From positions 124,001 through 188,000 of the forward strand of contig JANYGP010000071.1 in assembly GCA_025362315.1 (NCBI GenBank): DNA of 64,000 bases, written 5' to 3'. Positions 1 to 64,000 of this stretch are shown piece by piece. The notes below the pieces were generated by a model. The model was not told where the DNA came from. It worked only from the letters and a program-made list of their open reading frames with translations, and searched no databases. Positions within the stretch are counted from its first letter, which is position 1; the number at the start of each line of letters is the position of its first letter. The position numbers and the translations under genes are program-made. The stretch comes from Polaromonas sp. GTDB taxonomy: Bacteria > Pseudomonadota > Gammaproteobacteria > Burkholderiales > Burkholderiaceae_C.

Positions 1-1
1 A

Positions 2-793
2 GCCAAAGACCTGAGCGTTCGCTTTGGCGGTGTGCTGGCTGTCAACAAGGTCAGCTTTGATGTCAGGCAGGGCGAAGTATTCACGCTGATTGGCCCCAAC
101 GGTGCAGGCAAAACCACCGTGTTCAACCTGATCAGCCGCATATACACGCCAACCCACGGCGCGCTGAAGTTTGACGGCACAGACCTGCTGGCGCAACCGG
201 CTCATGCCATTGCCAGCCTGGGCATCGCCAGAACTTTCCAGAATATTGAACTGTTCGAGCATGCCAGCGTGCTGCACAACATGCTGGTCGGGCAGCACAC
301 CCAGCGCGCGCTGAAAAGCGTTGCCGGGCTGTGGCGGGAAATGTTTTTTACCCGGTCAGCGCGAGCGTCAGAAATAGCAGCGCGTGAAAAGGTTGAGCAC
401 ACCATTGAACTGCTGGACTTGCAGCATTACCGCGACACGATGGTTGCTGGCCTGCCGTATGGCGTTCGCAAGGTGGTTGAACTGGCAAGAGCTTTGTGCG
501 CCGAGCCCAAACTGCTGCTGCTTGACGAGCCATCGTCTGGCCTGAATGTTGAAGAAACCGAGGACATGGCGTTCTGGATTCAGGACATTCAGCGTGAGCT
601 GGGCATCACGGTGCTGATGGTGGAACACGACATGACACTGGTGTCCAAGGTGTCAGACCGGGTGCTGGCCATGAGCCAGGGCGAGGTATTGGCCATGGGC
701 ACACCACGCGAAGTGCAAACACACCCGGGGGTGATTGAAGCGTATTTGGGTTTGGTCGATGATGTCAGCAGCCTGCGCAGAAAGGCAGCATGA
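2..793 (+). CDS. livG: Branched-chain amino acid ABC transporter ATPase, 5' partial
   Basis: One of the two cytoplasmic ATPases that power uptake of leucine, isoleucine, valine or similar ligands. The reading frame is open from base 2 (A-K-D-L-S-V-R-F-G-G...), so the start lies left of the window; the GTG at 32 is internal. Visible: Walker A GPNGAGKTT, a LivG-style signature LPYGVRKVVELARAL, Walker B LLLLDEPSSGLN, and the switch histidine in VEHDM. Its TGA overlaps the livF ATG at 790 (ATGA), indicating one operon. 263 residues are visible; I see no defect other than the window edge. Confidence 0.93.
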   Translation, partial: AKDLSVRFGGVLAVNKVSFDVRQGEVFTLIGPNGAGKTTVFNLISRIYTPTHGALKFDGTDLLAQPAHAIASLGIARTFQNIELFEHASVLHNMLVGQHTQRALKSVAGLWREMFFTRSARASEIAAREKVEHTIELLDLQHYRDTMVAGLPYGVRKVVELARALCAEPKLLLLDEPSSGLNVEETEDMAFWIQDIQRELGITVLMVEHDMTLVSKVSDRVLAMSQGEVLAMGTPREVQTHPGVIEAYLGLVDDVSSLRRKAA

Positions 794-1581
794 TCGACAT
801 TGCGCCCACAGTCGAACCGATCCTGAAGCTGCTCAATGTAGAAAGCGCCTACGGCCCCATCAAGGCCATTCGCGGCGTGAGCCTGCAAGTGCGCAAGGGC
901 GAAATCGCCACCGTGCTGGGCAGCAACGGCGCCGGCAAAAGCACAATTTTAAAAACCATCAGCGGCATCATTGACCCGCGCAAGGGCAGCATTGCATTCA
1001 AGGGCCAGGACATCACGGCTTGCGATCCGGGCCACATCGTGCGCAGCGGCTTGTCGCATGTGCCAGAAGGACGTGAGGTGTTCCCACTGCTGTCGGTGCG
1101 TGACAACCTGATGATGGGAGCCTACACACGGGCAGACCGCGACGGCGTTGCCCAAGACATGGAAACCGTGTTCAGCTACTTTCCAATTTTGAGGGAGCGC
1201 TCGGCTCAGGATGCAGGGCTGCTGTCTGGCGGGCAGCAACAGATGCTGTCTATCAGCCGGGCGCTGATGGCCAAGCCTGATCTGATGTTGCTGGACGAAC
1301 CCAGCCTGGGTTTGTCGCCCAAACTGACCAAGGAAATTTTTGAAATAGTGGTGCGCATCAACCGCGAGCGGGGCACCACTATTTTGCTGGTTGAACAAAA
1401 TGCCAACATGGCGCTGAATGCGTCTGACTATGGGTATGTGCTGGAAAACGGCCGCATTGTGATGGAAGACACCACAAGCAAGCTGCGTGAAAAAGACGAC
1501 ATCAAGGAGTTTTATTTGGGGCTGAAGGAAGACAGTGTGCGCGGGGAGCGGCGCTGGAAAAAGAAAAAGAATTGGCGGTAA
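790..1581 (+). CDS. livF: Branched-chain amino acid ABC transporter ATPase LivF
   Basis: Second ATPase of the LivFG pair, which together drive the LivHM permeases (not in this window). The 263-aa protein has Walker A GSNGAGKST near residue 45, signature LSGGQQQMLSISRAL, Walker B LMLLDEPSLGLSP and the switch His/Gln region VEQNAN. It is longer than a typical LivF (~235 aa) because of a short N-terminal lead and a basic C-terminal tail ending in a Lys-rich stretch. Translation is probably coupled to livG through the ATGA overlap. The next gene starts 3 bases after its stop. Confidence 0.93.
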   Translation: MIDIAPTVEPILKLLNVESAYGPIKAIRGVSLQVRKGEIATVLGSNGAGKSTILKTISGIIDPRKGSIAFKGQDITACDPGHIVRSGLSHVPEGREVFPLLSVRDNLMMGAYTRADRDGVAQDMETVFSYFPILRERSAQDAGLLSGGQQQMLSISRALMAKPDLMLLDEPSLGLSPKLTKEIFEIVVRINRERGTTILLVEQNANMALNASDYGYVLENGRIVMEDTTSKLREKDDIKEFYLGLKEDSVRGERRWKKKKNWR

Positions 1582-1584
1582 GCA

Positions 1585-3468
1585 ATGACCACACCGATGC
1601 AAAACTTGTGGACGTTGACAAAGCCGGTGGCACCCGACACCCGGGTACAGATGGCAGGCGACACGATACCCAAAATGTTCTGGAACGCAGCTGCCGCGCG
1701 CCAGGACACGACGTGGCTGCGGCAAAAAGAACTCGGTATCTGGCGCGGCTGGACCTGGGCGCAATGTGCCCAGGCTGTACGCGAGCTGGCGCTTGGCCTG
1801 ACGGCCCTTAACTTTCAGGCAGGCAGCGTCGCCGCCATTCTGGCCAATACACGCGCTGAGTGGGTACTGGCTGACCTGGCCATCCTGTCAGCCGGTGGCG
1901 TTGTCAACGGCGTGTACCCCACCGACGCTGCGTCCCAGCTGGCCTATCTCTGCGAAGACTCAAGCACCCGCGTTTTATTTGTGGAAGACGAAGAACAACT
2001 TGACAAAGCGCTGGAGGTTCGCTCTGGCCTGCCGCTGCTCACGCACATCATCGTGATGGACATGGACGGACTGCGGCGCTTTGATGACCCGATGGTGATG
2101 GGCTATGACGCATTGCGCGCGCTGGGACGAGGTGTGTTGCAGGACTCAGGCGGTAAAGCACAAGCGTTGCTGGAAGAACGCATCGACAGCCGCAGTGAAA
2201 AAGACCTGGCCATTTTGGTGTACACGTCGGGCACCACAGGCAAGCCAAAAGGCGCCATGCACAGCCACCATGGCCTGGTCTCGTCGCTGCGCAATATTGG
2301 CGTTTTGTTTCCGCTGGACCAGCGCGATGAGCGCATGTGTTTTTTACCGCTGTGCCACATTGCTGAACGCATGCTGGGCGCCTACTCATCGCTGTACAGC
2401 GGTGCAGTGCTGAATTTTGTCGAAAACCCCGACACGATTCCTGAAAATGTTCGCGAGATTCAGCCCACTGTGTTTTTTGCCGTGCCACGCGTTTGGGAAA
2501 AGTTTTATTCGGGTGTGGTGATTGCACTGAAAGATTCCGGCAAATTGCAACAACTGGCTTATGCCTGGAGCATTGGCGTAGGACATGACATCGCAGAACG
2601 CGTGCTGGCGCAGAAAAATCAAACACCCTGGTTGACATTTAAGTTTGCTGTTGCGCGACTGCTGGTGCTGAACAATGTGCGCAAAATGATCGGCATCCAC
2701 CGTGTCCGGTATTTGCTGACTGGCGCCGCGCCTATTGCCCCGGATTTGATCCGCTGGTACCTGGCACTTGGCCTGCCCATGCTGGAAGGTTTTGGCATGA
2801 CAGAAACAACGGCCATGGGTTCGGCCCAGCCCATTCATCACATCAAGCCCGGCACAATTGGCAAGGCGTCTTACGGCTGCGAAATGCAGATTGACCCGGC
2901 CAACTGTGAAATACTGGTTCGCGGCCCGAATGTCTTCATGGGTTACCTGAATATGCCAGAAAAAACTCGTGAGGCGATCGACGCCGACGGCTGGCTGCAC
3001 ACCGGTGATGTGGGCACGATAGACGCTGACGGGTACTTGAAAATCACCGATCGGATGAAAGACATCATCATCACGGCAGGCGGCAAAAACATCACGCCAA
3101 GCGAGCTTGAAAACGAGTTGAAATTTTCACCCTACATCACCGATGCAGTGGTCACTGGGGACAAAAAGCCGTACCTCGTCTGCATCATCATGATCGACCA
3201 GGAAAATGTTGAAAAATTTGCCCAGGACAACGACGTGCCGTTCAGCAACTACAGCAGTCTGACCCGGTGCGCGCAAGTACAACAGCTGGTGCAAGAGGAA
3301 ATCAACCGCGTCAACAAGAAATTTGCCCGGGTGGAGCAGATCAAGAAATTCTGGTTGCTCGATGTGCAACTGTCGGCGGAAGACGATGAGCTTACACCGA
3401 CCATGAAACTCAAACGTCAGTTTGTGCAAGCCAAATATGCGGCGCAAATTGACACCCTGTATCGCTAG
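1585..3468 (+). CDS. Long-chain acyl-CoA synthetase (AMP-forming)
   Basis: Member of the AMP-dependent synthetase/ligase superfamily that activates a carboxylic acid, probably a fatty acid, to its CoA thioester through an acyl-adenylate. The P-loop-like motif YTSGTTGKPKG lies near residue 215, followed by the GFGMTETT motif and the hinge/catalytic region ITAGGKNITPSE. The 627-aa length fits the FAA1/FadD15-like group. It sits between livF and a Liv-type binding protein with only 3 bases upstream, so it is co-transcribed with the transporter. This arrangement is common in Burkholderiales and suggests that the transported ligand may be an organic or aromatic acid rather than an amino acid (inference). 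Confidence 0.9.
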   Translation: MTTPMQNLWTLTKPVAPDTRVQMAGDTIPKMFWNAAAARQDTTWLRQKELGIWRGWTWAQCAQAVRELALGLTALNFQAGSVAAILANTRAEWVLADLAILSAGGVVNGVYPTDAASQLAYLCEDSSTRVLFVEDEEQLDKALEVRSGLPLLTHIIVMDMDGLRRFDDPMVMGYDALRALGRGVLQDSGGKAQALLEERIDSRSEKDLAILVYTSGTTGKPKGAMHSHHGLVSSLRNIGVLFPLDQRDERMCFLPLCHIAERMLGAYSSLYSGAVLNFVENPDTIPENVREIQPTVFFAVPRVWEKFYSGVVIALKDSGKLQQLAYAWSIGVGHDIAERVLAQKNQTPWLTFKFAVARLLVLNNVRKMIGIHRVRYLLTGAAPIAPDLIRWYLALGLPMLEGFGMTETTAMGSAQPIHHIKPGTIGKASYGCEMQIDPANCEILVRGPNVFMGYLNMPEKTREAIDADGWLHTGDVGTIDADGYLKITDRMKDIIITAGGKNITPSELENELKFSPYITDAVVTGDKKPYLVCIIMIDQENVEKFAQDNDVPFSNYSSLTRCAQVQQLVQEEINRVNKKFARVEQIKKFWLLDVQLSAEDDELTPTMKLKRQFVQAKYAAQIDTLYR

Positions 3469-3498
3469 TTGGATTATTTTTTACAAGGAGACAAAATC

Positions 3499-4671
3499 AT
3501 GAAGTTACCCATCATTCTCAAGGCGCTGCTCGCAGGTGCTATCGCTGCAGGAACAGTCCAGGCACTGGCGCAGGGCCAGGGTGTCAGCAAAACAGAAATT
3601 CTGGTCGGCACCATTCTTGACCAGTCTGGCCCGCTGGCTGGTTTTGGAAAGCAGGCACGCCTGGGCATGCAGCTGCGGGTGGACGAGATCAACGAGCAGG
3701 GCGGCATCAATGGGCGCAAGGTCAAGCTGCTGGTTGAAGACGACGGTTACGATCCTAAAAAAGCAGTGCTGGCGGCGCAAAAGCTGGTGAACCAGGACAA
3801 GATTTTCATCATGGCGGGGCATTTGGGCACTGCGCAAAATCTGGCATCGATGCCGGTACAGGCCGAAAAAAACATCATCAACTTTTTTCCCATCACAGCT
3901 GCACGGGAGATGTATGAGCCGCTGGACCGCCTGAAATATTCATTCGCTGCCACTTACTTCGACCAGATTCGCGAAGCGCTGCCGCCGCTGGCCAAAGAAA
4001 AAAACGCCAAAAAGATTTGTGCAATTTACCAGGACGACGACTTTGGCCTGGAAGTGCTGCGGGGTGCTGAAGCGGGCCTGAAAGCGGCCAATATGACACT
4101 GGTTGAGAAAACCAGCTTCAAACGCGGCGCCACGGACTTTTCAAGCCAGGTCGCCAAGATGAAAGCCTCGGGTTGTGAAATGGTGGTGCTGGGCACCATC
4201 ATTCGCGAAACCATAGGCACAATTGGCGAAAGCCGCAAAACAGGCTTTAATCCAGTGTTTCTGGGTTCCAGCGCGGCCTATACGGACCTGATTCACAAAC
4301 TGGGCGGCGCGGCAATGAATGGCTTGTATGCCACGCACACCGTGCAGCACCCCTACCTGGACGAAGCATCCCAGCCCATGCGGTTTTGGGCCAACAAGTA
4401 CAAAACCAAATTTACCGATGATCCAACCGTATTTTCGGTCTATGGCTACTTCATCATTGATGCGTTTATCAAGGCTGCCCAAAAAGCCGGTCCCAACCTG
4501 ACAACCGACACCTTCATCAAGGCCATGGACGCCACGACCATCCCGCCTGATATTTTTGGCAGCCCCACCATGTCATTCACGTCCACAAAGCGTTTGGGAA
4601 ATGACCTGTCAAGGATGTCACAGATCACTGACGGCAAGTGGAAAGTGGTTTCTGATTACGCAAAGCGCTAG
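3499..4671 (+). CDS. Periplasmic binding protein, Leu/Ile/Val family
   Basis: Receptor of the ABC transporter encoded just upstream. The start at 3499 is chosen because an AAGGAG ribosome site lies 10-15 bases before it and the protein then opens with a clear signal peptide (MKLPIILKALLAGAIAAGT..., cleavage after ALA near residue 24). The mature part begins with the typical I-L-V-G-T-I-L-D-Q-S-G-P-L-A-G opening of type I periplasmic binding proteins. 390 aa, a normal length. The gene is 30 bases after the acyl-CoA synthetase. The ligand cannot be told from sequence; the linked synthetase argues against plain leucine uptake. Confidence 0.9.
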   Translation: MKLPIILKALLAGAIAAGTVQALAQGQGVSKTEILVGTILDQSGPLAGFGKQARLGMQLRVDEINEQGGINGRKVKLLVEDDGYDPKKAVLAAQKLVNQDKIFIMAGHLGTAQNLASMPVQAEKNIINFFPITAAREMYEPLDRLKYSFAATYFDQIREALPPLAKEKNAKKICAIYQDDDFGLEVLRGAEAGLKAANMTLVEKTSFKRGATDFSSQVAKMKASGCEMVVLGTIIRETIGTIGESRKTGFNPVFLGSSAAYTDLIHKLGGAAMNGLYATHTVQHPYLDEASQPMRFWANKYKTKFTDDPTVFSVYGYFIIDAFIKAAQKAGPNLTTDTFIKAMDATTIPPDIFGSPTMSFTSTKRLGNDLSRMSQITDGKWKVVSDYAKR

Positions 4672-4749
4672 TCGGTTTGAATGAATTGTGCAGACCATGA
4701 GAAAATCCAGAATCAAGCCGCTTGGCGCAACTTATTCAGGACTTATCTC

Positions 4750-5854
4750 ATGGAAGCAGAACACATCAACGCCATTGGCAACCAGCTGGCAGACCTGAGC
4801 ACGCGTGTCAACGAACTCAGGGGGTATCTTTGACTACCCTGCCAAAGAACGCAAGTTAAACGAGGTCAACGCCGCGCTGGAAGACCCGAAGGTTTGGGAC
4901 AACCCCAAGCGCGCGCAGGAACTGGGTAAAGAGAAAAAATCCCTTGAGGATGTGGTGCAGGTGATCACCCGCCTGACCACTGAGCTGGCCGATAACGCCG
5001 AACTTTTTGACATGGCCAAGGACGAAGGCGACGAACAGGGCATGCAGTCCATTGAGGGCGAAGCTGCCAAAGTCGCGGTTGAAGTTGAAAAGATGGAATT
5101 TCGCCGGATGTTCAATAACCCGGCTGACCCACTCAATTGCTTTCTGGATGTGCAGTCAGGCGCTGGCGGCACTGAAGCCTGTGACTGGGCATCCATGCTG
5201 CTGCGCCAGTACCTGAAGTACGCCGAGCGCAAGGGATTCAAAACCACGATTGAAGATGAAACCGCTGGCGATACCGCAGGCATCAAGGGCGCGACCATCA
5301 AGATTGAAGGCGAATATGCGTTTGGCTTGCTGCGCACCGAAACAGGCGTGCACCGCCTGGTGCGCAAGTCCCCGTTTGACTCGTCAGGCGGCAGACACAC
5401 CTCATTTGCGTCGATTTTTGTGTACCCCGAAATTGACGATTCGATTGAAATTGACATCAACCCGTCAGACGTGCGGGTCGACACGTTCAGGGCCAGCGGC
5501 GCGGGCGGCCAGCACATCAACAAAACCGATTCAGCCGTGCGCCTGACGCACTTGCCCACCGGCATCGTGGTGCAGTGCCAGGACGGCCGCAGCCAGCACG
5601 GCAACCGAGACGTGGCATGGAAGCGCCTGCGCTCCCGCCTGTATGACTTTGAGCTGCGAAAACAACAGGAAGCCCAACAAAAGCTGGAAGACACCAAAAC
5701 CGACGTGGGCTGGGGCCACCAGATTCGCAGTTACGTGCTGGACAACAGCCGTATCAAAGACCTGCGCACCAACTACGAAACATCCGCCACGCAAAAGGTG
5801 CTGGACGGAGATCTGGACCAATTTATTGAAGCCAGTTTGAAGCAGGGCGTGTGA
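4750..5854 (+). CDS. prfB: Peptide chain release factor 2 (programmed +1 frameshift)
   Basis: RF2 ends translation at UGA and UAA codons. It is read as join(4750..4830, 4832..5854): the first 27 codons from ATG 4750 end in CTT followed by an in-frame TGA at 4831, and a +1 shift gives Leu-Asp-Tyr-Pro and continues to 5854, for 367 aa, the normal RF2 length. Visible are the anticodon-like SPF motif ([13 protein letters not shown]) and the catalytic GGQ ([16 protein letters not shown]). Without the shift the product would be a 27-residue peptide. It lies upstream of a HAD phosphatase whose ATG overlaps the stop by one base. Confidence 0.97.
4819..4834 (+). promoter_or_regulatory. RF2 autoregulatory frameshift site
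   Basis: The 16 bases AGGGGGTATCTTTGAC match the classical prfB recoding signal: an internal Shine-Dalgarno-like AGGGGG, the slippery CTT codon, the in-frame TGA and the C that weakens termination. When RF2 is scarce the ribosome slips +1 and makes more RF2. This is established for E. coli prfB; here it rests on sequence identity. Confidence 0.96.
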
Positions 5855-6519
5855 TGGTGGCTTTGATTTTTGACATGGATGGAACCATGATTGATTCCAT
5901 GCCGTTTCATCAAAAAAGCTGGCGTGTGTTCGCGCAAAAACACGGCCTTGAAATCGATATTGCTGACCTGATGCGGCGTACAACTGGCCGCACTGGTGCA
6001 GAGTGCATGAGCGAGCTGTTCCAGCGCCAGATCGAGCCCGCAGCAGCGTGGGAACTGATTGCTGAAAAAGAGGCGATATACCGCGAACTTTTTGCGCCAG
6101 TATTTGCAGAGGTAGCCGGTTACAAGCAGTTTGCCGCCCAAGCACACAGCTTGGGCTTCAAGTTGGGCGTTGGCACTGCCGGCGACAAACACAACATTTC
6201 GTTTGCCATGTCGCATCTGAAAATGTTGACTCCACCCTCCATCATCGTGGGTGGCGATGAGGGCTTGCCGGGCAAGCCAGATCCAGCCATATTTCTGGAA
6301 GTTGCAAAGCGTTTGAACGTCCACCCAACCGATTGCGTCGTTTTTGAAGACGCACCTTTTGGCATAGAGGCCGCGCGGCGCGCGAGCATGCGCGCCGTTG
6401 CGATTTGCAGCACCCATAGTGCAGCTGAATTGGCTGGCCCGCATGTGCTGGCCAGCGTGCGTGACTTCACGGCGCTTGCCCCTGACTTTTTGTCAGCACT
6501 GGCTTATTCAAGCCATTGA
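5854..6519 (+). CDS. HAD-superfamily phosphatase (beta-phosphoglucomutase-like)
   Basis: A 221-aa haloacid dehalogenase-type hydrolase with motif I FDMDGTMIDSMPFH at the very N-terminus (nucleophile and acid Asp), motif III Lys in PGKPDPAIFLEVAKRL and motif IV FEDAPFGIEAARRASM. The cap lies between motifs I and II, as in the phosphoglycolate phosphatase / beta-phosphoglucomutase group. The substrate cannot be assigned; a sugar phosphate is likely. The start at 5854 overlaps the prfB stop (TGATG); a GTG at 5851 would add one residue. Confidence 0.88.
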   Translation: MVALIFDMDGTMIDSMPFHQKSWRVFAQKHGLEIDIADLMRRTTGRTGAECMSELFQRQIEPAAAWELIAEKEAIYRELFAPVFAEVAGYKQFAAQAHSLGFKLGVGTAGDKHNISFAMSHLKMLTPPSIIVGGDEGLPGKPDPAIFLEVAKRLNVHPTDCVVFEDAPFGIEAARRASMRAVAICSTHSAAELAGPHVLASVRDFTALAPDFLSALAYSSH

Positions 6520-6590
6520 AATTGCACTTGTGCTGTAGCCAATTCAACATCAATTTATGAATTCAATATTCTCTCGATTGGAGACCCCCC

Positions 6591-9353
6591 ATGCTTCGTG
6601 AAGGCCAAGCCCCGGCGATATCAATCAACCGCGCTGACTACAGCGCCCCCGCCTACTGGATAGACACAGTCGACCTGTGCTTTGACCTCGACCCGGTCAA
6701 AACGCGTGTGCTGAACAAGATGACGCTGCGCCGCAATGCGGATGTAGCGGCCCAGCCGCTGCGCCTGGATGGTGAAGACCTTAACTTGTCCCGGGTGCTG
6801 GTCAATGGACAGGGCACGTCATTCAAGATGGACGGCAACCAGCTGGTGCTGGAAAACCTGCCTGAGGGCGATCAGCCTTTTGCGCTTGAAATTTTCACCA
6901 CCACCAACCCGTTAAAAAATACGAAGCTGATGGGCTTGTATGTCAGCAACGATTCGTTCTTTACCCAGTGCGAGGCCGAAGGCTTCAGGCGCATCACTTA
7001 CTTTTTAGACCGCCCCGATGTGATGGCGATGTATACAGTGACGCTGCGGGCTGATAAGGCAAAGTTCCCAGTGTTGCTGTCAAACGGAAATCTGATCGAG
7101 CAAGGCACGCTGGAGGATGGCCGGCACTTTGCCAAGTGGGTTGACCCGCACAAAAAGCCTGCTTATCTGTTCGCATTGGTTGCAGGCCAGCTGGTGTGCC
7201 GAGAGCAACGCATCACCTCACGCGCAGGCAAAAATCACACACTGCAGGTCTATGTGCGCCCCGGTGACCTGGACAAGACCGAGCACGCAATGAATTCACT
7301 GATTCACTCCGTTGCTTGGGACGAAGCGCGCTTTGGTTTGCCTTTGGACCTGGACCGCTTCATGATTGTGGCCACCAGCGACTTCAACATGGGCGCGATG
7401 GAAAACAAGGGCTTGAATATCTTCAACACCAAATACGTGCTGGCTAACCAGGCCACGGCGACAGACGCTGACTTTGGCAACATTGAAAGCGTGGTCGGCC
7501 ACGAGTATTTTCACAACTGGACGGGCAATCGCGTCACTTGCCGCGACTGGTTTCAGTTGTCGCTGAAAGAGGGTTTAACGGTTTTCCGTGATCAGGAATT
7601 CAGCCAAGATTTATGCGGTGAAGCTTCAGCCCGAGCAGTGAAGCGAATTGAAGATGTTCGCGTGTTACGCACTGCCCAGTTCCCGGAAGATGCCGGCCCG
7701 ATGTCCCACCCGGTGCGGCCAGACAGCTACGTAGAAATCAGCAACTTTTACACCGTGACGATTTATGAAAAAGGTGCTGAAGTGGTGCGCATGATGCAGA
7801 CACTGGTTGCTGATGCACTTGACCCAGTTGGCCGGGCAGGTTTTGCCAAAGGCATGACGCTGTATTTTGAGCGGCATGACGGCCACGCGGTGACGTGTGA
7901 CGACTTTGCAAAAGCCATTGCAGATGCCAACCCTGCATCAAACTTAGCCCGCCTGCTGCCGAAGTTCAAGCGATGGTACAGCCAGGCCGGCACGCCGCGC
8001 GTGACGGCGAACGGCGTGTATGACGCTGCAGCCGGTACCTACACGCTAACGCTTGCCCAAAGCGGCGCGCCTTCATCAGGTCAAGCAACCAAGGAGCCGT
8101 TTGTCATTCCAGTTGCAATGGGTTTGCTGGGTGCCGATGGTCAAGACATGGCGTTGCAACTTGCTGGTGGGGCGACTCAAAAAGCTGCGACCCTGAGCAC
8201 AAGCATGACCTTGGTGTTGACCCAAGCCACAGAAACTTTCACCTTCACGGGCATGAATGAAGAGCCAGTGCCGTCCATTCTGCGCGGCTTCACTGCGCCA
8301 GTCGTACTGGACTTTGACTACACCGATGCGCAGCTGCTCCACTTAATGAGCCACGACAGTGACGCATTTAATCAGTGGGAAGCTGGGCAAAGGCTGGCTG
8401 TACGTTCTGCGTTGCTTGCTATCACTTCAATAGCTGCTAGCGCATATAATACGTCGGCTACAGTACTAAATGATGCGGAAAATAAGGTACTGGACGATAC
8501 TTATCTGACTGCAATGCGAGAAGTGCTGCACAACCCGAAATTGGACGCGGCGTTCAAAGAGCTCGTGTTGACGTTGCCATCAGAAATCTATCTTGCCGAA
8601 CAACTGGACGTGGTGGACCCGCAGCAGATTCATGCTGTGCGTGAAGCCATGCGCCAGCAGCTTGCCGTCAGTCTGCAGGATGACTGGGCTACGGTATATG
8701 CAGGCAACCAGGACACCGGCAGCTACACACCAGATGCAGCATCATCGGGCCGTCGTGCGCTGGCGGGTATGGCATTGACGTACCTTTGTATTGCAGCTAC
8801 GGTATCAGGCAGTGATGAATGGCCCGGCAAAACTCTTCAGCGCTTCAACAGCGCCGGCAACATGACTGACCGCTTCAATGCGCTTGCTGCGCTGGTGACC
8901 AGTGGTCACAGCCTCGCAGCACAAGCGCTGACCCAGTTCCACGCCATGTTCAAGGACGATGCGCTGGTCATCGACAAATGGTTCAGCCTGCAGGCCGCCA
9001 GCCCTGACCGCAGCGGCAACGTTTTGCCAGCCATCAAGCAACTGATGAAGCACAAAGATTTCAGCCTGAAAAACCCGAACCGCGCACGCAGCGTGATCAG
9101 CACTTACTGCGCCAACCCGGCGGCTTTTCACCGGGCTGATGCGGCGGGCTATGTTTTCTGGAGTGAGCGTGTCATTGAACTTGACGCAATGAACCCACAA
9201 GTCGCCGCTCGCCTGGCACGCGCGCTTGACCGCTGGAGCAAATTGGCCGAGCCATACCGCGGCGCAGCGCGTGAAGCGATTGCCCGCGTTGCTGCAAGAA
9301 ATGATTTGAGCAAAGACACGCATGAAGTCATCACCCGGGCACTGGCCGCCTGA
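6591..9353 (+). CDS. pepN: Aminopeptidase N, with repeat-derived insertion
   Basis: Zinc aminopeptidase of family M1 that removes N-terminal residues from peptides in the cytoplasm. It has the substrate-binding GAMEN motif ([11 protein letters not shown]) and the zinc site HEYFHNW...[13 protein letters not shown] (two His and a Glu). At 920 aa it is longer than E. coli PepN (870 aa). Part of the excess is a ~20-residue stretch around residues 610-632 ([10 protein letters not shown]...) encoded by a copy of the dispersed ~55-bp repeat at about 8418-8472, which keeps the frame open. The start ATG 6591 follows a GGAG at 6581-6584. Confidence 0.94.
8418..8472 (+). repeat. Dispersed ~55-bp palindromic repeat inside pepN
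   Basis: Shares CAATAGCTGCTAGCGC followed by an AT-rich centre and GGCTACAG with intergenic copies near 20063, 49862, 53315, 55811 and 59911. It sits in the coding sequence of pepN without breaking the frame. The flanking protein sequence (...AVRSALLAI / [13 protein letters not shown]...) would read as continuous aminopeptidase if the segment were removed. Confidence 0.75.
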
Positions 9354-9372
9354 ACCTTCCAACGGAGTCATC

Positions 9373-10425
9373 ATGTCAAAAACCATTTCCCTAACCCGCT
9401 ATCTGGTAGAGCAGCAACGAAAAACTGCAACGCCCTCCGGTAGCGGAGGCCGCATTCCTCCTGAACTTCGGCTGTTGCTGGAAGTGGTGGCCAGAGCCTG
9501 CAAAAACATCAGCCATGCCGTCAACAAGGGCGCTCTGGGGAGCACTCTGGGCAGTGTGATGGGCAGTGCGGAAAGTGAAAACGTGCAGGGCGAAATTCAA
9601 AAAAAGCTCGACATCATTGCCAACGAAGTTCTGATTGAAGCCAACGAATGGGGCGGGCACCTGGCGGGCATGGCCAGTGAGGAAATGGAAGGCATTTACG
9701 CGGTGCCCAACCGCTATCCACAAGGCGAATACCTGCTGCTGTTTGACCCGCTGGATGGCTCCAGCAACATCGACATCAACGTCAGCATTGGCACCATCTT
9801 CAGCGTGTTGAAAATGCCTGAAGGCGGGCGCGCTGTTCATGAAGCAGACTTTTTGCAGGCAGGCAACAAACAGGTGGCGGCGGGTTATTGCCTTTACGGC
9901 CCGCAAACCACGCTGGTACTTACTGTAGGCGACGGTGTGGCCATGTTCACTCTGGACCGTGAGCAGGGCTCGTTCGTGCTGACAGAAGAAAACGTTCAGA
10001 TCCCCCCAGACACACAGGAATTTGCGATCAACATGAGCAACATGCGTCACTGGGACACACCGGTCAGACGCTATGTGGATGAATTGCTGGCAGGCAAAGA
10101 CGGTGTGCGCGGCAAGGACTTCAACATGCGATGGATAGCCGCGATGGTGGCCGATGTGCACCGCATTTTGTGCCGCGGCGGTGTCTTTATGTACCCATGG
10201 GACAAGCGTGAACCTGACAAAGCTGGCAAGCTCCGCCTGATGTATGAAGCCAACCCGATGAGCTGGCTGGTGGAGCAAGCCGGCGGCGCATCGACCAACT
10301 GCAAAGAGCGCATCATGGACTTGCAGCCGGGCAGACTGCATGAGCGGGTCAGTGTGGTGTTAGGGTCCAAAAATGAGGTTGAGCGTTTGACGGCTTACCA
10401 CCATGCCCATGTCAACGCGCTGTAG
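9373..10425 (+). CDS. fbp: Fructose-1,6-bisphosphatase, class I
   Basis: Hydrolyses fructose 1,6-bisphosphate to fructose 6-phosphate in gluconeogenesis or the Calvin cycle. The metal- and phosphate-binding motif [19 protein letters not shown] is present near residues 125-145, as is the later C-terminal substrate region with [20 protein letters not shown]. 350 aa, near the class I norm of ~335. The start at 9373 follows AACGGAG by 6 bases; earlier in-frame codons would run into pepN. It lies 19 bases after pepN. Confidence 0.95.
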
Positions 10426-10591
10426 CACACACGGCACATAGAACCCGTTTATTGCCTGCAAAATAATATTGATGGCGGTGCGTTGCTGAGCGTTGTAGTC
10501 TGCTGTGCAGTGCAGGGTATTTTTTCCTACATGATGGACAAGCTTGGCCGCACTAGCATGAAAGCCTCCACCGACATGCGTACAGATCTCT

Positions 10592-11260
10592 TTGAAACAC
10601 GGTTACCCCCGCCCCCAGTTGCAACGACCAAACTGGACATGTCTGAATGGCTCCTGGCGCTTTTGCTTTGACAACGATGGGCAACATGCCACCCCAAAGG
10701 ACATCGCTTCCTGGCCCCTGACCATTGAAGTCCCCTACCCGCCTGAATCGAACGCCAGCGGTATCGGTGATCAGGGATTTCACAAGGCGTGCTGGTACCA
10801 GCGCGATGTTCAAATTGCACCCGGTCGTGACCGGGTGATCTTGCGATTTGGCGCGGTTGACTATGCGGCCCGGGTCTGGATCAATGACACGCTGGTTGCC
10901 ACCCATGAAGGCGGCCACAGTCCGTTTTCTGCCGACATCACGATGGCACTTTCACCCGGTGGCAACCAGACCATCACAGTCCACGCCGAAGACAACCCGC
11001 AAGAATTAAACAAGCCGCGCGGCAAGCAGGACTGGAAGCTGGAGCCGCACCTGATCTGGTACCCGCGCACCAGCGGGATTTGGCAGACGGTGTGGCTGGA
11101 GCGGGTTGGCCAGACCTACGTTGACAAGCTCCGCTGGACGCCGCGTATGGAAGACTTTTCAATCAGCCTTGAAGCGCGGATACGTGGCGATTTGTCGGGT
11201 GGTGCAGTCAGTGCTGCGCCGCATAAAGAGCGACAGGGACTGCGTTACGGTCTGTACTGA
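10592..11260 (+). pseudogene. Truncated family 2 glycoside hydrolase (N-terminal sugar-binding domain only)
   Basis: The frame encodes the N-terminal jelly-roll domain of GH2 enzymes (beta-galactosidase/glucuronidase type): YPRPQLQRPNWTCLNGSWRF, then WYQRDV, the Asp/Ala-rich strand AVDYAARVWINDTLVATHEG and WYPRTSGIWQTVWLE. Recognisable similarity ends near base 11200, about residue 205; the TIM-barrel with both catalytic glutamates is absent. The break coincides with the 3' end of the opposite-strand GH1-RmlD gene (stop at 11208), so the two converge and overlap. The 5' end is also unsure: the only in-frame start is TTG 10592, while a plausible ATG at 10558 or 10576 is in another frame. It is a remnant, not a working enzyme. 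Confidence 0.75.
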
Positions 11261-13394
11261 CAACTTCATCCATGTAACGCTGCAGGCCGCACTGCAGTGT
11301 AGGCATCAGCTGACCACGTGCGCTGCCAAGCACAGAAAACCGGGGCCGTTCAGCCCGCTGCCCAAGGGCCGCGCTGGGTACTGCACATACCAGGCTGACA
11401 TCAAGCCGCGCTGATTCTGCAGCCATACAGGCCAGTTGTGACCAGCTGGCTGAACCCCTGTTGGCCAAGTGCCAGATTCCGCATTCTCCATCGATCATCA
11501 GGTCCAGTGCGCTGTTTGCCAGATCAGGCATATAGGTAGGAGACACATTTTGGTCGTTGGCTGCTACCCATGGCTTATCGCGCCGTAATGCCTGCAAACC
11601 TGCTGTGATGAAATTGTGTGAATCCCAGGGGCCAAAAAAGGCAGCACTGCGGATCATCATAGCCTGTGGTGCAGCGGCCAATACGCGGCGCTCTGCTTCA
11701 TGCTTGGCGCGGCCATAGGCATTCAGGGGATGAGGCTGGTCTACTTCCAAATAGGGTTGACGTTTGCTACCGTCAAAAACAAGGTCACTGGAAAAGCACA
11801 GTAATTTCACCCCAGATTGATCACAAGCTTCAGCCAGAACGGTAGGGCCCAGAGCATTTTCGCGCCACTGGCGCGCAGCGTACGTTTCCGCATCGTCAAT
11901 ACGCACGAAGCCTGCCGTGTTGACAACAGCCCAAGGATTCCATTTCTGCAATGCGGCGCTAACAGAAACCGGGTCGGCAATGTCCATATCAACACGGCTC
12001 AGCAAACGGTAAGGCAAACCGCGAATTTCACAAATGCGTGCAAATGCCTGGCCCAAAGTTCCGCTGGCTCCTGCAATCAAAATCAACTGACCGCTGATGG
12101 GCAGGGCCTGCACCACACCATTTGGCGGGTAGATGAGGCGGGAGTCGCGTTGCCACCAGCCGGGGCCGGCCAACACAGGGTGATCAGCTTGCCCGCCGCC
12201 TGCAAGCTGACGTGCCAAACCAGCCAAGGCCGTCTCACGTGGGGGAACAGAGCGCAGATCCCACAAGCCTGGCTCATAGTGCCCTTCCACGCGGGTTACG
12301 AGGCTGTTCCAGTCAAAAGTCCCGAATGCAGCCCAACAGGTTATTGCACGCACATCATGTCCGTCGGCCTGTACCCGGGTTGCCGCCTGCCAGGCCTGGT
12401 TCAGCCACCGAAGCTGCTCATCCCGCTGGCAGCCAAGGTGTACTTCAGTGATGGCCACAGGCCGGTCATAACGCTCACAGGTCTCGCGCAGGCGCGCTTC
12501 AAATCCGCCAGTAAAAGCGCCGTTGACCCGCACGGCTTCGACATCCGCATAGCGGTCATGTTCATTGCCGCCAACATGTTGCGGCAAATAATGATTGACG
12601 CATTTGTCCAGATGGCGCTCGCTGGTGATGTAACTGTTTATGCCAAAAATATCTGGCGGACATGGATCATCCTGCAAGTTCTCCAGCTCCTGCTCGGACG
12701 CTCCAGCCTTGATGAGATAACGCCACATGGCGTGATTGCTGTTGACCCTCCCCATGAGCAAATCAAAGCTGAGCCAGCGACGCTCATTTTCAAACCTTGC
12801 CTGGTAAGCCAGCGCAGGTGAACTTGTGACGAAACCCAGGTCTTCGGTCTGCACGAGGCGCGCATTTGTATTAACACAGCGGATAGCCTGCATGGCCAGT
12901 CTGGTGGCGTAAACCTGGTTCAGCAACGCACGAACAAAGCTCTTTTCATCATTGCGATGGGGATACCACAACCCGTACAAAGCGCTGAACCGCGCTGTTG
13001 TCAGCGGCTCGTTGACAGGTGTCCAGTCATTGATATGAGGGTATCGCATGGCAACCTTGCCAGCATAATCTGCCAGCAGATCAGCAAAAGACGGGTCCAG
13101 CAGGCTGGTCCAGAGTGGCCCGCTGCCGTGGTGAAGCAGGCCAGCAATTGGCTCAACCTTCAAGGCAGACAAGCGGGCTACAGACGCATCTGTCCATTGC
13201 CAGTCGTGCACCCCGCGCTGCCTTTCATTGCGTTCCCACAAAAGCGGCAGACGCATGCGCTTGATTCCCAAGCCTGCCATTTTGTCAACGTAAGAGGTGT
13301 CCAGCTCAAGGCCGCTTGCTTTGAGCTGATCATGGTACCGGTCACCCACGCGGTTGACAGTGCATTCTGGGCCAGCCCATAACTCAAGCGTCAT
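11208..13394 (-). CDS. GH1-like glycosidase fused to RmlD-like sugar-nucleotide reductase
   Basis: 728 aa in two parts. Residues ~1-410 resemble family 1 glycoside hydrolases: the acid/base Glu in WTPVNEP and a candidate nucleophile Glu in AITEVHLG. Residues ~430-728 are an extended short-chain dehydrogenase of the dTDP-4-dehydrorhamnose reductase type: the nucleotide-binding IAGASGTLGQAF, FSSDLVFDG and the catalytic YGRAK. The junction is an ordinary linker with no stop, so the fusion appears real. It is probably translated after the small frame ending at 13394 (ATGA overlap). Fusions of this kind exist in Proteobacteria, but the substrate is not known to me. The downstream GH2 remnant and upstream glycosyltransferase suggest a carbohydrate-processing set that has lost a member. 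Confidence 0.8.
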   Translation of the reverse strand: MTLELWAGPECTVNRVGDRYHDQLKASGLELDTSYVDKMAGLGIKRMRLPLLWERNERQRGVHDWQWTDASVARLSALKVEPIAGLLHHGSGPLWTSLLDPSFADLLADYAGKVAMRYPHINDWTPVNEPLTTARFSALYGLWYPHRNDEKSFVRALLNQVYATRLAMQAIRCVNTNARLVQTEDLGFVTSSPALAYQARFENERRWLSFDLLMGRVNSNHAMWRYLIKAGASEQELENLQDDPCPPDIFGINSYITSERHLDKCVNHYLPQHVGGNEHDRYADVEAVRVNGAFTGGFEARLRETCERYDRPVAITEVHLGCQRDEQLRWLNQAWQAATRVQADGHDVRAITCWAAFGTFDWNSLVTRVEGHYEPGLWDLRSVPPRETALAGLARQLAGGGQADHPVLAGPGWWQRDSRLIYPPNGVVQALPISGQLILIAGASGTLGQAFARICEIRGLPYRLLSRVDMDIADPVSVSAALQKWNPWAVVNTAGFVRIDDAETYAARQWRENALGPTVLAEACDQSGVKLLCFSSDLVFDGSKRQPYLEVDQPHPLNAYGRAKHEAERRVLAAAPQAMMIRSAAFFGPWDSHNFITAGLQALRRDKPWVAANDQNVSPTYMPDLANSALDLMIDGECGIWHLANRGSASWSQLACMAAESARLDVSLVCAVPSAALGQRAERPRFSVLGSARGQLMPTLQCGLQRYMDEVVSTDRNAVPVALYAAQH

Positions 13395-13582
13395 CAGTCG
13401 CCCAGCTTTGAAATAGGGCTGCTTGACGATTCAGTCCAGTCAGCCATTGCTCCGAAAAAATTTGGCAATCTTTTTAGCGCAGTTATAAGCTGAAAACCGG
13501 TTTGTCCTCCAAGCCTCTCACCGCATGCTCGTGCGTTTACAGCAATTGCAGCGTATGGGCATGACTGGCTACAGCAAGTCAA
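13394..13582 (-). CDS. Small open frame between glycosyltransferase and GH1-RmlD
   Basis: A 62-aa frame whose TGA overlaps the ATG of the GH1-RmlD gene and whose start overlaps the 3' end of the glycosyltransferase by 14 bases. I do not recognise it. The C-terminal half (ALKRLPNFFGAMADWTESSS) looks protein-like. It could be a real coupled small gene or the 3' remnant of a deleted operon member. The nearby GH2 truncation favours a remnant, but this is inference. Confidence 0.3.
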   Translation of the reverse strand: MTCCSQSCPYAAIAVNARACGERLGGQTGFQLITALKRLPNFFGAMADWTESSSSPISKLGD

Positions 13583-14792
13583 AACACCGATCTCCCGACA
13601 ACATGCCGCGGGAAGCAGCTGTTAGCGAAGAAGTTGGTGCATGAAGCAAGTCAGGCGCAGTGCTGGTAATTGGCACATGCAATACCGGACGCGGTTCACG
13701 GGCAGCTTGCAGTTCGGCAATCAGTTCAATCATCTCTGCTGCCGTGGCATCCCACGACGTATTTCCAACTATTTCGTCAACCCTGTCACGATAAGCAAAA
13801 GTTTGACCAGCTGTGCGCGCCATGATGTCATGGCATGCCTGAACAAAACCAGCCGCATCAGCGCAAATAGGCACCACATGACCATAAGGTTCCACCACAT
13901 CACGAATTGCTGTGCTCACACACGGTTTGCCGCAAGCCATGTATTCGAGTGTTTTGGTGGGGCTGATAAATCGCGTGGCATCGTTCAGCGCGAACGGCAG
14001 CAGACAAACGTCCCAGCCATTGATAAATGCTGGCAAATCGGCATAACTTTGCTGGCCCAGCCAATGAATGTTTTCACGCCGGGGCAAATCGGCATCGTCA
14101 ATTTTGGCAGTAGGACCCACCATGATGATTTGCCAGTCTGGACGCATAGAGGCAATACCGTCAATCAGGCCAATGTCAATTCTCTCGTCAATCACACCGC
14201 AGTAACCCAATCGCGGACGCAGCAGATCTGCCTGCAGTGGATGATCTGCCACACCCGGCCGAAAATGGAGCGCATCAACACTGCTGGGAAAGCAATGAAC
14301 ATTTGAATGCCGACCTCGTTTGGCGTTGTACAGACTTCGGCCGCCCGTAAACACAATGTCAGCCATTTTAAAAAGCACATTTTCCTGCTCAAGCAACTCG
14401 GGTGGTGCACCCTTGAACATTGACAACTCATCCATGCAGTCATAAATGATGCCTTCTGGTTCCAGCGCCTCAGCAAACGGCAAGGCCATTGAGGTGTAAA
14501 ACCAGGTCCAATAATTTTCAATTTTGCGCTGGTGCAATCCCTGAGCAACCATGCGCTGCATCGCAGCTTTACAGGTCATGTCCGCTGCGGGTCCGCTTCC
14601 TCGCACATGTGGACGCCAGACCTCGACATTGGGAGCGGCAGCAATGATTTCGAGTCGGTCTGCCGTTGCGCTGCGGATTGGCTCTTCAATAAAAATAACA
14701 GGGCATTGTGCTGCGATGCGTGAAAGTACATGTTGGGGTCGCTGATAGACAAAATTCCAGCGAAGGTGGGAGAAAACAACGAGTGAATCCAT
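13569..14792 (-). CDS. Glycosyltransferase (GT-B fold, family 1/4-like)
   Basis: 407 aa. The N-terminus (VVFSHLRWNFVYQRPQHVLSRI) is typical of a group of bacterial GT4-like transferases, and the C-terminal half has the nucleotide-sugar region FISPTKTLEYMACGKPCVST with the conserved Glu. No membrane segment or signal is seen. It is the first gene of a minus-strand set followed by a small frame and the GH1-RmlD fusion. The acceptor is unknown; an exported oligosaccharide or glycolipid is possible. Confidence 0.82.
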   Translation of the reverse strand: MDSLVVFSHLRWNFVYQRPQHVLSRIAAQCPVIFIEEPIRSATADRLEIIAAAPNVEVWRPHVRGSGPAADMTCKAAMQRMVAQGLHQRKIENYWTWFYTSMALPFAEALEPEGIIYDCMDELSMFKGAPPELLEQENVLFKMADIVFTGGRSLYNAKRGRHSNVHCFPSSVDALHFRPGVADHPLQADLLRPRLGYCGVIDERIDIGLIDGIASMRPDWQIIMVGPTAKIDDADLPRRENIHWLGQQSYADLPAFINGWDVCLLPFALNDATRFISPTKTLEYMACGKPCVSTAIRDVVEPYGHVVPICADAAGFVQACHDIMARTAGQTFAYRDRVDEIVGNTSWDATAAEMIELIAELQAAREPRPVLHVPITSTAPDLLHAPTSSLTAASRGMLSGDRCFDLL

Positions 14793-15212
14793 ATGAAATT
14801 ACCTGAATGCTTGACACAAATAGCCAACCAGGAGTTTGTTATTACTTGCTGCATATGGTCTCTTGTCTGGCTGCATCGAGCTGTAGGATTGCCAATGCCA
14901 AACACGTCGGACTCATACCCCTGTATGCAAACATCACGGGAACCAGAAACAATTTGTCCTCAACAGGTAGAGACCAGCAGCTATGTTGTCAGCGCGTAAT
15001 TGCAGCCTGCAGCCATGGACCGCATTGAAACGGCTAACTTCCGATGTTTGGTCATGTTTTTGATTGAGTCACACCTCGGCTTTACTTGCCAATCCACAGC
15101 CTCCAGTTAACCAAATTCAACAGCATTTAATTGGCGTATTTGACTCTGGGATGTTGTGGCCAAGGCGAACTGTTGCAGCGCGCTCTACGTGATAAAATTT
15201 AGAGTGTTCAGT
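14793..15212. other. Intergenic stretch, no supported gene
   Basis: The 420 bases between the divergent glycosyltransferase start and the tRNA contain only short overlapping frames (about 70 codons) with no recognisable content. They must hold the promoters for both sides. A TAAAAT at 15193-15198 is a possible -10 box for the tRNA, but its candidate -35 (TTGCAG at 15173) is only 14 bases away. Confidence 0.5.
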
Positions 15213-15288
15213 GCCGCTTTAGCTCAGTTGGTAGAGCAGCTCCTTCGTAAGGAGAAGGTCAACAGTTCGATTCCGTTAAGCGGCACCA
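15213..15288 (+). tRNA. tRNA-Thr (anticodon CGT)
   Basis: 76 nt with a seven-base acceptor stem GCCGCTT/AAGCGGC, D-arm AGCTCAGTTGGTAGAGC, anticodon loop TTCGTAA (CGT at 15246-15248, reading ACG), T-arm with TTCGATTC, and an encoded CCA end. The anticodon stem has a terminal G-A mismatch but four good pairs. It stands alone, not in a tRNA cluster. Confidence 0.95.
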
Positions 15289-15368
15289 CTCACGGTAAAT
15301 TGGTGTTAGTCACGCCTTGAATAATTTCGTCTGGCGCTTGTGCAAGCGCCCGCGCAGATCTTTTGCTT

Positions 15369-16664
15369 TCAGGCGTTGAGAATTTCGGTTGCCAACACTT
15401 TGTCAATCCGTTTGCCATCCAGATCAACCACCTCAAAAACCCAGCCTGCGCATTCGACCTTGTCTGTGGTTTTAAGCAGGCGCCCGGACACACTTTGAAG
15501 TAAACCGGCCACAGTGTTGTAGCGGCCCTTGTCTTCTTCAGGAAGCTCTTTGATGTCCAGCCGAGTCTTGAGCTCTGACACGGGCATCACTCCGTCTATC
15601 AGCCAGCTGCCATCCGCGCGCTGGGTTGCCCATGCATCAATTTGTGCACCTGGTTGCAACTCGCCGGTGATGGCTTCCAGCATGTCCAGCGGGGTAACCA
15701 GGCCTTGTACCACGCCATATTCATCCACGACAAACACCATGCGTGTTGCTTTGGCCCGAAACTGTTCCAGCAGCTCCATGCCCGTCAGGGTTTCAGGCAC
15801 AAAAACAGCAGCTACAGCAAGCGTGCCAATCCTCATACCGTCTACCCGGTCAACGGTGCCACGCAAAACCAGCAACGTCGCCACACTGACAACACCTACA
15901 ACGTCGTCCAGACTGCCCCGGCATACCGGGTACCAGGAATGAACAACAGGTCCGGCTTTGGCAATGGCCTCGTCGATGGTGTCGGAAGCGTCCAGCCACT
16001 GAATATCAGACCTTGGCAGCATCAATGATGTGAGCAAACGATCGTCCAGCAAAAACACGTTTTGCACCATTTGGTGTTCATGCTCTTCAATCAACCCGGC
16101 GTCAACGCCCTCCTCCAGGCTGGCAGTGATTTCTTCTTCAGTCACTGATCTGCCGGCAGAATTGTTCACCCGCAAAAGTTTCAGTACAGTCTGGGTGCTG
16201 AACGACAGCAGTTTGACAAACGGCTTGGCAGCACTGGCAACCCACAACATGGGTCTGGCCACCATTCGGGCGGTGGCTTCAGGGTACAGCTGTCCAATAC
16301 GCTTGGGCACCAGCTCACCAAACACAATGGTGATGTAAGTGATGACAGCCACCACCAGTGCCGTTGCTGATATTTCCGCGGCCTTGAATGGCATGCCTGC
16401 GCTTTGCAGCCAGGCAGACAGTGCGCCGCTGAAGGCGGCCTCGCCAATGATGCCGTTGAGCATGCCGATGGAGGTAATGCCGACCTGCACAGACGACAAA
16501 AATCGGGTGGGGTTGTCAAGCAGGCTCAAAGCTGCTTCAGCACCTTTGTCTCCTGACTCGGCCATGGCCACAAGTCTGGCCTTGCGGCTCGATGCCAGCG
16601 ACATTTCAGACATCGCGAACACACCATTGAGCAATGTCAAGAAAGCGATCAGTAAAAAATCCAT
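15369..16664 (-). CDS. CNNM/CorC-type membrane protein with CBS domains (hemolysin-like)
   Basis: 431 aa: an N-terminal DUF21/CNNM transmembrane domain (about residues 1-190, about three or four hydrophobic segments), a CBS-pair region (~205-330), then a CorC_HlyC transporter-associated domain at the C-terminus. Proteins of this family have been linked to magnesium/cobalt efflux and are often annotated hemolysin. The start at 16664 (MDFLLIAFLTLLNGVF...) is chosen because it places the first membrane helix at the N-terminus; the frame runs further upstream with no family support. It is divergent from apaH with 35 bases between starts. Confidence 0.88.
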   Translation of the reverse strand: MDFLLIAFLTLLNGVFAMSEMSLASSRKARLVAMAESGDKGAEAALSLLDNPTRFLSSVQVGITSIGMLNGIIGEAAFSGALSAWLQSAGMPFKAAEISATALVVAVITYITIVFGELVPKRIGQLYPEATARMVARPMLWVASAAKPFVKLLSFSTQTVLKLLRVNNSAGRSVTEEEITASLEEGVDAGLIEEHEHQMVQNVFLLDDRLLTSLMLPRSDIQWLDASDTIDEAIAKAGPVVHSWYPVCRGSLDDVVGVVSVATLLVLRGTVDRVDGMRIGTLAVAAVFVPETLTGMELLEQFRAKATRMVFVVDEYGVVQGLVTPLDMLEAITGELQPGAQIDAWATQRADGSWLIDGVMPVSELKTRLDIKELPEEDKGRYNTVAGLLQSVSGRLLKTTDKVECAGWVFEVVDLDGKRIDKVLATEILNA

Positions 16665-16699
16665 GGCGCGGCGTCTTGATATTGACGCAAAATAAACAT

Positions 16700-17563
16700 A
16701 TGTCACTTTACTTGATTGGCGACCTGCAGGGTTGCGACGCTGCATTGGCAAGATTGCTGGAGAAAATAGACTTCTCGCCTAGCAAGGACACGCTGTACTT
16801 GCTCGGCGATCTGGTCAACCGCGGACCTGATTCGCTGGCTGTCTTGCGCCGATTGGCCGGGTTGAATCATGCAGCCCAGTGCATTTTGGGCAACCATGAT
16901 CTGCATGCCCTGGCTGTGTGGCAAGGTGTGCGGGCTGCCAGGCGGAACGACACTTTACAGGCACTGATCAATGCCCATGACAGGGAGGATTTGTTGGACT
17001 GGTTGCGGCATCGCCCCTTGGCAATTCGAGCGCACGGCTGGCTGATGGTGCATGCGGGGGTTTTGCCGCAATGGACGCCAAAACAAACTCTGGCGCTGGC
17101 ATCTGAAGTTGAGTCAGTTTTGCGTGAACCTGACTTTCGCATGTTTCTGGAGTCCATGTATGGGAACGCCCCCGATGCCTGGCGCAATGATCTGACCGGG
17201 CCAGACCGTTTGCGCGTGATTGTCAATGCCTTGACACGTTTGCGTTTTTGCACAAACGACGGGGTGATGGACTTTGAAGCCAATGGCAGTGCTGACAACG
17301 CCCCTGCTGGTTTGACGCCCTGGTTTGATGTTTCTCATCGGGCTACGTCCAGCCAGCCAATTGCATTTGGTCACTGGTCAACCTTGGTGCCAAAAAATCA
17401 GGCTAGTGGCCATCAACTATCCATGATGCACAACAACACATTGCCACTGGATACCGGGTGCGTATGGGGCGGCTGCCTGACAGCGGCCAAACTTGGCAAT
17501 TCTGCCGGCGAGTTTGAGCTGATTCAGGTCAAGTGTGAGCAGGCATCAAAGCCGGGTTGCTAG
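16700..17563 (+). CDS. apaH: Symmetrical bis(5'-nucleosyl)-tetraphosphatase
   Basis: Cleaves Ap4A to two ADP. The metallophosphatase motifs are complete: GDLQGC near residue 8, GDLVNRGPDSLAVLR and LGNHDLH. 287 aa, matching the ~280-aa family. The start at 16700 puts SLYLIGDLQG at the N-terminus, as in E. coli ApaH. Its last 35 bases overlap the convergent YihY gene. Confidence 0.95.
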   Translation: MSLYLIGDLQGCDAALARLLEKIDFSPSKDTLYLLGDLVNRGPDSLAVLRRLAGLNHAAQCILGNHDLHALAVWQGVRAARRNDTLQALINAHDREDLLDWLRHRPLAIRAHGWLMVHAGVLPQWTPKQTLALASEVESVLREPDFRMFLESMYGNAPDAWRNDLTGPDRLRVIVNALTRLRFCTNDGVMDFEANGSADNAPAGLTPWFDVSHRATSSQPIAFGHWSTLVPKNQASGHQLSMMHNNTLPLDTGCVWGGCLTAAKLGNSAGEFELIQVKCEQASKPGC

Positions 17564-18422
17564 GCTGTTTATTCAAGGCAGTTTCGTCGGACCAGGCACG
17601 GGCCATGCTGGCTGACAACAGCAGCACTGCAGACGAGAAGTAAATCCACATCAAAATAACCACCAGCGAGCCCGCTGCGCCATACGCAGACACCACCGCC
17701 GCTGTTGACAAGTAAAGTGCCATCAGGTGTTTGCCAACCGCAAACAGGATGGCGCCCACTGACGCACCCATGACCAGATACCTCAGTGCCGGCTTTGGGC
17801 CTGCACTCATGCGCATCAGAGCCACAAACAAGGCCACACAAAAAACAAACGCAATCAATTCATTGACACCCAACGCAATTTTCTCAATCGGCAAATAACC
17901 GCCGACCCAGGTTGACATCAACCCCAGTGCCGTTGACACCACCAAAGATACCAACAACAAAAAACCAAATGCCAGAATGTAGGCGATGCCCCGCAGACGA
18001 AGCGTAGCGCTGTACCACCATTTTTGTACCGGCACAGAGCCAGTGCCCTCCCGCCAGAGCCGCTCGAATGCATCCTGAAGCTCGGCAAACACACCAGTCG
18101 CTCCGAACAGCAACAGCACAAATGCAATCAGGGAGGCAGTGATGCCTTCTGACGGCTCCTTGGCACTGGTAATGGCCTGCTTGACGACCTCAGCACCCTG
18201 AGCACCCACAACACTGGTGATCTGGCTGATCAGACTGGTTTCAATGTAGCTGCGGTCCAGCCACCAGCCCAATACGGCCACCATCAAAACGAGCAAGGGT
18301 GCCAGACTGAGAATGCCGTAAAAGGACATTGCTGCGCTCATGCGCAATCCATCGGCTGCAAGCCACTGCTGCACGGCGCGCCACACAGGCCTGTAAATAC
18401 GCTGGACAATTTTTAGGGGCAT
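17529..18422 (-). CDS. YihY/BrkB-family inner membrane protein
   Basis: 297 aa with about six hydrophobic segments and the family hallmarks: AADGLRMSAAMSFYGILSLAPLL near the N-terminus, FGATGVFAELQDAFERLW in the middle, and a Gly/Ala-rich last pair of helices (YGAAGSLVVILMWIYFSS). Once annotated as ribonuclease BN, which is not supported for this family; the function is unknown. Its 3' end overlaps apaH convergently by 35 bases. Confidence 0.9.
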   Translation of the reverse strand: MPLKIVQRIYRPVWRAVQQWLAADGLRMSAAMSFYGILSLAPLLVLMVAVLGWWLDRSYIETSLISQITSVVGAQGAEVVKQAITSAKEPSEGITASLIAFVLLLFGATGVFAELQDAFERLWREGTGSVPVQKWWYSATLRLRGIAYILAFGFLLLVSLVVSTALGLMSTWVGGYLPIEKIALGVNELIAFVFCVALFVALMRMSAGPKPALRYLVMGASVGAILFAVGKHLMALYLSTAAVVSAYGAAGSLVVILMWIYFSSAVLLLSASMARAWSDETALNKQPSNPALMPAHT

Positions 18423-18505
18423 GCTGTCAGCTTAGGCAAAAAACGGCAAATGACCACCAGACAGTAACCTGGCCAAAAGTCAGCCAAGGACTGACGCAAA
18501 ACTTT

Positions 18506-19954
18506 TCAAGTTACGGCTCCAACTTTGAACAACGCCGCAACTTTCTTCTTCGGCTTGATGTTGGCAGACACACCGCTGCGATTGGGGCGTGCCTTGTCAG
18601 CAGCCTCCCAGGCAGGTTGCACGCCTTCAACTGTGACACTCTCATACGGCTGGTCGAAAAACGGATCACGGGGTGCCGTATTTTGACGGTGCGGCGGCGC
18701 TTCACGGCGCTCTCGGTATTCGCGCGGTTCCCGCTTTTCGCCCGGTGCAGACATGTCTGAATCGCGGTACATACGCCTGCCGTCGTTGATACGGCCTGTA
18801 GGTGCCTGGTCTTCGTCAAACACCATAGGCTCCAGCTCGATTTTGGTTTTGATGAGCTTTTCAATGTCTGTGACCAGCCGCTGGTCACTGCTGGCAACAA
18901 AACTGACTGCCAGACCCGCCGCGCCGGCCCGGCCAGTTCGGCCAATCCGGTGCACGTAATCTTCCGCATTGAACGGCACGTCAAAATTGAACACGGCAGG
19001 CACGTCCTTGATGTCTAGCCCGCGAGCAGCGACGTCGGTACAAACCAGCAAATCAACTTCGCCGCTTTTGAAAGCCTCAAGTGCCTTCAGTCGTTCATCC
19101 TGGCTCTTGTCGCCATGCAGGGCGGTGGTCTTCAAGCCCTCTTTTTCAAGCGACCGGGCCAGCCGCGCACAGCCCAGCTTGCTGTTGACAAACACAAAGG
19201 CCTGTTTCATGCCGCGTATTTTCAATATCTGGTGCAGTGCCCGGCGTTTGTCGTCAGCGCCGACACTGTAAAAGTGCTGCTCAACAGTAGACGCGGTGGC
19301 GTTGGAGCGGGCCACTTCAATCGTCACCGGGTCCTGCAGATAGCTCGATGCCAGCCGTTTGATTTCAGGCGAAAATGTGGCTGAAAATAAAAGCGTGATG
19401 CGCTGCTTGGGCAAAAAACTCAAGATTCGCTGCAGGTCGGGCAAAAAACCAATGTCCAGCATGCGGTCAGCCTCGTCCAGCACCACGTACTCGACCTGGT
19501 TCAGCACGGCATTTTTAGCCTCGATATGGTCCAGCAAGCGGCCAGGGGTCGCAACCAGTACCTCCACGCCGGCCTTCAGAGCCAGCGTCTGGGGCTTCAT
19601 GTCCATGCCGCCAAACACAACTGCGCTGCGCAGGTTGGTGTATTTGGCATACAACTCGACCTGTTCGGCTACCTGGACTGCCAGCTCACGGGTAGGTAAC
19701 AGGACAAGCGCACGCACCGGGTGCCGCGCCGGGGAGGTTGAGGCGTTTTCATGCTTCATCATGCGCTGCAGCAAAGGCAGCGCAAAAGCTGCTGTTTTGC
19801 CGGTACCTGTTTGCGCTGCGCCCATCACATCGCGGCCCTGAAGAACGACTGGAATCGCCTGTTCCTGAATGGGTGTCATGGTTTCGTAGCCCATCTCGGT
19901 GACGGCTTTGGCCAGCTGTGGAGCAAGCGAAAGGTTAGAAAAGTTTGAGGTCAT
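18506..19954 (-). CDS. DEAD-box ATP-dependent RNA helicase, RhlE-like
   Basis: 482 aa. Motifs in order: Q motif (GYETMTPIQEQAIPVVL), motif I AQTGTGKTAAF, PTRELAVQ, GG, TPGRLLD, motif II DEADRML, motif III SAT, then ARGLDIKDV and HRIGRTGRAGAAG. After about residue 370 there is a low-complexity basic tail (many Arg/Glu, then KPKKK). It is probably involved in ribosome assembly or RNA turnover; RhlE versus another paralogue is not certain. It lies 83 bases upstream of the YihY gene, same strand. Confidence 0.92.
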   Translation of the reverse strand: MTSNFSNLSLAPQLAKAVTEMGYETMTPIQEQAIPVVLQGRDVMGAAQTGTGKTAAFALPLLQRMMKHENASTSPARHPVRALVLLPTRELAVQVAEQVELYAKYTNLRSAVVFGGMDMKPQTLALKAGVEVLVATPGRLLDHIEAKNAVLNQVEYVVLDEADRMLDIGFLPDLQRILSFLPKQRITLLFSATFSPEIKRLASSYLQDPVTIEVARSNATASTVEQHFYSVGADDKRRALHQILKIRGMKQAFVFVNSKLGCARLARSLEKEGLKTTALHGDKSQDERLKALEAFKSGEVDLLVCTDVAARGLDIKDVPAVFNFDVPFNAEDYVHRIGRTGRAGAAGLAVSFVASSDQRLVTDIEKLIKTKIELEPMVFDEDQAPTGRINDGRRMYRDSDMSAPGEKREPREYRERREAPPHRQNTAPRDPFFDQPYESVTVEGVQPAWEAADKARPNRSGVSANIKPKKKVAALFKVGAVT

Positions 19955-20062
19955 TTAGCGAAGCATTGTCGCATCACACGATATTTGCGGTGTTGCTGGC
20001 CGAAGATATGACGGCAGGTATTGGGCTCATATCTGCCCATTCGGCAAGCCAGACCATGTGTA

Positions 20063-20121
20063 CTATGCTTTTAGTAGCTGCAAGCGCCCGTTATATGGGC
20101 GCTACAGCCTCATTTGTTTAT
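20063..20121 (+). repeat. Dispersed ~55-bp palindromic repeat
   Basis: Clearest copy of the family: TTTTAGTAGCTGCAAGCGCCC, a short AT centre, then TGGGCGCTACAGCC. AGCGCCC and GGGCGCT form an inverted pair around GTTATAT. It lies in the gap between the helicase start and the 3' end of the metallopeptidase gene. Confidence 0.75.
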
Positions 20122-20126
20122 TAAAA

Positions 20127-21035
20127 TCACAGATTTCGGGCACTGAAAGTGTCACAGGCCTTGACGCTGCCTGTTTTTAGCCCGGTTTCAAACCATTTTT
20201 GCCTTTGGGCGCTGCTGCCATGTGTGAAGCTTTCGGGCACAACCGCGCCGCCCGCTGAGCGCTGCAGCGCATCGTCGCCAATTTTGGCGGCCGCATTCAT
20301 GGCCGCAGCAATATCACCACCTTCCAGAATCTGCCGGGAGTTGTTGGCATTGAAAGCCCATACACCGGCAAAGCAATCAGCCTGCAGTTCAAGCTTGACG
20401 CTCAAGGCGTTGTATTCCGCCTTGCTGACCCGGCCGCGCATCTCGTCCACCTTGGCGCTGATGCCGAGCAGATTTTGCACATGGTGACCCACCTCATGGG
20501 CAATGACATAGGCCTGTGCAAACTCACCGGGGGCGCCCAGGCGCTTGGTCAAGGTTTCATAAAACGCCAGGTCGATGTAAACCTTTTGATCTGACGGGCA
20601 GTAAAACGGTCCCATCGCTGACTGGCCTGCACCACAACCGCCGGTGCCTGTCTGGCCCCGGTACATCACCAGCCGGGGCTCCTTGTAAGTTGCACCGCCC
20701 TTGGCAAACACGTCTTTCCAGACGTCTTCAGTATCAGCCAGCACCGTGCGCACAAATTTGGCCATTCGATCATCCGCTGGAGAATGCGGGACAGGTGCAC
20801 GTTGCCCGGTTGGTTGCTGCTGAATCTGCGCAGGCGGCGCGCCACCGCTGAGCAAACTTAAAATCGTCATGGGGTTGATGTTAAAAATCCACCCACCCAG
20901 CAGCGCGACAACAATGGTGCCAATGCCAATGCTGCGGCCACCCAGCAGCCCGCCTGAACTTCCTGTGCCCCCACCGCCCGGGTCGTCGCGGCGGTCTTCA
21001 ACATTGTTGGATTCTCGGTTGCCTTCCCACTTCAT
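20127..21035 (-). CDS. YpfJ-type neutral zinc metallopeptidase
   Basis: 302 aa of the KPN_02809/YpfJ family. The N-terminus is Gly-rich (RDDPGGGGTGSSGG), followed by one membrane segment (~residues 40-60, IGTIVVALLGGWIFNI), then a zinc-metallopeptidase domain with HEVGHHVQNLLG and a downstream Glu in LELQADCFAGVWA. The start at 21035 (MKWEGNRESNN) follows an AAGGGG site by 5 bases, as family members start. The physiological substrate is unknown. Confidence 0.9.
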   Translation of the reverse strand: MKWEGNRESNNVEDRRDDPGGGGTGSSGGLLGGRSIGIGTIVVALLGGWIFNINPMTILSLLSGGAPPAQIQQQPTGQRAPVPHSPADDRMAKFVRTVLADTEDVWKDVFAKGGATYKEPRLVMYRGQTGTGGCGAGQSAMGPFYCPSDQKVYIDLAFYETLTKRLGAPGEFAQAYVIAHEVGHHVQNLLGISAKVDEMRGRVSKAEYNALSVKLELQADCFAGVWAFNANNSRQILEGGDIAAAMNAAAKIGDDALQRSAGGAVVPESFTHGSSAQRQKWFETGLKTGSVKACDTFSARNL

Positions 21036-21158
21036 ACTTACCCCTTCGGAAATTGCCAAAAAATTTTTGCTCGTCTGCCACTCGACGAGTCCATGTTGTC
21101 ATCTGTACAACGGACTTTACTTGACTGGAACAGCCATGCGGAACAAATGCTGTTTAAG

Positions 21159-21854
21159 ATGACTCAATCCATGATGAAATTCAAGAACAAGCCATTTATT
21201 CATGCGGGTTTGTACGCTGCAGCAATGACAGCTGCTCTGCTTTTGACTGCCTGTGCCAGCCCCATAACTGCCAAAGTCACGAGTTTTAACCAGTGGCCCG
21301 CAGACACTGCCGGCGCCACTTTCAGTTTCATCAGGCCAGTAGATGCCTTGAATGATCTGGAGCAGCAAGCGTATGAATCCAGAGTCCAGGCCGAATTGGA
21401 AAAGCTGGGTTTCAAGCGTGCTGTATCTGGCCAGACAGGCCGCATACAGGTGGACGTTGTGACTGGCAATGGCACACGCAACAAACAATTTCGCGAAGCC
21501 GTTTATCGGGATAATTACATTTATCGCCCACCGTATCGGGATGCAGCAGGCAACGTGTTTGGCGGCTTTTGGGTGCCAGACCCGTTTGGCCAGCGGTATG
21601 CGGGTGACCGTACTGTGACACGCACAGTGCAGGTGAGCAATTTGCGCTTGCGGCTGCTGGATTCCCAGGGCAATGCACCTGGCAGGGCCCGCGCTGTGTT
21701 TGAGTCACGTGCCTTGTATGAAGGTGACAACGAAGATCTGGCCACGCTGGTGCCATTTTTGGTCCGCGCCGTTTTTGATGGGTTTCCCGGGCAAAACGGC
21801 CAGGTGAGAACACTGAAATTTGACAGCAAAACAGGGGCGGTGGTAAAAAACTAA
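21159..21854 (+). CDS. DUF4136-like lipoprotein
   Basis: 231 aa from this start. Positively charged N-terminus, hydrophobic segment and lipobox LLTAC, so the mature protein is probably a membrane-anchored lipoprotein starting CASPITAKVTSF. The body (FNQWPADTAGATFSF near the N-terminus) resembles DUF4136 proteins, which have no known function. Three ATGs are possible (21159, 21171, 21174); none has a strong ribosome site, so the exact start is open. It is divergent from the metallopeptidase gene. Confidence 0.75.
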   Translation: MTQSMMKFKNKPFIHAGLYAAAMTAALLLTACASPITAKVTSFNQWPADTAGATFSFIRPVDALNDLEQQAYESRVQAELEKLGFKRAVSGQTGRIQVDVVTGNGTRNKQFREAVYRDNYIYRPPYRDAAGNVFGGFWVPDPFGQRYAGDRTVTRTVQVSNLRLRLLDSQGNAPGRARAVFESRALYEGDNEDLATLVPFLVRAVFDGFPGQNGQVRTLKFDSKTGAVVKN

Positions 21855-21940
21855 AGTGCTTCAAATTCGCTTAATGCGTTAAACGCGTTGAATGCGTTGA
21901 ATACGTTTGGGGCAATCACTTTCTTTAACTTTTGGGTTTG

Positions 21941-22603
21941 ATGTTGCCTGACTCTCAAAACACCTTGCCTCTTGTACTTTTGACAGGTTTTGACGCCTTT
22001 GGTGGGGACGCCCTTAACCCAAGCTGGTTGGCTGCTCAGGCACTGGATGGGCAAATCATTGAGGGGCACTGTGTGTTGGCAGCCCAGCTACCCACAGTAT
22101 TCAAAACATCTTCCAAGCAATTGACAGCCCTGTTGCAGCAGCATCGTCCGGTACTGGTACTTTGCCTGGGTTTGGCAGGGGGCAGAGGAGGACTTTCACT
22201 GGAGCGTGTTGCCATCAACATACAAGACGCGCGCATTGCCGACAATGCGGGCACCCAGCCCATTGATTTGCCCATCATCCAAACCGGCCCGGCCGCTTAT
22301 TTCAGCACCTTGCCCATCAAGGCCATGTTGCAAGCCATAACCCTTGCCGGTTTGGCAGCGGAAATTTCTCAAACTGCCGGCACATTTGTTTGCAACCATG
22401 TTTTTTACAGCCTGATGCACATGCTGAAAACGAATCGCAAATTTCGTCATGCACGCGGGGGATTCATGCATGTCCCCTACCTGCCTGATCAAGGATTCCC
22501 AAATATGCCTATTGAAAAAATTGTTCAGGGGCTGCGCGCGGCTATCGCGTGTGCTTTATTCACCAAGACAGATGTGTTGCTGGGCGCCGGAAGCTTGAAT
22601 TGA
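21941..22603 (+). CDS. pcp: Pyroglutamyl-peptidase I (family C15)
   Basis: Removes N-terminal pyroglutamate from peptides. The 220-aa protein carries the LLTGFDAFGGDALNPSW opening, the region with the catalytic Glu (LSLERVAINIQDARIADNAG), the Cys in GTFVCNHVFYSLMH and the His in GGFMHVPYLPDQ. ATG 21941 is preferred over the TTG at 21932. The upstream gap (21855-21940) has a run of near-repeats of AATGCGTTG at 21870-21910. It ends 1 base from a convergent small membrane gene. Confidence 0.92.
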   Translation: MLPDSQNTLPLVLLTGFDAFGGDALNPSWLAAQALDGQIIEGHCVLAAQLPTVFKTSSKQLTALLQQHRPVLVLCLGLAGGRGGLSLERVAINIQDARIADNAGTQPIDLPIIQTGPAAYFSTLPIKAMLQAITLAGLAAEISQTAGTFVCNHVFYSLMHMLKTNRKFRHARGGFMHVPYLPDQGFPNMPIEKIVQGLRAAIACALFTKTDVLLGAGSLN

Positions 22604-22604
22604 G

Positions 22605-22838
22605 CTAGCTTCCTTGCACTGAACTTTTATCTGAATGCATCAATCGCCACATCAGCCATGTGCCCAAAATCGCATTGACCAATGCAAAACCGCCAGCAAG
22701 CACCATCCCTGCTGCATTGAGTGCCCGGTTTTGCACGATCCATGACAAGGCATAAGACAAAGTGTTAAGCACCAGCATCAACCAGAATAATGGATTGCTA
22801 GGCTGGTAAATTTTTTTGAGTTTTAAAAGCCACGTCAT
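22605..22838 (-). CDS. Small two-helix membrane protein, unknown
   Basis: 77 aa with two hydrophobic segments (about residues 15-33 and 42-66) and a short polar end. I do not recognise the family. Its stop lies 1 base from the convergent pcp stop. Coding likelihood is supported by the clean membrane pattern and lack of a competing frame. Confidence 0.5.
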   Translation of the reverse strand: MTWLLKLKKIYQPSNPLFWLMLVLNTLSYALSWIVQNRALNAAGMVLAGGFALVNAILGTWLMWRLMHSDKSSVQGS

Positions 22839-22879
22839 GGCCTTGATACTAACGCTTGAATGCCAACCCTGACATTGAT

Positions 22880-23209
22880 TTAATTTGTATTCAGCACGTT
22901 GGCAAAAACAGCTTCTGGCAAACCTGTTTCACCAAAAACTGATATTTTTGAAGTGCCTGGTTGCACAGGTTCACCGTTTACCAGACTGGCACATTTTTTT
23001 AACGCCGCGCCGTAACTGTTTTCAATGCATGCCGCTACTGCAGTTTGGAAATTGGCCCTGCTGGTTTGTCGATGCTGGGCTTTTTGGACCTGGTCACGCG
23101 CTACCAGCACCATTGCAATCAGCTGGCAAACAATTACCAACCCTGCGGCAATTAAAAACATTTTTTTGGCAGGAAGTTTTTCTACCGGTCGCAGAGGGTC
23201 GGAAGACAC
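22880..23209 (-). CDS. Single-pass membrane protein, unknown
   Basis: 109 aa starting at GTG 23209. A short cytoplasmic lead (MSSDPLRPVEKLPAKK), one hydrophobic helix (about residues 17-37), then a periplasmic part with two Cys (AACIENSYGAALKKCASL) that could form a disulfide. No family recognised. It is on the same strand as the next small gene upstream of pcp, 41 bases apart. Confidence 0.5.
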   Translation of the reverse strand: MSSDPLRPVEKLPAKKMFLIAAGLVIVCQLIAMVLVARDQVQKAQHRQTSRANFQTAVAACIENSYGAALKKCASLVNGEPVQPGTSKISVFGETGLPEAVFANVLNTN

Positions 23210-23385
23210 GATTCATTTCTCCAGGTGTTGAATGCATTTTTTCAATGCTAATCATCAGCTGGTAAAAATATATTCGGAATGCAGCCAATACAGTTGTAAT
23301 CAAAATTCACTGAACTGGCGTTTTCAGCATTACCAGCCGCCGCTAGACTCCTGGCATCTCCAGCACAACCGGTTTTACCCAATAC

Positions 23386-23571
23386 TTAGACTGATCGCTC
23401 GCCATCCGGCAGCGGCGATTGTGTTGTTGAACCAGCCTCAGTAATGTTTGCAGGATTCTCAAGGTCTACAAAGCACAATTCAACGCCATTCCAGCGTTGA
23501 CCGCACCAGCAGACGCCTTCTGCATTGATCAAGCAGGTGCCTGTACCGCAGCAGCGCGAATCTTCTTGCAT
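23386..23571 (-). CDS. Cysteine-rich small conserved protein
   Basis: 61 aa beginning MQEDSRCCGTGTCLINAEG, followed by CWCGQRWNGVELCF. Six cysteines in the first 33 residues suggest a metal site or disulfides. A GGAAGG lies 7 bases before the ATG at 23571. I recall similar CCGTGxC...CWCGQxW proteins as conserved hypotheticals in Burkholderiales, but cannot confirm it here. It lies 28 bases downstream of dcd on the same strand. The longer frame continuing upstream overlaps dcd and is not supported. Confidence 0.65.
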   Translation of the reverse strand: MQEDSRCCGTGTCLINAEGVCWCGQRWNGVELCFVDLENPANITEAGSTTQSPLPDGERSV

Positions 23572-23599
23572 AGGTTGCCTTCCATGATGTTTCCCTGAA

Positions 23600-24172
23600 C
23601 TATGCTTTAGGCAAGGTAACACCCACCTGCCCCTGATATTTGCCGCCCCGGTCCTTGTATGACACTTCGCAAACATCGTCCTTGTCGCTTTCGAAAAAGA
23701 GGACTTGCGCGCATCCCTCACCTGCATAAATTTTAGCTGGAAGAGGTGTGGTGTTTGAAAACTCCAGAGTGACATAGCCCTCCCACTCTGGCTCAAAAGG
23801 TGTGACATTGACAATGATGCCGCACCGGGCATATGTGCTTTTACCCAAACAGATGGTCAAGACGTTTCGGGGGATGCGAAAGTACTCCATCGTTCGGGCC
23901 AGGGCAAAGCTGTTGGGGGGAATGATGCAGCTGTCACCCTGGAAATCGACAAAGCTTTTTTCGTCAAAATTTTTAGGGTCGACAACTGTGCTGTGAATGT
24001 TGGTAAATACTTTGAATTCTGGCGCACAACGAATGTCATACCCGTAGCTGGACGTACCGTAACTGATGATTTTCCTGCCGTCCGCCTGCCGGATCTGCCC
24101 CGGCTCAAACGGCTCAATCATGCCAGTTGTTTTCGCCATATGGCGTATCCATTTGTCGCTTTTAATACTCAT
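23600..24172 (-). CDS. dcd: dCTP deaminase
   Basis: Deaminates dCTP to dUTP, feeding dTTP synthesis. 190 aa, close to E. coli Dcd (193). Landmarks: the SIKSDKWI start, [16 protein letters not shown], and the active-site segment with Ser-Arg-Glu character [21 protein letters not shown] followed by TLEFSN. The protein ends in [13 protein letters not shown], the usual nucleotide-covering tail. Probable operon with the small Cys-rich gene. Confidence 0.95.
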
Positions 24173-24422
24173 TGCGTGCTCCTGCAGGTATTGTATGCAG
24201 TGCCCCCATAAACACCGCAGACAGCCTGCAAGTCACAAAGCTGATACCGTCAGGACTGTTGCTGCTTGTTGTCTGTTTGCTGCCTTGTTTAGCCTTGTCA
24301 AATATTTAGAATTTAGTTCGCCACAAGCTGATGTTTTCGAATTGAAATGTCGGACTTGCTCCTGATAACGTAGCTCCTGGCGCCCGTTTTAATTGGCTTT
24401 TGACTTATATTTACCATTATTT
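24173..24422. other. Divergent intergenic region
   Basis: 250 bases between the dcd and LON-domain gene starts. No gene is supported. A weak resemblance to the dispersed repeat (GTAGCTCCTGGCGCCCG) lies at 24370-24386, without the second arm. Promoters for both genes should be here, but no convincing box pair is seen. Confidence 0.4.
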
Positions 24423-25094
24423 ATGTCCGATGCACTTAAATTGATCAGTCTTCCGTTGTTTCCACTGGGCAGCGTGCTTTATCCCGGCGGTTTGTTATCG
24501 CTCCGGATTTTTGAGGTGCGTTATCTGGACATGATTGGCAAATGCCATAAAAACGGCGCGCCATTTGGCGTAGTGGCGCTGACCGTTGGCTCAGAAGTGC
24601 GTAGGGCAGAACCGGCAAAAGTCATGGACAAACTGTCGGGAGATACTTTTGCACGCGAAGATTTTTGTGCCACAGGCACGCTGGCCACCATCACCGAGTT
24701 TTCAGTCCCGCAAGCCGGATTGATGGTGATTCGCTGTGTTGGCGCCCAGCGTTTCAAAGTCAGCTCCCGTGATCAGCTCAAGCATGGCTTGTGGATTGCT
24801 GATGTCGAGCGAATCGACGGGGACATGAAAGTTGCAGTGCCTGACGACTTGAAACCCTGTGCCGATGCACTTGGAAAATTGATCAAAAGTCTTCAGCAGC
24901 GCAATATTGCTGATGAACAAATGCCATTGCTGTCACCCTACCAGCTTGACGATTGCGGTTGGGTGGCAAATCGCTGGTGTGAGTTGCTGCCCCTTCCGCT
25001 TGAATTAAAGCAGCGACTGATGGAGCTGGACAACCCTCTGGTTCGGCTGGAGTTGGTCAGCGATATTCTGGAACGTACCGGAATCGCAATTTAG
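24423..25094 (+). CDS. LON substrate-binding-domain protein
   Basis: 223 aa with the LON N-terminal domain only: LPLFPLGSVLYPGGLLSLRIFEVRYLDM near the N-terminus. There is no AAA+ ATPase or serine protease domain. Such stand-alone proteins are widespread in Proteobacteria; the function is unknown, possibly protein binding. ATG 24423 is chosen over an earlier in-frame start at 24393 because the family starts close to the ISLPLFPLG strand. Its stop is 8 bases from the convergent CapD-like gene. Confidence 0.88.
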   Translation: MSDALKLISLPLFPLGSVLYPGGLLSLRIFEVRYLDMIGKCHKNGAPFGVVALTVGSEVRRAEPAKVMDKLSGDTFAREDFCATGTLATITEFSVPQAGLMVIRCVGAQRFKVSSRDQLKHGLWIADVERIDGDMKVAVPDDLKPCADALGKLIKSLQQRNIADEQMPLLSPYQLDDCGWVANRWCELLPLPLELKQRLMELDNPLVRLELVSDILERTGIAI

Positions 25095-25102
25095 TTACCT
25101 CG

Positions 25103-26911
25103 TCAGTTTTGCGCTGTGTACTCAGGCACATGACCACTTAGCCATGCCCGTACATCACGGCTGCCTGGCGCTGGCCCTGCATCGTCAATCCACTGGGTTA
25201 CATCGCTGATTTTCACAGCTTGTTGGCCCGACGTTTTAGCTACGCGCAATTTCGGGTGCTGGGTTGGCTCGGTTGTTTCATCGTCAGCCAACAGTTCTTC
25301 ATACAACTTTTCACCCGGGCGAAGTCCGGTAAACGACAAGGGAATCTCCTGCTCGGTTTTGCCAGACAGCCGCAGCATCATGCGCGCCAGATCGGCAATT
25401 TTCATTGGTTCGCCCATGTCCAGCACATAAATTTGCCCTGTGCTGCCCATCAGTCCAGCTTGAAGTACGAGGCGGGCGGCTTCGGGAATCGTCATGAAGT
25501 AGCGAACGATGTCAGGGTGCGTCACTGTGATAGGCCCGCCCTTGGCAATTTGCTCGCTAAAAAGTGGCACCACTGAGCCACTGGAGCCCAGCACATTGCC
25601 AAAACGCACCGACACGTACGCCGTAGCCGGATGCTCTATCGCCACGCTTTGCACGACCAGCTCCGCCATCCGCTTGGTTGCGCCCATGATGTTGGTGGGG
25701 TTGACGGCCTTGTCAGTAGATATCAACACGAACTTTTGCGCGCCGCACTCTCCAGCGATGCGCGCGGCGTGCAGGGTACCCAGAATATTGGTGCGAACAG
25801 CTTCAATTTCATTGTGTGACTCCATCAGCGGCACGTGCTTGTAGGCCGCCGCGTGAAAGAAAACCGATGGTTTGTGCTGCAGGGCAATTGCGCGGAGCCT
25901 TTCCATTTCACGCACATTGGCCGTGTAGTAAAGCCCCTGCATTTGCGGATGGGCTTCTTGCAGTTCCTGCTCAAGCTTGTAGACCGCAATTTCGGACGAA
26001 TCAACGCACACCAGCCGCGCTACGCCCAGTCGGGCAATCTGACGGCACAGCTCTGAACCAATCGAGCCACCCGCGCCTGACACAAAAACCGTTTTTCCAG
26101 AAAAGAGCGAGGCCAAACCATGCTCGTTCAATTCCACAGCTTGCCTGCCCAGCAAGTCTTCCAGTTCAATCTTGCGCGGACTGCTCCCGTCATTGCGCAG
26201 CCACTCATCAGGGCGGGGCATGGTGAGCAGTGTCAGCCCAGCCTGAGTGGACTGAAGCAACACATCCCGGCGGTCGTCTGAGCCTGGCGGACTGGCTACG
26301 AGTGCGGTTTTAGCACCGGTTGATCGTGAAATTTCTACAACAGCACTGGGCAGGCCAAGGACAGGAATCTGGTTCAAGTAAGTGCCCTGCTCTGCAAAAA
26401 TTGGCGATGCAATGCCTACGCAGTGCCATTGTGATGAACCCTTCAGAGCGCGCATGGCATCAGCCGCATCTTTGAGCGAACCAACAATCAACAATGGCCT
26501 GGAAGTGTCACCGGGAGCAGAGTGCTCGTTGAATGTACGCCAGCCGGCGCGTGCAGCACCCAGCAACACCAGCACCAGTAAGGGATGAATCATCAGCACC
26601 GATCGTGGGAAAAACGGCACGCGCAGCATCAGGATTACAGTCGCCGACAGCACCCCGGCAACCAGCACACCCCAGCCAAGCTGGCGCAGCTCAGGCAAGC
26701 CAATGTAACGCCATACCTGCCGGTAAACCCTGGCAACTGCCAGCCCCACGACAAAACTGGGCAACATCCAGCGAGCGCTGGCCAGCGCCAGTGCTTCAAA
26801 TTCTGAAGGGATTTCAAAGTTGAACCGAAGCCAGAATGATGCCCACCAGGCCAGGCAGACCAGTGCAAGGTCAACTAACCAAAAGGGCATGATTTCTTTG
26901 CGCAAATTCAT
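25103..26911 (-). CDS. Membrane UDP-GlcNAc 4,6-dehydratase-like protein (CapD/WbpM/PglF family)
   Basis: 602 aa: about four membrane helices (residues 10-115), a nucleotide-binding spacer domain, then an extended SDR domain with GAGGSIGSELCRQIARLG and LISTDKAVNPTNIMGATKR. In the second motif Met replaces the usual catalytic Tyr, as known for WbpM/PglF enzymes. It starts polysaccharide or N-acetyl-diamino sugar synthesis by making UDP-4-keto-6-deoxy-GlcNAc. Start 26911 (MNLRKEIMPFWLVDL) is preferred; the frame extends 51 codons upstream without support. It borders the glycan island and is divergent from pseB. Confidence 0.9.
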   Translation of the reverse strand: MNLRKEIMPFWLVDLALVCLAWWASFWLRFNFEIPSEFEALALASARWMLPSFVVGLAVARVYRQVWRYIGLPELRQLGWGVLVAGVLSATVILMLRVPFFPRSVLMIHPLLVLVLLGAARAGWRTFNEHSAPGDTSRPLLIVGSLKDAADAMRALKGSSQWHCVGIASPIFAEQGTYLNQIPVLGLPSAVVEISRSTGAKTALVASPPGSDDRRDVLLQSTQAGLTLLTMPRPDEWLRNDGSSPRKIELEDLLGRQAVELNEHGLASLFSGKTVFVSGAGGSIGSELCRQIARLGVARLVCVDSSEIAVYKLEQELQEAHPQMQGLYYTANVREMERLRAIALQHKPSVFFHAAAYKHVPLMESHNEIEAVRTNILGTLHAARIAGECGAQKFVLISTDKAVNPTNIMGATKRMAELVVQSVAIEHPATAYVSVRFGNVLGSSGSVVPLFSEQIAKGGPITVTHPDIVRYFMTIPEAARLVLQAGLMGSTGQIYVLDMGEPMKIADLARMMLRLSGKTEQEIPLSFTGLRPGEKLYEELLADDETTEPTQHPKLRVAKTSGQQAVKISDVTQWIDDAGPAPGSRDVRAWLSGHVPEYTAQN

Positions 26912-27040
26912 GAGAAATATTGTTTTAGAAATCAAATAGTGGGAGTGGGTCTTATTGTCACATGCGCCTTTGGAAAACACGTTCCAAAAAATGTGTTTCA
27001 AGCGATTAGCTGGCCGTGAAAACCTGATGTAAGCCCTTTC

Positions 27041-27046
27041 TATAAT
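27041..27046 (+). promoter_or_regulatory. Candidate -10 box for the pseB-led operon
   Basis: A perfect TATAAT lies 82 bases before the pseB start in the divergent gap. The -35 position (about 27018-27023, GAAAAC) matches the consensus poorly, so an activator or another sigma factor may be involved. No JUMPStart-like element was noticed. Confidence 0.35.
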
Positions 27047-27127
27047 GCTTGCAAGCAGTTCCACAGCAAGCGAAAATTAGTTGAATTTAATCTTTAGCCT
27101 GTCACACCCATTGTTATTTATCTTTAT

Positions 27128-28111
27128 ATGCTGAATAAAAAATCTATTTTGATCACTGGCGGTACAGGCTCCTTTGGTCATAAATTTGTTGAAATGCTGC
27201 TTGCCCGCTATCAGCCGTCCCGGATTGTGGTTTTTTCCCGGGATGAGCTAAAGCAATATGAAATGGCCAAAAAATTTTCTGCACCTTGCATGCGCTATTT
27301 TTTGGGCGATGTGCGTGATTTGCCCAGGCTGCGCCGGGCTTTTGAAGGCATTGACGTTGTAGTGCATGCAGCGGCACTCAAGCAGGTTCCTGCTGCTGAA
27401 TACAACCCGTTTGAGTACATTAAGACCAATGTTTTAGGCGCACAAAACGTAGTAGAAGCTTGTCTCGATTCCAATGTCAGTCGGGTCGTGGCATTGTCAA
27501 CAGACAAAGCAGCTGCCCCCATCAACTTGTATGGTGCAACCAAGCTTTGCTCAGACAAGTTGTTTATTGCAGCCAACAACATTCGGGGCGATCGCGACAT
27601 CCGTTTTTCAGTGGTACGTTATGGCAATGTGATGGGCAGCCGGGGTTCAGTGATTCCGTTTTTTCTGGAAAACCAAAAACACGGATTTTTTCCGATCACT
27701 GATCCGGCTATGACCCGTTTTAATATTGCCATTGAAGACGGCGTCGAGATGGCCTTGTGGAGCCTTGAAAACGCACTTGGAGGCGAGATCATGGTGCCCA
27801 AAATTCCTTCGTATCGCATCACAGATGTGGCTTCTGCCATCGATGCTACCTGCGAACAACGAATTGTGGGAATTCGACCAGGGGAAAAAATACATGAGGA
27901 AATGATCACAGAAAGTGACAGTGCCAATACCGTGGATTTGGGTAAATACTATGCGATATTGCCGGTAACTTCCGCCTTCTCTACACAACAATATTGCTCA
28001 GTCATGAACGCAAAACCTGCAAAGCAAGGCTTTGCGTACAACAGTGGCAGCAATCCAGACTTCTTAAGTGTTGAACAACTGCGCGCACTCATCGCCAAGC
28101 AGATTATTTAG
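27128..28111 (+). CDS. pseB: UDP-GlcNAc 4,6-dehydratase (inverting), PseB-like
   Basis: 327 aa. Soluble SDR with the dinucleotide motif ITGGTGSFGHKF, FSRDELKQYEM (typical of FlaA1/PseB), and the catalytic set ALSTDKAAAPINLYGATKL (Asp, Lys, Tyr). This is the first enzyme of pseudaminic acid synthesis and inverts C5, unlike the CapD-like neighbour. It heads a plus-strand run of nine tightly packed genes. The sequence here looks AT-richer than the flanking housekeeping genes, consistent with transfer. No strong ribosome site precedes ATG 27128. Confidence 0.92.
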   Translation: MLNKKSILITGGTGSFGHKFVEMLLARYQPSRIVVFSRDELKQYEMAKKFSAPCMRYFLGDVRDLPRLRRAFEGIDVVVHAAALKQVPAAEYNPFEYIKTNVLGAQNVVEACLDSNVSRVVALSTDKAAAPINLYGATKLCSDKLFIAANNIRGDRDIRFSVVRYGNVMGSRGSVIPFFLENQKHGFFPITDPAMTRFNIAIEDGVEMALWSLENALGGEIMVPKIPSYRITDVASAIDATCEQRIVGIRPGEKIHEEMITESDSANTVDLGKYYAILPVTSAFSTQQYCSVMNAKPAKQGFAYNSGSNPDFLSVEQLRALIAKQII

Positions 28112-28124
28112 CACATTGATACGT

Positions 28125-28814
28125 ATGAAAATAGCAATCATTCCAGCACGCGGTGGAAGCAAACGAATTCCGCGCAAAAACGCAAAGTCGTTTTTTGGTG
28201 TGCCAATGATTGCACGCACAATTCATTTAACGCTTGACAGTGGCTTGTTTGACCATGTGGTAGTTTCAACAGATGACATTGAAATCGCAAATATTGCCAG
28301 ACAAGCTGGAGCAGACATACCGTTTATACGACCCCTTGATTTAGCCGATGATTTGACGCCAACCGTACCAGTTGTTGCCCATGCCGTTCAGTCGTGCAAT
28401 GAGTTGGGCTGGGACGTAACTTACGCCTGCTGCATTTACCCCTGCGTCCCACTCCTTGATATTAAAGATATTGCGGCAGCTCTAAATATGGCACTTGTCA
28501 AGGATGCCGATTTTGTGTACCCGGTCACTGAGTACGCTCACCCAGTACAGCGCGCCATGCGCCGGTCAGAAATTGGACAGATGTCACTTTACAGCCCACA
28601 GTATGAGATGGCACGGACCCAAGATCTTGAAAAAAGCTTTCACGATGCAGGCCTTTTCTATTGGGGCAAGGCATCCGCTTGGCTGGCTCATAAAAAGATG
28701 CATACGGCTGGTTTGGGGATGCCGATTCCGCATTGGCGGGTGGTGGACATCGACAACGAAGATGATTGGCGTCGGGCGGAATTGCTTTTCAAAGCCATGC
28801 AACCACAAGAATGA
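28125..28814 (+). CDS. pseF: CMP-nonulosonate cytidylyltransferase, PseF-like
   Basis: 229 aa. Opens with IIPARGGSKRIPRKNAKSF, the CTP-binding motif of CMP-sugar synthetases, and has the later PseF-like YACCIYPCVPLL and GLFYWGKASAW elements. It would activate a nine-carbon sugar acid as the CMP derivative for transfer. It could equally serve another nonulosonate, since NeuA, LegF and PseF are hard to separate by eye; the FYWG(K)A motif favours PseF. It lies 13 bases after pseB. Confidence 0.85.
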   Translation: MKIAIIPARGGSKRIPRKNAKSFFGVPMIARTIHLTLDSGLFDHVVVSTDDIEIANIARQAGADIPFIRPLDLADDLTPTVPVVAHAVQSCNELGWDVTYACCIYPCVPLLDIKDIAAALNMALVKDADFVYPVTEYAHPVQRAMRRSEIGQMSLYSPQYEMARTQDLEKSFHDAGLFYWGKASAWLAHKKMHTAGLGMPIPHWRVVDIDNEDDWRRAELLFKAMQPQE

Positions 28815-29677
28815 AAGTCCTCGTATTTGGCGCCAGCGGCATGTTGGGCTCTCGGTTGATGCCCTACCTGGCCGGACAGGGTCATGTGGCAGTGGCAGCA
28901 AGCCGCAGCAGCGCCAACGGAATCGAGATCGATTCAAGCAGGAAGGCATCCACGCTTGAGGCGATGCGTACAGTAAGCCCCGATGTGGTGATCAACCTCG
29001 TCGGTTTGACAGACGTAGAACGTTGCGAGTCGCATCCTAAACAAGCGTGGCAGGCTAATGTTCAAAGCGTTGAAAATATCGCACATGCCAGTCGTGTCAT
29101 AGACGCACATTTGGTACACCTGTCGACCGATCAAGTCTATGACAACCCCACCCCTAGCGTTGAAGACGCAGCCTCCCCGGGCAATTGCTACGCCATCACA
29201 AAATACGCAGGGGAACTGGCGGCACTTCAAGGCGGTGCCTGTGTTCTTCGTACCAATTTTTTTGGGGTCAGCCAACATGCCCATCGCAGAAGTTTGACCG
29301 ACTGGCTGTTGTCCGCGTTGACAGAGCAAAGGCCGGTACAGGTTTTCGATGACATGTATTTCAGCCCGCTAAACATGACCACGTTATGCGGCTTTATTCA
29401 TCAAGCAGCCAACTTTAAACACACTGGCATCTTCAATGTAGGCTCTCACGGTGCCATGAGTAAAGCAGATTTCGCGTTCGCCTTCGCCCAAGCGCTAGCG
29501 ATGCCCAGCGGGCACTTCAACCGGGTAAGCGCGCAAGACTCTGGCTTGCTAAAGGCATGGAGGCCGAAAAACATGGGTATGGATTCTGGTCTTTTTGAAA
29601 CCACATTTCAAATACAACTACCCAGCTTGATAGCTGAAATTGAATGCGCAGCAAAGGAGTATCGTGCCCAACTTTGA
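28811..29677 (+). CDS. RmlD-like NAD-dependent sugar reductase/epimerase
   Basis: 288 aa with LVFGASGMLGSRLMPYL (Rossmann), HLSTDQVYD and the catalytic YAITK. It belongs to the extended SDR group close to dTDP-4-dehydrorhamnose reductase. The classical Pse pathway has no such enzyme, so it is an extra step here, perhaps reducing or epimerising the nonulosonate or a precursor (inference). The ATG overlaps the pseF stop (ATGA) and its end overlaps the next gene, so it is firmly within the operon. Confidence 0.8.
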   Translation: MKVLVFGASGMLGSRLMPYLAGQGHVAVAASRSSANGIEIDSSRKASTLEAMRTVSPDVVINLVGLTDVERCESHPKQAWQANVQSVENIAHASRVIDAHLVHLSTDQVYDNPTPSVEDAASPGNCYAITKYAGELAALQGGACVLRTNFFGVSQHAHRRSLTDWLLSALTEQRPVQVFDDMYFSPLNMTTLCGFIHQAANFKHTGIFNVGSHGAMSKADFAFAFAQALAMPSGHFNRVSAQDSGLLKAWRPKNMGMDSGLFETTFQIQLPSLIAEIECAAKEYRAQL

Positions 29678-30743
29678 GCCACATTTAAAAATAGGTGACA
29701 AGCTGATAGGCCGTGGTTGCCCAACCTATTTCATTGCCGATATCGCAGCCAACCATGATGGTGACTTGGGTCGGGCAAAAGAGTTAATTTACCGGTGCGC
29801 TGAAGCGGGCGCAGATGCTGCAAAGTTCCAGCATTTCACGGCTGACACAATCGTCAGTGACCGTGGCTTTCGTGCGTTGAGCGGAGAAAAGTCACACCAA
29901 TCAACCTGGAAAAAACCAGTATTTGAGGTTTACCAAGACGCCAGCGTGAGCCTCGATTGGACTCAAACATTGAAAGAAACCTGTGACAAGGCAGGCGTTG
30001 CTTTTTTTACAAGCCCCTACTCTATGTCGCTGGTTGATCACATTGACCCGTTTGTCCCAGCCTACAAGATTGGTTCAGGTGACATCACCTGGACTGCTAT
30101 GGTTGAGTACATCGCTGGCAAAGGCAAACCGTATATTTTGGCCAGCGGTGCATCGACCCTGGATGAAGTACACCGTGCTGTGACCGCTGCGGGTCGCATC
30201 AACAGGCAACTGTGCCTGATGCAATGCAACACGAACTACACCGCTAGCCTGGAGAACTTTCAATACATTCAATTAAACGTACTGAACACGTACCGATCAA
30301 TGTACCCCGATTTGGTGTTGGGCCTTTCCGACCACACACCAGGACACACGACGGTGCTGGGTGCGGTAGCCTTAGGTGCATGCATGGTTGAAAAACACTT
30401 CACCGAAGACACCACGCGCGAAGGGCCAGACCATAAATTTTCAATGGACAGCGGCAGCTGGAAAGCAATGGTGCAAGCAACCCGCGAGCTGGAAAATGCA
30501 TTGGGTACTGGCGTGAAAGTGGTGGAGTTCAATGAATCGCAAACTGTCATCGTCCAGCGGCGCGCGATAAGGGCCAAAACGGCGCTTGCCGCTGGGTGCA
30601 TCGTATTGGAAAGCCAACTGGAAGTTTTGCGGCCCTGCCCACCCGGTGCCATCGCCCCTTACCAGCTGGCTGAGGTAGCGGGTAAGACACTCAGGCGCGA
30701 CGTACCTGCAGGAGAGCATTTGCAATGGACCGACTTCGAATAG
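29664..30743 (+). CDS. N-acetylneuraminate synthase-family nonulosonate synthase
   Basis: 359 aa. Condenses phosphoenolpyruvate with a six-carbon amino sugar to make a nine-carbon 2-keto acid. Landmarks: FIADIAANHDGDLGRAKELI, AAKFQHF, YKIGSGDITW, LASGASTLDEV, LGLSDHTPGH, VEKHFTEDTTREGPDHKFS, and a C-terminal SAF (antifreeze-like) domain. Which isozyme (PseI, LegI, NeuB) cannot be decided; the pseB and pseF neighbours favour a Pse-type product. Start GTG 29664 follows AAAGGAG by 5 bases; the in-frame TTG at 29640 has no site. Confidence 0.88.
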   Translation: MPNFEPHLKIGDKLIGRGCPTYFIADIAANHDGDLGRAKELIYRCAEAGADAAKFQHFTADTIVSDRGFRALSGEKSHQSTWKKPVFEVYQDASVSLDWTQTLKETCDKAGVAFFTSPYSMSLVDHIDPFVPAYKIGSGDITWTAMVEYIAGKGKPYILASGASTLDEVHRAVTAAGRINRQLCLMQCNTNYTASLENFQYIQLNVLNTYRSMYPDLVLGLSDHTPGHTTVLGAVALGACMVEKHFTEDTTREGPDHKFSMDSGSWKAMVQATRELENALGTGVKVVEFNESQTVIVQRRAIRAKTALAAGCIVLESQLEVLRPCPPGAIAPYQLAEVAGKTLRRDVPAGEHLQWTDFE

Positions 30744-31360
30744 CGCTGGTCATCCCAGCATTTAATGAGGCTGCCACCATTGGAGATGTCGTGGTCAGAA
30801 CTATCCAATACGGTACCTGCGTTGTTGTGGATGATGGCTCGACCGACGCTACTGCCTTGACGGCTCGGGCAGCGGGAGCGGTAGTGATCAGCCACGCTGT
30901 CAACCAGGGATACGACGCCGCGATCAACACAGGTTTTCAAACAGCGACGAGCAGCGGCTGTAACGCGATTATCACGCTCGATGCCGACGGGCAACATAAC
31001 CCAGAGTTGTTGCAAAAATTCATCGACAGCCTGCACAGTGGTGCCGATATGGTGCTGGGGGTTCGGGACCAGCGCCCGCGCCTGGCAGAACATGTGTTTG
31101 CGTTTTACACCCAATGGCGCTTTGGTATTGCTGACCCCCTTTGCGGAATGAAGGCTTACCGAACGGAACTGTACAAAGCCTTGGGACACTTCGACCTGCA
31201 AGGCTCAATCGGCACGGAACTAATGCTTTTTGGTGCGCGCCGCGGCTGCAACATGGCGAGCATCCCTTTTCTGGTTGGCGAACGTGTAGGGCAACCACGG
31301 TTTGGTCGAAAGTTAACAGCCAACCTCAAGATTTTTCGGGCGTTGTGGTTGGCAATTTGA
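30725..31360 (+). CDS. Family 2 glycosyltransferase (DPM1-like)
   Basis: 211 aa. GT-A fold with VIPAFNEAATIGDV, the VVDDGSTD metal/nucleotide motif and the DXD-like ITLDADGQHNPE. It is shorter than most GT2 enzymes and lacks membrane helices; the C-terminus ends in KIFRALWLAI. It resembles polyprenol-phosphate sugar transferases, so it may charge a lipid carrier. It starts 19 bases inside the NeuB-family gene. Confidence 0.82.
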   Translation: MDRLRIALVIPAFNEAATIGDVVVRTIQYGTCVVVDDGSTDATALTARAAGAVVISHAVNQGYDAAINTGFQTATSSGCNAIITLDADGQHNPELLQKFIDSLHSGADMVLGVRDQRPRLAEHVFAFYTQWRFGIADPLCGMKAYRTELYKALGHFDLQGSIGTELMLFGARRGCNMASIPFLVGERVGQPRFGRKLTANLKIFRALWLAI

Positions 31361-31392
31361 GCAAGCCTCACATCTATTGATTGTCATCGTCC

Positions 31393-32394
31393 ATGCTCAA
31401 AGTACTTGTGATTGGTTGCGGCAACATCGCCGGAGGTTTTGATGCCGACATCAAAGCAGGCGCAATGCCTCGAACCCATGCAGGCGCTTACGCCGCGCAA
31501 GGTCAGTTTTCAATACAAACTTGCGTTGAACCTGACGCCGATAAACGTGTGGTGTTTATGGCACGCTGGGGCATTCCCAAAGGCTACGAGTCGGTAGAGC
31601 AGCTTTCTGCGGCAACTGTCGATGCCGGCAGTTCATCACAGTTTGATGTCATCAGCGTTTGCTCACCCACGCAATTGCACTACGAACATGTAGTGCAAGC
31701 ATTGCGGCTTTCACCAAAGTTAATTTTTTGTGAGAAACCGATTTGCAATGACTTAACGCGAGCTCAAGACCTGGTGCAACGTTGCAATGATCAGGGTGTG
31801 AAATTGGCGGTGAATCACAATCGCCGCTGGGATCCGAATGTCAGGCAATTGCGGGACCAACTAAAAACCGGCCAGTGGGGTCAGATTCGCACGGTCATGG
31901 GGCAGTACAACAAAGGCGTGTTGAACAATGGTAGCCACATGATCGACCTGTTGCAAGATCTCATGGGGCCACTGGCGGTGATTGACTGTGGAGAACCTTG
32001 TTTCGACTACTCAACTTCAGACCCCAGCGTGCCCGCAGTTTTGGTTAACGAACACGGCGTACACATCACCCTCAGCTGTGGTCACGCCGGCGATTATTCA
32101 CTTTTTGAGATGCAATTTGTGACCCAGCGCGGCGTCATCGCGATGGAAGATGGCGGGTTAACTTGGCGAACACGGTTAGCCGCCCCAAGCCAGCAGTTTT
32201 CAGGCTATCACGAACTGTCTCAGAGCCAATTCACTGCAGGGAGCTACTTTCAGACGATGGCCAACGCGGTTGAAAATATTTATCGTGCGGTAACCGATGG
32301 CGATGCCCTGGCCAGCGACGGTGAAAGCGCATTACGAGCGCAACTGGTCTGCCAGCAAATGCTTCATCAATCGACTCAACCTTCCGCACGATAA
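31393..32394 (+). CDS. Gfo/Idh/MocA-family oxidoreductase
   Basis: 333 aa. N-terminal Rossmann motif LVIGCGNIAGGFD, then SVCSPTQLHYEHV and the conserved EKP element (IFCEKPICND), typical of NAD(P)-dependent sugar dehydrogenases of this family. Start ATG 31393 is chosen over TTG 31381. In a nonulosonate operon it could oxidise or reduce a carbon of the sugar; the exact substrate is unknown. It lies 32 bases after the GT2 gene. Confidence 0.85.
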   Translation: MLKVLVIGCGNIAGGFDADIKAGAMPRTHAGAYAAQGQFSIQTCVEPDADKRVVFMARWGIPKGYESVEQLSAATVDAGSSSQFDVISVCSPTQLHYEHVVQALRLSPKLIFCEKPICNDLTRAQDLVQRCNDQGVKLAVNHNRRWDPNVRQLRDQLKTGQWGQIRTVMGQYNKGVLNNGSHMIDLLQDLMGPLAVIDCGEPCFDYSTSDPSVPAVLVNEHGVHITLSCGHAGDYSLFEMQFVTQRGVIAMEDGGLTWRTRLAAPSQQFSGYHELSQSQFTAGSYFQTMANAVENIYRAVTDGDALASDGESALRAQLVCQQMLHQSTQPSAR

Positions 32395-32469
32395 AATTCA
32401 GCTCAGTTTACGGCTCTAAAACAACTACGTTTCAAAGCGTTTGATTCCAACTAAAAGGCAAGCCGACCC

Positions 32470-33759
32470 ATGACCAACACAACCCTCGCCTTACTGGGCG
32501 GTACACCCGCTATTCAAGTGGGATTCAAGCCTTTCAACACCATTGGTGACGAAGAAATTGTCGCCGTAACCGACGTGATGCGTAGCGGCGTACTGTCAGG
32601 TTACATCGGCGCGCGTGGCGAAGGGTTTATGGGCGGGCCCAGAGTAAGAGCTTTCGAAGCTGCTGCGGCGAAATACTTTGGCGTGAAACATGCTGTCGCT
32701 GTCAACTCATGGACTTCCGGATTGACCGCATCGGTCGGCGCTATTGGCCTGGAGCCTGGTGATGAGGTGATTACCACCCCTTGGACGATGGTGGCCACGG
32801 CGACCGCGATTTTGCAGTGGAACGGCATACCGGTGTTTGCCGACATTGATCCCGTCAGTTTCAATATCGATCCATCTAGCGTTGAAAAGTGCATCAGTCC
32901 CAGAACCAAAGCCATTATTGCGGTCGATATTTTTGGTCAGTCAAGCAACATGCGCGCGCTACGCGACATCGCGACCCGACACAACTTAAAACTGTTGGGC
33001 GACACGGCTCAAGCACCAGGCGCCAAGTACTTCGGGGACTCCACTGGTACGCTGGCGGATATCGGCGGCTTTAGCCTGAATTATCACAAGCACATCCACT
33101 GCGGAGAAGGCGGAATTCTGGTGACCGACAACGATGACTATGCGGCGCGGCTGCAAATGATTCGCAACCATGCTGAAGCCGTCGTCGATAGCAACGACCC
33201 GCAAGTTCTCTGCAATATGGTCGGCTCCAACTTTCGGATGGGCGAAATCGAGGCAGCCATTGCCACAGAGCAGCTCAAAAAGCTAGCACCGAACATCCTA
33301 AGCCGTCAGCGCGTCGCGGCTGAGTTCAACGCTGGACTCGGTGCACTTTTAGGTTTAGCCACGCCAAAAGTCAGCGACGGCTGTACCCATGTTTACTATA
33401 TTTATGGTCTGACACTAGACACGACAGCATTGGGCTTATCGAGGGAGAAAATCGTTGCTGCACTGCGAGCAGAAGGCGTTCCAGGAGTTGGCAGCGGCTA
33501 CCAGAACGTACACCTTTACCCTGTGTTTCAACAGCGTATTGCCTACGGTACGAAAGGCTTTCCGTGGACTTCACCTTACTGCGGGCGCAATGTGACTTAC
33601 GAAAAGGGCATCTGTCCTGTCGCCGAACACCTGCATGCAGAAACCTTCATGAGCCTGAACATTTGTCTGAACGACTACTCCACTACCGATGTTGCACTAG
33701 TGGTCAGTGCGTTCAAGAAAGTTTGGGCTAACTTGGATCCCCTGCGAGCTGCGGTCTGA
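32470..33759 (+). CDS. DegT/DnrJ/EryC1-family PLP sugar aminotransferase
   Basis: 429 aa, PLP-dependent. Starts with the LALLGGTPAI motif, then the cofactor pocket and the Schiff-base Lys in FSLNYHKHIHCGEGG. It would add an amino group at C4 (or C3) of a UDP-keto sugar. PseC enzymes are usually ~380 aa; this longer form, with the LLGGTPA opening, is closer to the StsC/AHBA-like branch, so it is not a textbook PseC. It begins a second half of the operon after a 75-base gap. Confidence 0.88.
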   Translation: MTNTTLALLGGTPAIQVGFKPFNTIGDEEIVAVTDVMRSGVLSGYIGARGEGFMGGPRVRAFEAAAAKYFGVKHAVAVNSWTSGLTASVGAIGLEPGDEVITTPWTMVATATAILQWNGIPVFADIDPVSFNIDPSSVEKCISPRTKAIIAVDIFGQSSNMRALRDIATRHNLKLLGDTAQAPGAKYFGDSTGTLADIGGFSLNYHKHIHCGEGGILVTDNDDYAARLQMIRNHAEAVVDSNDPQVLCNMVGSNFRMGEIEAAIATEQLKKLAPNILSRQRVAAEFNAGLGALLGLATPKVSDGCTHVYYIYGLTLDTTALGLSREKIVAALRAEGVPGVGSGYQNVHLYPVFQQRIAYGTKGFPWTSPYCGRNVTYEKGICPVAEHLHAETFMSLNICLNDYSTTDVALVVSAFKKVWANLDPLRAAV

Positions 33760-33803
33760 AACTTAACCTACTGAGTTTTTGCCACAAATTCTCTATATAA
33801 CTC

Positions 33804-34325
33804 ATGACCACGATTTCTGGCCACAAAGTGACCCTGCAGAAATTCACGGCTGCTGACATCAACGACACCTACATCGGCTGGTTGAACGATCCCGTGACCA
33901 TGCGTTTTAGCAACCAACGCTTTTTACGCCATGACCAGCAAAGCAGCCAGCGTTATCTTGACAGCTTCGAGCACAACTCTAACGCCTTTTACGCAGTGCG
34001 TAGTGGTGCATCAGGCCGCATGATTGGCACCATGACAGCTTACACGTCACTCGCGCATGGCACTGCCGACATAGGGATTTTGATTGGCGATCGATCTGCC
34101 TGGGGACAAGGTTTTGGATTAGATGCGTGGTCTACGCTGGCGAATCATTTATTGAATCAACCCCACATACGCAAAATCACTGCCGGCACCCTGGAATGCA
34201 ACGGGCCCATGTTGCGCCTGTTAGCCAAATCCGGCATGGCACCTGATGGCCAGCGCAAACAGCAAGAACTGGTTGAAGGCGTGCCTTACGACATGCTGTA
34301 TTTTGCAAAGTTTTCCGGTGCCTGA
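33804..34325 (+). CDS. GNAT-family N-acetyltransferase (PseH/RimJ-like)
   Basis: 173 aa with the GNAT acetyl-CoA motif around GDRSAWGQGFGLDAWSTLANHLL and the following ITAGTLECNGPMLRLLAKSGM. It probably N-acetylates the amino group placed by the aminotransferase immediately upstream. Its stop overlaps the next gene by 8 bases. Confidence 0.82.
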   Translation: MTTISGHKVTLQKFTAADINDTYIGWLNDPVTMRFSNQRFLRHDQQSSQRYLDSFEHNSNAFYAVRSGASGRMIGTMTAYTSLAHGTADIGILIGDRSAWGQGFGLDAWSTLANHLLNQPHIRKITAGTLECNGPMLRLLAKSGMAPDGQRKQQELVEGVPYDMLYFAKFSGA

Positions 34326-35202
34326 CTACAAATTGCTGCCGCAGCCAGTTGCCGTGGTGTGCCATGACGCTGGAGCTGCAAATATCATCTTGGCGGAAAT
34401 TCAGTCTGCACCAGAGGTCCCATTTTTACCCGTGATGCAAGGGCCAGCGGCCAAACTTTGGGTAGCAAGCGGGTGTACCCTATCTGCTCTGGTCGCGCTG
34501 GATACCGCTCTGCTGACCGCCAGATCAGTCCTCACAGGTACAGGCTGGGCTAGCGACATTGAACATGAAGCCCGCCAACGCGCCAAGGCCGCAGGCTTGT
34601 TCAGTGTCGCCATGATTGACCACTGGGTAAATTACGCTGCACGCTTTGAGCGGCACGGTATGCGGTTGCTGCCTGATGAGGTGTGGGTGACAGACGAGTA
34701 TGCGTTTGAAATTGCATCAACAACCTTTGGCGGCCAAGCTATCCGGCTTCTACCCAATCGATATCTCAACAAGCAAGTACAAAATATCCCGCCGTTGTCT
34801 GGGTTAACAACCGATCAGCTTTTGTATGTGCTCGAGCCGTTACGCTTTATCTGGCCAGGTTGCACCCAGCCTGGAGAGTTTGAGGCGTTGAATTACTTCA
34901 TAAAGAACTTACGCAAAATCGAGACAAAGCAGACTTTGCAAATTCGGCTGCGTCCGCACCCTTCAGATGGAGCAAATAAATACACGGCTTGGCTAACAAA
35001 AAATGCTGAACTCAATATCACTATGGACAACTCTTCAAGCCTAAGTGAGGCGATTGGTCGCGCAGAATGGGTGGCCGGTTGCGAAACCGCCGCCATGGTG
35101 GTTGCACTAGCCGCAGGAAGAAAGGTGTTGTCTACATTGCCACCTCAAGCGCCTAAGTGCCGCTTGCCGCATCCTGGCATTTTGCATCTACGCGATCTTT
35201 AA
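34318..35202 (+). CDS. GT-B-like protein of unknown role (candidate nucleotide-sugar hydrolase)
   Basis: 294 aa from GTG 34318 (MPDYKLLPQPVAVVCHDAGAAN). I do not recognise a precise family. Two halves are visible: an N-terminal Rossmann-like part with VVCHDAGAANII, and a C-terminal part with IRLRPHPSD and the sugar-nucleotide-like VAGCETAAMVVALAAGRKVL. PseG, the UDP-sugar hydrolase needed before PseI, has a MurG-like fold and is otherwise missing here, so this gene is a candidate replacement (inference). Otherwise it could be a glycosyltransferase. It ends 4 bases from the convergent amidase. Confidence 0.6.
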   Translation: MPDYKLLPQPVAVVCHDAGAANIILAEIQSAPEVPFLPVMQGPAAKLWVASGCTLSALVALDTALLTARSVLTGTGWASDIEHEARQRAKAAGLFSVAMIDHWVNYAARFERHGMRLLPDEVWVTDEYAFEIASTTFGGQAIRLLPNRYLNKQVQNIPPLSGLTTDQLLYVLEPLRFIWPGCTQPGEFEALNYFIKNLRKIETKQTLQIRLRPHPSDGANKYTAWLTKNAELNITMDNSSSLSEAIGRAEWVAGCETAAMVVALAAGRKVLSTLPPQAPKCRLPHPGILHLRDL

Positions 35203-35206
35203 CCTG

Positions 35207-36580
35207 CTAATTTGTGGTCGTGAGCAGTTCCATTTGCTCTAACTCGGCAATAAAGCAGAACAGCAACGGGTCGCTGTAGCGGCGAGCCACCAACTGCAAG
35301 CCATAAGGCAAGCCCTCTGGCGACGAGAAAACTGGCGCGCTGACTGCAGGCAAGTGCGTCAAGGTCCACATTAACGCTGAGTCAGGCGCTTCTTCAATCG
35401 CTCGTAGCGGCGCCTCGGCTGCGGTGCTTAATGTCAGCATCACATCAAAGCCAGCATCGCCTGTAGAGGCGTTGTTATCACCCGTAAAAAATTTATCCAT
35501 CAACCGAGATAGCCCAACCTGCTCATCAAGCGCCGTTTCATACTCGGAGACGGTCACCATTTGTCCCGCACTGATCAACCTGTTCATGACGGGAGATATC
35601 AACTCAGCGCGTTTGAACTCTTCTTTAAAGTAGTAGGCCAGAGCCTTGTTGTAGATCGTTTCATGGACGGCGTGCGCGTCGGTCATCCGCGCTGGCAAGC
35701 TTGCGTCAACCAGCTCAAAGCGAGGGTTAGCGGCCAGCTTGGCGCACCATGTGTCAAAAGTCATGTTGGCATATACCGGAACATGCGCCCAAACATGGGG
35801 TTTGACCACGGCTACACGCCATGGCCGCCTTCCAGGTGCCGCCTGACGAGCGCTGTCCGTCAGGGCAGCATCGCTCAACGGGAAATTTTTACCGTGTACC
35901 CGTATCGCATCAAACACAGGCAGAAGGTCAGCAGCATGGTTAACAAAAAAACCCACACTGTCTAGGCTATCGGTAGTTTTGAGGATGCCGGTACGTGGCA
36001 CCAAGCCAAAAGAAGGTTTACAACCCCAGACGCCACAAAAGCTGGCTGGACGGATGATAGAGCCTGCGGTTTGGGTGCCAAGCGCCACTGGCACCATCCC
36101 GGTTGCTACCGCAACTGCGGACCCGCTTGACGATGTGCCAGGAGTACGGTCAGCCGCATGAGGGTTCAAAGTCTTGCCCAAGGAATGAACAGCGAACTCG
36201 GCAGTAACAGTTTTGCCCGGGACAATAGCGCCAAGACGCTTCATGTCGTAAAGCACCCGCGCATCGTTACCCGGCGTGAAGCCTTGCCACAGGGAGCTGC
36301 CCATCTGCGTGGGAAAGTCTGCAGTGTTAAAAATATCCTTAACACCTACCGGCAAGCCTTCAAGTGGGCGGGGCTCGTCTGCAGCGCGCAGGCGATCGGT
36401 TGCTTGTTGGGCTTGAGCCATTAATTTTTGACCGTCAAAGCATTCCCAAGCATGCACTGATGACTCATACGTGTCCACGGCTGCTATGCAGCGTACGGCA
36501 ACATCGGTTGGCGTAAGAGTACCTTCACGGTAACCGGCAAGCATGGTTGGAATGCTTGGCAACTTGGCAAAAGCAGTCAT
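35207..36580 (-). CDS. Amidase-signature-family enzyme
   Basis: 457 aa. All three catalytic elements are visible: Lys in LPVGVKDIFN, the cis-Ser in PGTSSSGSAVAVA, and the nucleophile Ser in TAGSIIRPASFCG. This Ser-cisSer-Lys fold hydrolyses amides and includes GatA, which releases ammonia from glutamine for a partner. The ATG shares one base with the TAA of the upstream sugar amidotransferase (TAATG), so the two are probably translated together. The substrate here is unknown; a role as ammonia donor or as a deacylase of the modified sugar are both possible (inference). Confidence 0.88.
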   Translation of the reverse strand: MTAFAKLPSIPTMLAGYREGTLTPTDVAVRCIAAVDTYESSVHAWECFDGQKLMAQAQQATDRLRAADEPRPLEGLPVGVKDIFNTADFPTQMGSSLWQGFTPGNDARVLYDMKRLGAIVPGKTVTAEFAVHSLGKTLNPHAADRTPGTSSSGSAVAVATGMVPVALGTQTAGSIIRPASFCGVWGCKPSFGLVPRTGILKTTDSLDSVGFFVNHAADLLPVFDAIRVHGKNFPLSDAALTDSARQAAPGRRPWRVAVVKPHVWAHVPVYANMTFDTWCAKLAANPRFELVDASLPARMTDAHAVHETIYNKALAYYFKEEFKRAELISPVMNRLISAGQMVTVSEYETALDEQVGLSRLMDKFFTGDNNASTGDAGFDVMLTLSTAAEAPLRAIEEAPDSALMWTLTHLPAVSAPVFSSPEGLPYGLQLVARRYSDPLLFCFIAELEQMELLTTTN

Positions 36581-37821
36581 TACGCCGACTCGCTTTTTTG
36601 GGCAACTGGCGCAGCTTCAGACTCGGGCTGCGCCTTAGCCAGCATCACCTTTTCAATCAATTGCTGAGGATGCGGCACGAGGCGCTCCTCATTGGGTTCA
36701 CGCTTAGGGTATATCGGAATCACTGTTTTTTTAAGCTCTGCACGGCGGTGTTTTTCCATGGTCTGGAAAAACTCCGCCTCAGTCATGCCAGTGATCTTCA
36801 GGTAGTAGTCAAGTCCCTCAGGCCGCACGCCGTCGTTTTGACGAATCAACTCCCACGCCTCATCACGGCTTAGCAAGCCAGCCCGCACATCCACGCTGGA
36901 ATGAAACGTCGCCCGGCCATAGCCACGCTTGAGGTAATTGGCAAAGTCATGCACGCCAGGCATGATGCACTCCGCGCTCTTATAGCGCTTGTACGAGCCT
37001 TCAATTTGAGTTTCACGCCAGCCGTAGGTGTCGCGTACGAACTCGGTTTGCCGTTCGTCATCCCAAAAAATATAGTCGCCCAGGTGAATGCCGTAAACGC
37101 CGACGCGCTCACACTCTTCAGCCGTGGGAACATTAAACGGGTACAGGTCGCGCTCAGACAAATCGTCCCGCACCATTTGGTCAGGCCGCAGCTTGGCCGA
37201 CACCTTGGTGAAATACTCGCGGTCGAATTTGCGGACCGGTGTTTTGTATGACGCACGGCCCGAGCTTTCAGCGATGGACTCGCCCCACACCAACAATGGG
37301 ATGTTAAAGCGCACAGCTGCCTGAAGAGGAAACGCGCCCACACCAGCATGGCAATGCCAACACGAATCGCCAATCCCCTCAAGCGAATGCTTGGCAATAC
37401 GGTTGATCAGACTACGATTCGGCGTGAACATGATGTGGTCCACGTTGAACTGCTCTAAAGAGTTTTGCAGGTTATACCAACCCGTTTCGCTGTACCAATT
37501 ATGGCTGAAGGTCACGGCTAGCGGCTTCATGCCGTAAACCTTGGTGAGCACGTGCAGCTGAAACGTACTGTCTTTGCCGCCGCTGATGGGAATGATGCAG
37601 TCGTAGTTGTTGCCCGCACTGGCTTTGGCGGCTTCCAGGGTGCGGCGCAAATCGCGTTCACGTTCGGCCCAGTCGATATGAATTTTTTGTTCTGCCGATT
37701 GGCACGCCTGGCACACGCCCAACTCGTCAAAAATCACGCCCTCCTGGGTTTGCGGCACGCAGCAACGAACGCAATACTGAAGGTTGGGAAAAGGTCTGCC
37801 AGCTCGGTTAGTTTCAGTCAT
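36580..37821 (-). CDS. N-acetyl sugar amidotransferase (PseA/WbpG-like)
   Basis: 413 aa. Cys-rich N-terminus (YCVRCCVPQTQEGV, then GVCQACQ), the PP-loop ATP pyrophosphatase motif IPISGGKDSTFQLHVL and a second Cys/His cluster (SCWHCHAG). Enzymes of this type turn an N-acetyl group of a sugar into an acetamidino group using ATP and ammonia. They lack a glutaminase domain and usually rely on a partner such as HisH. No HisH or HisF homologue is present, but an amidase and two other glutamine/asparagine-related enzymes are. The ATG overlaps the upstream stop (ATGA). Confidence 0.88.
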   Translation of the reverse strand: MTETNRAGRPFPNLQYCVRCCVPQTQEGVIFDELGVCQACQSAEQKIHIDWAERERDLRRTLEAAKASAGNNYDCIIPISGGKDSTFQLHVLTKVYGMKPLAVTFSHNWYSETGWYNLQNSLEQFNVDHIMFTPNRSLINRIAKHSLEGIGDSCWHCHAGVGAFPLQAAVRFNIPLLVWGESIAESSGRASYKTPVRKFDREYFTKVSAKLRPDQMVRDDLSERDLYPFNVPTAEECERVGVYGIHLGDYIFWDDERQTEFVRDTYGWRETQIEGSYKRYKSAECIMPGVHDFANYLKRGYGRATFHSSVDVRAGLLSRDEAWELIRQNDGVRPEGLDYYLKITGMTEAEFFQTMEKHRRAELKKTVIPIYPKREPNEERLVPHPQQLIEKVMLAKAQPESEAAPVAQKSESA

Positions 37822-39110
37822 AGGTTGATCTCGGTCATGGCGTCCGGGTAGACACGCTGTTGACGAATAAGGTGTTTAATTTCTTGCGCTACACGTGCTG
37901 TAGCCGATCCAGCAGGGGGGAAAGCATTGCGGTTGGTCACGCCACACGGTGCACCATCCAAGACACGTAGCAGATTTTCAGGACTACTGACGGACTCACC
38001 CAAACCAAGCTTGGCGTAATCAAAATTCATGTTGATCACCATCGGTGAATAAGACAGGCAGAGCACTCTTTTACCAATCAGCGCTGCTTCAAAACCCACT
38101 GTGCTGCTTTGAACAACCACTGTGTCCGACAAATGCAATTGAGCTACCAGAGCGTCCTGGACAGGATTACTTCGATACACCCTGTCCTGAGCGCCAAGGT
38201 CAGGGAACAAATGATATTGGCTTGGATGATAGCGAATCAACAGTGCAACGTCAGGCCTGCTGGCGACCCACGTTCGCAAACGCCGCTCCACGTCCAGAGC
38301 CAAGCCGGCACCCAAAAAATGCTCAGTCACGCCCTCACCAGGCTCCTCCAGGTTACCCGCCCACATCAGCACCTGAAGCCCTTCCCAGCCGAGACTTGTC
38401 CGTAATACCGTTGCAGCAGTTTGGTTGGCGATGTCAAACAGTGGCTCATACGCCGGACAACCTGTTACCGCAATGCGCGCGGCGTCAATACCAGCATCGA
38501 CAAGATTGTTTTTGACAAAATCAGACAGCACTGTGATGCGGTCTGCAAAAACCTTGTAACGCACATAGCTTTCATGCGGTAGCGCGAACAAATCCACCAT
38601 GGTCAAGCAAGGTACACCAGACCGCACAGCTGCTTCAACAGCCGCTTGCTCCGACCGGGGCGACCCTGTACTAACCACTACCGAAGGAGATACATCAGCG
38701 ATCACCCGACCTAAAAAATTCACAGGAGAAAAACTGCGCCTGCCGCCGTCCTGATATTTTTGTGCTGCTGTTTGCGCGCCGAATTCTTCTACCCATTCCA
38801 AGTAATTAACACCTAAATAACACAAGCTTTCATAGGCATCGACATCTGGATGCGAGTTACCCTCAGCGATAGCCCGTCCGCAGTCGAGCGCTAGCTTTGA
38901 ATCAACGAGGTGCATGAAATCGCGATACCCCTTTGGTACCAAACCAAGCCGCTCGGCCTGCTTGTAGCCTAAAGTGAGCGCCAGCAGCTCGCAGCGCATC
39001 CCTTGAGCCTGAAGATACTTGATGACTGGCGCCACCTTAGCGATGTGGCCACTGCCGTAGACCACAAACAAGATGCAAGGACTCGTGTCAACAGTTGCGG
39101 ATGAAGTCAT
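37818..39110 (-). CDS. GT-B-fold glycan protein (epimerase/glycosyltransferase-like)
   Basis: 430 aa. N-terminus FVVYGSGHIAKVAPVIKYLQ is a GT-B Rossmann opening; the C-terminal half has LLIRYHPSQ, VVVQSSTVGFEAALIGKRVL and CLSYSP, resembling surface-polysaccharide transferases of the UDP-GlcNAc 2-epimerase fold. The exact reaction is not recognised. It is the second GT-B-like gene in the island. It is 27 bases after the glutamine synthetase and coupled to the amidotransferase downstream. Confidence 0.65.
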   Translation of the reverse strand: MTSSATVDTSPCILFVVYGSGHIAKVAPVIKYLQAQGMRCELLALTLGYKQAERLGLVPKGYRDFMHLVDSKLALDCGRAIAEGNSHPDVDAYESLCYLGVNYLEWVEEFGAQTAAQKYQDGGRRSFSPVNFLGRVIADVSPSVVVSTGSPRSEQAAVEAAVRSGVPCLTMVDLFALPHESYVRYKVFADRITVLSDFVKNNLVDAGIDAARIAVTGCPAYEPLFDIANQTAATVLRTSLGWEGLQVLMWAGNLEEPGEGVTEHFLGAGLALDVERRLRTWVASRPDVALLIRYHPSQYHLFPDLGAQDRVYRSNPVQDALVAQLHLSDTVVVQSSTVGFEAALIGKRVLCLSYSPMVINMNFDYAKLGLGESVSSPENLLRVLDGAPCGVTNRNAFPPAGSATARVAQEIKHLIRQQRVYPDAMTEINL

Positions 39111-39137
39111 GCCAAATGGTCAATATGCAGCAAGTCG

Positions 39138-40442
39138 TCAGAAAAAATCAACATACCTGCGAAACTCTGCTGGCGACACGTTTAGCATCAATTCATCACA
39201 TTCAGCATGCTTGATTGCACAAAACTCTTTGACAAAACCCGCTCCCAGCCCTGCGGTCAGCACCTCATCAGATTGCAAAGCGTCAAGTGCATCAGGCAAA
39301 GACACTGGCAAACGGGCAATGCCCCTGCTGGTCAGCTCAGTCTGGCTTAACTGGTACAGGTTTTCATTGCACGGCTGACCTGGGTCGAGCTTGCGTGCCA
39401 TGCCGTCCAGACCTGCGTGAACAATCGCAGCGGTCAGCAAATAGGGGTTGCTGGAGGCATCAGGCACCCGAAGCTCTAGTCGTCCACCAGGAATTCGTAC
39501 GAAGGCAGTACGATTATTGTTGCCGTAAGCAATGTTCACAGGGGCCCAGGTAGCACCTGACCGTGAACCACGTGAGACCAATCGCTTATAGGAATTCACA
39601 CAAGGGGCTGCGATGGCCGTCAGGCCTGCGGCATGTGCCATCAGCCCACCCAAAAAGTGGTAAGCCATGAGGCTCAGGTTCATGCCGCGCTTGTCTGACG
39701 CATCCTCAAAGGCGTTGTCACCAAACTTCTTACCTGCCGACATGTGCATGTGCAGGCCACTGCCAGAGCGCTCAGCAAACGGTTTGGGCATGAAGGAGCA
39801 CAGCATGCCGTGCTTTTTGGCAATCGCTTGCGCTGCCATCTTGAAATAGGTCAGGTTGTCCGCCGTGCGCAGGCCATCAGTGTAGGTGAAGTTCATCTCG
39901 AACTGGCCGTTCGCGTCTTCGTGGTCAATCTGGTAAACATCGATACCTGCCGAGTCGAGTGCGGCTCGTAACTCCATCAAGAAAGCGGAGACTGACGACA
40001 GGTGTCGAAAATCGTAGCAAGGCTTGTCGAGCGATTCGGAGTCGGTTGCAACGACGTAGCTACCGGACTCGTCCTTGCGCAGCAGGAAAAATTCAGGTTC
40101 CAGTCCCGAAAAAAATTCCAATCCCGTGACCTCACGGAAATCTGCCAGTGCTTTTTTGGCGATCACACGCGAGTCCAGCGCATGCGGCTGACCGTTCACA
40201 TGGCCGTCGCACGTCACAACCGCCGTACCTGGCATCCAGGGCACGGGGCGAATCACACCGCTGTCGCCAATCGCCATAAACTCAGCGCCATGCGGCCCCA
40301 TGCCCATGCCCGCAATGGCAAAACCAGCAAAACCAGCACCCGAGGTGAAGATCATCTCTTTGTGCTTCGCAGGCACCAGCTTGGCTTTGGGTCTGCCGTG
40401 AATATCAACAAACTGAGCGAGGTAATAGTCAAAATCAGCCAT
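39138..40442 (-). CDS. glnT: Glutamine synthetase type III (GlnT)-like
   Basis: 434 aa, the size of the GlnT group. Visible: the opening DFDYYLAQFVDIHGRPKAK, metal-binding LEPEFFLLR, the Glu/His region GSGLHMHMS, and GGRLELRVPDASSNPYL with the ATP/substrate Arg. Start 40442 follows a GAGG site; an earlier start at 40490 would overlap asnB. The same family contains gamma-glutamylmethylamide synthetase, so the amine added to glutamate need not be ammonia. It lies in a glycan operon rather than with the nitrogen-control genes. Confidence 0.85.
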   Translation of the reverse strand: MADFDYYLAQFVDIHGRPKAKLVPAKHKEMIFTSGAGFAGFAIAGMGMGPHGAEFMAIGDSGVIRPVPWMPGTAVVTCDGHVNGQPHALDSRVIAKKALADFREVTGLEFFSGLEPEFFLLRKDESGSYVVATDSESLDKPCYDFRHLSSVSAFLMELRAALDSAGIDVYQIDHEDANGQFEMNFTYTDGLRTADNLTYFKMAAQAIAKKHGMLCSFMPKPFAERSGSGLHMHMSAGKKFGDNAFEDASDKRGMNLSLMAYHFLGGLMAHAAGLTAIAAPCVNSYKRLVSRGSRSGATWAPVNIAYGNNNRTAFVRIPGGRLELRVPDASSNPYLLTAAIVHAGLDGMARKLDPGQPCNENLYQLSQTELTSRGIARLPVSLPDALDALQSDEVLTAGLGAGFVKEFCAIKHAECDELMLNVSPAEFRRYVDFF

Positions 40443-40462
40443 GCGGTTTACCTCGGTTTTTG

Positions 40463-42211
40463 TTATTGTGGAAAAAATTCTTGCAGCCACAGTTTGGTCA
40501 TCAAGAGCGTACGCAATTGCTTGGTGTGGTTGTGCAAGCCGCTGCGGTGCTCTTCCAGCATGACTTGCAACTCATTGCGATCAAACCGGCCACCGTCAGG
40601 CAGCGCCAGCACATCACGCGCCCACTGAAACAACGGGCCCTTGATCCACTCGCCAATCGGCAAAGTCGGCATGGTTTTGGGTCGGAATACGAAGTCGTGG
40701 TCAAAGTAACGCGTGGCCGCTTCCTTCAAAAAGTGCTTGCCAATGCCGTTTTTAAACTTGGACGTGATCGGCAACCTGGCGAACATTTCGCTAACCCGGT
40801 GATCAAGAAACGGCGCTCGGCCTTCAATCGAAAAGCAGGCACCCATACGGTCACCTTTGACCGAGTTGTTGCCGGGCATCAATGAATTCAATTCATAAGC
40901 GGCAATCTGCTCCATCGGCTCCAGGTCTGCAAACGGCTGCACGATGTCCAGAAACTTGTCCATGGCGCGCTGGGTGTGCGGTAAAAACGCCGGGCTCATG
41001 ATGCGCTGGCGGTCTTTTTCAGTGGTGTAACTGATCAGGTCAAAGTAGCTGCGCATAGAAAAGTTTGCGCGTGTCATACCCGCAAAAAACTGCTCGTTGT
41101 GCCTGAAACCCAACATCACTTCATCAGGCCCGTCCCCCGTGAACATGACAATCTTGCCCTGCTTGTGCGCCTGGCGTGACAACAGGTAAAACAAGAAGAA
41201 AGAAAAGTCGCCGTGCGGCTGCTCGGCATGGCGCACCACCGATTGCGCAATTTCAGGAATGTTCGCGGGCGTGATGTCCAGCGCACTCAGGTTGATGTTG
41301 AATTGCGACGCCACACGCTGGGCGTAGGTAAATTCAGAAAAGCCTTTGTCTTCAATCCTGAGGCCAATCGCATCTAGATGCGGGCGGTTCCACTGCGGTA
41401 CCAAGCGGGAAGCGATGACAGACGAATCAACACCACCGCTTAAAAACAAACCGCCATCCACATCAAAGCGCATTTGCAGCTTGATGGACTCGTCAATGGC
41501 TTGCTCCAGCTCTTCTTGGCTAGCGTCTACCCGCTCACCGCTGAGCGGCCACTCCCAATAACGTTGTGGCTCTGAAAAGCGCCCGTTGCCGTAACGCATG
41601 AAGGTGCCGGGCGGCAAATGGCTAACGCCTTCAAAACAGGTTTCTGGCGGTGGGCAGTAATTGAACGAGAACACATGACCGAGGGCAGCATCATTGACCT
41701 TGCGCTCAAACTTGGGCAGGGCAAGAATGGCCTTCATTTCGCTTGCAAAAGCCAAGCCGCCGTCATATTCAGCATAAAAGCAGGGCTTGATGCCCTGACG
41801 GTCGCGCGCCAGCATGCCAGTCTCGGTACGTTGATCCCAGATGAAAAACGCAAACATGCCGACCAGATCGTCCAGCATTTTCTCGCCTTTTTCGATCCAC
41901 AGGTGTACCAGCACCTCGGTGTCGCAGCGCGACTTGAATTTGTAGCCCTTGGCCCTGAGCTGCTCACGCAGTTCAATGAAGTTAAAAATCTCGCCGTTAA
42001 AAACCACCCACACCTTGCCGTCGGTGCTGCACATGGGCTGCATGCCGTTTTCAGGGTCCACCACGGCCAGGCGCGCGTGGCCGAGCACGGCACGGCCCAA
42101 TTGCTCCACACCCTGCTCGTCAACACCCCGGTATTTGATGGTGTTGATCATGCTCCAAACATCGTCTTTGGTGACGCTTTTGGCGTTGACCACGCCGACT
42201 ATTCCACACAT
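40463..42211 (-). CDS. asnB: Asparagine synthase-family amidotransferase
   Basis: 582 aa. Cys2 (MCGIVGVVN) is the glutaminase nucleophile; class II glutaminase domain to ~residue 200 (YRGVDEQG, FNGEIFNF), then the ATP-dependent synthetase domain with LFLSGGVDSS and TGDGPDEVMLG. AsnB homologues in O-antigen clusters can amidate uronic acids rather than aspartate (established for that family group). Here the location supports a sugar or amine substrate (inference). It lies 10 bases after gcvPB and 20 before glnT. Confidence 0.9.
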   Translation of the reverse strand: MCGIVGVVNAKSVTKDDVWSMINTIKYRGVDEQGVEQLGRAVLGHARLAVVDPENGMQPMCSTDGKVWVVFNGEIFNFIELREQLRAKGYKFKSRCDTEVLVHLWIEKGEKMLDDLVGMFAFFIWDQRTETGMLARDRQGIKPCFYAEYDGGLAFASEMKAILALPKFERKVNDAALGHVFSFNYCPPPETCFEGVSHLPPGTFMRYGNGRFSEPQRYWEWPLSGERVDASQEELEQAIDESIKLQMRFDVDGGLFLSGGVDSSVIASRLVPQWNRPHLDAIGLRIEDKGFSEFTYAQRVASQFNINLSALDITPANIPEIAQSVVRHAEQPHGDFSFFLFYLLSRQAHKQGKIVMFTGDGPDEVMLGFRHNEQFFAGMTRANFSMRSYFDLISYTTEKDRQRIMSPAFLPHTQRAMDKFLDIVQPFADLEPMEQIAAYELNSLMPGNNSVKGDRMGACFSIEGRAPFLDHRVSEMFARLPITSKFKNGIGKHFLKEAATRYFDHDFVFRPKTMPTLPIGEWIKGPLFQWARDVLALPDGGRFDRNELQVMLEEHRSGLHNHTKQLRTLLMTKLWLQEFFPQ

Positions 42212-42221
42212 GGCGGGTCCT

Positions 42222-43646
42222 TCAGTTCTTTAAATCAATGCGAGCAATTTTTCTGCTGATGGGCGCGCTTTCAACCAGCGCTTCATTGTGGGTGTCTTCA
42301 TCAAACACCTTTTGATAAATCCCCACCTGGTAGTCCAAGCTAGCTTTGGTTTCGGTCTCAGTCGGCTCAATCAACATGGCAGACTTCAAGTCACCCGGGA
42401 AGTAAACGCAACCTGCACCCACCAGCGTGGGCGGGTGAATGCCGTAATCAATCAAACGCTTGGCAAATTGCCGGGCCGATGTGTTGAGCTTTTCACCTGA
42501 CAGCAAAGTTTCGTGTTTGCAAAACTGGTTGTATACAGGCGGCAACATGTGGCTCAAACGGTGCTGCAAGTAATTGGCATTCAGCACCGCATGGGTAGAT
42601 GCTTGCCGCAAACCCGCCCCGCCCATGGTGCGCAGGTAGCCATAGGCACGCAGCAACACACCCACATGGCCATGAAAGCTTTTCATTTTGCCGATGGACA
42701 AAGGCCGGTTTGCATCTGGCTGCGCAATACCGTCCAAGCGAGACACTACAGGGCTGGGCAAATATGCCGCCAGCGCAGCTTTGACAGCCACCGGGCCCGC
42801 GCCTGGCCCACCACCGCCATGCGGTGTGGAAAACGTTTTATGTACGTTGACGTGCACCACATCAAAACCCATGTCGCCCGGCCGGACGATGCCCATCAAT
42901 GCGTTCAGGTTGGCACCGTCGTAGTACAGCAGCGAGCCATTGGCATGCACCGCATCGGCAATCTCGACAATCTGGTTTTCAAACAAACCGAGCGTTGACG
43001 GATTGGTCAGCATGAAAGCTGCAACATCGGGTGTCAGCATGCTTTTGAGCGCCACCAGATCAACCCGACCCTTCATGTCTGATGGAACAATTCTGCAGTC
43101 AAACCCAGCCATGGCGGCTGACGCCGGGTTGGTGCCGTGCGCAGAATCAGGCACGATGACGATGGGTCTGCGATTGTTCAAGCGTGCAAAGTGCGCACGT
43201 ATCACCAACAACCCAGCCAGCTCGCCGTGCGCACCCGCTGCGGGGGCCAGGCAGCAAGCGTCCATGCCGGTGATTTCGCACACCATGGTTTGCAGGCGCT
43301 CGTACATTTCCCATACACCACCCAGCGTGTTGGTGTCTTGCAAAGGGTGCGCGTTTTCAAAGCCTGGCAAGCGCGCCAGTACGTCGTTGCGCTTGGGGTT
43401 GTACTTCATGGTGCAAGAGCCCAACGGGTACGGCCCATTATCAACACCGTGCGATTCGTGGCTCAGACGTGTGAAGTGGCGAGTCACATCGACTTCGCTG
43501 ACTTCAGGCAAACCAATGGTTTGCCTAATGCGCACGAACGAAGGCTTGGTAGCGCGCGAATGGATTTCGGAGGATGCAAAAACATCGCTCGCTGCACCGG
43601 GGCGATGCAGATCGGTGATCATTTGGGAAGGCGAGGTAGCAGCCAT
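42222..43646 (-). CDS. gcvPB: Glycine dehydrogenase (decarboxylating) subunit 2
   Basis: 474 aa, the usual length of the subunit carrying the PLP. The Schiff-base Lys is in HVNVHKTFSTPHGGGGPGAG; other conserved stretches are SHGVDNGPYPLGSCTMKYNP and PDSAHGTNPASAAM. It is normally the C-terminal half of the P-protein, which decarboxylates glycine onto the lipoyl arm of GcvH. Start 43646 lies one base after the gcvPA stop (TGACATG). Most Burkholderiales I know carry a single-chain GcvP near gcvT and gcvH; none of those is in this window. Confidence 0.92.
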   Translation of the reverse strand: MAATSPSQMITDLHRPGAASDVFASSEIHSRATKPSFVRIRQTIGLPEVSEVDVTRHFTRLSHESHGVDNGPYPLGSCTMKYNPKRNDVLARLPGFENAHPLQDTNTLGGVWEMYERLQTMVCEITGMDACCLAPAAGAHGELAGLLVIRAHFARLNNRRPIVIVPDSAHGTNPASAAMAGFDCRIVPSDMKGRVDLVALKSMLTPDVAAFMLTNPSTLGLFENQIVEIADAVHANGSLLYYDGANLNALMGIVRPGDMGFDVVHVNVHKTFSTPHGGGGPGAGPVAVKAALAAYLPSPVVSRLDGIAQPDANRPLSIGKMKSFHGHVGVLLRAYGYLRTMGGAGLRQASTHAVLNANYLQHRLSHMLPPVYNQFCKHETLLSGEKLNTSARQFAKRLIDYGIHPPTLVGAGCVYFPGDLKSAMLIEPTETETKASLDYQVGIYQKVFDEDTHNEALVESAPISRKIARIDLKN

Positions 43647-43647
43647 G

Positions 43648-45060
43648 TCAAACGCACTCCACACACGCTTTGGTGTGCTTTGCATAGGCTTTGATGTCAG
43701 CCATAGTTTTGGTCTCGTTCACGGCAATCAGCAATCCGCGTTGGTGCCCTGCCAGCAATTCAGCCACCGGCACGCCCGCAAAAACACCAAGACGCTTCAT
43801 GCGCGCGCAAAACTCAGTGGCAGGGATTGGCAACTCAATGGCAAATTCATTGAAGTGCACGCCAGTGCGCAGCAGCTTGATGCCCGGCAACGCCATCAAC
43901 AAATCGCGCAACATCACCGCATTGGCAGCATTCACCTCAGCAATTTGCATGAAGTTGCGTTCACCCAAACACGCCAGATACACCGCTACACGAATGGCGT
44001 TCAAAGCCTGGTTAGAGCAAATATGGCTGGTGGCTTTGTCACGTGCCACATGCTGTTCGCGGTCTTCTTTGACCAACGCATAACCGAGTTGACCATTGAG
44101 GTCATGCACACGCCCCACCAGCCTGCCGGGCAGGTAGCGCTCCAGCGGTTTGGCGCAGGCAATGATGCCGATGTACGGGCCGCCAGCAGACAACGGCAAA
44201 CCCAAAGGCTGGCCTTCGCACACCACAATGTCGGCGCCCAATTGACCCGGCGCTTCAATCCAGCCGCAGAGCAAAGGATTAACGCAAACGCTCAAGAGCA
44301 CGCCGCTTTGTTTGCAGACGCCAGACAAAGCACCCACATCTTCGATCACACCGAATGCATTCGGGCTTTGCAGCACAACGCCAGCAACATCATTGCCCGC
44401 CAGCTTGGCAGCCATGGCAGCTACATCTGCCAGCCCAGTCACCGGGTCTTGCAAAACATAGTCCACCGTCACACCACGCGGCAACAAATAAGTCGCCAGT
44501 ACTTCCTGGTATTCAGGCCAAACAGCTTGCGCCACCACCACGCGGCGTTTGCCTGTGGCTGAGCACATCATCCAGCACGCCTCAGCCAGCGCGGTAGCCC
44601 CGTCATACACCGAGCAGTTCACACACTCGCGCCCCAGCAGTTTGCCCACCAAAGTTTGAAATTCAAACAAAGCCTGTAGCAGACCTTGGCTCATCTCGGG
44701 CTGGTAGGGTGTGTAGGCGGTTAAAAATTCGCCACGCGATGCGATGGCATCGACCACTGCCGGGATGTAGTGCTCATACGCTCCGCCGCCTAAAAAGCTG
44801 GCATGCGTCAAGGTGCTGGCATTCATATCGGCCATCACGCGAACGTCGCGCATCAGTTGCCATTCATTCAGCGTTGGGGGCAGGTCAAGCTCACGTAGCA
44901 GGCGCACCTGTGCAGGCACGTCTTCAAACAGCTGCTCAACTGACTGCAGCCCCATGACTTGCAGCATGGCTTGCACATCAGCTGCGGTATGAACGTTGTA
45001 GCCCACCGGCGAGTCAGAAATCGCATTGGCCAAAATGCTGGCGTCTAGTCGTTGGTTCAC
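43648..45060 (-). CDS. gcvPA: Glycine dehydrogenase (decarboxylating) subunit 1
   Basis: 470 aa, matching two-subunit GcvPA proteins (~450). Conserved stretches include FLGGGAYEHYIPAVVDAI, TAYTPYQPEMSQGLLQALF and CVNCSVYDGATALAEA. Together with GcvPB it forms the glycine decarboxylase P-protein. It starts a seven-gene minus-strand run after a 100-base gap that holds a possible internal promoter. No frameshift or missing core region is seen, so the enzyme appears intact. Confidence 0.92.
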   Translation of the reverse strand: MNQRLDASILANAISDSPVGYNVHTAADVQAMLQVMGLQSVEQLFEDVPAQVRLLRELDLPPTLNEWQLMRDVRVMADMNASTLTHASFLGGGAYEHYIPAVVDAIASRGEFLTAYTPYQPEMSQGLLQALFEFQTLVGKLLGRECVNCSVYDGATALAEACWMMCSATGKRRVVVAQAVWPEYQEVLATYLLPRGVTVDYVLQDPVTGLADVAAMAAKLAGNDVAGVVLQSPNAFGVIEDVGALSGVCKQSGVLLSVCVNPLLCGWIEAPGQLGADIVVCEGQPLGLPLSAGGPYIGIIACAKPLERYLPGRLVGRVHDLNGQLGYALVKEDREQHVARDKATSHICSNQALNAIRVAVYLACLGERNFMQIAEVNAANAVMLRDLLMALPGIKLLRTGVHFNEFAIELPIPATEFCARMKRLGVFAGVPVAELLAGHQRGLLIAVNETKTMADIKAYAKHTKACVECV

Positions 45061-45110
45061 GTTGTTTTAAGCTTTTTTCGCGTCGTTTGTTGTTGCGGTG
45101 CACCCTTTTA

Positions 45111-45145
45111 ATTATAAAGCGCGGGTGTGCCAAACCGATTTGGCA
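45111..45145 (-). promoter_or_regulatory. Gap element before gcvPA: hairpin and possible promoter
   Basis: In the 100 bases between the sugar transferase stop and gcvPA, a perfect inverted repeat TGCCAAA/TTTGGCA with a 4-base loop spans 45128-45145, 16 bases after the upstream stop. Just beyond it on the minus strand is TATAAT (45111-45116). The hairpin has no U-run, so termination is doubtful; it may be an attenuator, and the -10 box may give gcvPA its own start. No convincing -35 is seen. Confidence 0.35.
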
Positions 45146-45160
45146 AGCGTGACAAAGTCC

Positions 45161-45715
45161 TCAATTTGCCTGCTTGCCGCCCAGCTGGCGCAGCGTCCAC
45201 CACATGATTCGAATGTCAAACCACCAAGACGCCTGGCTGGCATAGGCCAAGTCTTGCTGCAGGCGCAACTCCCAGCTCATCTCAGAACGCCCGCTGACCT
45301 GAGCCAGCCCAGTAATGCCCGGCCGTACCGCGCAGCGAAGCTCCCAATCGGCTTTCGAGTAAAGCCGGCGTTGTTCTGGCACATCGGGCCGGGGGCCGAC
45401 CAGGCTCATGTGGCCGATCAAGACATTGATGATTTGCGGCAATTCGTCAATACTCGTGCGCCTGATGAACCTGCCCACCCGCGTGATGCGCACGTCGTTT
45501 GCCTCGGTGAAGTACGGGCCTGTTGTTGCGGCGTTCCGCACCATGCTTCTGAACTTGAACATGCCAAACTCTTGCCCACCCCGCCCCACGCGCGTTTGGC
45601 GAAAAAAAACGGGCAACCCACTGTCCATCCAGATCGCTAGCAGGGTAACCAACAATACTGGGCTGAGCAACACCAGCGCAAGCAAGCTCACAACAATGTC
45701 GGTCAGGCGCTTCAC
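45161..45715 (-). CDS. PglC-type polyprenyl-phosphate sugar-phosphate transferase
   Basis: 184 aa, the short monotopic form of bacterial sugar transferases. One N-terminal membrane hairpin (LTDIVVSLLALVLLSPVLL), then FRQTRVGRGGQEFGMFKFRSM, the catalytic DELPQIINVL and MSLVGPRP. It loads the first sugar-1-phosphate onto undecaprenyl phosphate for a repeat unit or glycoprotein glycan. The GTG start overlaps the aldolase stop (GTGA). It matches a CapD/PglF product, tying the two ends of the island. Confidence 0.9.
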   Translation of the reverse strand: MKRLTDIVVSLLALVLLSPVLLVTLLAIWMDSGLPVFFRQTRVGRGGQEFGMFKFRSMVRNAATTGPYFTEANDVRITRVGRFIRRTSIDELPQIINVLIGHMSLVGPRPDVPEQRRLYSKADWELRCAVRPGITGLAQVSGRSEMSWELRLQQDLAYASQASWWFDIRIMWWTLRQLGGKQAN

Positions 45716-46548
45716 GCCGGTGCCTTGGCAGCACCCGCCAAGGCTGCCAAATTGCCAATCAGATCTGCGGTGCGAATCCTGCCCAGTTCGATACTGGCAA
45801 GGCTGCGTTGCGCCAGTTCTTGCTCAGTAACCCGCAATTGCGCAACCGCTTGCTCCAGAGACTGTTCAGTGGCGTGGCCGTCAGCACGGATAAAAGTGCG
45901 CGACAAAATCACTGCCGAAGACTGAAGCCGCAGATGCTCGGCCAGCACATCGCGCCCGGGCAGCGCGCCTTCGTCCATACGCGCGATGCCGCCAAAACCA
46001 AAGCGCAAGCCGCGCGCTGTGGCCGCCCGAGCCACGCGGTCTACATGCCCCAGCAGCAGCGGCTCAAACATAAAGCGGCAGCCCAGCGACAGATGCAAAT
46101 CATTGAGCCCGACGAACACCTCTTCAAGCCCCGGCGTATCAATCCAATCATTTAACGATTGCAATGCCCCTGCAGTTTCAAGCAGCGGCACGATAGGCAC
46201 TCGCTTCGCCACAATTTTGGCAAATTCCTGCAACTCTAAAGCAACAGTAAACATGGGCAACATGATCATGTCAGCACCTTGCGCCAACACCGCATCTACC
46301 TCAGCTTTGCTGGCGGTCGGGTTGCCGGTCTGGAATGGGTTGACGCGCACCATCAGCTTTGAATGCTTTAACACCGCTTTCACCCGGCCCACGTCCTCAA
46401 TATGATGGGTGGTGATAAATGTGTCGTGACCCTTTTGCCGTTCAGCCTTGCCGTTGCGTTCCAGATCAACAAACAAGCGCACCCCTGGCAGCACATCGCA
46501 GCGTTGCGCCAAACTCAGACAGTTGGTAATGATGAGCAGGTCTAGCAT
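45712..46548 (-). CDS. HpcH/HpaI aldolase-family protein
   Basis: 278 aa. Contains FVDLERNGKAERQKGHDT (metal/phosphate region), LMVRVNP, MIMLPMFTVALELQEF and VPLLETAGAL with the conserved Glu. The family cleaves or forms C-C bonds with pyruvate-like partners, or acts as citrate lyase beta-like enzymes. Its job in a glycan cluster is not known to me; it might make or break a keto-acid side chain (inference). ATG 46548 is preferred to an upstream TTG. Confidence 0.78.
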   Translation of the reverse strand: MLDLLIITNCLSLAQRCDVLPGVRLFVDLERNGKAERQKGHDTFITTHHIEDVGRVKAVLKHSKLMVRVNPFQTGNPTASKAEVDAVLAQGADMIMLPMFTVALELQEFAKIVAKRVPIVPLLETAGALQSLNDWIDTPGLEEVFVGLNDLHLSLGCRFMFEPLLLGHVDRVARAATARGLRFGFGGIARMDEGALPGRDVLAEHLRLQSSAVILSRTFIRADGHATEQSLEQAVAQLRVTEQELAQRSLASIELGRIRTADLIGNLAALAGAAKAPA

Positions 46549-46610
46549 GTTTAAAGAAGACAGCAACTTGCGCTGGAAAGGGTTGACGACGTCATAGCAA
46601 GATTTTAGGG

Positions 46611-48101
46611 TCAGGCAACGTGCAATAGCGGATTGAGCCTTGCCTTTAGCAAGCTGCGCAGCATGGGACTGGCCATCACCGCGCTAATGATCACAAGCAG
46701 CGCAAAGACAGCGCCGCTCATCATGCTTAACAACAGGCTCAAATCACGCAGAAACGGCTTGAGCGCCACCAGCGCCCCACAAACCAAAAGTGGAGGCAAG
46801 CAGGCAAACGTCGAAAAACTGCCCGCGATGCTTTGGCGTTCAAGCAGCATCAGCATACCGGCCATACCCGCAAAAACGGCATTGAGCAACCACATGACGT
46901 TGGTTCCGGTGTTTGTGCTGCTCAAATTGCCTAACAAACCAACACCTAGTAACGCAACGAGCCCGGACACCATCACCCACACGGCAACCTGCATGCGCCC
47001 ATTTGCCGCCATCACTGTCAGCAGCACCGCCATCAGCGCCTGCGGTAGCAGCGACCAAATGCCAACGGCGCTCCACTGCGCAATTATTTCCAGGCTGGCA
47101 GCGCTCATGCGGCCCCAGCCAAACAGCAAACCAGCGAGGGGTAACGCAAACGTTGCCACCACACAGGCAGCGGCGCAGGCCAAGGCCCACGCCGTTAAAA
47201 ACGCCAGGCCAACAGCCTGATGCCGTGCGGTTGAGCCCACCTCAGTACGGGTAATCGCCGGAAACGCCAGGCTGGCTACCAGTTGCACAGCCAGCACCAG
47301 CGGTAGTTCAATCAGCTTCCAGGCGTAATTAAAACTGGCCAGAGCGCCCTCCCCTGCGCTGGACGACAAACTGCGCGCCACCAGGGGGAACACCAACAGC
47401 AAGCCTGACGACAGCGCCGCCCACAACCACACTCGGGCAGCTGGCAGACGAGTTGCGTGCCCAACGGCGGTAGGCTGAGGGCGAGTCGGCAAACGCCAGG
47501 CTAGCCAAGTTAGCCTACCCACCATGGCAATGGTCAAACATATTCCTAACACCGTCAACGCCGGCATCTGAGACGCAGCGCTTTTAGCTGCTATAACCAA
47601 GCCACCAACCAGCGCCAGATTAACAATCAGATTCCCGGCATACATGCCGACAAAGTCACGCTCATGTTGCAGCCGGGTTACCCACAACGCTGCCAGCATG
47701 GCCAGCGGAAGCGCTAACGCGCTCCAGCCAAGCGACGCAGCACTGAGTGCTTTGAGTTCCGCGCTCAAACCGGGGGCCAGCGCCTGCACCAGGGCATGCC
47801 TGAACAGCCAAACCAGCCCGCCCAACGCAAGCCCGCCACCTGTCAGGACGTAAGCAACTTTTTTTTGCCCTGCAGCTAACGTGCTCAGGCTTTGATTTGC
47901 CCAAACCGGCAGCAACACATAAGACAGCGCCCCACTGACCAACATACCCACCAACAAGTCTGGAAGCGTGAACATAACGATGACCACATCGCCCATGCCA
48001 GTGCTGCCAAAGGCAGCGGCTTGAGCAGATTCGCGCAGCAAGCCAAGCACGCGACTCAGTAGCAATAAACCGAATGAAAATATACCAGCGCGCAGATACA
48101 T
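46611..48101 (-). CDS. MurJ/MviN-like lipid-linked oligosaccharide flippase
   Basis: 496 aa with about 13-14 hydrophobic segments. N-terminus FGLLLLSRVLGLLRESAQAAAFGSTGMGD is the MurJ/MOP signature. Because it is at the head of the glycan run, it probably flips the undecaprenyl-linked product of the PglC-like transferase rather than lipid II. It is a MurJ-type paralogue, not a Wzx of the usual type; the housekeeping murJ is probably elsewhere. Start ATG 48101, divergent from lysS. Confidence 0.8.
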   Translation of the reverse strand: MYLRAGIFSFGLLLLSRVLGLLRESAQAAAFGSTGMGDVVIVMFTLPDLLVGMLVSGALSYVLLPVWANQSLSTLAAGQKKVAYVLTGGGLALGGLVWLFRHALVQALAPGLSAELKALSAASLGWSALALPLAMLAALWVTRLQHERDFVGMYAGNLIVNLALVGGLVIAAKSAASQMPALTVLGICLTIAMVGRLTWLAWRLPTRPQPTAVGHATRLPAARVWLWAALSSGLLLVFPLVARSLSSSAGEGALASFNYAWKLIELPLVLAVQLVASLAFPAITRTEVGSTARHQAVGLAFLTAWALACAAACVVATFALPLAGLLFGWGRMSAASLEIIAQWSAVGIWSLLPQALMAVLLTVMAANGRMQVAVWVMVSGLVALLGVGLLGNLSSTNTGTNVMWLLNAVFAGMAGMLMLLERQSIAGSFSTFACLPPLLVCGALVALKPFLRDLSLLLSMMSGAVFALLVIISAVMASPMLRSLLKARLNPLLHVA

Positions 48102-48203
48102 GGTGTGAATTATCAAGGCTTCAACTCACGCAGTTAACCGGGCCTGCAAATGCAACGTAGTAAAAACTTAAAATCACAGGTTTATTGCACAACTGACCGC
48201 CTC

Positions 48204-49748
48204 ATGACCCCCCAAACAACGCCATCTCCAGCCCCCCAAGACGAGAACCAGCTAATGGTTGAACGGCAGGGCAAACTGGCCGCCCTGCGCGCTGCGGGCA
48301 TTGCTTTTCCGAACGATATCAAGCCTCAGCACCGGGCCGAGGCCTTGTTTGCCCAGTACGACAGCTACACCAAAGAAGAGCTGGAGCCACTGGCCGTTAC
48401 CGTCAGCGTGGCGGGCCGCATGATGCTCAAGCGCGTGATGGGAAAAGCCAGCTTTGCCACGCTGCAAGACGCGTCGTTTGGCCCATCGGGTGGTCGCATT
48501 CAGGTTTACATCAATAACGACGGCGTGGGCGAGGAAGTTCACAACGGCTTCAAGCATTGGGATTTGGGCGATATTGTGTGGGCCAGCGGCACGCTGTTCA
48601 AAACCAAAACCGGCGAGCTGTCGATTCACGCGACCGCCATTCGTCTGGTCACCAAAAGCCTGCGGCCTCTGCCCGACAAATTCCACGGCATGGCCGACCA
48701 GGAAGTCAAGTACCGCCAGCGTTATGTGGACTTGATCACTGACGAATCAGCTAGAGCCCGCTTTGTGGCCCGCAGCCGAGCAGTCAGCGGCATCCGTGAA
48801 TTCATGGTGGCGCATGAGTTTCTGGAAGTTGAAACGCCGATGCTGCACCCGATTCCGGGCGGCGCCAATGCCAAACCTTTCAAGACGCACCACAACGCAC
48901 TCGACCAGGAAATGTTCTTGCGCATTGCGCCAGAGCTGTATTTGAAGCGGCTGATCGTCGGCGGTTTTGAGCGCGTGTTCGAGATCAACCGAAGCTACCG
49001 CAACGAGGGCATCAGCGTTCGGCACAACCCCGAATTCACGATGATGGAGTTCTATGCTGCATGGTGGAATTATCAGGACCTGATGACGTTTACCGAGGCG
49101 CTGATTCGCGATGTGGCGCAAAGGATTTGCGGCTCACTGCAATTGAGGTATGCCGACAAGCCCGTCGATTTAAATCACCCGTTTGAGCGCCTGACGATTC
49201 GTGAAGCGATTTTGAAACACACCGATGCAACACTTGGAGTGGATGCTGGTGTTGACGACGCTGTGTGGCTGACTGAAAAGCTGAAAAAACTCGGGTTCAA
49301 CGAACAAAAAGACCGCTTGAGCACCCGCACGCTGGCCAGCCTGCAGGTCATGTACTTTGAAGAAACAGTCGAAGAAAAGTTGTGGCAACCGACCTTCATC
49401 ATGGAGCACCCGACTGAAATATCACCGCTGGCACGCGCCAACGACGCACGGCCAGAAGTCACTGAGCGGTTTGAGCTGTACATCACCGGCCGCGAGTTTG
49501 GCAATGGCTTTAGCGAGTTGAATGACGCACAAGAGCAAGCTGCCCGCTTCAATGCCCAGGTCGCAGCCAAAGACAGCGGCGACGACGAAGCCATGTTTTA
49601 TGACCACGACTTTGTACGCGCGCTGGAATACGGCATGCCCCCCACAGGTGGCTGTGGCGTGGGCATTGACCGGCTGATGATGCTACTGACCGACAGTCCA
49701 AGCATCAGGGACGTCATCTTGTTCCCGGCGCTTCGTCGTGAGGTTTGA
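48204..49748 (+). CDS. lysS: Lysyl-tRNA synthetase, class II
   Basis: 514 aa. N-terminal OB-fold anticodon-binding domain (about residues 70-170), motif 2 [20 protein letters not shown], and motif 3 [13 protein letters not shown]. Charges tRNA-Lys. ATG 48204 is preferred over 48150 since the N-terminal sequence then matches the usual short acidic lead. It stands alone after the divergent flippase. Confidence 0.95.
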
Positions 49749-49861
49749 TTTACTGCCTTCCCTTCGGAAAGAGTGAGGGCGGGGGCAAGTGCAGAACTGA
49801 AGCTTGGCATTGCGCGTGCCCCTAACCCATCCTTTCCCTTGGGAGGGAGGTAAAAACACAA

Positions 49862-49914
49862 GATTTAGGGCTGTAGCCCAAACAATATGGGCGTGAGCAG
49901 CTCCTAATTTTATA
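49862..49914 (-). repeat. Dispersed ~55-bp palindromic repeat
   Basis: Read on the minus strand: TATAAAATTAGGAGCTGCTC, then CGCCCATATTGTTTGGGCTACAG. It lies between lysS and the metallopeptidase gene. The stretch before it (49755-49855) is a G/C-patterned sequence with TCCC and GGGAGG blocks, perhaps another degenerate repeat. Confidence 0.7.
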
Positions 49915-49926
49915 GTACTGTAAACA

Positions 49927-50436
49927 GTGAAATATTTAAGCGCCTATCCTGAAAGCCTGCAAGCACAAGTTCAGCAGTTGCAAAGCCAGAACAAGCTGGG
50001 CGACATGCTGCTTAAAAAATACCCGCGCATGCACGGTGTGCGCACCGACAAGGCGCTGTGTGACTATGTGATGGCGCTTAAAAACGAGTTTTTGCGCAGC
50101 TCTGAGCCACTGTCAAAAGTTGCTTTTGACAACCGCCTGCAGGTGATTGCCCACGCACTGGGCACGCACACGCAAATCAGCCGGGTACAGGGCAACAAAC
50201 TCAAAGCCAAGCGTGAAATCCGCGTGTCGTCGTTGTTCAAAGAAGTGCCCGAAGAGTTTTTGCGCATGATCACCGTGCACGAACTGGCCCACATCAAAGA
50301 AAAAGACCACGACAAAGACTTTTACAAACTCTGCACCTACATGGAGCCGCAATACCACCAGTACGAGTTTGATTTGCGTGTGTACCTGACGCACATGGAC
50401 GCGAGTGGCAAGCTGGCCTGGGCAATTGCTTCCTGA
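49927..50436 (+). CDS. YgjP-like (M48-type) metallopeptidase
   Basis: 169 aa from GTG 49927. The zinc motif HELAHIKEKDHDKDFYKL is complete (HExxH plus a downstream His), as in YgjP/DUF45 proteins. No membrane segment. The family's substrate is unknown. The start directly follows a copy of the dispersed repeat, so its expression signals may lie in or before the repeat. Downstream (50430-50500) is a set of near-identical ~14-bp units containing TCCTGAAGTT. Confidence 0.85.
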   Translation: MKYLSAYPESLQAQVQQLQSQNKLGDMLLKKYPRMHGVRTDKALCDYVMALKNEFLRSSEPLSKVAFDNRLQVIAHALGTHTQISRVQGNKLKAKREIRVSSLFKEVPEEFLRMITVHELAHIKEKDHDKDFYKLCTYMEPQYHQYEFDLRVYLTHMDASGKLAWAIAS

Positions 50437-50550
50437 AGTTGCCTCCTGAGGTCGCCTCCTCAAGTTACCCCCCGAAGCTTCCTCCTGAAACTACCGTTGA
50501 AAAGCGTTAGTAACGGTGGAATATTTCACCCTGTTGTTGCCATTTAGGGC

Positions 50551-51306
50551 TTACCGGCTCGAACTTCCCTGCACTTCATAGGATCCGAACACTTCCCGCG
50601 CCGAGCGGGTTTCGGGCAAGATATACACGATGCCGTTTGTCCTGGTAAAAGACGGGCTCACCACCTGCTCATAAAACTTGACTGGCACATTGATGCAGCC
50701 GAAAGAAATTCGGTTGTCCAATGGACTGGGCGTGGCCAGGCGCTCTGCCCTGCGTTCCTTGGGCGACCCCTTCACCACCCGATGCAAAGACAGCGCAGAG
50801 TCGTAATCCACCCAAAGCACTTCTTCGCCATGCACATCACGGTCCAGTGATGCGACAAACCGGCCCGCCGGAGTGGTGCGTTCCGCAGGACGAATGCTCG
50901 ACAGCTTGCGCAAGCCGATACCAGGAACTGTGTCATCCCCAATAGCCATCCCCAGCAGTGCAGCAGCAGCACCGCGGATCTGCCCCTGGGCATTGAACAC
51001 AAACACCCGTGCTTGCAATTTGTCGATGATCATGAAAGGCAATTTTCCGTTGTCGGCTGAATCGACAATCCAGTCTGCCAGTTTCTGCGACTCGGAAGAA
51101 GACACTTCAGCTCCAAAATCAGCAAGCGTGGCAACGTAGGCAGTTGCACCTTTCTGCTCTTCAGATGCTGATGCTTCAACGCCTTTGCGCGAACTTGAGG
51201 TTGCAACGGGTTTGCCCTGGACAGGTGTGTTTGACGCGGCCACTGCAGGCAAACTTAAAACACTGGCCCCAGAAGCTAATATGACTAAGCATTTGGCGAG
51301 AAACAT
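50551..51306 (-). CDS. L,D-transpeptidase (YkuD domain)
   Basis: 251 aa. Signal peptide MFLAKCLVILASGASVLSLP, then a low-complexity Ser/Lys linker and a YkuD domain with the catalytic Cys in NRISFGCINVPVKFYEQVV. It cross-links or modifies peptidoglycan in the periplasm. The start is uncertain: ATG 51306 gives a clean signal peptide; ATG 51396 would add 30 polar residues, encoded just after a tandem ACTAAC-type repeat. Neither has a clear ribosome site. Confidence 0.8.
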   Translation of the reverse strand: MFLAKCLVILASGASVLSLPAVAASNTPVQGKPVATSSSRKGVEASASEEQKGATAYVATLADFGAEVSSSESQKLADWIVDSADNGKLPFMIIDKLQARVFVFNAQGQIRGAAAALLGMAIGDDTVPGIGLRKLSSIRPAERTTPAGRFVASLDRDVHGEEVLWVDYDSALSLHRVVKGSPKERRAERLATPSPLDNRISFGCINVPVKFYEQVVSPSFTRTNGIVYILPETRSAREVFGSYEVQGSSSR

Positions 51307-51615
51307 TGAAACCGAATGCGTGTGTTTGAAATTGACCAACCCGACTTTGAACTGGCCTTCAGGCTGGCCATCGAACAGCTTCACATCAATTGGCATATTG
51401 TTAGTGTTAGTGTCAGTGTTGGTGTTGCTGTGTACGGATATGAACTTACAAATGCAACTTGAACATTGAAACGCATGCGTTTTGAATTTGATCAGACTCC
51501 ATCGTGTCAAAACTGCTTGGCTAGATTTTAAACATCTAACAATACCTGATACACGCCCCAACACAGCACTGGTAACAGGTTATTTTGTAAGGATCTGCTT
51601 TGCTCAGGAACAACT

Positions 51616-51649
51616 GGGGCAACGCAGCTGGCAGCAGCTGCGTTGCCCC
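51616..51649 (-). terminator. 15-bp perfect inverted repeat downstream of the beta-barrel gene
   Basis: GGGGCAACGCAGCTG pairs perfectly with CAGCTGCGTTGCCCC across a four-base loop, 20 bases after the stop of the outer-membrane gene. The stem is very stable, but only a weak TTGTT follows, so it may act as a terminator, as an mRNA-protecting stem, or both. Confidence 0.6.
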
Positions 51650-51669
51650 CATGTGTTGGCAGCCCAATA

Positions 51670-52530
51670 TCAGTTGCGACCTTGCCTTGGCTTGCGAACG
51701 GGTGGCTCGTAAGCGGGCATTGGCGCTGGGGCGGGCGCAGGCGCAACAACTGGTGGGGGCGCAGGCGGAGCAGGCGCAACAACAACAGGAGCTGGTGGCG
51801 GTGGTGGAGGCGGTGGGCTAGCCATTGGCACAACAGCCTGCGCTACTGGCGTTTGCACAGGTCCGCCGAAACGGTAGACCAAAGCAAGCGAAGCCATGTC
51901 AATGTAGCCACGGTTTCTGATGGGGTCATTGATGCGGTAACGCTCCAGTTCACCGCGCAATGACAGTGCCGGTGTGATCGCGTATTGCAGGCCAAGACCA
52001 ACCTTCGGGTTGGTTTGGTTGCGGCTTGTATTGGCGGTGTTCAAGGGCAAAACACCCGTGTTTGTAAAACTGGACCGGCTCTGGGTGTAGGCAGCACCAA
52101 CCCGGCCAAAGACCGAAAACTGTTCGCTCAAAGGCAACATGCCCACCAAATCAAGATTCAGGCCCTTGACGCGTGTGTCGCTGTTAAAAGCACCTACTGG
52201 AGCGGTGCTCAACGCATAATTAAAACGACCCAAATCAAAATAGCCACCCTCTACTGCAAAGTTGCGGTTGAGCTGGTAGCCGCCAAAAATCTTGTAGCCG
52301 TTGCTTTTGTTGTCCTCAACGGTTGATCGGACACCGAAACCCTGACCCGCCAGGGTTCCGTTGACAGTGTCGTTGTTGAAATGGCTCCGCGTCTGCCCCG
52401 CATTGACGCCAACATACCCACCGGTAGTTGAGTCTTGGGCAACAACCCACGAACTTGAGAAAGTCCCCAACACAGCAAGAACGGTAAGGCCTAAACCGCG
52501 GCCAACTGTTGGAAATTTTGATAGCGCCAT
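51670..52530 (-). CDS. OmpA-like beta-barrel outer membrane protein with Pro/Ala-rich tail
   Basis: 286 aa. Signal peptide (cleavage near SSWVVAQD), then an eight-strand OmpA/OmpW-type barrel with alternating strands (GGYVGVNAGQ, GYKIFGGYQLNRNFAVEGGYFDL, ALVYRFGG at the end). After residue ~230 comes a proline/alanine tail (ASPPPPPPPPAPVVVAPAPP) ending RKPRQGRN. The peptidoglycan-binding OmpA C-terminal domain normally following such a linker is absent. AAGGAAAC precedes ATG 52530. Confidence 0.85.
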   Translation of the reverse strand: MALSKFPTVGRGLGLTVLAVLGTFSSSWVVAQDSTTGGYVGVNAGQTRSHFNNDTVNGTLAGQGFGVRSTVEDNKSNGYKIFGGYQLNRNFAVEGGYFDLGRFNYALSTAPVGAFNSDTRVKGLNLDLVGMLPLSEQFSVFGRVGAAYTQSRSSFTNTGVLPLNTANTSRNQTNPKVGLGLQYAITPALSLRGELERYRINDPIRNRGYIDMASLALVYRFGGPVQTPVAQAVVPMASPPPPPPPPAPVVVAPAPPAPPPVVAPAPAPAPMPAYEPPVRKPRQGRN

Positions 52531-52749
52531 GATGTTGTTTCCTTAATGATCAAGTTAAAAAGTTCGAGAAAAAAAATAGCTGAAGTTTCACTATTGGTCT
52601 TTTGCAAATCGCCGATGCGCACATCGTCAAAGTCTGAAACGTTTTGATTATTGGTTGGTCGCCACTGAATACTTGTAGGACGACAGCATCATTCGATGTG
52701 GTGTGACAGATAAAAAAAGCATTAACGATGACCTAACAATTTCCTGATA
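52531..52749. other. AT-rich intergenic region
   Basis: No gene is supported. It holds the upstream region of the outer-membrane protein. A TTGACG in minus orientation about 100 bases before the start is a possible -35, but no good -10 follows. Confidence 0.4.
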
Positions 52750-52826
52750 ATTGTTTGGTTATTGTTTGGTTATTGTTTGGTTATTGCTTGGTAATTGCTT
52801 GGTAATTGTTTGGTTATTGCTTGATA
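52750..52826 (+). repeat. Tandem repeat, seven 11-bp units
   Basis: Units ATTGTTTGGTT / ATTGCTTGGTA / ATTGCTTGATA follow without spacers over 77 bases, with the first three identical. The array runs directly into the front of the PIN-domain frame. No protein is expected; it has a slippage-type structure. Confidence 0.9.
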
Positions 52827-52860
52827 ACTCACATGGAACCGCCAAATTGCCATGCTTATT

Positions 52861-53279
52861 TGATTTGCAGTTGCCTTGGACAACACGAAATGCAAATTTC
52901 GCTGGGCATGTCTGTACCTCACCAAGCCTTCATGTCGGCCGTCGGCAGTCATACCTTGTTTGTGTCGCCGGAAACACTTGATGAGCTGGAGAAAGTCTTG
53001 CTCAGACCCAAGTTTGATGCCTACGCCAGCACGGCAGAGCGCGCCACATTTTTTGCCAGGTACAAGCAGAAAACAAGGCTTTTGAAACCCAATGCGCAAA
53101 GCGAACAGATGGCCGAGGGTGCGTGTCGCGATGCGAAAGACTGCGAATTTCTGGCGCTTGCAGTGGCGTGCGAAGTGGGAGTTCTGGTGTCAAGCGATGA
53201 TGACCTGTTGAGCATCAAAACCTGGAACGGTACGCAGATTGTCAATGCTGCTGCTTTTTTGAGCCGCTCAATTCAATGA
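52861..53279 (+). pseudogene. PIN-domain toxin-like remnant, 5' end damaged
   Basis: The C-terminal ~100 residues match the COG1569 PIN-family pattern: LFVSPETLDELEKVLLRPKF, CRDAKDCEFLALAVA and VLVSSDDDLLSI. The N-terminal LDTNV motif, which holds the first catalytic Asp, is missing in this frame. Bases 52870-52893 in another frame read VALDNTKC, i.e. a scrambled and shifted LDTN, so a small insertion plus a one-base deletion probably destroyed it. A frame from 52806 begins inside the tandem repeat and is unlikely to be the natural start. No antitoxin gene is seen next to it. Confidence 0.6.
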
Positions 53280-53539
53280 CATGCCAGCTTGGCCGCTCAC
53301 CCAAGTTCAAAACGCTATTTATTTCGTAGCTGCTTGCGCACGTATCCATTGGACTAGAGGGTGATTTGATAGGTAAAAGTGCCTTTTTGACGCCTAAAAA
53401 TGACTGGGATTGGTTTTAAAAGAGCCTCTGTTGCCTAAAAATTACTTTTAGACCGTTTCAAAAAGCCAAAAGAGACTCCAGGCAAATGGCTATCCTCATA
53501 AACAGCGCCCATCTTTATCGTCACCGGCTGGCTAGCTGG
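53280..53539. other. Non-coding gap with repeat copy
   Basis: 260 bases between the PIN remnant and the ORF6N gene's 3' end. A copy of the dispersed repeat occupies 53315-53370; the rest has no supported gene. Confidence 0.5.
53315..53370 (+). repeat. Dispersed ~55-bp repeat, degenerate
   Basis: CTATTTATTTCGTAGCTGCTTGCGC followed by a diverged second arm (TTGGACTAGAGGGTGATTT). The first arm matches well; the second is worn. Confidence 0.55.
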
Positions 53540-54133
53540 CTAGCTGGCGCCCGGCGCTGCAGCCAGCTTTGCAGATTTTTCAGGTTTTTTGGAGTTTTCA
53601 ACTTTTGCCATCACATCTGCTGTAAAGCCTATTGGCCGGCCCACAGGCTTTGGCTGAGCCATCAGCGCCCGGATGGCCTGCAATACTTCATTCAATGCAT
53701 TGTCGTGATGTAAGACCCGTTGTTCAATGCTCGCCAGCTTGTCTGCCAGCGCTTTGTGGTCTTGCAGCACTGCCGTTAACTGTACAAAGGCGCGCACGAC
53801 ATAAACACTCATCTGCACTGCACGGTCTGAATTGAGCACGCTGGCTCCCATGATGGCGCCGTGCTCGGTGAAGGCAAACGGTAATTTGCGGCGCCCACCC
53901 CAAGTTGATGTCGCAATTTGCGACATCAAGATTTCAGACTCCTGGCTGGTCAGTTGAAACATGAAATCCGCCGGAAAGCGTCCCGGATTGCGCTTGACCT
54001 GCTCATTTAGGCGCCGGGTTTGCACTTCATACAACTCAGAGAGGTCTGAGTTCACCAGCACACGCTGCCCCAGAATCACAACAATCTGCGCAGCCAAAGC
54101 CTGCGCGGAGATGGCCACACTCAACTGATTCAT
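53540..54133 (-). CDS. ORF6N-domain DNA-binding-like protein
   Basis: 197 aa. The N-terminal ORF6N domain is recognisable: ILGQRVLVNSDLSELYEVQTRRLNEQVKRNPGRFP..., then FTEHGAIMGASVLNSDRAVQMSVYVVRAF. The C-terminal part is coiled, ending Lys/Ala rich. Such proteins occur in phages and as orphans in bacterial genomes. Start 54133 follows a GGAG by 5 bases; an in-frame start at 54154 is less likely. No other phage gene is adjacent. Confidence 0.82.
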   Translation of the reverse strand: MNQLSVAISAQALAAQIVVILGQRVLVNSDLSELYEVQTRRLNEQVKRNPGRFPADFMFQLTSQESEILMSQIATSTWGGRRKLPFAFTEHGAIMGASVLNSDRAVQMSVYVVRAFVQLTAVLQDHKALADKLASIEQRVLHHDNALNEVLQAIRALMAQPKPVGRPIGFTADVMAKVENSKKPEKSAKLAAAPGAS

Positions 54134-54636
54134 GCTGCGCTCCAAAAGCAGCACTGAATTTTATCCAGAACACTGTATTTATGTACAGTATTTTAAACAG
54201 CTAAATTGTTAAAAATTGACCATGACAAATTTCAATCCGGGCAGGCAACCCATGTCAAACCGAACTGCGCAGCAATTCTGATGGTGGGGCATCCGTTTTC
54301 GTCAACAGTTGAAGTAAAAGTAGTTCCACATGAAAGCCACAACAAACATCGCCGCGCCAAAGCGGTGCTTGTCCATTGCAACAATCAATTGGGTGGGACT
54401 TGCCAACTCAGTCAGGTGAATGTTCACAGTGTGCTTTGCTGACTGCAGAGATTTTCCAGGTTGCGGCACCAAAATGGCACGGTGTGAAACCATACACCAT
54501 GCGATATTCGACGGCAGATGCCTCGCTCAAATTTCGTAAAAAGCAGGGCAATTCAACGCCTTGTTAAACTGACAAGACACTGGCTCAAAAGGCTTGCGTC
54601 CTGCACCAATCCTTGTCAATTTCCCGGCCTGCCGAT
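54134..54636. other. Non-coding stretch, no supported gene
   Basis: About 500 bases between divergent genes. Only short frames (60-80 codons) overlapping on both strands, none with recognisable content. The uneven codon pattern suggests decayed sequence, but I could not identify a parent. Confidence 0.4.
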
Positions 54637-55752
54637 ATGCCCCCTACCGTCAAACCCAACAACCCCAACTTCTCCTCAGGCCCGTGCGCCAAGCGCCCCG
54701 GTTATGACGTGAGTCAATTGCAGCTGGACACGCTGGGGCGCTCTCACCGTTCTGCTATCGGCAAAGCAGCACTGGGCCTGGTGTGCAGCGAAACCGCGCG
54801 CATCTTGGGTCTGCCTGCTGGCTACCGCGTGGCCGTCGTGCCCGGTTCAGACACGGGCGCAATTGAAATGGCGATGTGGGCACTGCTCGGGGCACGCGGG
54901 GTAGATGTGCTGGAGTGGGAAACTTTCAGTGCGACGTGGACAAATGACATCATGGAGCAGCTCAAGTTGCCCAAAACACGGGTGATCAAGGCAGACTATG
55001 GCGACTTGCCTGATTTGGCCAGCGTCAACTTTGACAATGACGTGGTGTTTGTGTGGAACGGCACAACGTCTGGCGTGAAAGTGCCCGATGGCAATTGGAT
55101 TCCCGAGGATCGCGCCGGACTGACACTGTGCGACGCTACGTCTGCCATATTTGCAATGGAGATGCCCTGGCACAAGCTGGATGTGATCACCTATTCATGG
55201 CAAAAGGTACTGGGCGGTGAAGGCGCACACGGCATGCTGATCTTGAGCCCGCGTGCAATTACGCGGCTGGAAAGCTACACGCCGCCGTGGCCGATGCCCA
55301 AGGTGTTTCGCATGACGGCCAATGGCAAACTGAATGAAAGTTTGTTCAAAGGCGACACGATCAACACACCGTCGATGCTGTGCGTGGCAGATTATCTGGA
55401 CGCACTGCAGTGGGCTGAAAGCATTGGCAGCCTGAAAGGTTTGATTGCCAAAAGCCAGGCTAACCTGAAAGTCATTGAAGATTTTGTTGCCGTCAATGAC
55501 TGGATTTCGTTTCTGGCCAGTGACCCGGCAACAGTGTCTAACACCAGCGTGTGCCTGACGCTGAAAGCCAGCGCTGAACAGGTTAAAAAAATGGTGGCGT
55601 TGCTGGATACCGAAAGCGTAGCGTACGACATCGGCGCGTACAAAGATGCGCCTGCCGGCCTGCGCATCTGGTGCGGTGCAACAGTTGAGGCAGCTGACCT
55701 GATGGCGTTGATGCCATGGCTGACTTGGGCCTATGCGCAGGTAAAAACTTGA
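54637..55752 (+). CDS. serC: Phosphoserine aminotransferase (SerC type 2-like)
   Basis: 371 aa, PLP enzyme. Opening [17 protein letters not shown] and the Schiff-base Lys in [17 protein letters not shown] match the Methanosarcina/alphaproteobacterial SerC branch rather than the E. coli type. It converts 3-phosphohydroxypyruvate to phosphoserine, giving serine. It is alone, with no serA or serB next to it, and flanked by an ORF6N gene and a transporter, so it may be acquired. ATG 54637 is preferred to TTG 54613. Confidence 0.88.
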
Positions 55753-55810
55753 ACGCTTCGCAGTGATTTTTGAATACAAAGCAATATATTCAGGCACAAA
55801 AAGTACGCAC

Positions 55811-55851
55811 AACCCATATAAACAGGGCGCTAGGAGCTACTGATTAAATAG
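55811..55851 (-). repeat. Dispersed ~55-bp repeat, truncated copy
   Basis: On the minus strand: CTATTTAATCAGTAGCTCC, then TAGCGCCCTGTTTATATGGGTT. It sits 6 bases downstream of the transporter operon's last stop. Confidence 0.6.
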
Positions 55852-55856
55852 CATTA

Positions 55857-56594
55857 TCAATACTGGAACGTAACCCGCCGCGACAGTTGTTCAAATGCCA
55901 TGTCAACCGTGATGGCCAGCAAGGCGACCAGCAAGGCGCCTTGCAAAACATATGCAGTGTTGAAGCCGCTCAGGCCCACAATGATGGGCGAGCCGAGCGT
56001 TTTGGCTCCCACAGTCGATGCGATGGTGGCAGTGCCGATGTTGATGATGACCGAGGTGCGCACCCCCGACAGCCAGACAGGCAGCGCCAGCGGAAGGTCA
56101 ATTTCACGCAGGCACTGAAGGCGTGTCAAGCCCAGACTGAACGCGGATTGCTGCTGGATTTGCGGCACGTTTTGCAAACCGCTGATGGCGCCCTGCACCA
56201 CTGGCAGCAGACCGTACAGCGCCAGTGCCAGCAGTGCAGGCAGTTCACCAAAGCCAACGATGGGTACAGCGAGCGCCAGCACCGCCACTGGCGGAAAAGC
56301 CTGGCTGATGGCCAGCATGCTGTCGACCAGCGGTTTGAACGGTCGGCCCCATGGCTGCATCACGCCAACGCCGACAGCAGTGCCGACAATGACCGCAAAA
56401 ACACTGGACACAGCCACCAGTGCGCCGTGCTGCAGCAACAGCCCCACAAAAGGTTCTTGCGCATACACAGGCCGGTCAAGCGCCGGGAAAAGATAGCTGA
56501 ACACAGGCGCTGAATAGGGCAGCACCGCTGCCGATGCTGCCAGCACACTGGCAAGCAGCAGCACTGTCCACCAATTGCGGTTGCGGGTCTTCAC
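55857..56594 (-). CDS. Osmoprotectant ABC permease, YehW-like
   Basis: 245 aa (E. coli YehW is 243). About five or six membrane helices; the permease EAA-like loop (ALSLGLTRLQCLREIDLPLALPVWLSGVRTS) contacts an ATPase. It imports quaternary ammonium compounds. The ATG overlaps the upstream YehY-like stop (ATGA). It is the last gene of the transporter set, followed by a repeat copy. Confidence 0.88.
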   Translation of the reverse strand: MKTRNRNWWTVLLLASVLAASAAVLPYSAPVFSYLFPALDRPVYAQEPFVGLLLQHGALVAVSSVFAVIVGTAVGVGVMQPWGRPFKPLVDSMLAISQAFPPVAVLALAVPIVGFGELPALLALALYGLLPVVQGAISGLQNVPQIQQQSAFSLGLTRLQCLREIDLPLALPVWLSGVRTSVIINIGTATIASTVGAKTLGSPIIVGLSGFNTAYVLQGALLVALLAITVDMAFEQLSRRVTFQY

Positions 56595-57769
56595 CGAGAC
56601 ACTTTCACTTTTGCTTTTACGCGGGCCCAGACAGTGAGCAACCTGAAAAGAAGGTCAGTTGCAATGCCCAGCGCGATGATGGGCAGCACGCCCAGCAGCA
56701 CCAGGTCTTGGGCATTGGAAAACAGGCCTTCAAACAAGACACTGCCCAGGCCACCCGCGCCAATCAGCGCTGAAACCGCAGCCATTCCCACCGTGGCGAC
56801 CGCTGCAGTGCGCACACCGGCCAGCATGACAGGCAAAGCCAGCGGCAGCTCAATGGTGCGCAGCACTTGCCAGCGCGTCAAACCCAGCGCAAAAGCGGCT
56901 TGGGCCATCGAGTTGGACACCTGCTGCAAACCAGTCAGCGTGCTGCGCACCACGGGCAACAGACCGTAGAGAGTCAGGGTGATTACTGCTGGCGCCAGAC
57001 CCACACCACTGATGCCTGCACGACCAATAGCCGGCAGGCTGGCGGCCAGCAATGCCAGAGGCAGCATCAACATACCGAAAAGCGCAATTGACGGAATGGT
57101 CTGGACAATGTTGAGCACGGCAAACACCGCCCGGCCCAGGCCCGGGCGCAAATAGGCTGCCCAGGCCAGCGGCAGCCCGATGGCAAGCGTGAATGCCATG
57201 ACCAGCAGCACTATTTGCAGGTGCCTGCCAATGACAGCAGCAAGTCCACCGGATTGGTTGGCATATTCTTTTGTGAGTGAAAGATCGGCGCACACGCCGC
57301 TTGCCAGAAGTGCAATTACCGCCAAAAGCACCATTGACCACATGGCCAAAGACTGGAGCAGGGAAGCACGCAGTTGTTGCAAGGTGCTGCTCAAGCCAAA
57401 ACCCAGCAGGGACGCTGTCACCCAAAAGGCGCTGCCCAATGCCACACGGGCAAGGGTTGTCTGGCCTTGCAAACTAGCAGTCGCCTGATTGCCAGCCAGC
57501 CAGAGCAATGCCGCAAGGGCCGTAGCAATCGCAAATGTCGCCAGCAGCAACCATGACCGCGCCGGCCTGAAGAAATGACCTGCAACAGCCGCCACAAGAA
57601 CAGCCAGCAACGCCAGGCCATAGACGGGCGCGACAGCGAAAAAATAGACCGGTTGGCCCGACACAAGCCGGTTGGCAGCCACTTTGAGAAAAGGCAAGGC
57701 CCAAAGTGCAGCCAGACCCAAAACCAGCAAACACGGAAGGACCGGGTTGCGGCGCTTGTCTTCAGTCAT
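56591..57769 (-). CDS. Osmoprotectant ABC permease, YehY-like
   Basis: 392 aa (E. coli YehY is 385). Extra N-terminal helices, then the permease domain with ALGLTRWQVLRTIELPLALPVMLAGVRTA as EAA loop. Two permeases with such loops need an ATPase, but no ATPase gene lies between them as yehX does in E. coli yehZYXW. Confidence 0.88.
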   Translation of the reverse strand: MTEDKRRNPVLPCLLVLGLAALWALPFLKVAANRLVSGQPVYFFAVAPVYGLALLAVLVAAVAGHFFRPARSWLLLATFAIATALAALLWLAGNQATASLQGQTTLARVALGSAFWVTASLLGFGLSSTLQQLRASLLQSLAMWSMVLLAVIALLASGVCADLSLTKEYANQSGGLAAVIGRHLQIVLLVMAFTLAIGLPLAWAAYLRPGLGRAVFAVLNIVQTIPSIALFGMLMLPLALLAASLPAIGRAGISGVGLAPAVITLTLYGLLPVVRSTLTGLQQVSNSMAQAAFALGLTRWQVLRTIELPLALPVMLAGVRTAAVATVGMAAVSALIGAGGLGSVLFEGLFSNAQDLVLLGVLPIIALGIATDLLFRLLTVWARVKAKVKVSR

Positions 57770-57842
57770 GTTGCAAATTGGTGCAGAGCACCATGAACAA
57801 CTGCGTTGGGTGCCACCCCTTGCTGTGGTCCATCACGGCCAA

Positions 57843-58817
57843 TTACTTGAGCAGTCCTTTGGACTTTAAAAAATCACCGGCTACTTTTTTGGCGTCTTGG
57901 CCTTCCAGCTGGATTTTTGCATTCAAAGTTTGCAGCGTTGCGCGGTCCAGCAACTTGAACACGGGGGCAAGCACATCGGCAATTTTCGGGTTGTTCTTCA
58001 ACACCTCTTCGCGCACGATGGGTGCTGGTGCATACACCGGCTGGACACCCAGCGTGTCTTCCAGAATCACCAGGCCCAGGGCAGACACAGCGCCGTCGGT
58101 CCCGTAAGCCATGGCAGCATTGACACCAGATGTTTTGTCATAAGCCGCACGAACCGTGACGGCAGTGTCGCCACCTGCCAGGCTCAGCAACTGCTCGGGC
58201 TTGAGCTTGAAGTTGTACGCTGCCTGAAATGCAGGCAGTGCGTCAGAGCGTTCCACAAATTCAGCGGATGCTGCCAGCTTGAATTGCCCCGGCCGGGCAC
58301 CTGCAGTCGCCAGCCAGGTCGACAGGTCGCTCAAGGAAACCAGCTTGTTGGCAGTTGCCACGTCCTGGCGAATCGCGATGGCCCATGTGTTGTTGGCCGG
58401 CGCTGGTGCCAGCCAGACGATTTTGTTTTTGGCATAGTCCAGCGTTTTGACGCGTTCGTAGCCAGCCTGCAGATTTTTCCAGACCGGGCTTTTCTCTTCT
58501 GCAAAAATGAATGCACCGTTGCCCGTGTATTCCGGGTAAAGGTCAACCTCCCCGGCCGTGATCGCGCCGCGCATCACCTGGGTGTTGCCCAGCGACACTT
58601 TGCTGGTGGTTTTGATGCCGTTGGCCTCCAGGGCCAGCACGATCATGTTGCCCAGCAACTTGCCTTCCGTGTCGATTTTGGAACCCACGCGTACCGGCGC
58701 ACTGGCTTGGGCAAACGCCGCAGTGCCCAGCACGGCCGCTGCGCATCCGATGGCCAGCCTGGCCAGGGTGCGTTTGCTGAATTTGCTGACGAATTGAATA
58801 TCAATCATGTGTTTCAT
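57843..58817 (-). CDS. Osmoprotectant-binding protein, YehZ/OpuBC-like
   Basis: 324 aa. Signal peptide cleaved after residue ~34 (AAFAQ), mature part opening VRVGSKIDTEGKLLGNMIVLALE, with the type II binding fold and YPEYTGNGAF. Binds a compatible solute such as glycine betaine. The ATG overlaps the nagZ stop (ATGA), so the transporter is read from the housekeeping operon. Confidence 0.88.
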   Translation of the reverse strand: MKHMIDIQFVSKFSKRTLARLAIGCAAAVLGTAAFAQASAPVRVGSKIDTEGKLLGNMIVLALEANGIKTTSKVSLGNTQVMRGAITAGEVDLYPEYTGNGAFIFAEEKSPVWKNLQAGYERVKTLDYAKNKIVWLAPAPANNTWAIAIRQDVATANKLVSLSDLSTWLATAGARPGQFKLAASAEFVERSDALPAFQAAYNFKLKPEQLLSLAGGDTAVTVRAAYDKTSGVNAAMAYGTDGAVSALGLVILEDTLGVQPVYAPAPIVREEVLKNNPKIADVLAPVFKLLDRATLQTLNAKIQLEGQDAKKVAGDFLKSKGLLK

Positions 58818-59896
58818 GGAATTAACCCCATAGCGTGCATATAGGCAGGATGAAGCATCAAATCATCCCACGAATGGGCTTTTGTGGTGGGCAGCAGGTC
58901 AAGCCTGCGCAATTCGCTCGATTCAAGTGCCTCCCAGCGACCCCTGAGCAAAGCCTGTGTCATGCCGTCAAGCAGTTCATCGACTGCCCTTCCCTTGTTG
59001 TTTTCTGCGTCAAGCGACTGGTTGCAGAGCAGCACCATGTCGCAGCCCGCGTTGAGCGCAGTCACCGCCGCTTGGGTGTAACTGACCTGCTTGCCGTCAA
59101 TGATGCGGGCACCTGCCATGCTCAGGTCGTCGCTGAAAATCGCGCCGCCAAAGCCAAGCTGGCCGCGCAAAATGTAAGTTAGCCACTGCTCTGAAAAGCC
59201 AGCCGGGCGGCTGTCAACCTTGGGGTAAATCACGTGGGCGGGCATGACGCTGGTCAAGGTGGTGTTCAGCCAGTCGTAAGGCGCAGCGTCGTCTGCAAGG
59301 ATGGCTTTGAGACTGCGCTTGTCAACCGGGATTTCATGGTGCGAATCCGCCTTGACGAAACCGTGACCCGGAAAGTGTTTGCCGCAGTTCATCATGCCGG
59401 CCTGCAACAAGCCGTGCATCAGGCTTTTGGCCAGCAGGGTGACAACGCGTGGGTCGCGGCCAAATGCGCGGTCGCCGATGATGGCGCTTTCACCGTGGTT
59501 CAAATCCAGAACTGGGGCAAAGCTGAAGTCAACACCGCAGCTGCGCAGCTCGGCAGCCAGCACATAGCCGCAAGCCGTCGCAGCATTGGTGGCTGCCAAT
59601 TGGTCTTTGACCCACAACTCGCCGAGTGCCCGCATGGGCGGCAAGTGGGTAAAGCCGTCGGTTTTAAAGCGCTGCACGCGCCCGCCCTCGTGGTCAACAC
59701 AAATCAAGAGGTCTTTGCGAATGCTTTTGATGGCCGCGCACAGGCTGGTGAGCTGCGCGCGGCCACCACTGTCACCTTGCCAGTTGCGGGCAAACAGAAT
59801 CACGCCGCCCGTCAGCGGGTTTTTGAGCCGGCGGCGGTCGTCTTTGCTCAGGCTGGTGCCGGCAATGTCAATGATGAGAGGGGCGTGTTGGGTCAT
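58814..59896 (-). CDS. nagZ: Beta-N-acetylhexosaminidase (cell-wall recycling)
   Basis: 360 aa GH3 enzyme. The KHFPGHGFVKADSHHEIP segment holds the loop His of NagZ, and SDDLSMAG holds the nucleophile Asp. Releases GlcNAc from anhydromuropeptides in the cytoplasm. ATG 59896 is preferred; the frame runs upstream through a dispersed-repeat copy without support. Confidence 0.93.
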   Translation of the reverse strand: MTQHAPLIIDIAGTSLSKDDRRRLKNPLTGGVILFARNWQGDSGGRAQLTSLCAAIKSIRKDLLICVDHEGGRVQRFKTDGFTHLPPMRALGELWVKDQLAATNAATACGYVLAAELRSCGVDFSFAPVLDLNHGESAIIGDRAFGRDPRVVTLLAKSLMHGLLQAGMMNCGKHFPGHGFVKADSHHEIPVDKRSLKAILADDAAPYDWLNTTLTSVMPAHVIYPKVDSRPAGFSEQWLTYILRGQLGFGGAIFSDDLSMAGARIIDGKQVSYTQAAVTALNAGCDMVLLCNQSLDAENNKGRAVDELLDGMTQALLRGRWEALESSELRRLDLLPTTKAHSWDDLMLHPAYMHAMGLIP

Positions 59897-59910
59897 GTCT
59901 ATTGCGTTTA

Positions 59911-59966
59911 CTATTAATTCAGGAGCTGCTAGCGCCCGTATATATTGGGCTAAAGACACATTTTAT
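59911..59966 (+). repeat. Dispersed ~55-bp palindromic repeat
   Basis: CTATTAATTCAGGAGCTGCTAGCGCCCGTA, then TATTGGGCTAAAGACA. It lies in the gap between acpS and nagZ, where GCCC...GGGC can pair. Confidence 0.75.
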
Positions 59967-59978
59967 CGTTGAAAAGGC

Positions 59979-60383
59979 TTAAAAACCGTCATTTTTCTGC
60001 TCAACCACCACAAAACTCGCTGCGTAGTCGGTTTCATCGGTCACGCTGACATGGGCGCTGAGTTGACGGGCTTCAAACCATTGTTTTAGTGCGCCGTGCA
60101 GCACGATGCAGGGTTTGCCGCTGGGCAGCTTGCCCACTTCGCAATGGCGCCAAGTCATCGGCATGCGCATCCCGGTGCCAATGGCTTTGCTGAAAGCTTC
60201 CTTGGCCGAAAAGCGTGTGGCCAGGTAGCTCACGCCCCGGTCGGGCCAGCGCATGCTTCGCTCCTGCCAGGTTTGCATTTCACCATCGCTCAGGATTTTC
60301 CGGGCAAAACGTTCGCCATGGCGTTCAATACTGGCACGGATGCGGCGCACGTCGCAAATATCTGTGCCTATGCCATAAATCAT
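59979..60383 (-). CDS. acpS: Holo-acyl-carrier-protein synthase
   Basis: 134 aa. [14 protein letters not shown] with the metal Asp, and [14 protein letters not shown] with the Glu. Attaches phosphopantetheine to acyl carrier protein. The ATG overlaps the pdxJ stop by four bases. Confidence 0.95.
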
Positions 60384-61150
60384 GGGCTGGCAAACGCCCT
60401 GTCAATACAGCCCAAATATTCTTTGACTATTGCGTCGTAACCCAGCTCAAGCGCATCGGCAATCAGCGCATGGCCAATGGACACTTCCAGCACGCCAGGC
60501 ACGGCCTGGATAAATTCAGTGAGGTTGTCGCGATTCAGATCGTGGCCCGCATTGACTCCTAAATCGATAGCTGCTGCCGCCCGTGCTGATTCGGTAAAAC
60601 GGCTTAAAGCCTCTGATTTTTGCGCTGTACCCCAAGCTCTGGCGTAGCTTTCGGTGTAAAACTCGACCCGGTCAGCGCCAACAGCCTTGGCTTGCACCAT
60701 GGCCTCGGGAATCGGGTCCATGAACAAACTGACGCGCACACCGAGCGCACGGACCTGCGCAATCAGTGGCTGAAGACGCTCGGCATCTTGCGGAAAACGC
60801 CAGCCGTGGTCGCTGGTGAACTGGTCTTCACTGTCAGGCACAAAGGTGCACTGGTGCACGGGCAGGCCGCGCGCTGCCAGGTCGTGGACAAAACCGAGCA
60901 GATTTTGAAACGGGTTGCCCTCGATGTTGAATTCCCGGTCTGGCCAGTCTTTCATCATGGCGGCAATCTCGAACACATCGGCGCTGCGAATATGCCGCCC
61001 ATCAGGCCGGGGATGAACCGTGATGCCGTTGGCACCGGCCTGAAGGCACAGGCGCGCAGCACGCACCACATTCGGAATGCCGAGGTGGCGGGTGTTGCGC
61101 AGCAAGGCAACTTTGTTGACGTTGACGGATAAAGCAGTTTTATGCAGCAT
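60380..61150 (-). CDS. pdxJ: Pyridoxine 5'-phosphate synthase
   Basis: 256 aa TIM barrel; makes pyridoxine phosphate from 3-amino-1-hydroxyacetone phosphate and deoxyxylulose phosphate. [14 protein letters not shown] near residue 47, [20 protein letters not shown] and [12 protein letters not shown] are seen. The stretch [20 protein letters not shown] is encoded by bases that resemble the dispersed repeat; see findings. It lies 3 bases after recO. Confidence 0.94.
60557..60622 (-). repeat. Repeat-like segment inside pdxJ
   Basis: On the plus strand the bases AAATCGATAGCTGCTGCCGCCC and then GGCTTAAAGCCTCTGA resemble the dispersed repeat arms. It may be an in-frame repeat-derived stretch or chance similarity in an Ala-rich helix. 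Confidence 0.3.
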
Positions 61151-61153
61151 GGC

Positions 61154-61903
61154 TCAGAGTGATTGGAGGTCTATCATCATCTGCCGGGTTTTTAAAACCT
61201 TGACATCACAATGGTAGTGCAGCAGCGCGCGCAGCTGGGTTTTCAGTTCAGGCAAGTGGTTGATGCAGGCCTGCATGGTCTCTACAAAAGGAGCGTCGCC
61301 GTCAAGCGCCTGCTGAAGCGCCAGCCACTGCGCGCCGCTCAGGGAACTGCGGTCGTCGTCATGTGCCTCACGCAGGCCAGCTTCAGCCAGCAGCACGTAG
61401 GGCGCATCTGCATCCAGGCTGGCAAGCGTAGCGGTCTGAACATCCAGCCTTGGTAAAAAACCAATGTCGCGCAGCAGTCGCAGCTCAAACGCCCTCAGTG
61501 CGACCTGCAGCGTGTCACTGCTCTGGCTGGCCAGCAACTGCACCGTGGCAGCATAGGCGTCAAACAGCACTGGGTGCGGGTCGTCTCTGGCCAGAAGCCG
61601 CATCAAAAGCTCATTGAGGTAGTAGCCCGACAGCAGCGCATCGCCTGTTGGCATCACGTGGCCGCCTTGCCATTCCGCACTTTTGAGATTGCGGATTTCA
61701 GCATCGCCGCCAAAGGCAACATGCAGCAGCTGAAGGGGGAGCAAAATCGGCCTGAAATTGGAGCTGGGCCTTTTGGCGCCACGCGCAATCAGCGCAATGC
61801 GGCCGTACGTGCGCGTGAACACCTCCAGAATCAGGCTGGACTCGCTCCAGTCGTAGCGATGCAGGACATAGGCTGGTTCGTCTGCAATACGCTTAGCAAT
61901 CAA
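61154..61903 (-). CDS. recO: DNA repair protein RecO
   Basis: 249 aa. N-terminal OB fold ([37 protein letters not shown]), then a mostly helical body ending [25 protein letters not shown]. Works with RecR in RecFOR gap repair. The Cys zinc motif of some RecO proteins is absent. Confidence 0.9.
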
Positions 61904-62021
61904 AGTAGGAATGCCTTAATTCAAGCGGGGGCTTTGGGCCTGGCTTCGCCAGGCCGCAGGCGCCGTCCCCTGCCGGGGAAAAGGAACGACACGAAGTGCG
62001 CGACGACAGGGGGGAACCACG
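61904..62021. other. Gap between era and recO with strong hairpin
   Basis: 118 bases. A perfect stem GGCCTGGC/GCCAGGCC with loop TTC at 61937-61955 is followed by TCCCCTGCCGGGGA at 61966-61979. The pattern looks like a dispersed GC-rich element. It separates recO from era in an otherwise tightly packed operon. Confidence 0.5.
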
Positions 62022-63056
62022 TCACTCATAACCAAAGGTTTTGACGCGCGCCTCGTCGTCGGCCCAGCCGGACCTGACTTTGACCCAGATTTCCAGAAAC
62101 ACTTTATTGCCCGTCAGCGCCTCCAGCTCATGGCGGGCCTCGGTTCCCATGCGCTTGAGCTTTTCACCCTTGTCACCAATGACCATGCCTTTGTGGCCAT
62201 CCCGCTCAACCACAATGGTGGCGGCAATCTTGCGCAGGTTGCCCTCCTGTTCGTATTTGTCAATGATGACGGTCGATGTGTAGGGCAGCTCGTCGCCGGT
62301 CAGGCGAAACAGCTTTTCACGGATCATTTCAGCGGCCATAAAACGGTCGCTGCGGTCGGTTAGGGCGTCGGCATCGTGCATCCACGGCTGCTGGGGCAAA
62401 TACTTTTCACAGATGCCAAACACGCGCTCGACGTCTTTAGCACTGTTGGCAGACATCGGAACAAACTCGGCAAAGTCGCGTTTGGTCTGCATCATTTGCA
62501 ACCACGGCGCGATGTCGCCGCGCCGGTGAATCAGGTCAAACTTGTTGGCCAGCAAAATGGCAGGCGTGCCAGGCGGCAGCAGGCCAAGTACCTTCTCATC
62601 GGCCTGGTTGAACTGACCGGCCTCGACCACAAACACAATCAGGTCTACATCGTTGACAGTGCCGACGACGGTTCTGTTCAGTGAGCGATTCAGTGCATTG
62701 CCGTGACGGGTCTGAAACCCGGGTGTGTCCACAAACACAAACTGGGACGCACCCACTGTTTTCATGCCAGTGATGCGGTGGCGTGTGGTTTGGGCCTTGC
62801 GGGAGGTGATGCTGACCTTTTGCCCCACCAGTGCATTCAAAAGGGTTGATTTGCCCACGTTGGGTTTGCCAACAATGGCTATCAGGCCGCAGCGCTGAGC
62901 GTCAATTGGCGGCGTGCCAGGCGTGCCAGCAGTTAAAGCATCACCAGCAGGCGCTGTGCTGGCACGTTTTGAAAACGCCCTGACCATCATGGCCTCCACA
63001 GCTGCAGCCTGCGTGTTGGCAGCCACTTCTTCGAGGGTCAGTTTTTTCTCGCTCAT
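62022..63056 (-). CDS. era: GTPase Era
   Basis: 344 aa. GTPase motifs [17 protein letters not shown] (G1), VDTPGF (G3) and NKFDL (G4), then a C-terminal KH RNA-binding domain ([19 protein letters not shown]). Helps 30S assembly. The protein has an N-terminal extension of about 55 residues, Ala/Thr-rich, compared with the ~300-aa family. The ATG overlaps the rnc stop (ATGA). Confidence 0.95.
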
Positions 63057-63748
63057 AAGGTCTTGATGTATGCCAGCATGACAGCTGCAGCAGCCTGCTC
63101 GCCAGCCCGGCGTGAATTTCCAATGCCGCGTTCAGCGTGCCTGAATTCGATGATTTCACACTCCACATCGAATGTCTGTTTGTGCGCTGCACCTTCGGTG
63201 CCGACAATGCGGTAGATCGGCAAATTCATTTTTCGGCCTTGCAGCCATTCCTGTAATTCAGTCTTTGGGTCCTTGCCAATGGCATCCATGCGGGCATTGA
63301 TTTCAACATTTTTAAACAGGCGCTGCACCAGGGCCGAGGCTGTTTCAAAACCTGCATCCAGGTACACCGCACCAATGACCGCTTCTAGCGCATCAGCCAG
63401 AATGGAAGGCCGCTTTTGCCCACCTGACTTGGCTTCGCCCTCACCCAGACGCAGGAGATTGGGCAAACCAAGCGCGACAGCAGCCTGATGCAGTGTCTCC
63501 TGCTTGACCAGATTTGCACGGGCTCGCGACAAATCCCCTTCTGCCAGCTGATCCAGGCGTTCGTACAGCAATCCGGCAACCGCCAGATTCAATACAGAAT
63601 CACCCAAAAACTCCAGGCGCTCATTGTGGTCGGATGAAAAGCTGCGATGTGTAACGGCCTGCAGCAGCAAACCGGGCGCAGAAAACTCATGCTCAAGGCG
63701 CTTTTGCAGCCCTGGCAGACCTGCGCTGGACGCTGTGCTGTCCCGCAC
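63053..63748 (-). CDS. rnc: Ribonuclease III
   Basis: 231 aa. Signature [13 protein letters not shown] with the catalytic Asp, [18 protein letters not shown] with the second acidic pair, then a double-stranded-RNA-binding domain ([20 protein letters not shown]). Processes rRNA precursors and other duplex RNA. One base after the upstream stop is shared, typical of this operon. Confidence 0.96.
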
Positions 63749-64000
63749 TTATTTTGAGCGGCCGGAGTACTTCAGCAGCAAGTAGGCAGGGCCGCCCAAA
63801 TGAATTTCCTTGCTGTAAGCAAACGCCACAACCGTTTTTTCACCTTCTTTGGTCACTTCAAGATCTTTGCCAGCGATCGATTTGATATCGTCAATGTCCC
63901 GGGCTTTGTCAAAGATCTTGCGAACCTCAGCCACTGTTCCGCCATCTTTGGATTTGTTGGCTGCCTTGTCAATTGCCTGGTATTCAACGAGTGTGGGAAA
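63749..64000 (-). CDS. DUF4845-family protein, partial at right edge
   Basis: The frame is open to the right window end and reads FPTLVEYQAIDKAANKSKDG near the edge, ending LLLKYSGRSK. 83 residues are seen. It matches the C-terminal part of DUF4845 proteins, which sit between lepB and rnc in betaproteobacteria. The start lies outside the window; the GTG at 63934 is internal. Confidence 0.85.
   Translation of the reverse strand, partial: FPTLVEYQAIDKAANKSKDGGTVAEVRKIFDKARDIDDIKSIAGKDLEVTKEGEKTVVAFAYSKEIHLGGPAYLLLKYSGRSK

Follow-up and report, generated by a model that had tools for sequence, protein, structure and literature searches.

A four-gene cassette with a divergent glycine decarboxylase as a candidate source of N-methylcarboxamide on a bacterial surface glycan

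A 64,000-nucleotide stretch of a Polaromonas sp. genome (the window) carries both subunits of a glycine decarboxylase P-protein among genes for glycan synthesis, which raises the question of what a glycine-breakdown enzyme does in such a locus. The usual product of P-protein is an aminomethyl group bound to a lipoyl carrier, and without H-protein its release of free methylamine is slow. A first-pass annotation had described seven consecutive minus-strand genes (gcvPA, gcvPB, asnB, glnT and genes for a GT-B-like protein, a PseA/WbpG-like amidotransferase, here WbuX, and an amidase) and had proposed that glycine may supply methylamine or a one-carbon unit, which is carried as a glutamyl amide and ends, for example, in an amidine on a nonulosonate.

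All seven open reading frames lie at the places and on the strand described (Table 1). Six of the family assignments exceed their profile cut-offs, whereas that of the GT-B-like protein is weak, with a PF13579 score below the cut-off. The genes are tightly packed: gcvPA and gcvPB overlap by 38 bases, gaps of 10 and 27 bases separate gcvPB from asnB and glnT from the GT-B-like gene, the latter overlaps the WbuX gene by 4 bases, and the WbuX and amidase genes have 1 base in common. The 28-base overlap of asnB and glnT depends on the glnT start chosen, and the true start may be an internal ATG at about 40442. Beyond gcvPA, the minus-strand run continues through genes for a sugar transferase, an HpcH-like protein and MurJ to position 48116. 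The reported lack of gcvT and gcvH in the window also holds: when all window open reading frames of at least 60 amino acids were compared by blast (E 1e-4) with the gcvT and gcvH of the same genome, neither was matched. Outside the window, contig C97 of this genome carries a canonical gcvT-gcvH-gcvP set.

Table 1 Features of the glycan locus in the window.
Feature	Position	Strand	Profile match
Surrounding sugar genes: dehydratase (-); PseB, PseF, RmlD-like, NeuB, GT2, Gfo/Idh, DegT, GNAT, orf318 (+)	25103..35202	-/+	
Amidase-signature enzyme adjoining WbuX, separate module	35207..36580	-	PF01425, 221.9 bits (cut-off 27)
WbuX / N-acetyl sugar amidotransferase, separate module	36580..37821	-	TIGR03573, 335.5 bits (cut-off 203.2)
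GT-B-like protein, right boundary of swap site	37818..39110	-	PF13579, 20.6 bits, weak (cut-off 29.7)
glnT/gmaS-like, cassette gene 4, glutamate-amine ligase	39138..40490	-	TIGR03105 (type III glutamate-ammonia ligase), 551.7 bits (cut-off 469.6)
asnB, cassette gene 3, AsnB-type amidotransferase, N-terminal Cys glutaminase domain	40463..42211	-	TIGR01536, 390.8 bits (cut-off 267.1)
gcvPB, cassette gene 2, divergent glycine decarboxylase P-protein PLP subunit	42222..43685	-	PRK04366, 607.1 bits (cut-off 441)
gcvPA, cassette gene 1, divergent glycine decarboxylase P-protein subunit 1	43648..45060	-	PRK00451, 508.6 bits (cut-off 364)
Sugar transferase, initiating phosphoglycosyltransferase type, left boundary of swap site	45161..45715	-	PF02397, 225.8 bits
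HpcH/HpaI aldolase-like gene, block marker	45712..46566	-	PF03328, 31.3 bits, weak
MurJ-type flippase, block member	46611..48116	-	PF03023, 60.0 bits

The first four genes form a discrete cassette, separate from the WbuX and amidase module. The order gcvPA-gcvPB-asnB-glnT recurs, in support of the annotation, in seven genomes (the window, L010, L012, L013, L048, L050 and G451), although in G451 the cassette is split over two contigs (L113 and L049), with gcvPA apart from the other three genes. Because this order is kept at pairwise protein identities of 69–95% (69–78% for the GcvPA of the window against its six counterparts), it is not a matter of chance. GlnT identities track those of GcvPA, GcvPB and AsnB less closely (r of 0.61–0.68, versus 0.91–0.95; 21 pairs). 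The cassette was observed only among close relatives: the window's own genome is alone in an order-level sample of 399 genomes (searched with GcvPB) and in a class-level sample of 369 (searched with the cassette AsnB), and four genomes of a 399-genome family sample carry it.

HpcH homologues (E of 1e-40 or lower) occur in 35 of the 399 family-sample genomes. At the site next to the sugar transferase, 4 of these 35 have the cassette and 30 a lone asnB of a different type, whereas 1 has neither and none has both. Thus, cassette and lone AsnB are mutually exclusive in the sites read. All four family-sample genomes with a cassette-type GcvPB are among these 35 (Fisher p = 5e-5, a guide only, as the genomes are related and hence not independent). 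The exchange is evident from comparison with the twin locus L108, which carries the same surrounding sugar gene set as the window. In blastn blocks, positions 39068..45298 form one large stretch of unequal length that fails to align, such that 6.2 kb with the cassette in the window stands in place of 2.0 kb with one asnB in L108, between the same neighbours. The sugar transferase adjoins the site in other loci of the block too, and GT-B-like homologues flank it in both kinds of locus. Loci with a lone AsnB have neither gcvP nor glnT. The two AsnB types share site, neighbours and architecture but are only 32–37% identical.

The cassette AsnB retains an intact glutaminase cysteine, with an MCG start in 7/7 copies and an NGE motif in the consensus. 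Its glutaminase domain differs from that of the lone AsnB at fixed positions, which alone proves nothing about substrate. The best solved match is 7ylz, named 'hydroxyamidotransferase' in its PDB entry, which we take to be TsnB9 of trichostatin biosynthesis, a distant relative at E 1.5e-50. In the portions available of PMC6133997 and PMC13418202, TsnB9 is cited as taking hydroxylamine from the side chain of glutamate and placing it on a carboxyl group, and is reported to move an N-substituent of a γ-substituted glutamine to a carboxylate. That system differs in that its hydroxamate derives from glutamine oxidation rather than from glycine decarboxylation (PMC13418202, in part). A similar logic operates in fosfazinomycin and kinamycin biosynthesis (FzmN, FzmO, FzmA), where a glutamine synthetase homologue loads an unusual nitrogen nucleophile onto glutamate and the AsnB homologue FzmA frees hydrazine from glutamylhydrazine; transfer to an acceptor was not reconstituted, according to the sections consulted (PMC6133997). 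There, however, the nucleophile is acetylhydrazine or hydrazine rather than an amine, and the product is an antibiotic rather than a glycan. In the cassette, asnB stands beside glnT in 7/7 genomes, which would place it next to the presumed source of its glutamyl donor.

The GlnT sequences point to an amine ligase. The best solved relatives are 9qur, the nearest, named 'Glutamate--methylamine ligase', and 7cql. Available parts of a structural study of GmaS (PMC7948447) list catalytic residues Asp177, Glu186 and Arg312 and pocket residues Tyr147, Gln175, Glu179, Asn188 and Lys30′, and assign to ammonia-type synthetases an ammonium-binding Asp50′ and a flap Glu. We transferred these positions by hand from an alignment with 7cql, in which numbering equals that of the paper plus 20. 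All eight GmaS residues are present in 7/7 cassette GlnT proteins, which also carry Ala for Asp50′ and Trp for the flap Glu, and so match GmaS at ten of ten positions; in our alignments, ammonia-type synthetases carry Asp and Glu at the latter two.

The same ten residues are common to 3/3 plasmid-borne GlnT relatives compared, so they do not discriminate methylamine from other small amines. Six plasmid relatives, of 31 plasmid records matched, were opened. In all six, amidotransferase-like, glxC-like and glutamate-synthase-like genes come after glnT in an operon resembling mgsABC, and the first of these genes is of class-II (N-terminal Cys) type. We take this set to be the N-methylglutamate route (GmaS, MgsABC, Mgd), although it is not so annotated there. 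The cassette shares the GmaS-type ligase with that pathway, but its glnT lacks mgs-like genes downstream and is partnered with AsnB in a glycan locus, where methylamine would be produced instead of being consumed. An MgsC-like gene was not found in five genomes (four with the cassette, one with a lone AsnB) in a search run without a positive control. The GlnT residues, the solved relatives and the plasmid operons all agree with the earlier idea of a glutamyl amide as the carried form of methylamine, and on these sequence grounds GlnT probably makes γ-glutamylmethylamide.

The P-protein pair resembles canonical two-chain P-protein in having both subunits, the PLP lysine (HKTF motif, K283, in 7/7 cassettes) and most invariant positions. 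In contrast, 21 of 144 universal GcvPB positions are changed in all seven cassettes (123 kept), as are 21 of 80 in GcvPA (59 kept; positions defined from 10 canonical two-chain GcvPA and one single-chain P-protein). A six-residue insertion, LVGAGC, at about positions 421–426 of GcvPB occurs in 7/7 cassette proteins versus 0/29 canonical ones. In a tree with these 29, the seven cassette GcvPB fall outside the canonical two-chain proteins as one clade (support 1.0) whose stem of 1.15 compares with a mean depth of 0.30 within. Furthermore, gcvT and gcvH adjoin gcvPA-gcvPB in 8/8 canonical two-chain loci opened but in 0/7 cassette genomes, for which the DNA covered spanned between 11.5 kb (G451, as two pieces) and 64 kb (the window). 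The first proposal, that the pair is part of the glycan locus and not of a local glycine cleavage operon, is supported.

The annotation would have been refuted in part by the lack of any other glycine cleavage system, and here the result was mixed. A separate single-chain gcvP is present in four of the six cassette genomes searched (the window's own, G451, in two contig pieces, and those of L010 and L012; the genome of L013 was outside the search). None was found in G404 (96% complete) or G501 (92% complete), and in these two genomes the cassette P-protein might still function in a glycine cleavage system whose genes are dispersed. Among the papers listed in our literature search, none dealt with a P-protein dedicated to methylamine release, the activity that we infer for the cassette pair.

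Together, these observations suggest a pathway. GcvPA/GcvPB, working without H-, T- and L-proteins, would decarboxylate glycine to methylamine, which GlnT would join to glutamate as γ-glutamylmethylamide. The class-II glutaminase domain of the cassette AsnB would hydrolyse this amide and channel methylamine to the ATP-dependent synthetase domain, which, by analogy with AsnB homologues that use N-substituted glutamines, would condense it with a carboxylate of a glycan precursor to give an N-methylcarboxamide. At the corresponding position, the lone AsnB of other loci would instead install a plain carboxamide. We give slightly better than an even chance to the reading that the cassette is a swappable glycan decoration replacing plain AsnB by this route. 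We regard as evenly balanced the bolder reading that a P-protein freed of H, T and L is a dedicated biosynthetic methylamine maker, that its product is kept as γ-glutamylmethylamide and put by the cassette AsnB on a surface glycan as an N-methylcarboxamide, and that the four-gene set is an allele exchanged for a single AsnB forming the plain amide.

The same logic could apply to another amine. P-protein would then decarboxylate a different amino acid, yielding perhaps ethanolamine from serine or ethylamine from alanine; GlnT would load this amine on glutamate, and AsnB would make the matching N-substituted amide. The 21 changed positions in each P-protein subunit would suit a new substrate. 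Relatives of type III ligases include an enzyme that glutamylates 1-naphthylamine, and ethanolamine amides of uronic acids occur in the Campylobacter capsule. The available portion of PMC11335346 reports this glutamylation and describes the enzyme as broad in spectrum. This alternative is nonetheless unlikely, given that most universal P-protein positions are kept, that the nearest solved GlnT relative is by name a methylamine ligase and that an mgs-like operon surrounds glnT in 6/6 of the plasmid relatives opened.

We assign a similarly low probability to nitrogen supply, whereby the P-protein would cooperate with H, T and L proteins encoded in the same genome, GlnT would use the ammonia to make ordinary glutamine, and AsnB would form a plain carboxamide. 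The glycine cleavage genes elsewhere in the window's genome and the failure to find another gcvP in G404 and G501 would accommodate this, as would the comparable ligase FzmN, which also makes glutamine in vitro, albeit with a far poorer Km (PMC6133997, in part). However, a single AsnB suffices at 30 of 35 block sites, the P-protein forms a separate divergent clade, and GlnT lacks both residues that the sections consulted of PMC7948447 ascribe to ammonia-type synthetases.

The amidine endpoint put forward initially, in which a WbuX/PseA-like enzyme would take methylamine from the glutamyl amide to form an N-methylacetimidoyl nonulosonate, now appears very improbable. A GmaS-like ligase is present, and the WbuX-amidase pair shares a run with the cassette in the window and L010. 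Yet L108 (WbuX 92% identical) and L011 (87%) have the pair but no cassette, and L012, L013, L048 and L050 have the cassette but not that pair; the cassette is thus independent of the pair, and an amidine endpoint is not supported. The WbuX of the window scores above its family cut-off but, unlike WbuX/PseA systems with HisH/HisF, is paired with an amidase, and tblastn found no HisH or HisF in the window, L010, L011 or L108. The constant partner of gcvP and glnT, in 7/7 genomes, is AsnB and not WbuX, which makes an N-substituted carboxamide the likelier product. Equally remote is a reading in which P-protein supplies the sugar, through an unrecognised carrier, with an activated aminomethyl group or one-carbon unit, and GlnT and AsnB act separately: aminomethyl on a lipoyl carrier is established P-protein chemistry and a different carrier might explain the changed residues, but no carrier protein is found among the four cassette genes considered, which stay together in 7/7 genomes.

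Methylamine in bacteria is usually met as a compound for degradation. If the N-methylcarboxamide reading is correct, the cassette would encode a pathway by which bacteria synthesise methylamine, and P-protein, an enzyme of glycine breakdown, would have taken on a new role outside the glycine cleavage system. It would also extend the glutamyl-carrier logic of fosfazinomycin and trichostatin to surface sugars. Because one asnB and four genes are naturally exchanged at a single site, the proposal is directly testable with two related strains, and methylamide versus amide modification of these glycans would become predictable from the genome.

A run of seven minus-strand genes, almost without gaps as the first-pass annotation had described it, comprises gcvPA and gcvPB (encoding the P-protein chains PA and PB), asnB, the type III glutamine-synthetase-like gene glnT, a gene whose protein has weak GT-B likeness (GTB), a WbuX-type amidotransferase gene and an amidase gene. 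The run extends into genes for a sugar transferase, an HpcH/HpaI aldolase-like protein (HpcH) and MurJ, and is faced on the plus strand by pseudaminate/nonulosonate-like genes (PseB, PseF, NeuB and DegT). A search of the window for gcvT and gcvH found neither, in agreement with the same annotation, and a separate gcvT-gcvH-gcvP set, which that annotation had proposed to look for in this genome, is present on contig C97. The assembly (88.5% complete, 6.3% contamination) also has a partial second single-chain gcvP at a contig end, possibly a product of contamination. The GlnT of the run is the only type III ligase above the cut-off in this genome.

Coordinates of the features discussed in the window, its genome and the compared loci
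Feature	Sequence	Strand	Coordinates
Seven-gene run	window	minus	35207-45060
WbuX and amidase genes	window	minus	35207-37821
HpcH gene	window	minus	45712-46566
Region aligned with the twin locus L108	window		25.5-48.3 kb
Large unequal gap (6.2 kb opposite 2.0 kb in L108)	window		39068-45298
Partial second gcvP (L002)	G000, contig C34		43954-45777
Genes adjoining the cassette of genome G404	L050		4687-8110
Extra ORFs between lone AsnB and GTB	L105		6722-9717
Extra ORFs between lone AsnB and GTB	L106		9291-12330
HpcH-family aldolase on a Rhodobacterales plasmid	L008		5740-6561

Four of these genes, gcvPA-gcvPB-asnB-glnT, constitute a cassette whose recurrence across genomes, another point raised by the first-pass annotation, is observed. 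Using the GTB protein as query, five loci were obtained (L010 to L014), three of which, all from Acidovorax (L010, L012 and L013), carry the four genes in the same order as the window at 77-85% identity; Acidovorax sp. GW101-3H11 and FJL06 are named strains with the cassette. In the Ramlibacter locus (L011), the place of the cassette is taken by one AsnB of a different kind, and WbuX (87%) and the amidase (66%) are retained; the AsnB of L014 is at about 34% identity, and no cassette lies within the 12 kb examined there. Of 399 genomes scanned with PB within the same family, four have the cassette type (the window's own genome, G501 at locus L048, G404 at L050, and G451), and in G451 the PA gene lies on a separate contig (L113) from the rest of the cassette (L049). 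An AsnB scan of 299 relatives of G501 recovered the same three further genomes; genus-level searches round G501 and G404 covered one genome each. Among 399 genomes sampled from the order, PB of the cassette type occurs in the own genome only and canonical PB (44-52% identity) in 85 others, and among 369 from the class the own genome alone has a close AsnB, two others being at 35-36%. Plasmid searches returned no close relative, as all 144 records matched by PB and all 84 matched by the cassette's AsnB (AsnB*) fall below 60% identity, and GTB matches on two Rhodobacterales plasmids accompany WbuX and HisF/HisH without the cassette. In G404, the cassette is adjoined by a polysaccharide deacetylase-like ORF, an amidinotransferase/arginine deiminase-like ORF (weak Pfam match) and a methyltransferase, and the GTB homologue is located further away in the opposite orientation.

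Most genomes with the same glycan block carry a single, different AsnB (lone AsnB) at the site of the cassette. A homologue of HpcH (E <= 1e-40) marks this block in 35 of 399 family genomes, apparently the same draw as that scanned with PB, and all 35 sites were read. Beside the sugar transferase, the cassette is found at four sites (own, G404, G451 and G501), a lone AsnB at 30, neither at one (L107, the weakest HpcH match of the 35) and both at none. With that of L011 included, the 31 lone AsnBs share at least 57% identity with one another and 32-37% with AsnB*, and in 28 of them 0-170 bases separate the AsnB start from the sugar transferase; the exceptions are L123 (869 bases), L011 (770 bases) and L101 (an overlap, with an over-long ORF).

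A twin locus (L108) has the window's neighbours but a lone AsnB, in the order MurJ, HpcH, sugar transferase, lone AsnB, GTB (60% identity to the window), WbuX (92%) and amidase (75%), with the same nonulosonate gene set beyond the amidase. The two loci align in blocks of 64-80% DNA identity, with intervening gaps that are shorter and roughly matched in length between the loci, except for one that is large and unequal. The cassette thus occupies the place of one AsnB.

An AsnB of either kind is present at 34 of the 35 HpcH-marked sites. Two Rhodobacterales plasmids also have an HpcH-family aldolase, placed between NeuB and AsnB, and L105 and L106 have three extra ORFs between the lone AsnB and GTB (295, 356 and 353 aa in L105).

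The P-protein of the cassette is distinct from that of canonical glycine cleavage systems. A PB tree places all seven cassette sequences in a single clade (support 1.0), which excludes the 29 canonical PBs and has a stem of 1.15 compared with a mean inner depth of 0.30. The canonical set was drawn from the 85 PB-bearing genomes of the order sample, of which 29 loci were compared and eight opened for gcvT and gcvH. The canonical two-chain proteins and two single-chain ones share 144 invariant PB positions; every cassette keeps 123 of these, the PLP lysine K283 among them, and every cassette departs at the other 21. Similarly, 59 of 80 invariant PA positions are kept and 21 changed in the seven cassette copies (an earlier comparison of PA columns used six), where invariance was defined from one single-chain protein and from ten canonical PAs, the number complete among the 29 loci given their short flanks. 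A six-residue insertion, LVGAGC, is present in all seven cassette PBs and in none of the 29 canonical ones.

We reject the idea that the cassette is a catabolic glycine cleavage operon that has been displaced, because gcvH and gcvT lie beside gcvPA at all eight canonical loci opened and at none in the seven cassette genomes within the DNA examined, and because the clade is separate. A separate gcvP is present in the own genome, in G451 (as two contig pieces) and in the genomes of L010 and L012. The rejection is weaker for G404 (96% complete) and G501 (92%), in which a search for a separate canonical single-chain gcvP found none; the cassette genomes searched were these two and the four that have a separate gcvP.

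The first-pass annotation had suggested that methylamine from glycine, carried as a glutamyl amide, may end up for example in an N-methylacetimidoyl group; we reject WbuX as the user of methylamine because WbuX and the cassette occur independently. At four of four loci (the window, L010, L011 and L108), the amidase follows a WbuX of 87-92% identity, and HisH and HisF were not found, whereas all 13 other WbuX-bearing loci tested have HisH and HisF homologues without an amidase of this kind. HisH, HisF and the amidase are all absent from L050 in this test, which covered loci other than L009, L014 and L049. The amidase thus probably feeds nitrogen to that WbuX, or works with it in some other way, in loci with and without the cassette, and may do so for amidine formation.

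The best solved relative of GlnT is 9qur, a 'Glutamate--methylamine ligase' (1.4e-152), followed by 7cql (1.4e-97), which carries the PDB name type III glutamate--ammonia ligase and which we take to be the gamma-glutamylmethylamide synthetase (GmaS) RhGmaS; further solved relatives are glutamine synthetases, from 1.2e-70 on. Ten RhGmaS residues named in PMC7948447 served as the reference set and were placed through the 7cql alignment (PMC7948447 number + 20). All ten are present in all seven cassette GlnTs; among them are an Ala in place of the ammonium-binding Asp and a Trp in place of the flap Glu. A plain ammonia synthetase is rejected, as neither ammonia-handling residue is there. Three plasmid relatives of GlnT (53-55% identity) likewise have all ten residues, which therefore mark a GmaS-like group and not methylamine alone. 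Six of 31 matched plasmid records were opened, and in each the genes after glnT are an amidotransferase-like one (labelled 'hypothetical' in one plasmid and assigned by profile), glxC/GXGXG and a glutamate-synthase-like one, a set known to constitute the N-methylglutamate synthase (Mgs) route and not annotated as such on the plasmids. At least two of the six carry more methylamine-type genes nearby (dimethylamine monooxygenase and sarcosine oxidase subunits). A search of five genomes for an MgsC-like gene, run without a positive control, found none.

AsnB* has its best solved match in the hydroxyamidotransferase 7ylz (1.5e-50); E. coli AsnB 1ct9 ranks lower (1.3e-34). Set against the glutaminase domains of the lone AsnB and of three MgsA-like proteins, that of AsnB* shows consistent changes with no clear signature. 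PMC6133997 describes a glutamine-synthetase homologue that puts acetylhydrazine on glutamate and can make glutamine too, at a much poorer Km, as well as an AsnB homologue that frees hydrazine, transfer to the acceptor not being reconstituted. The same paper cites TsnB9 for hydroxylamine transfer, and PMC13418202 reports that, with ATP, a TsnB9 homologue uses a free carboxylic acid as substrate. AsnB homologues using N-substituted glutamines are thus a known kind.

Because gcvPA, gcvPB and glnT accompany AsnB* in every cassette seen, and because AsnB* takes the position that a different AsnB holds in other genomes, the most economical reading is that P-protein and GlnT make the nitrogen donor of AsnB*. 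Simple decarboxylation of glycine gives methylamine, which the cassette's P-protein would release, and the GmaS-like character of GlnT points to methylamine as the amine this ligase would prefer. AsnB* would take the donor made by GlnT and form an N-methylcarboxamide on its putative acceptor; the lone AsnB presumably makes a plain amide. The HpcH aldolase may help to make the acid that AsnB amidates. Literature searches, with thin coverage of subscription journals, found no account of the cassette or of such an N-methylamide route. Glutamyl-carried nitrogen transfer by AsnB homologues is already known, and what is new is the proposed source of the amine.
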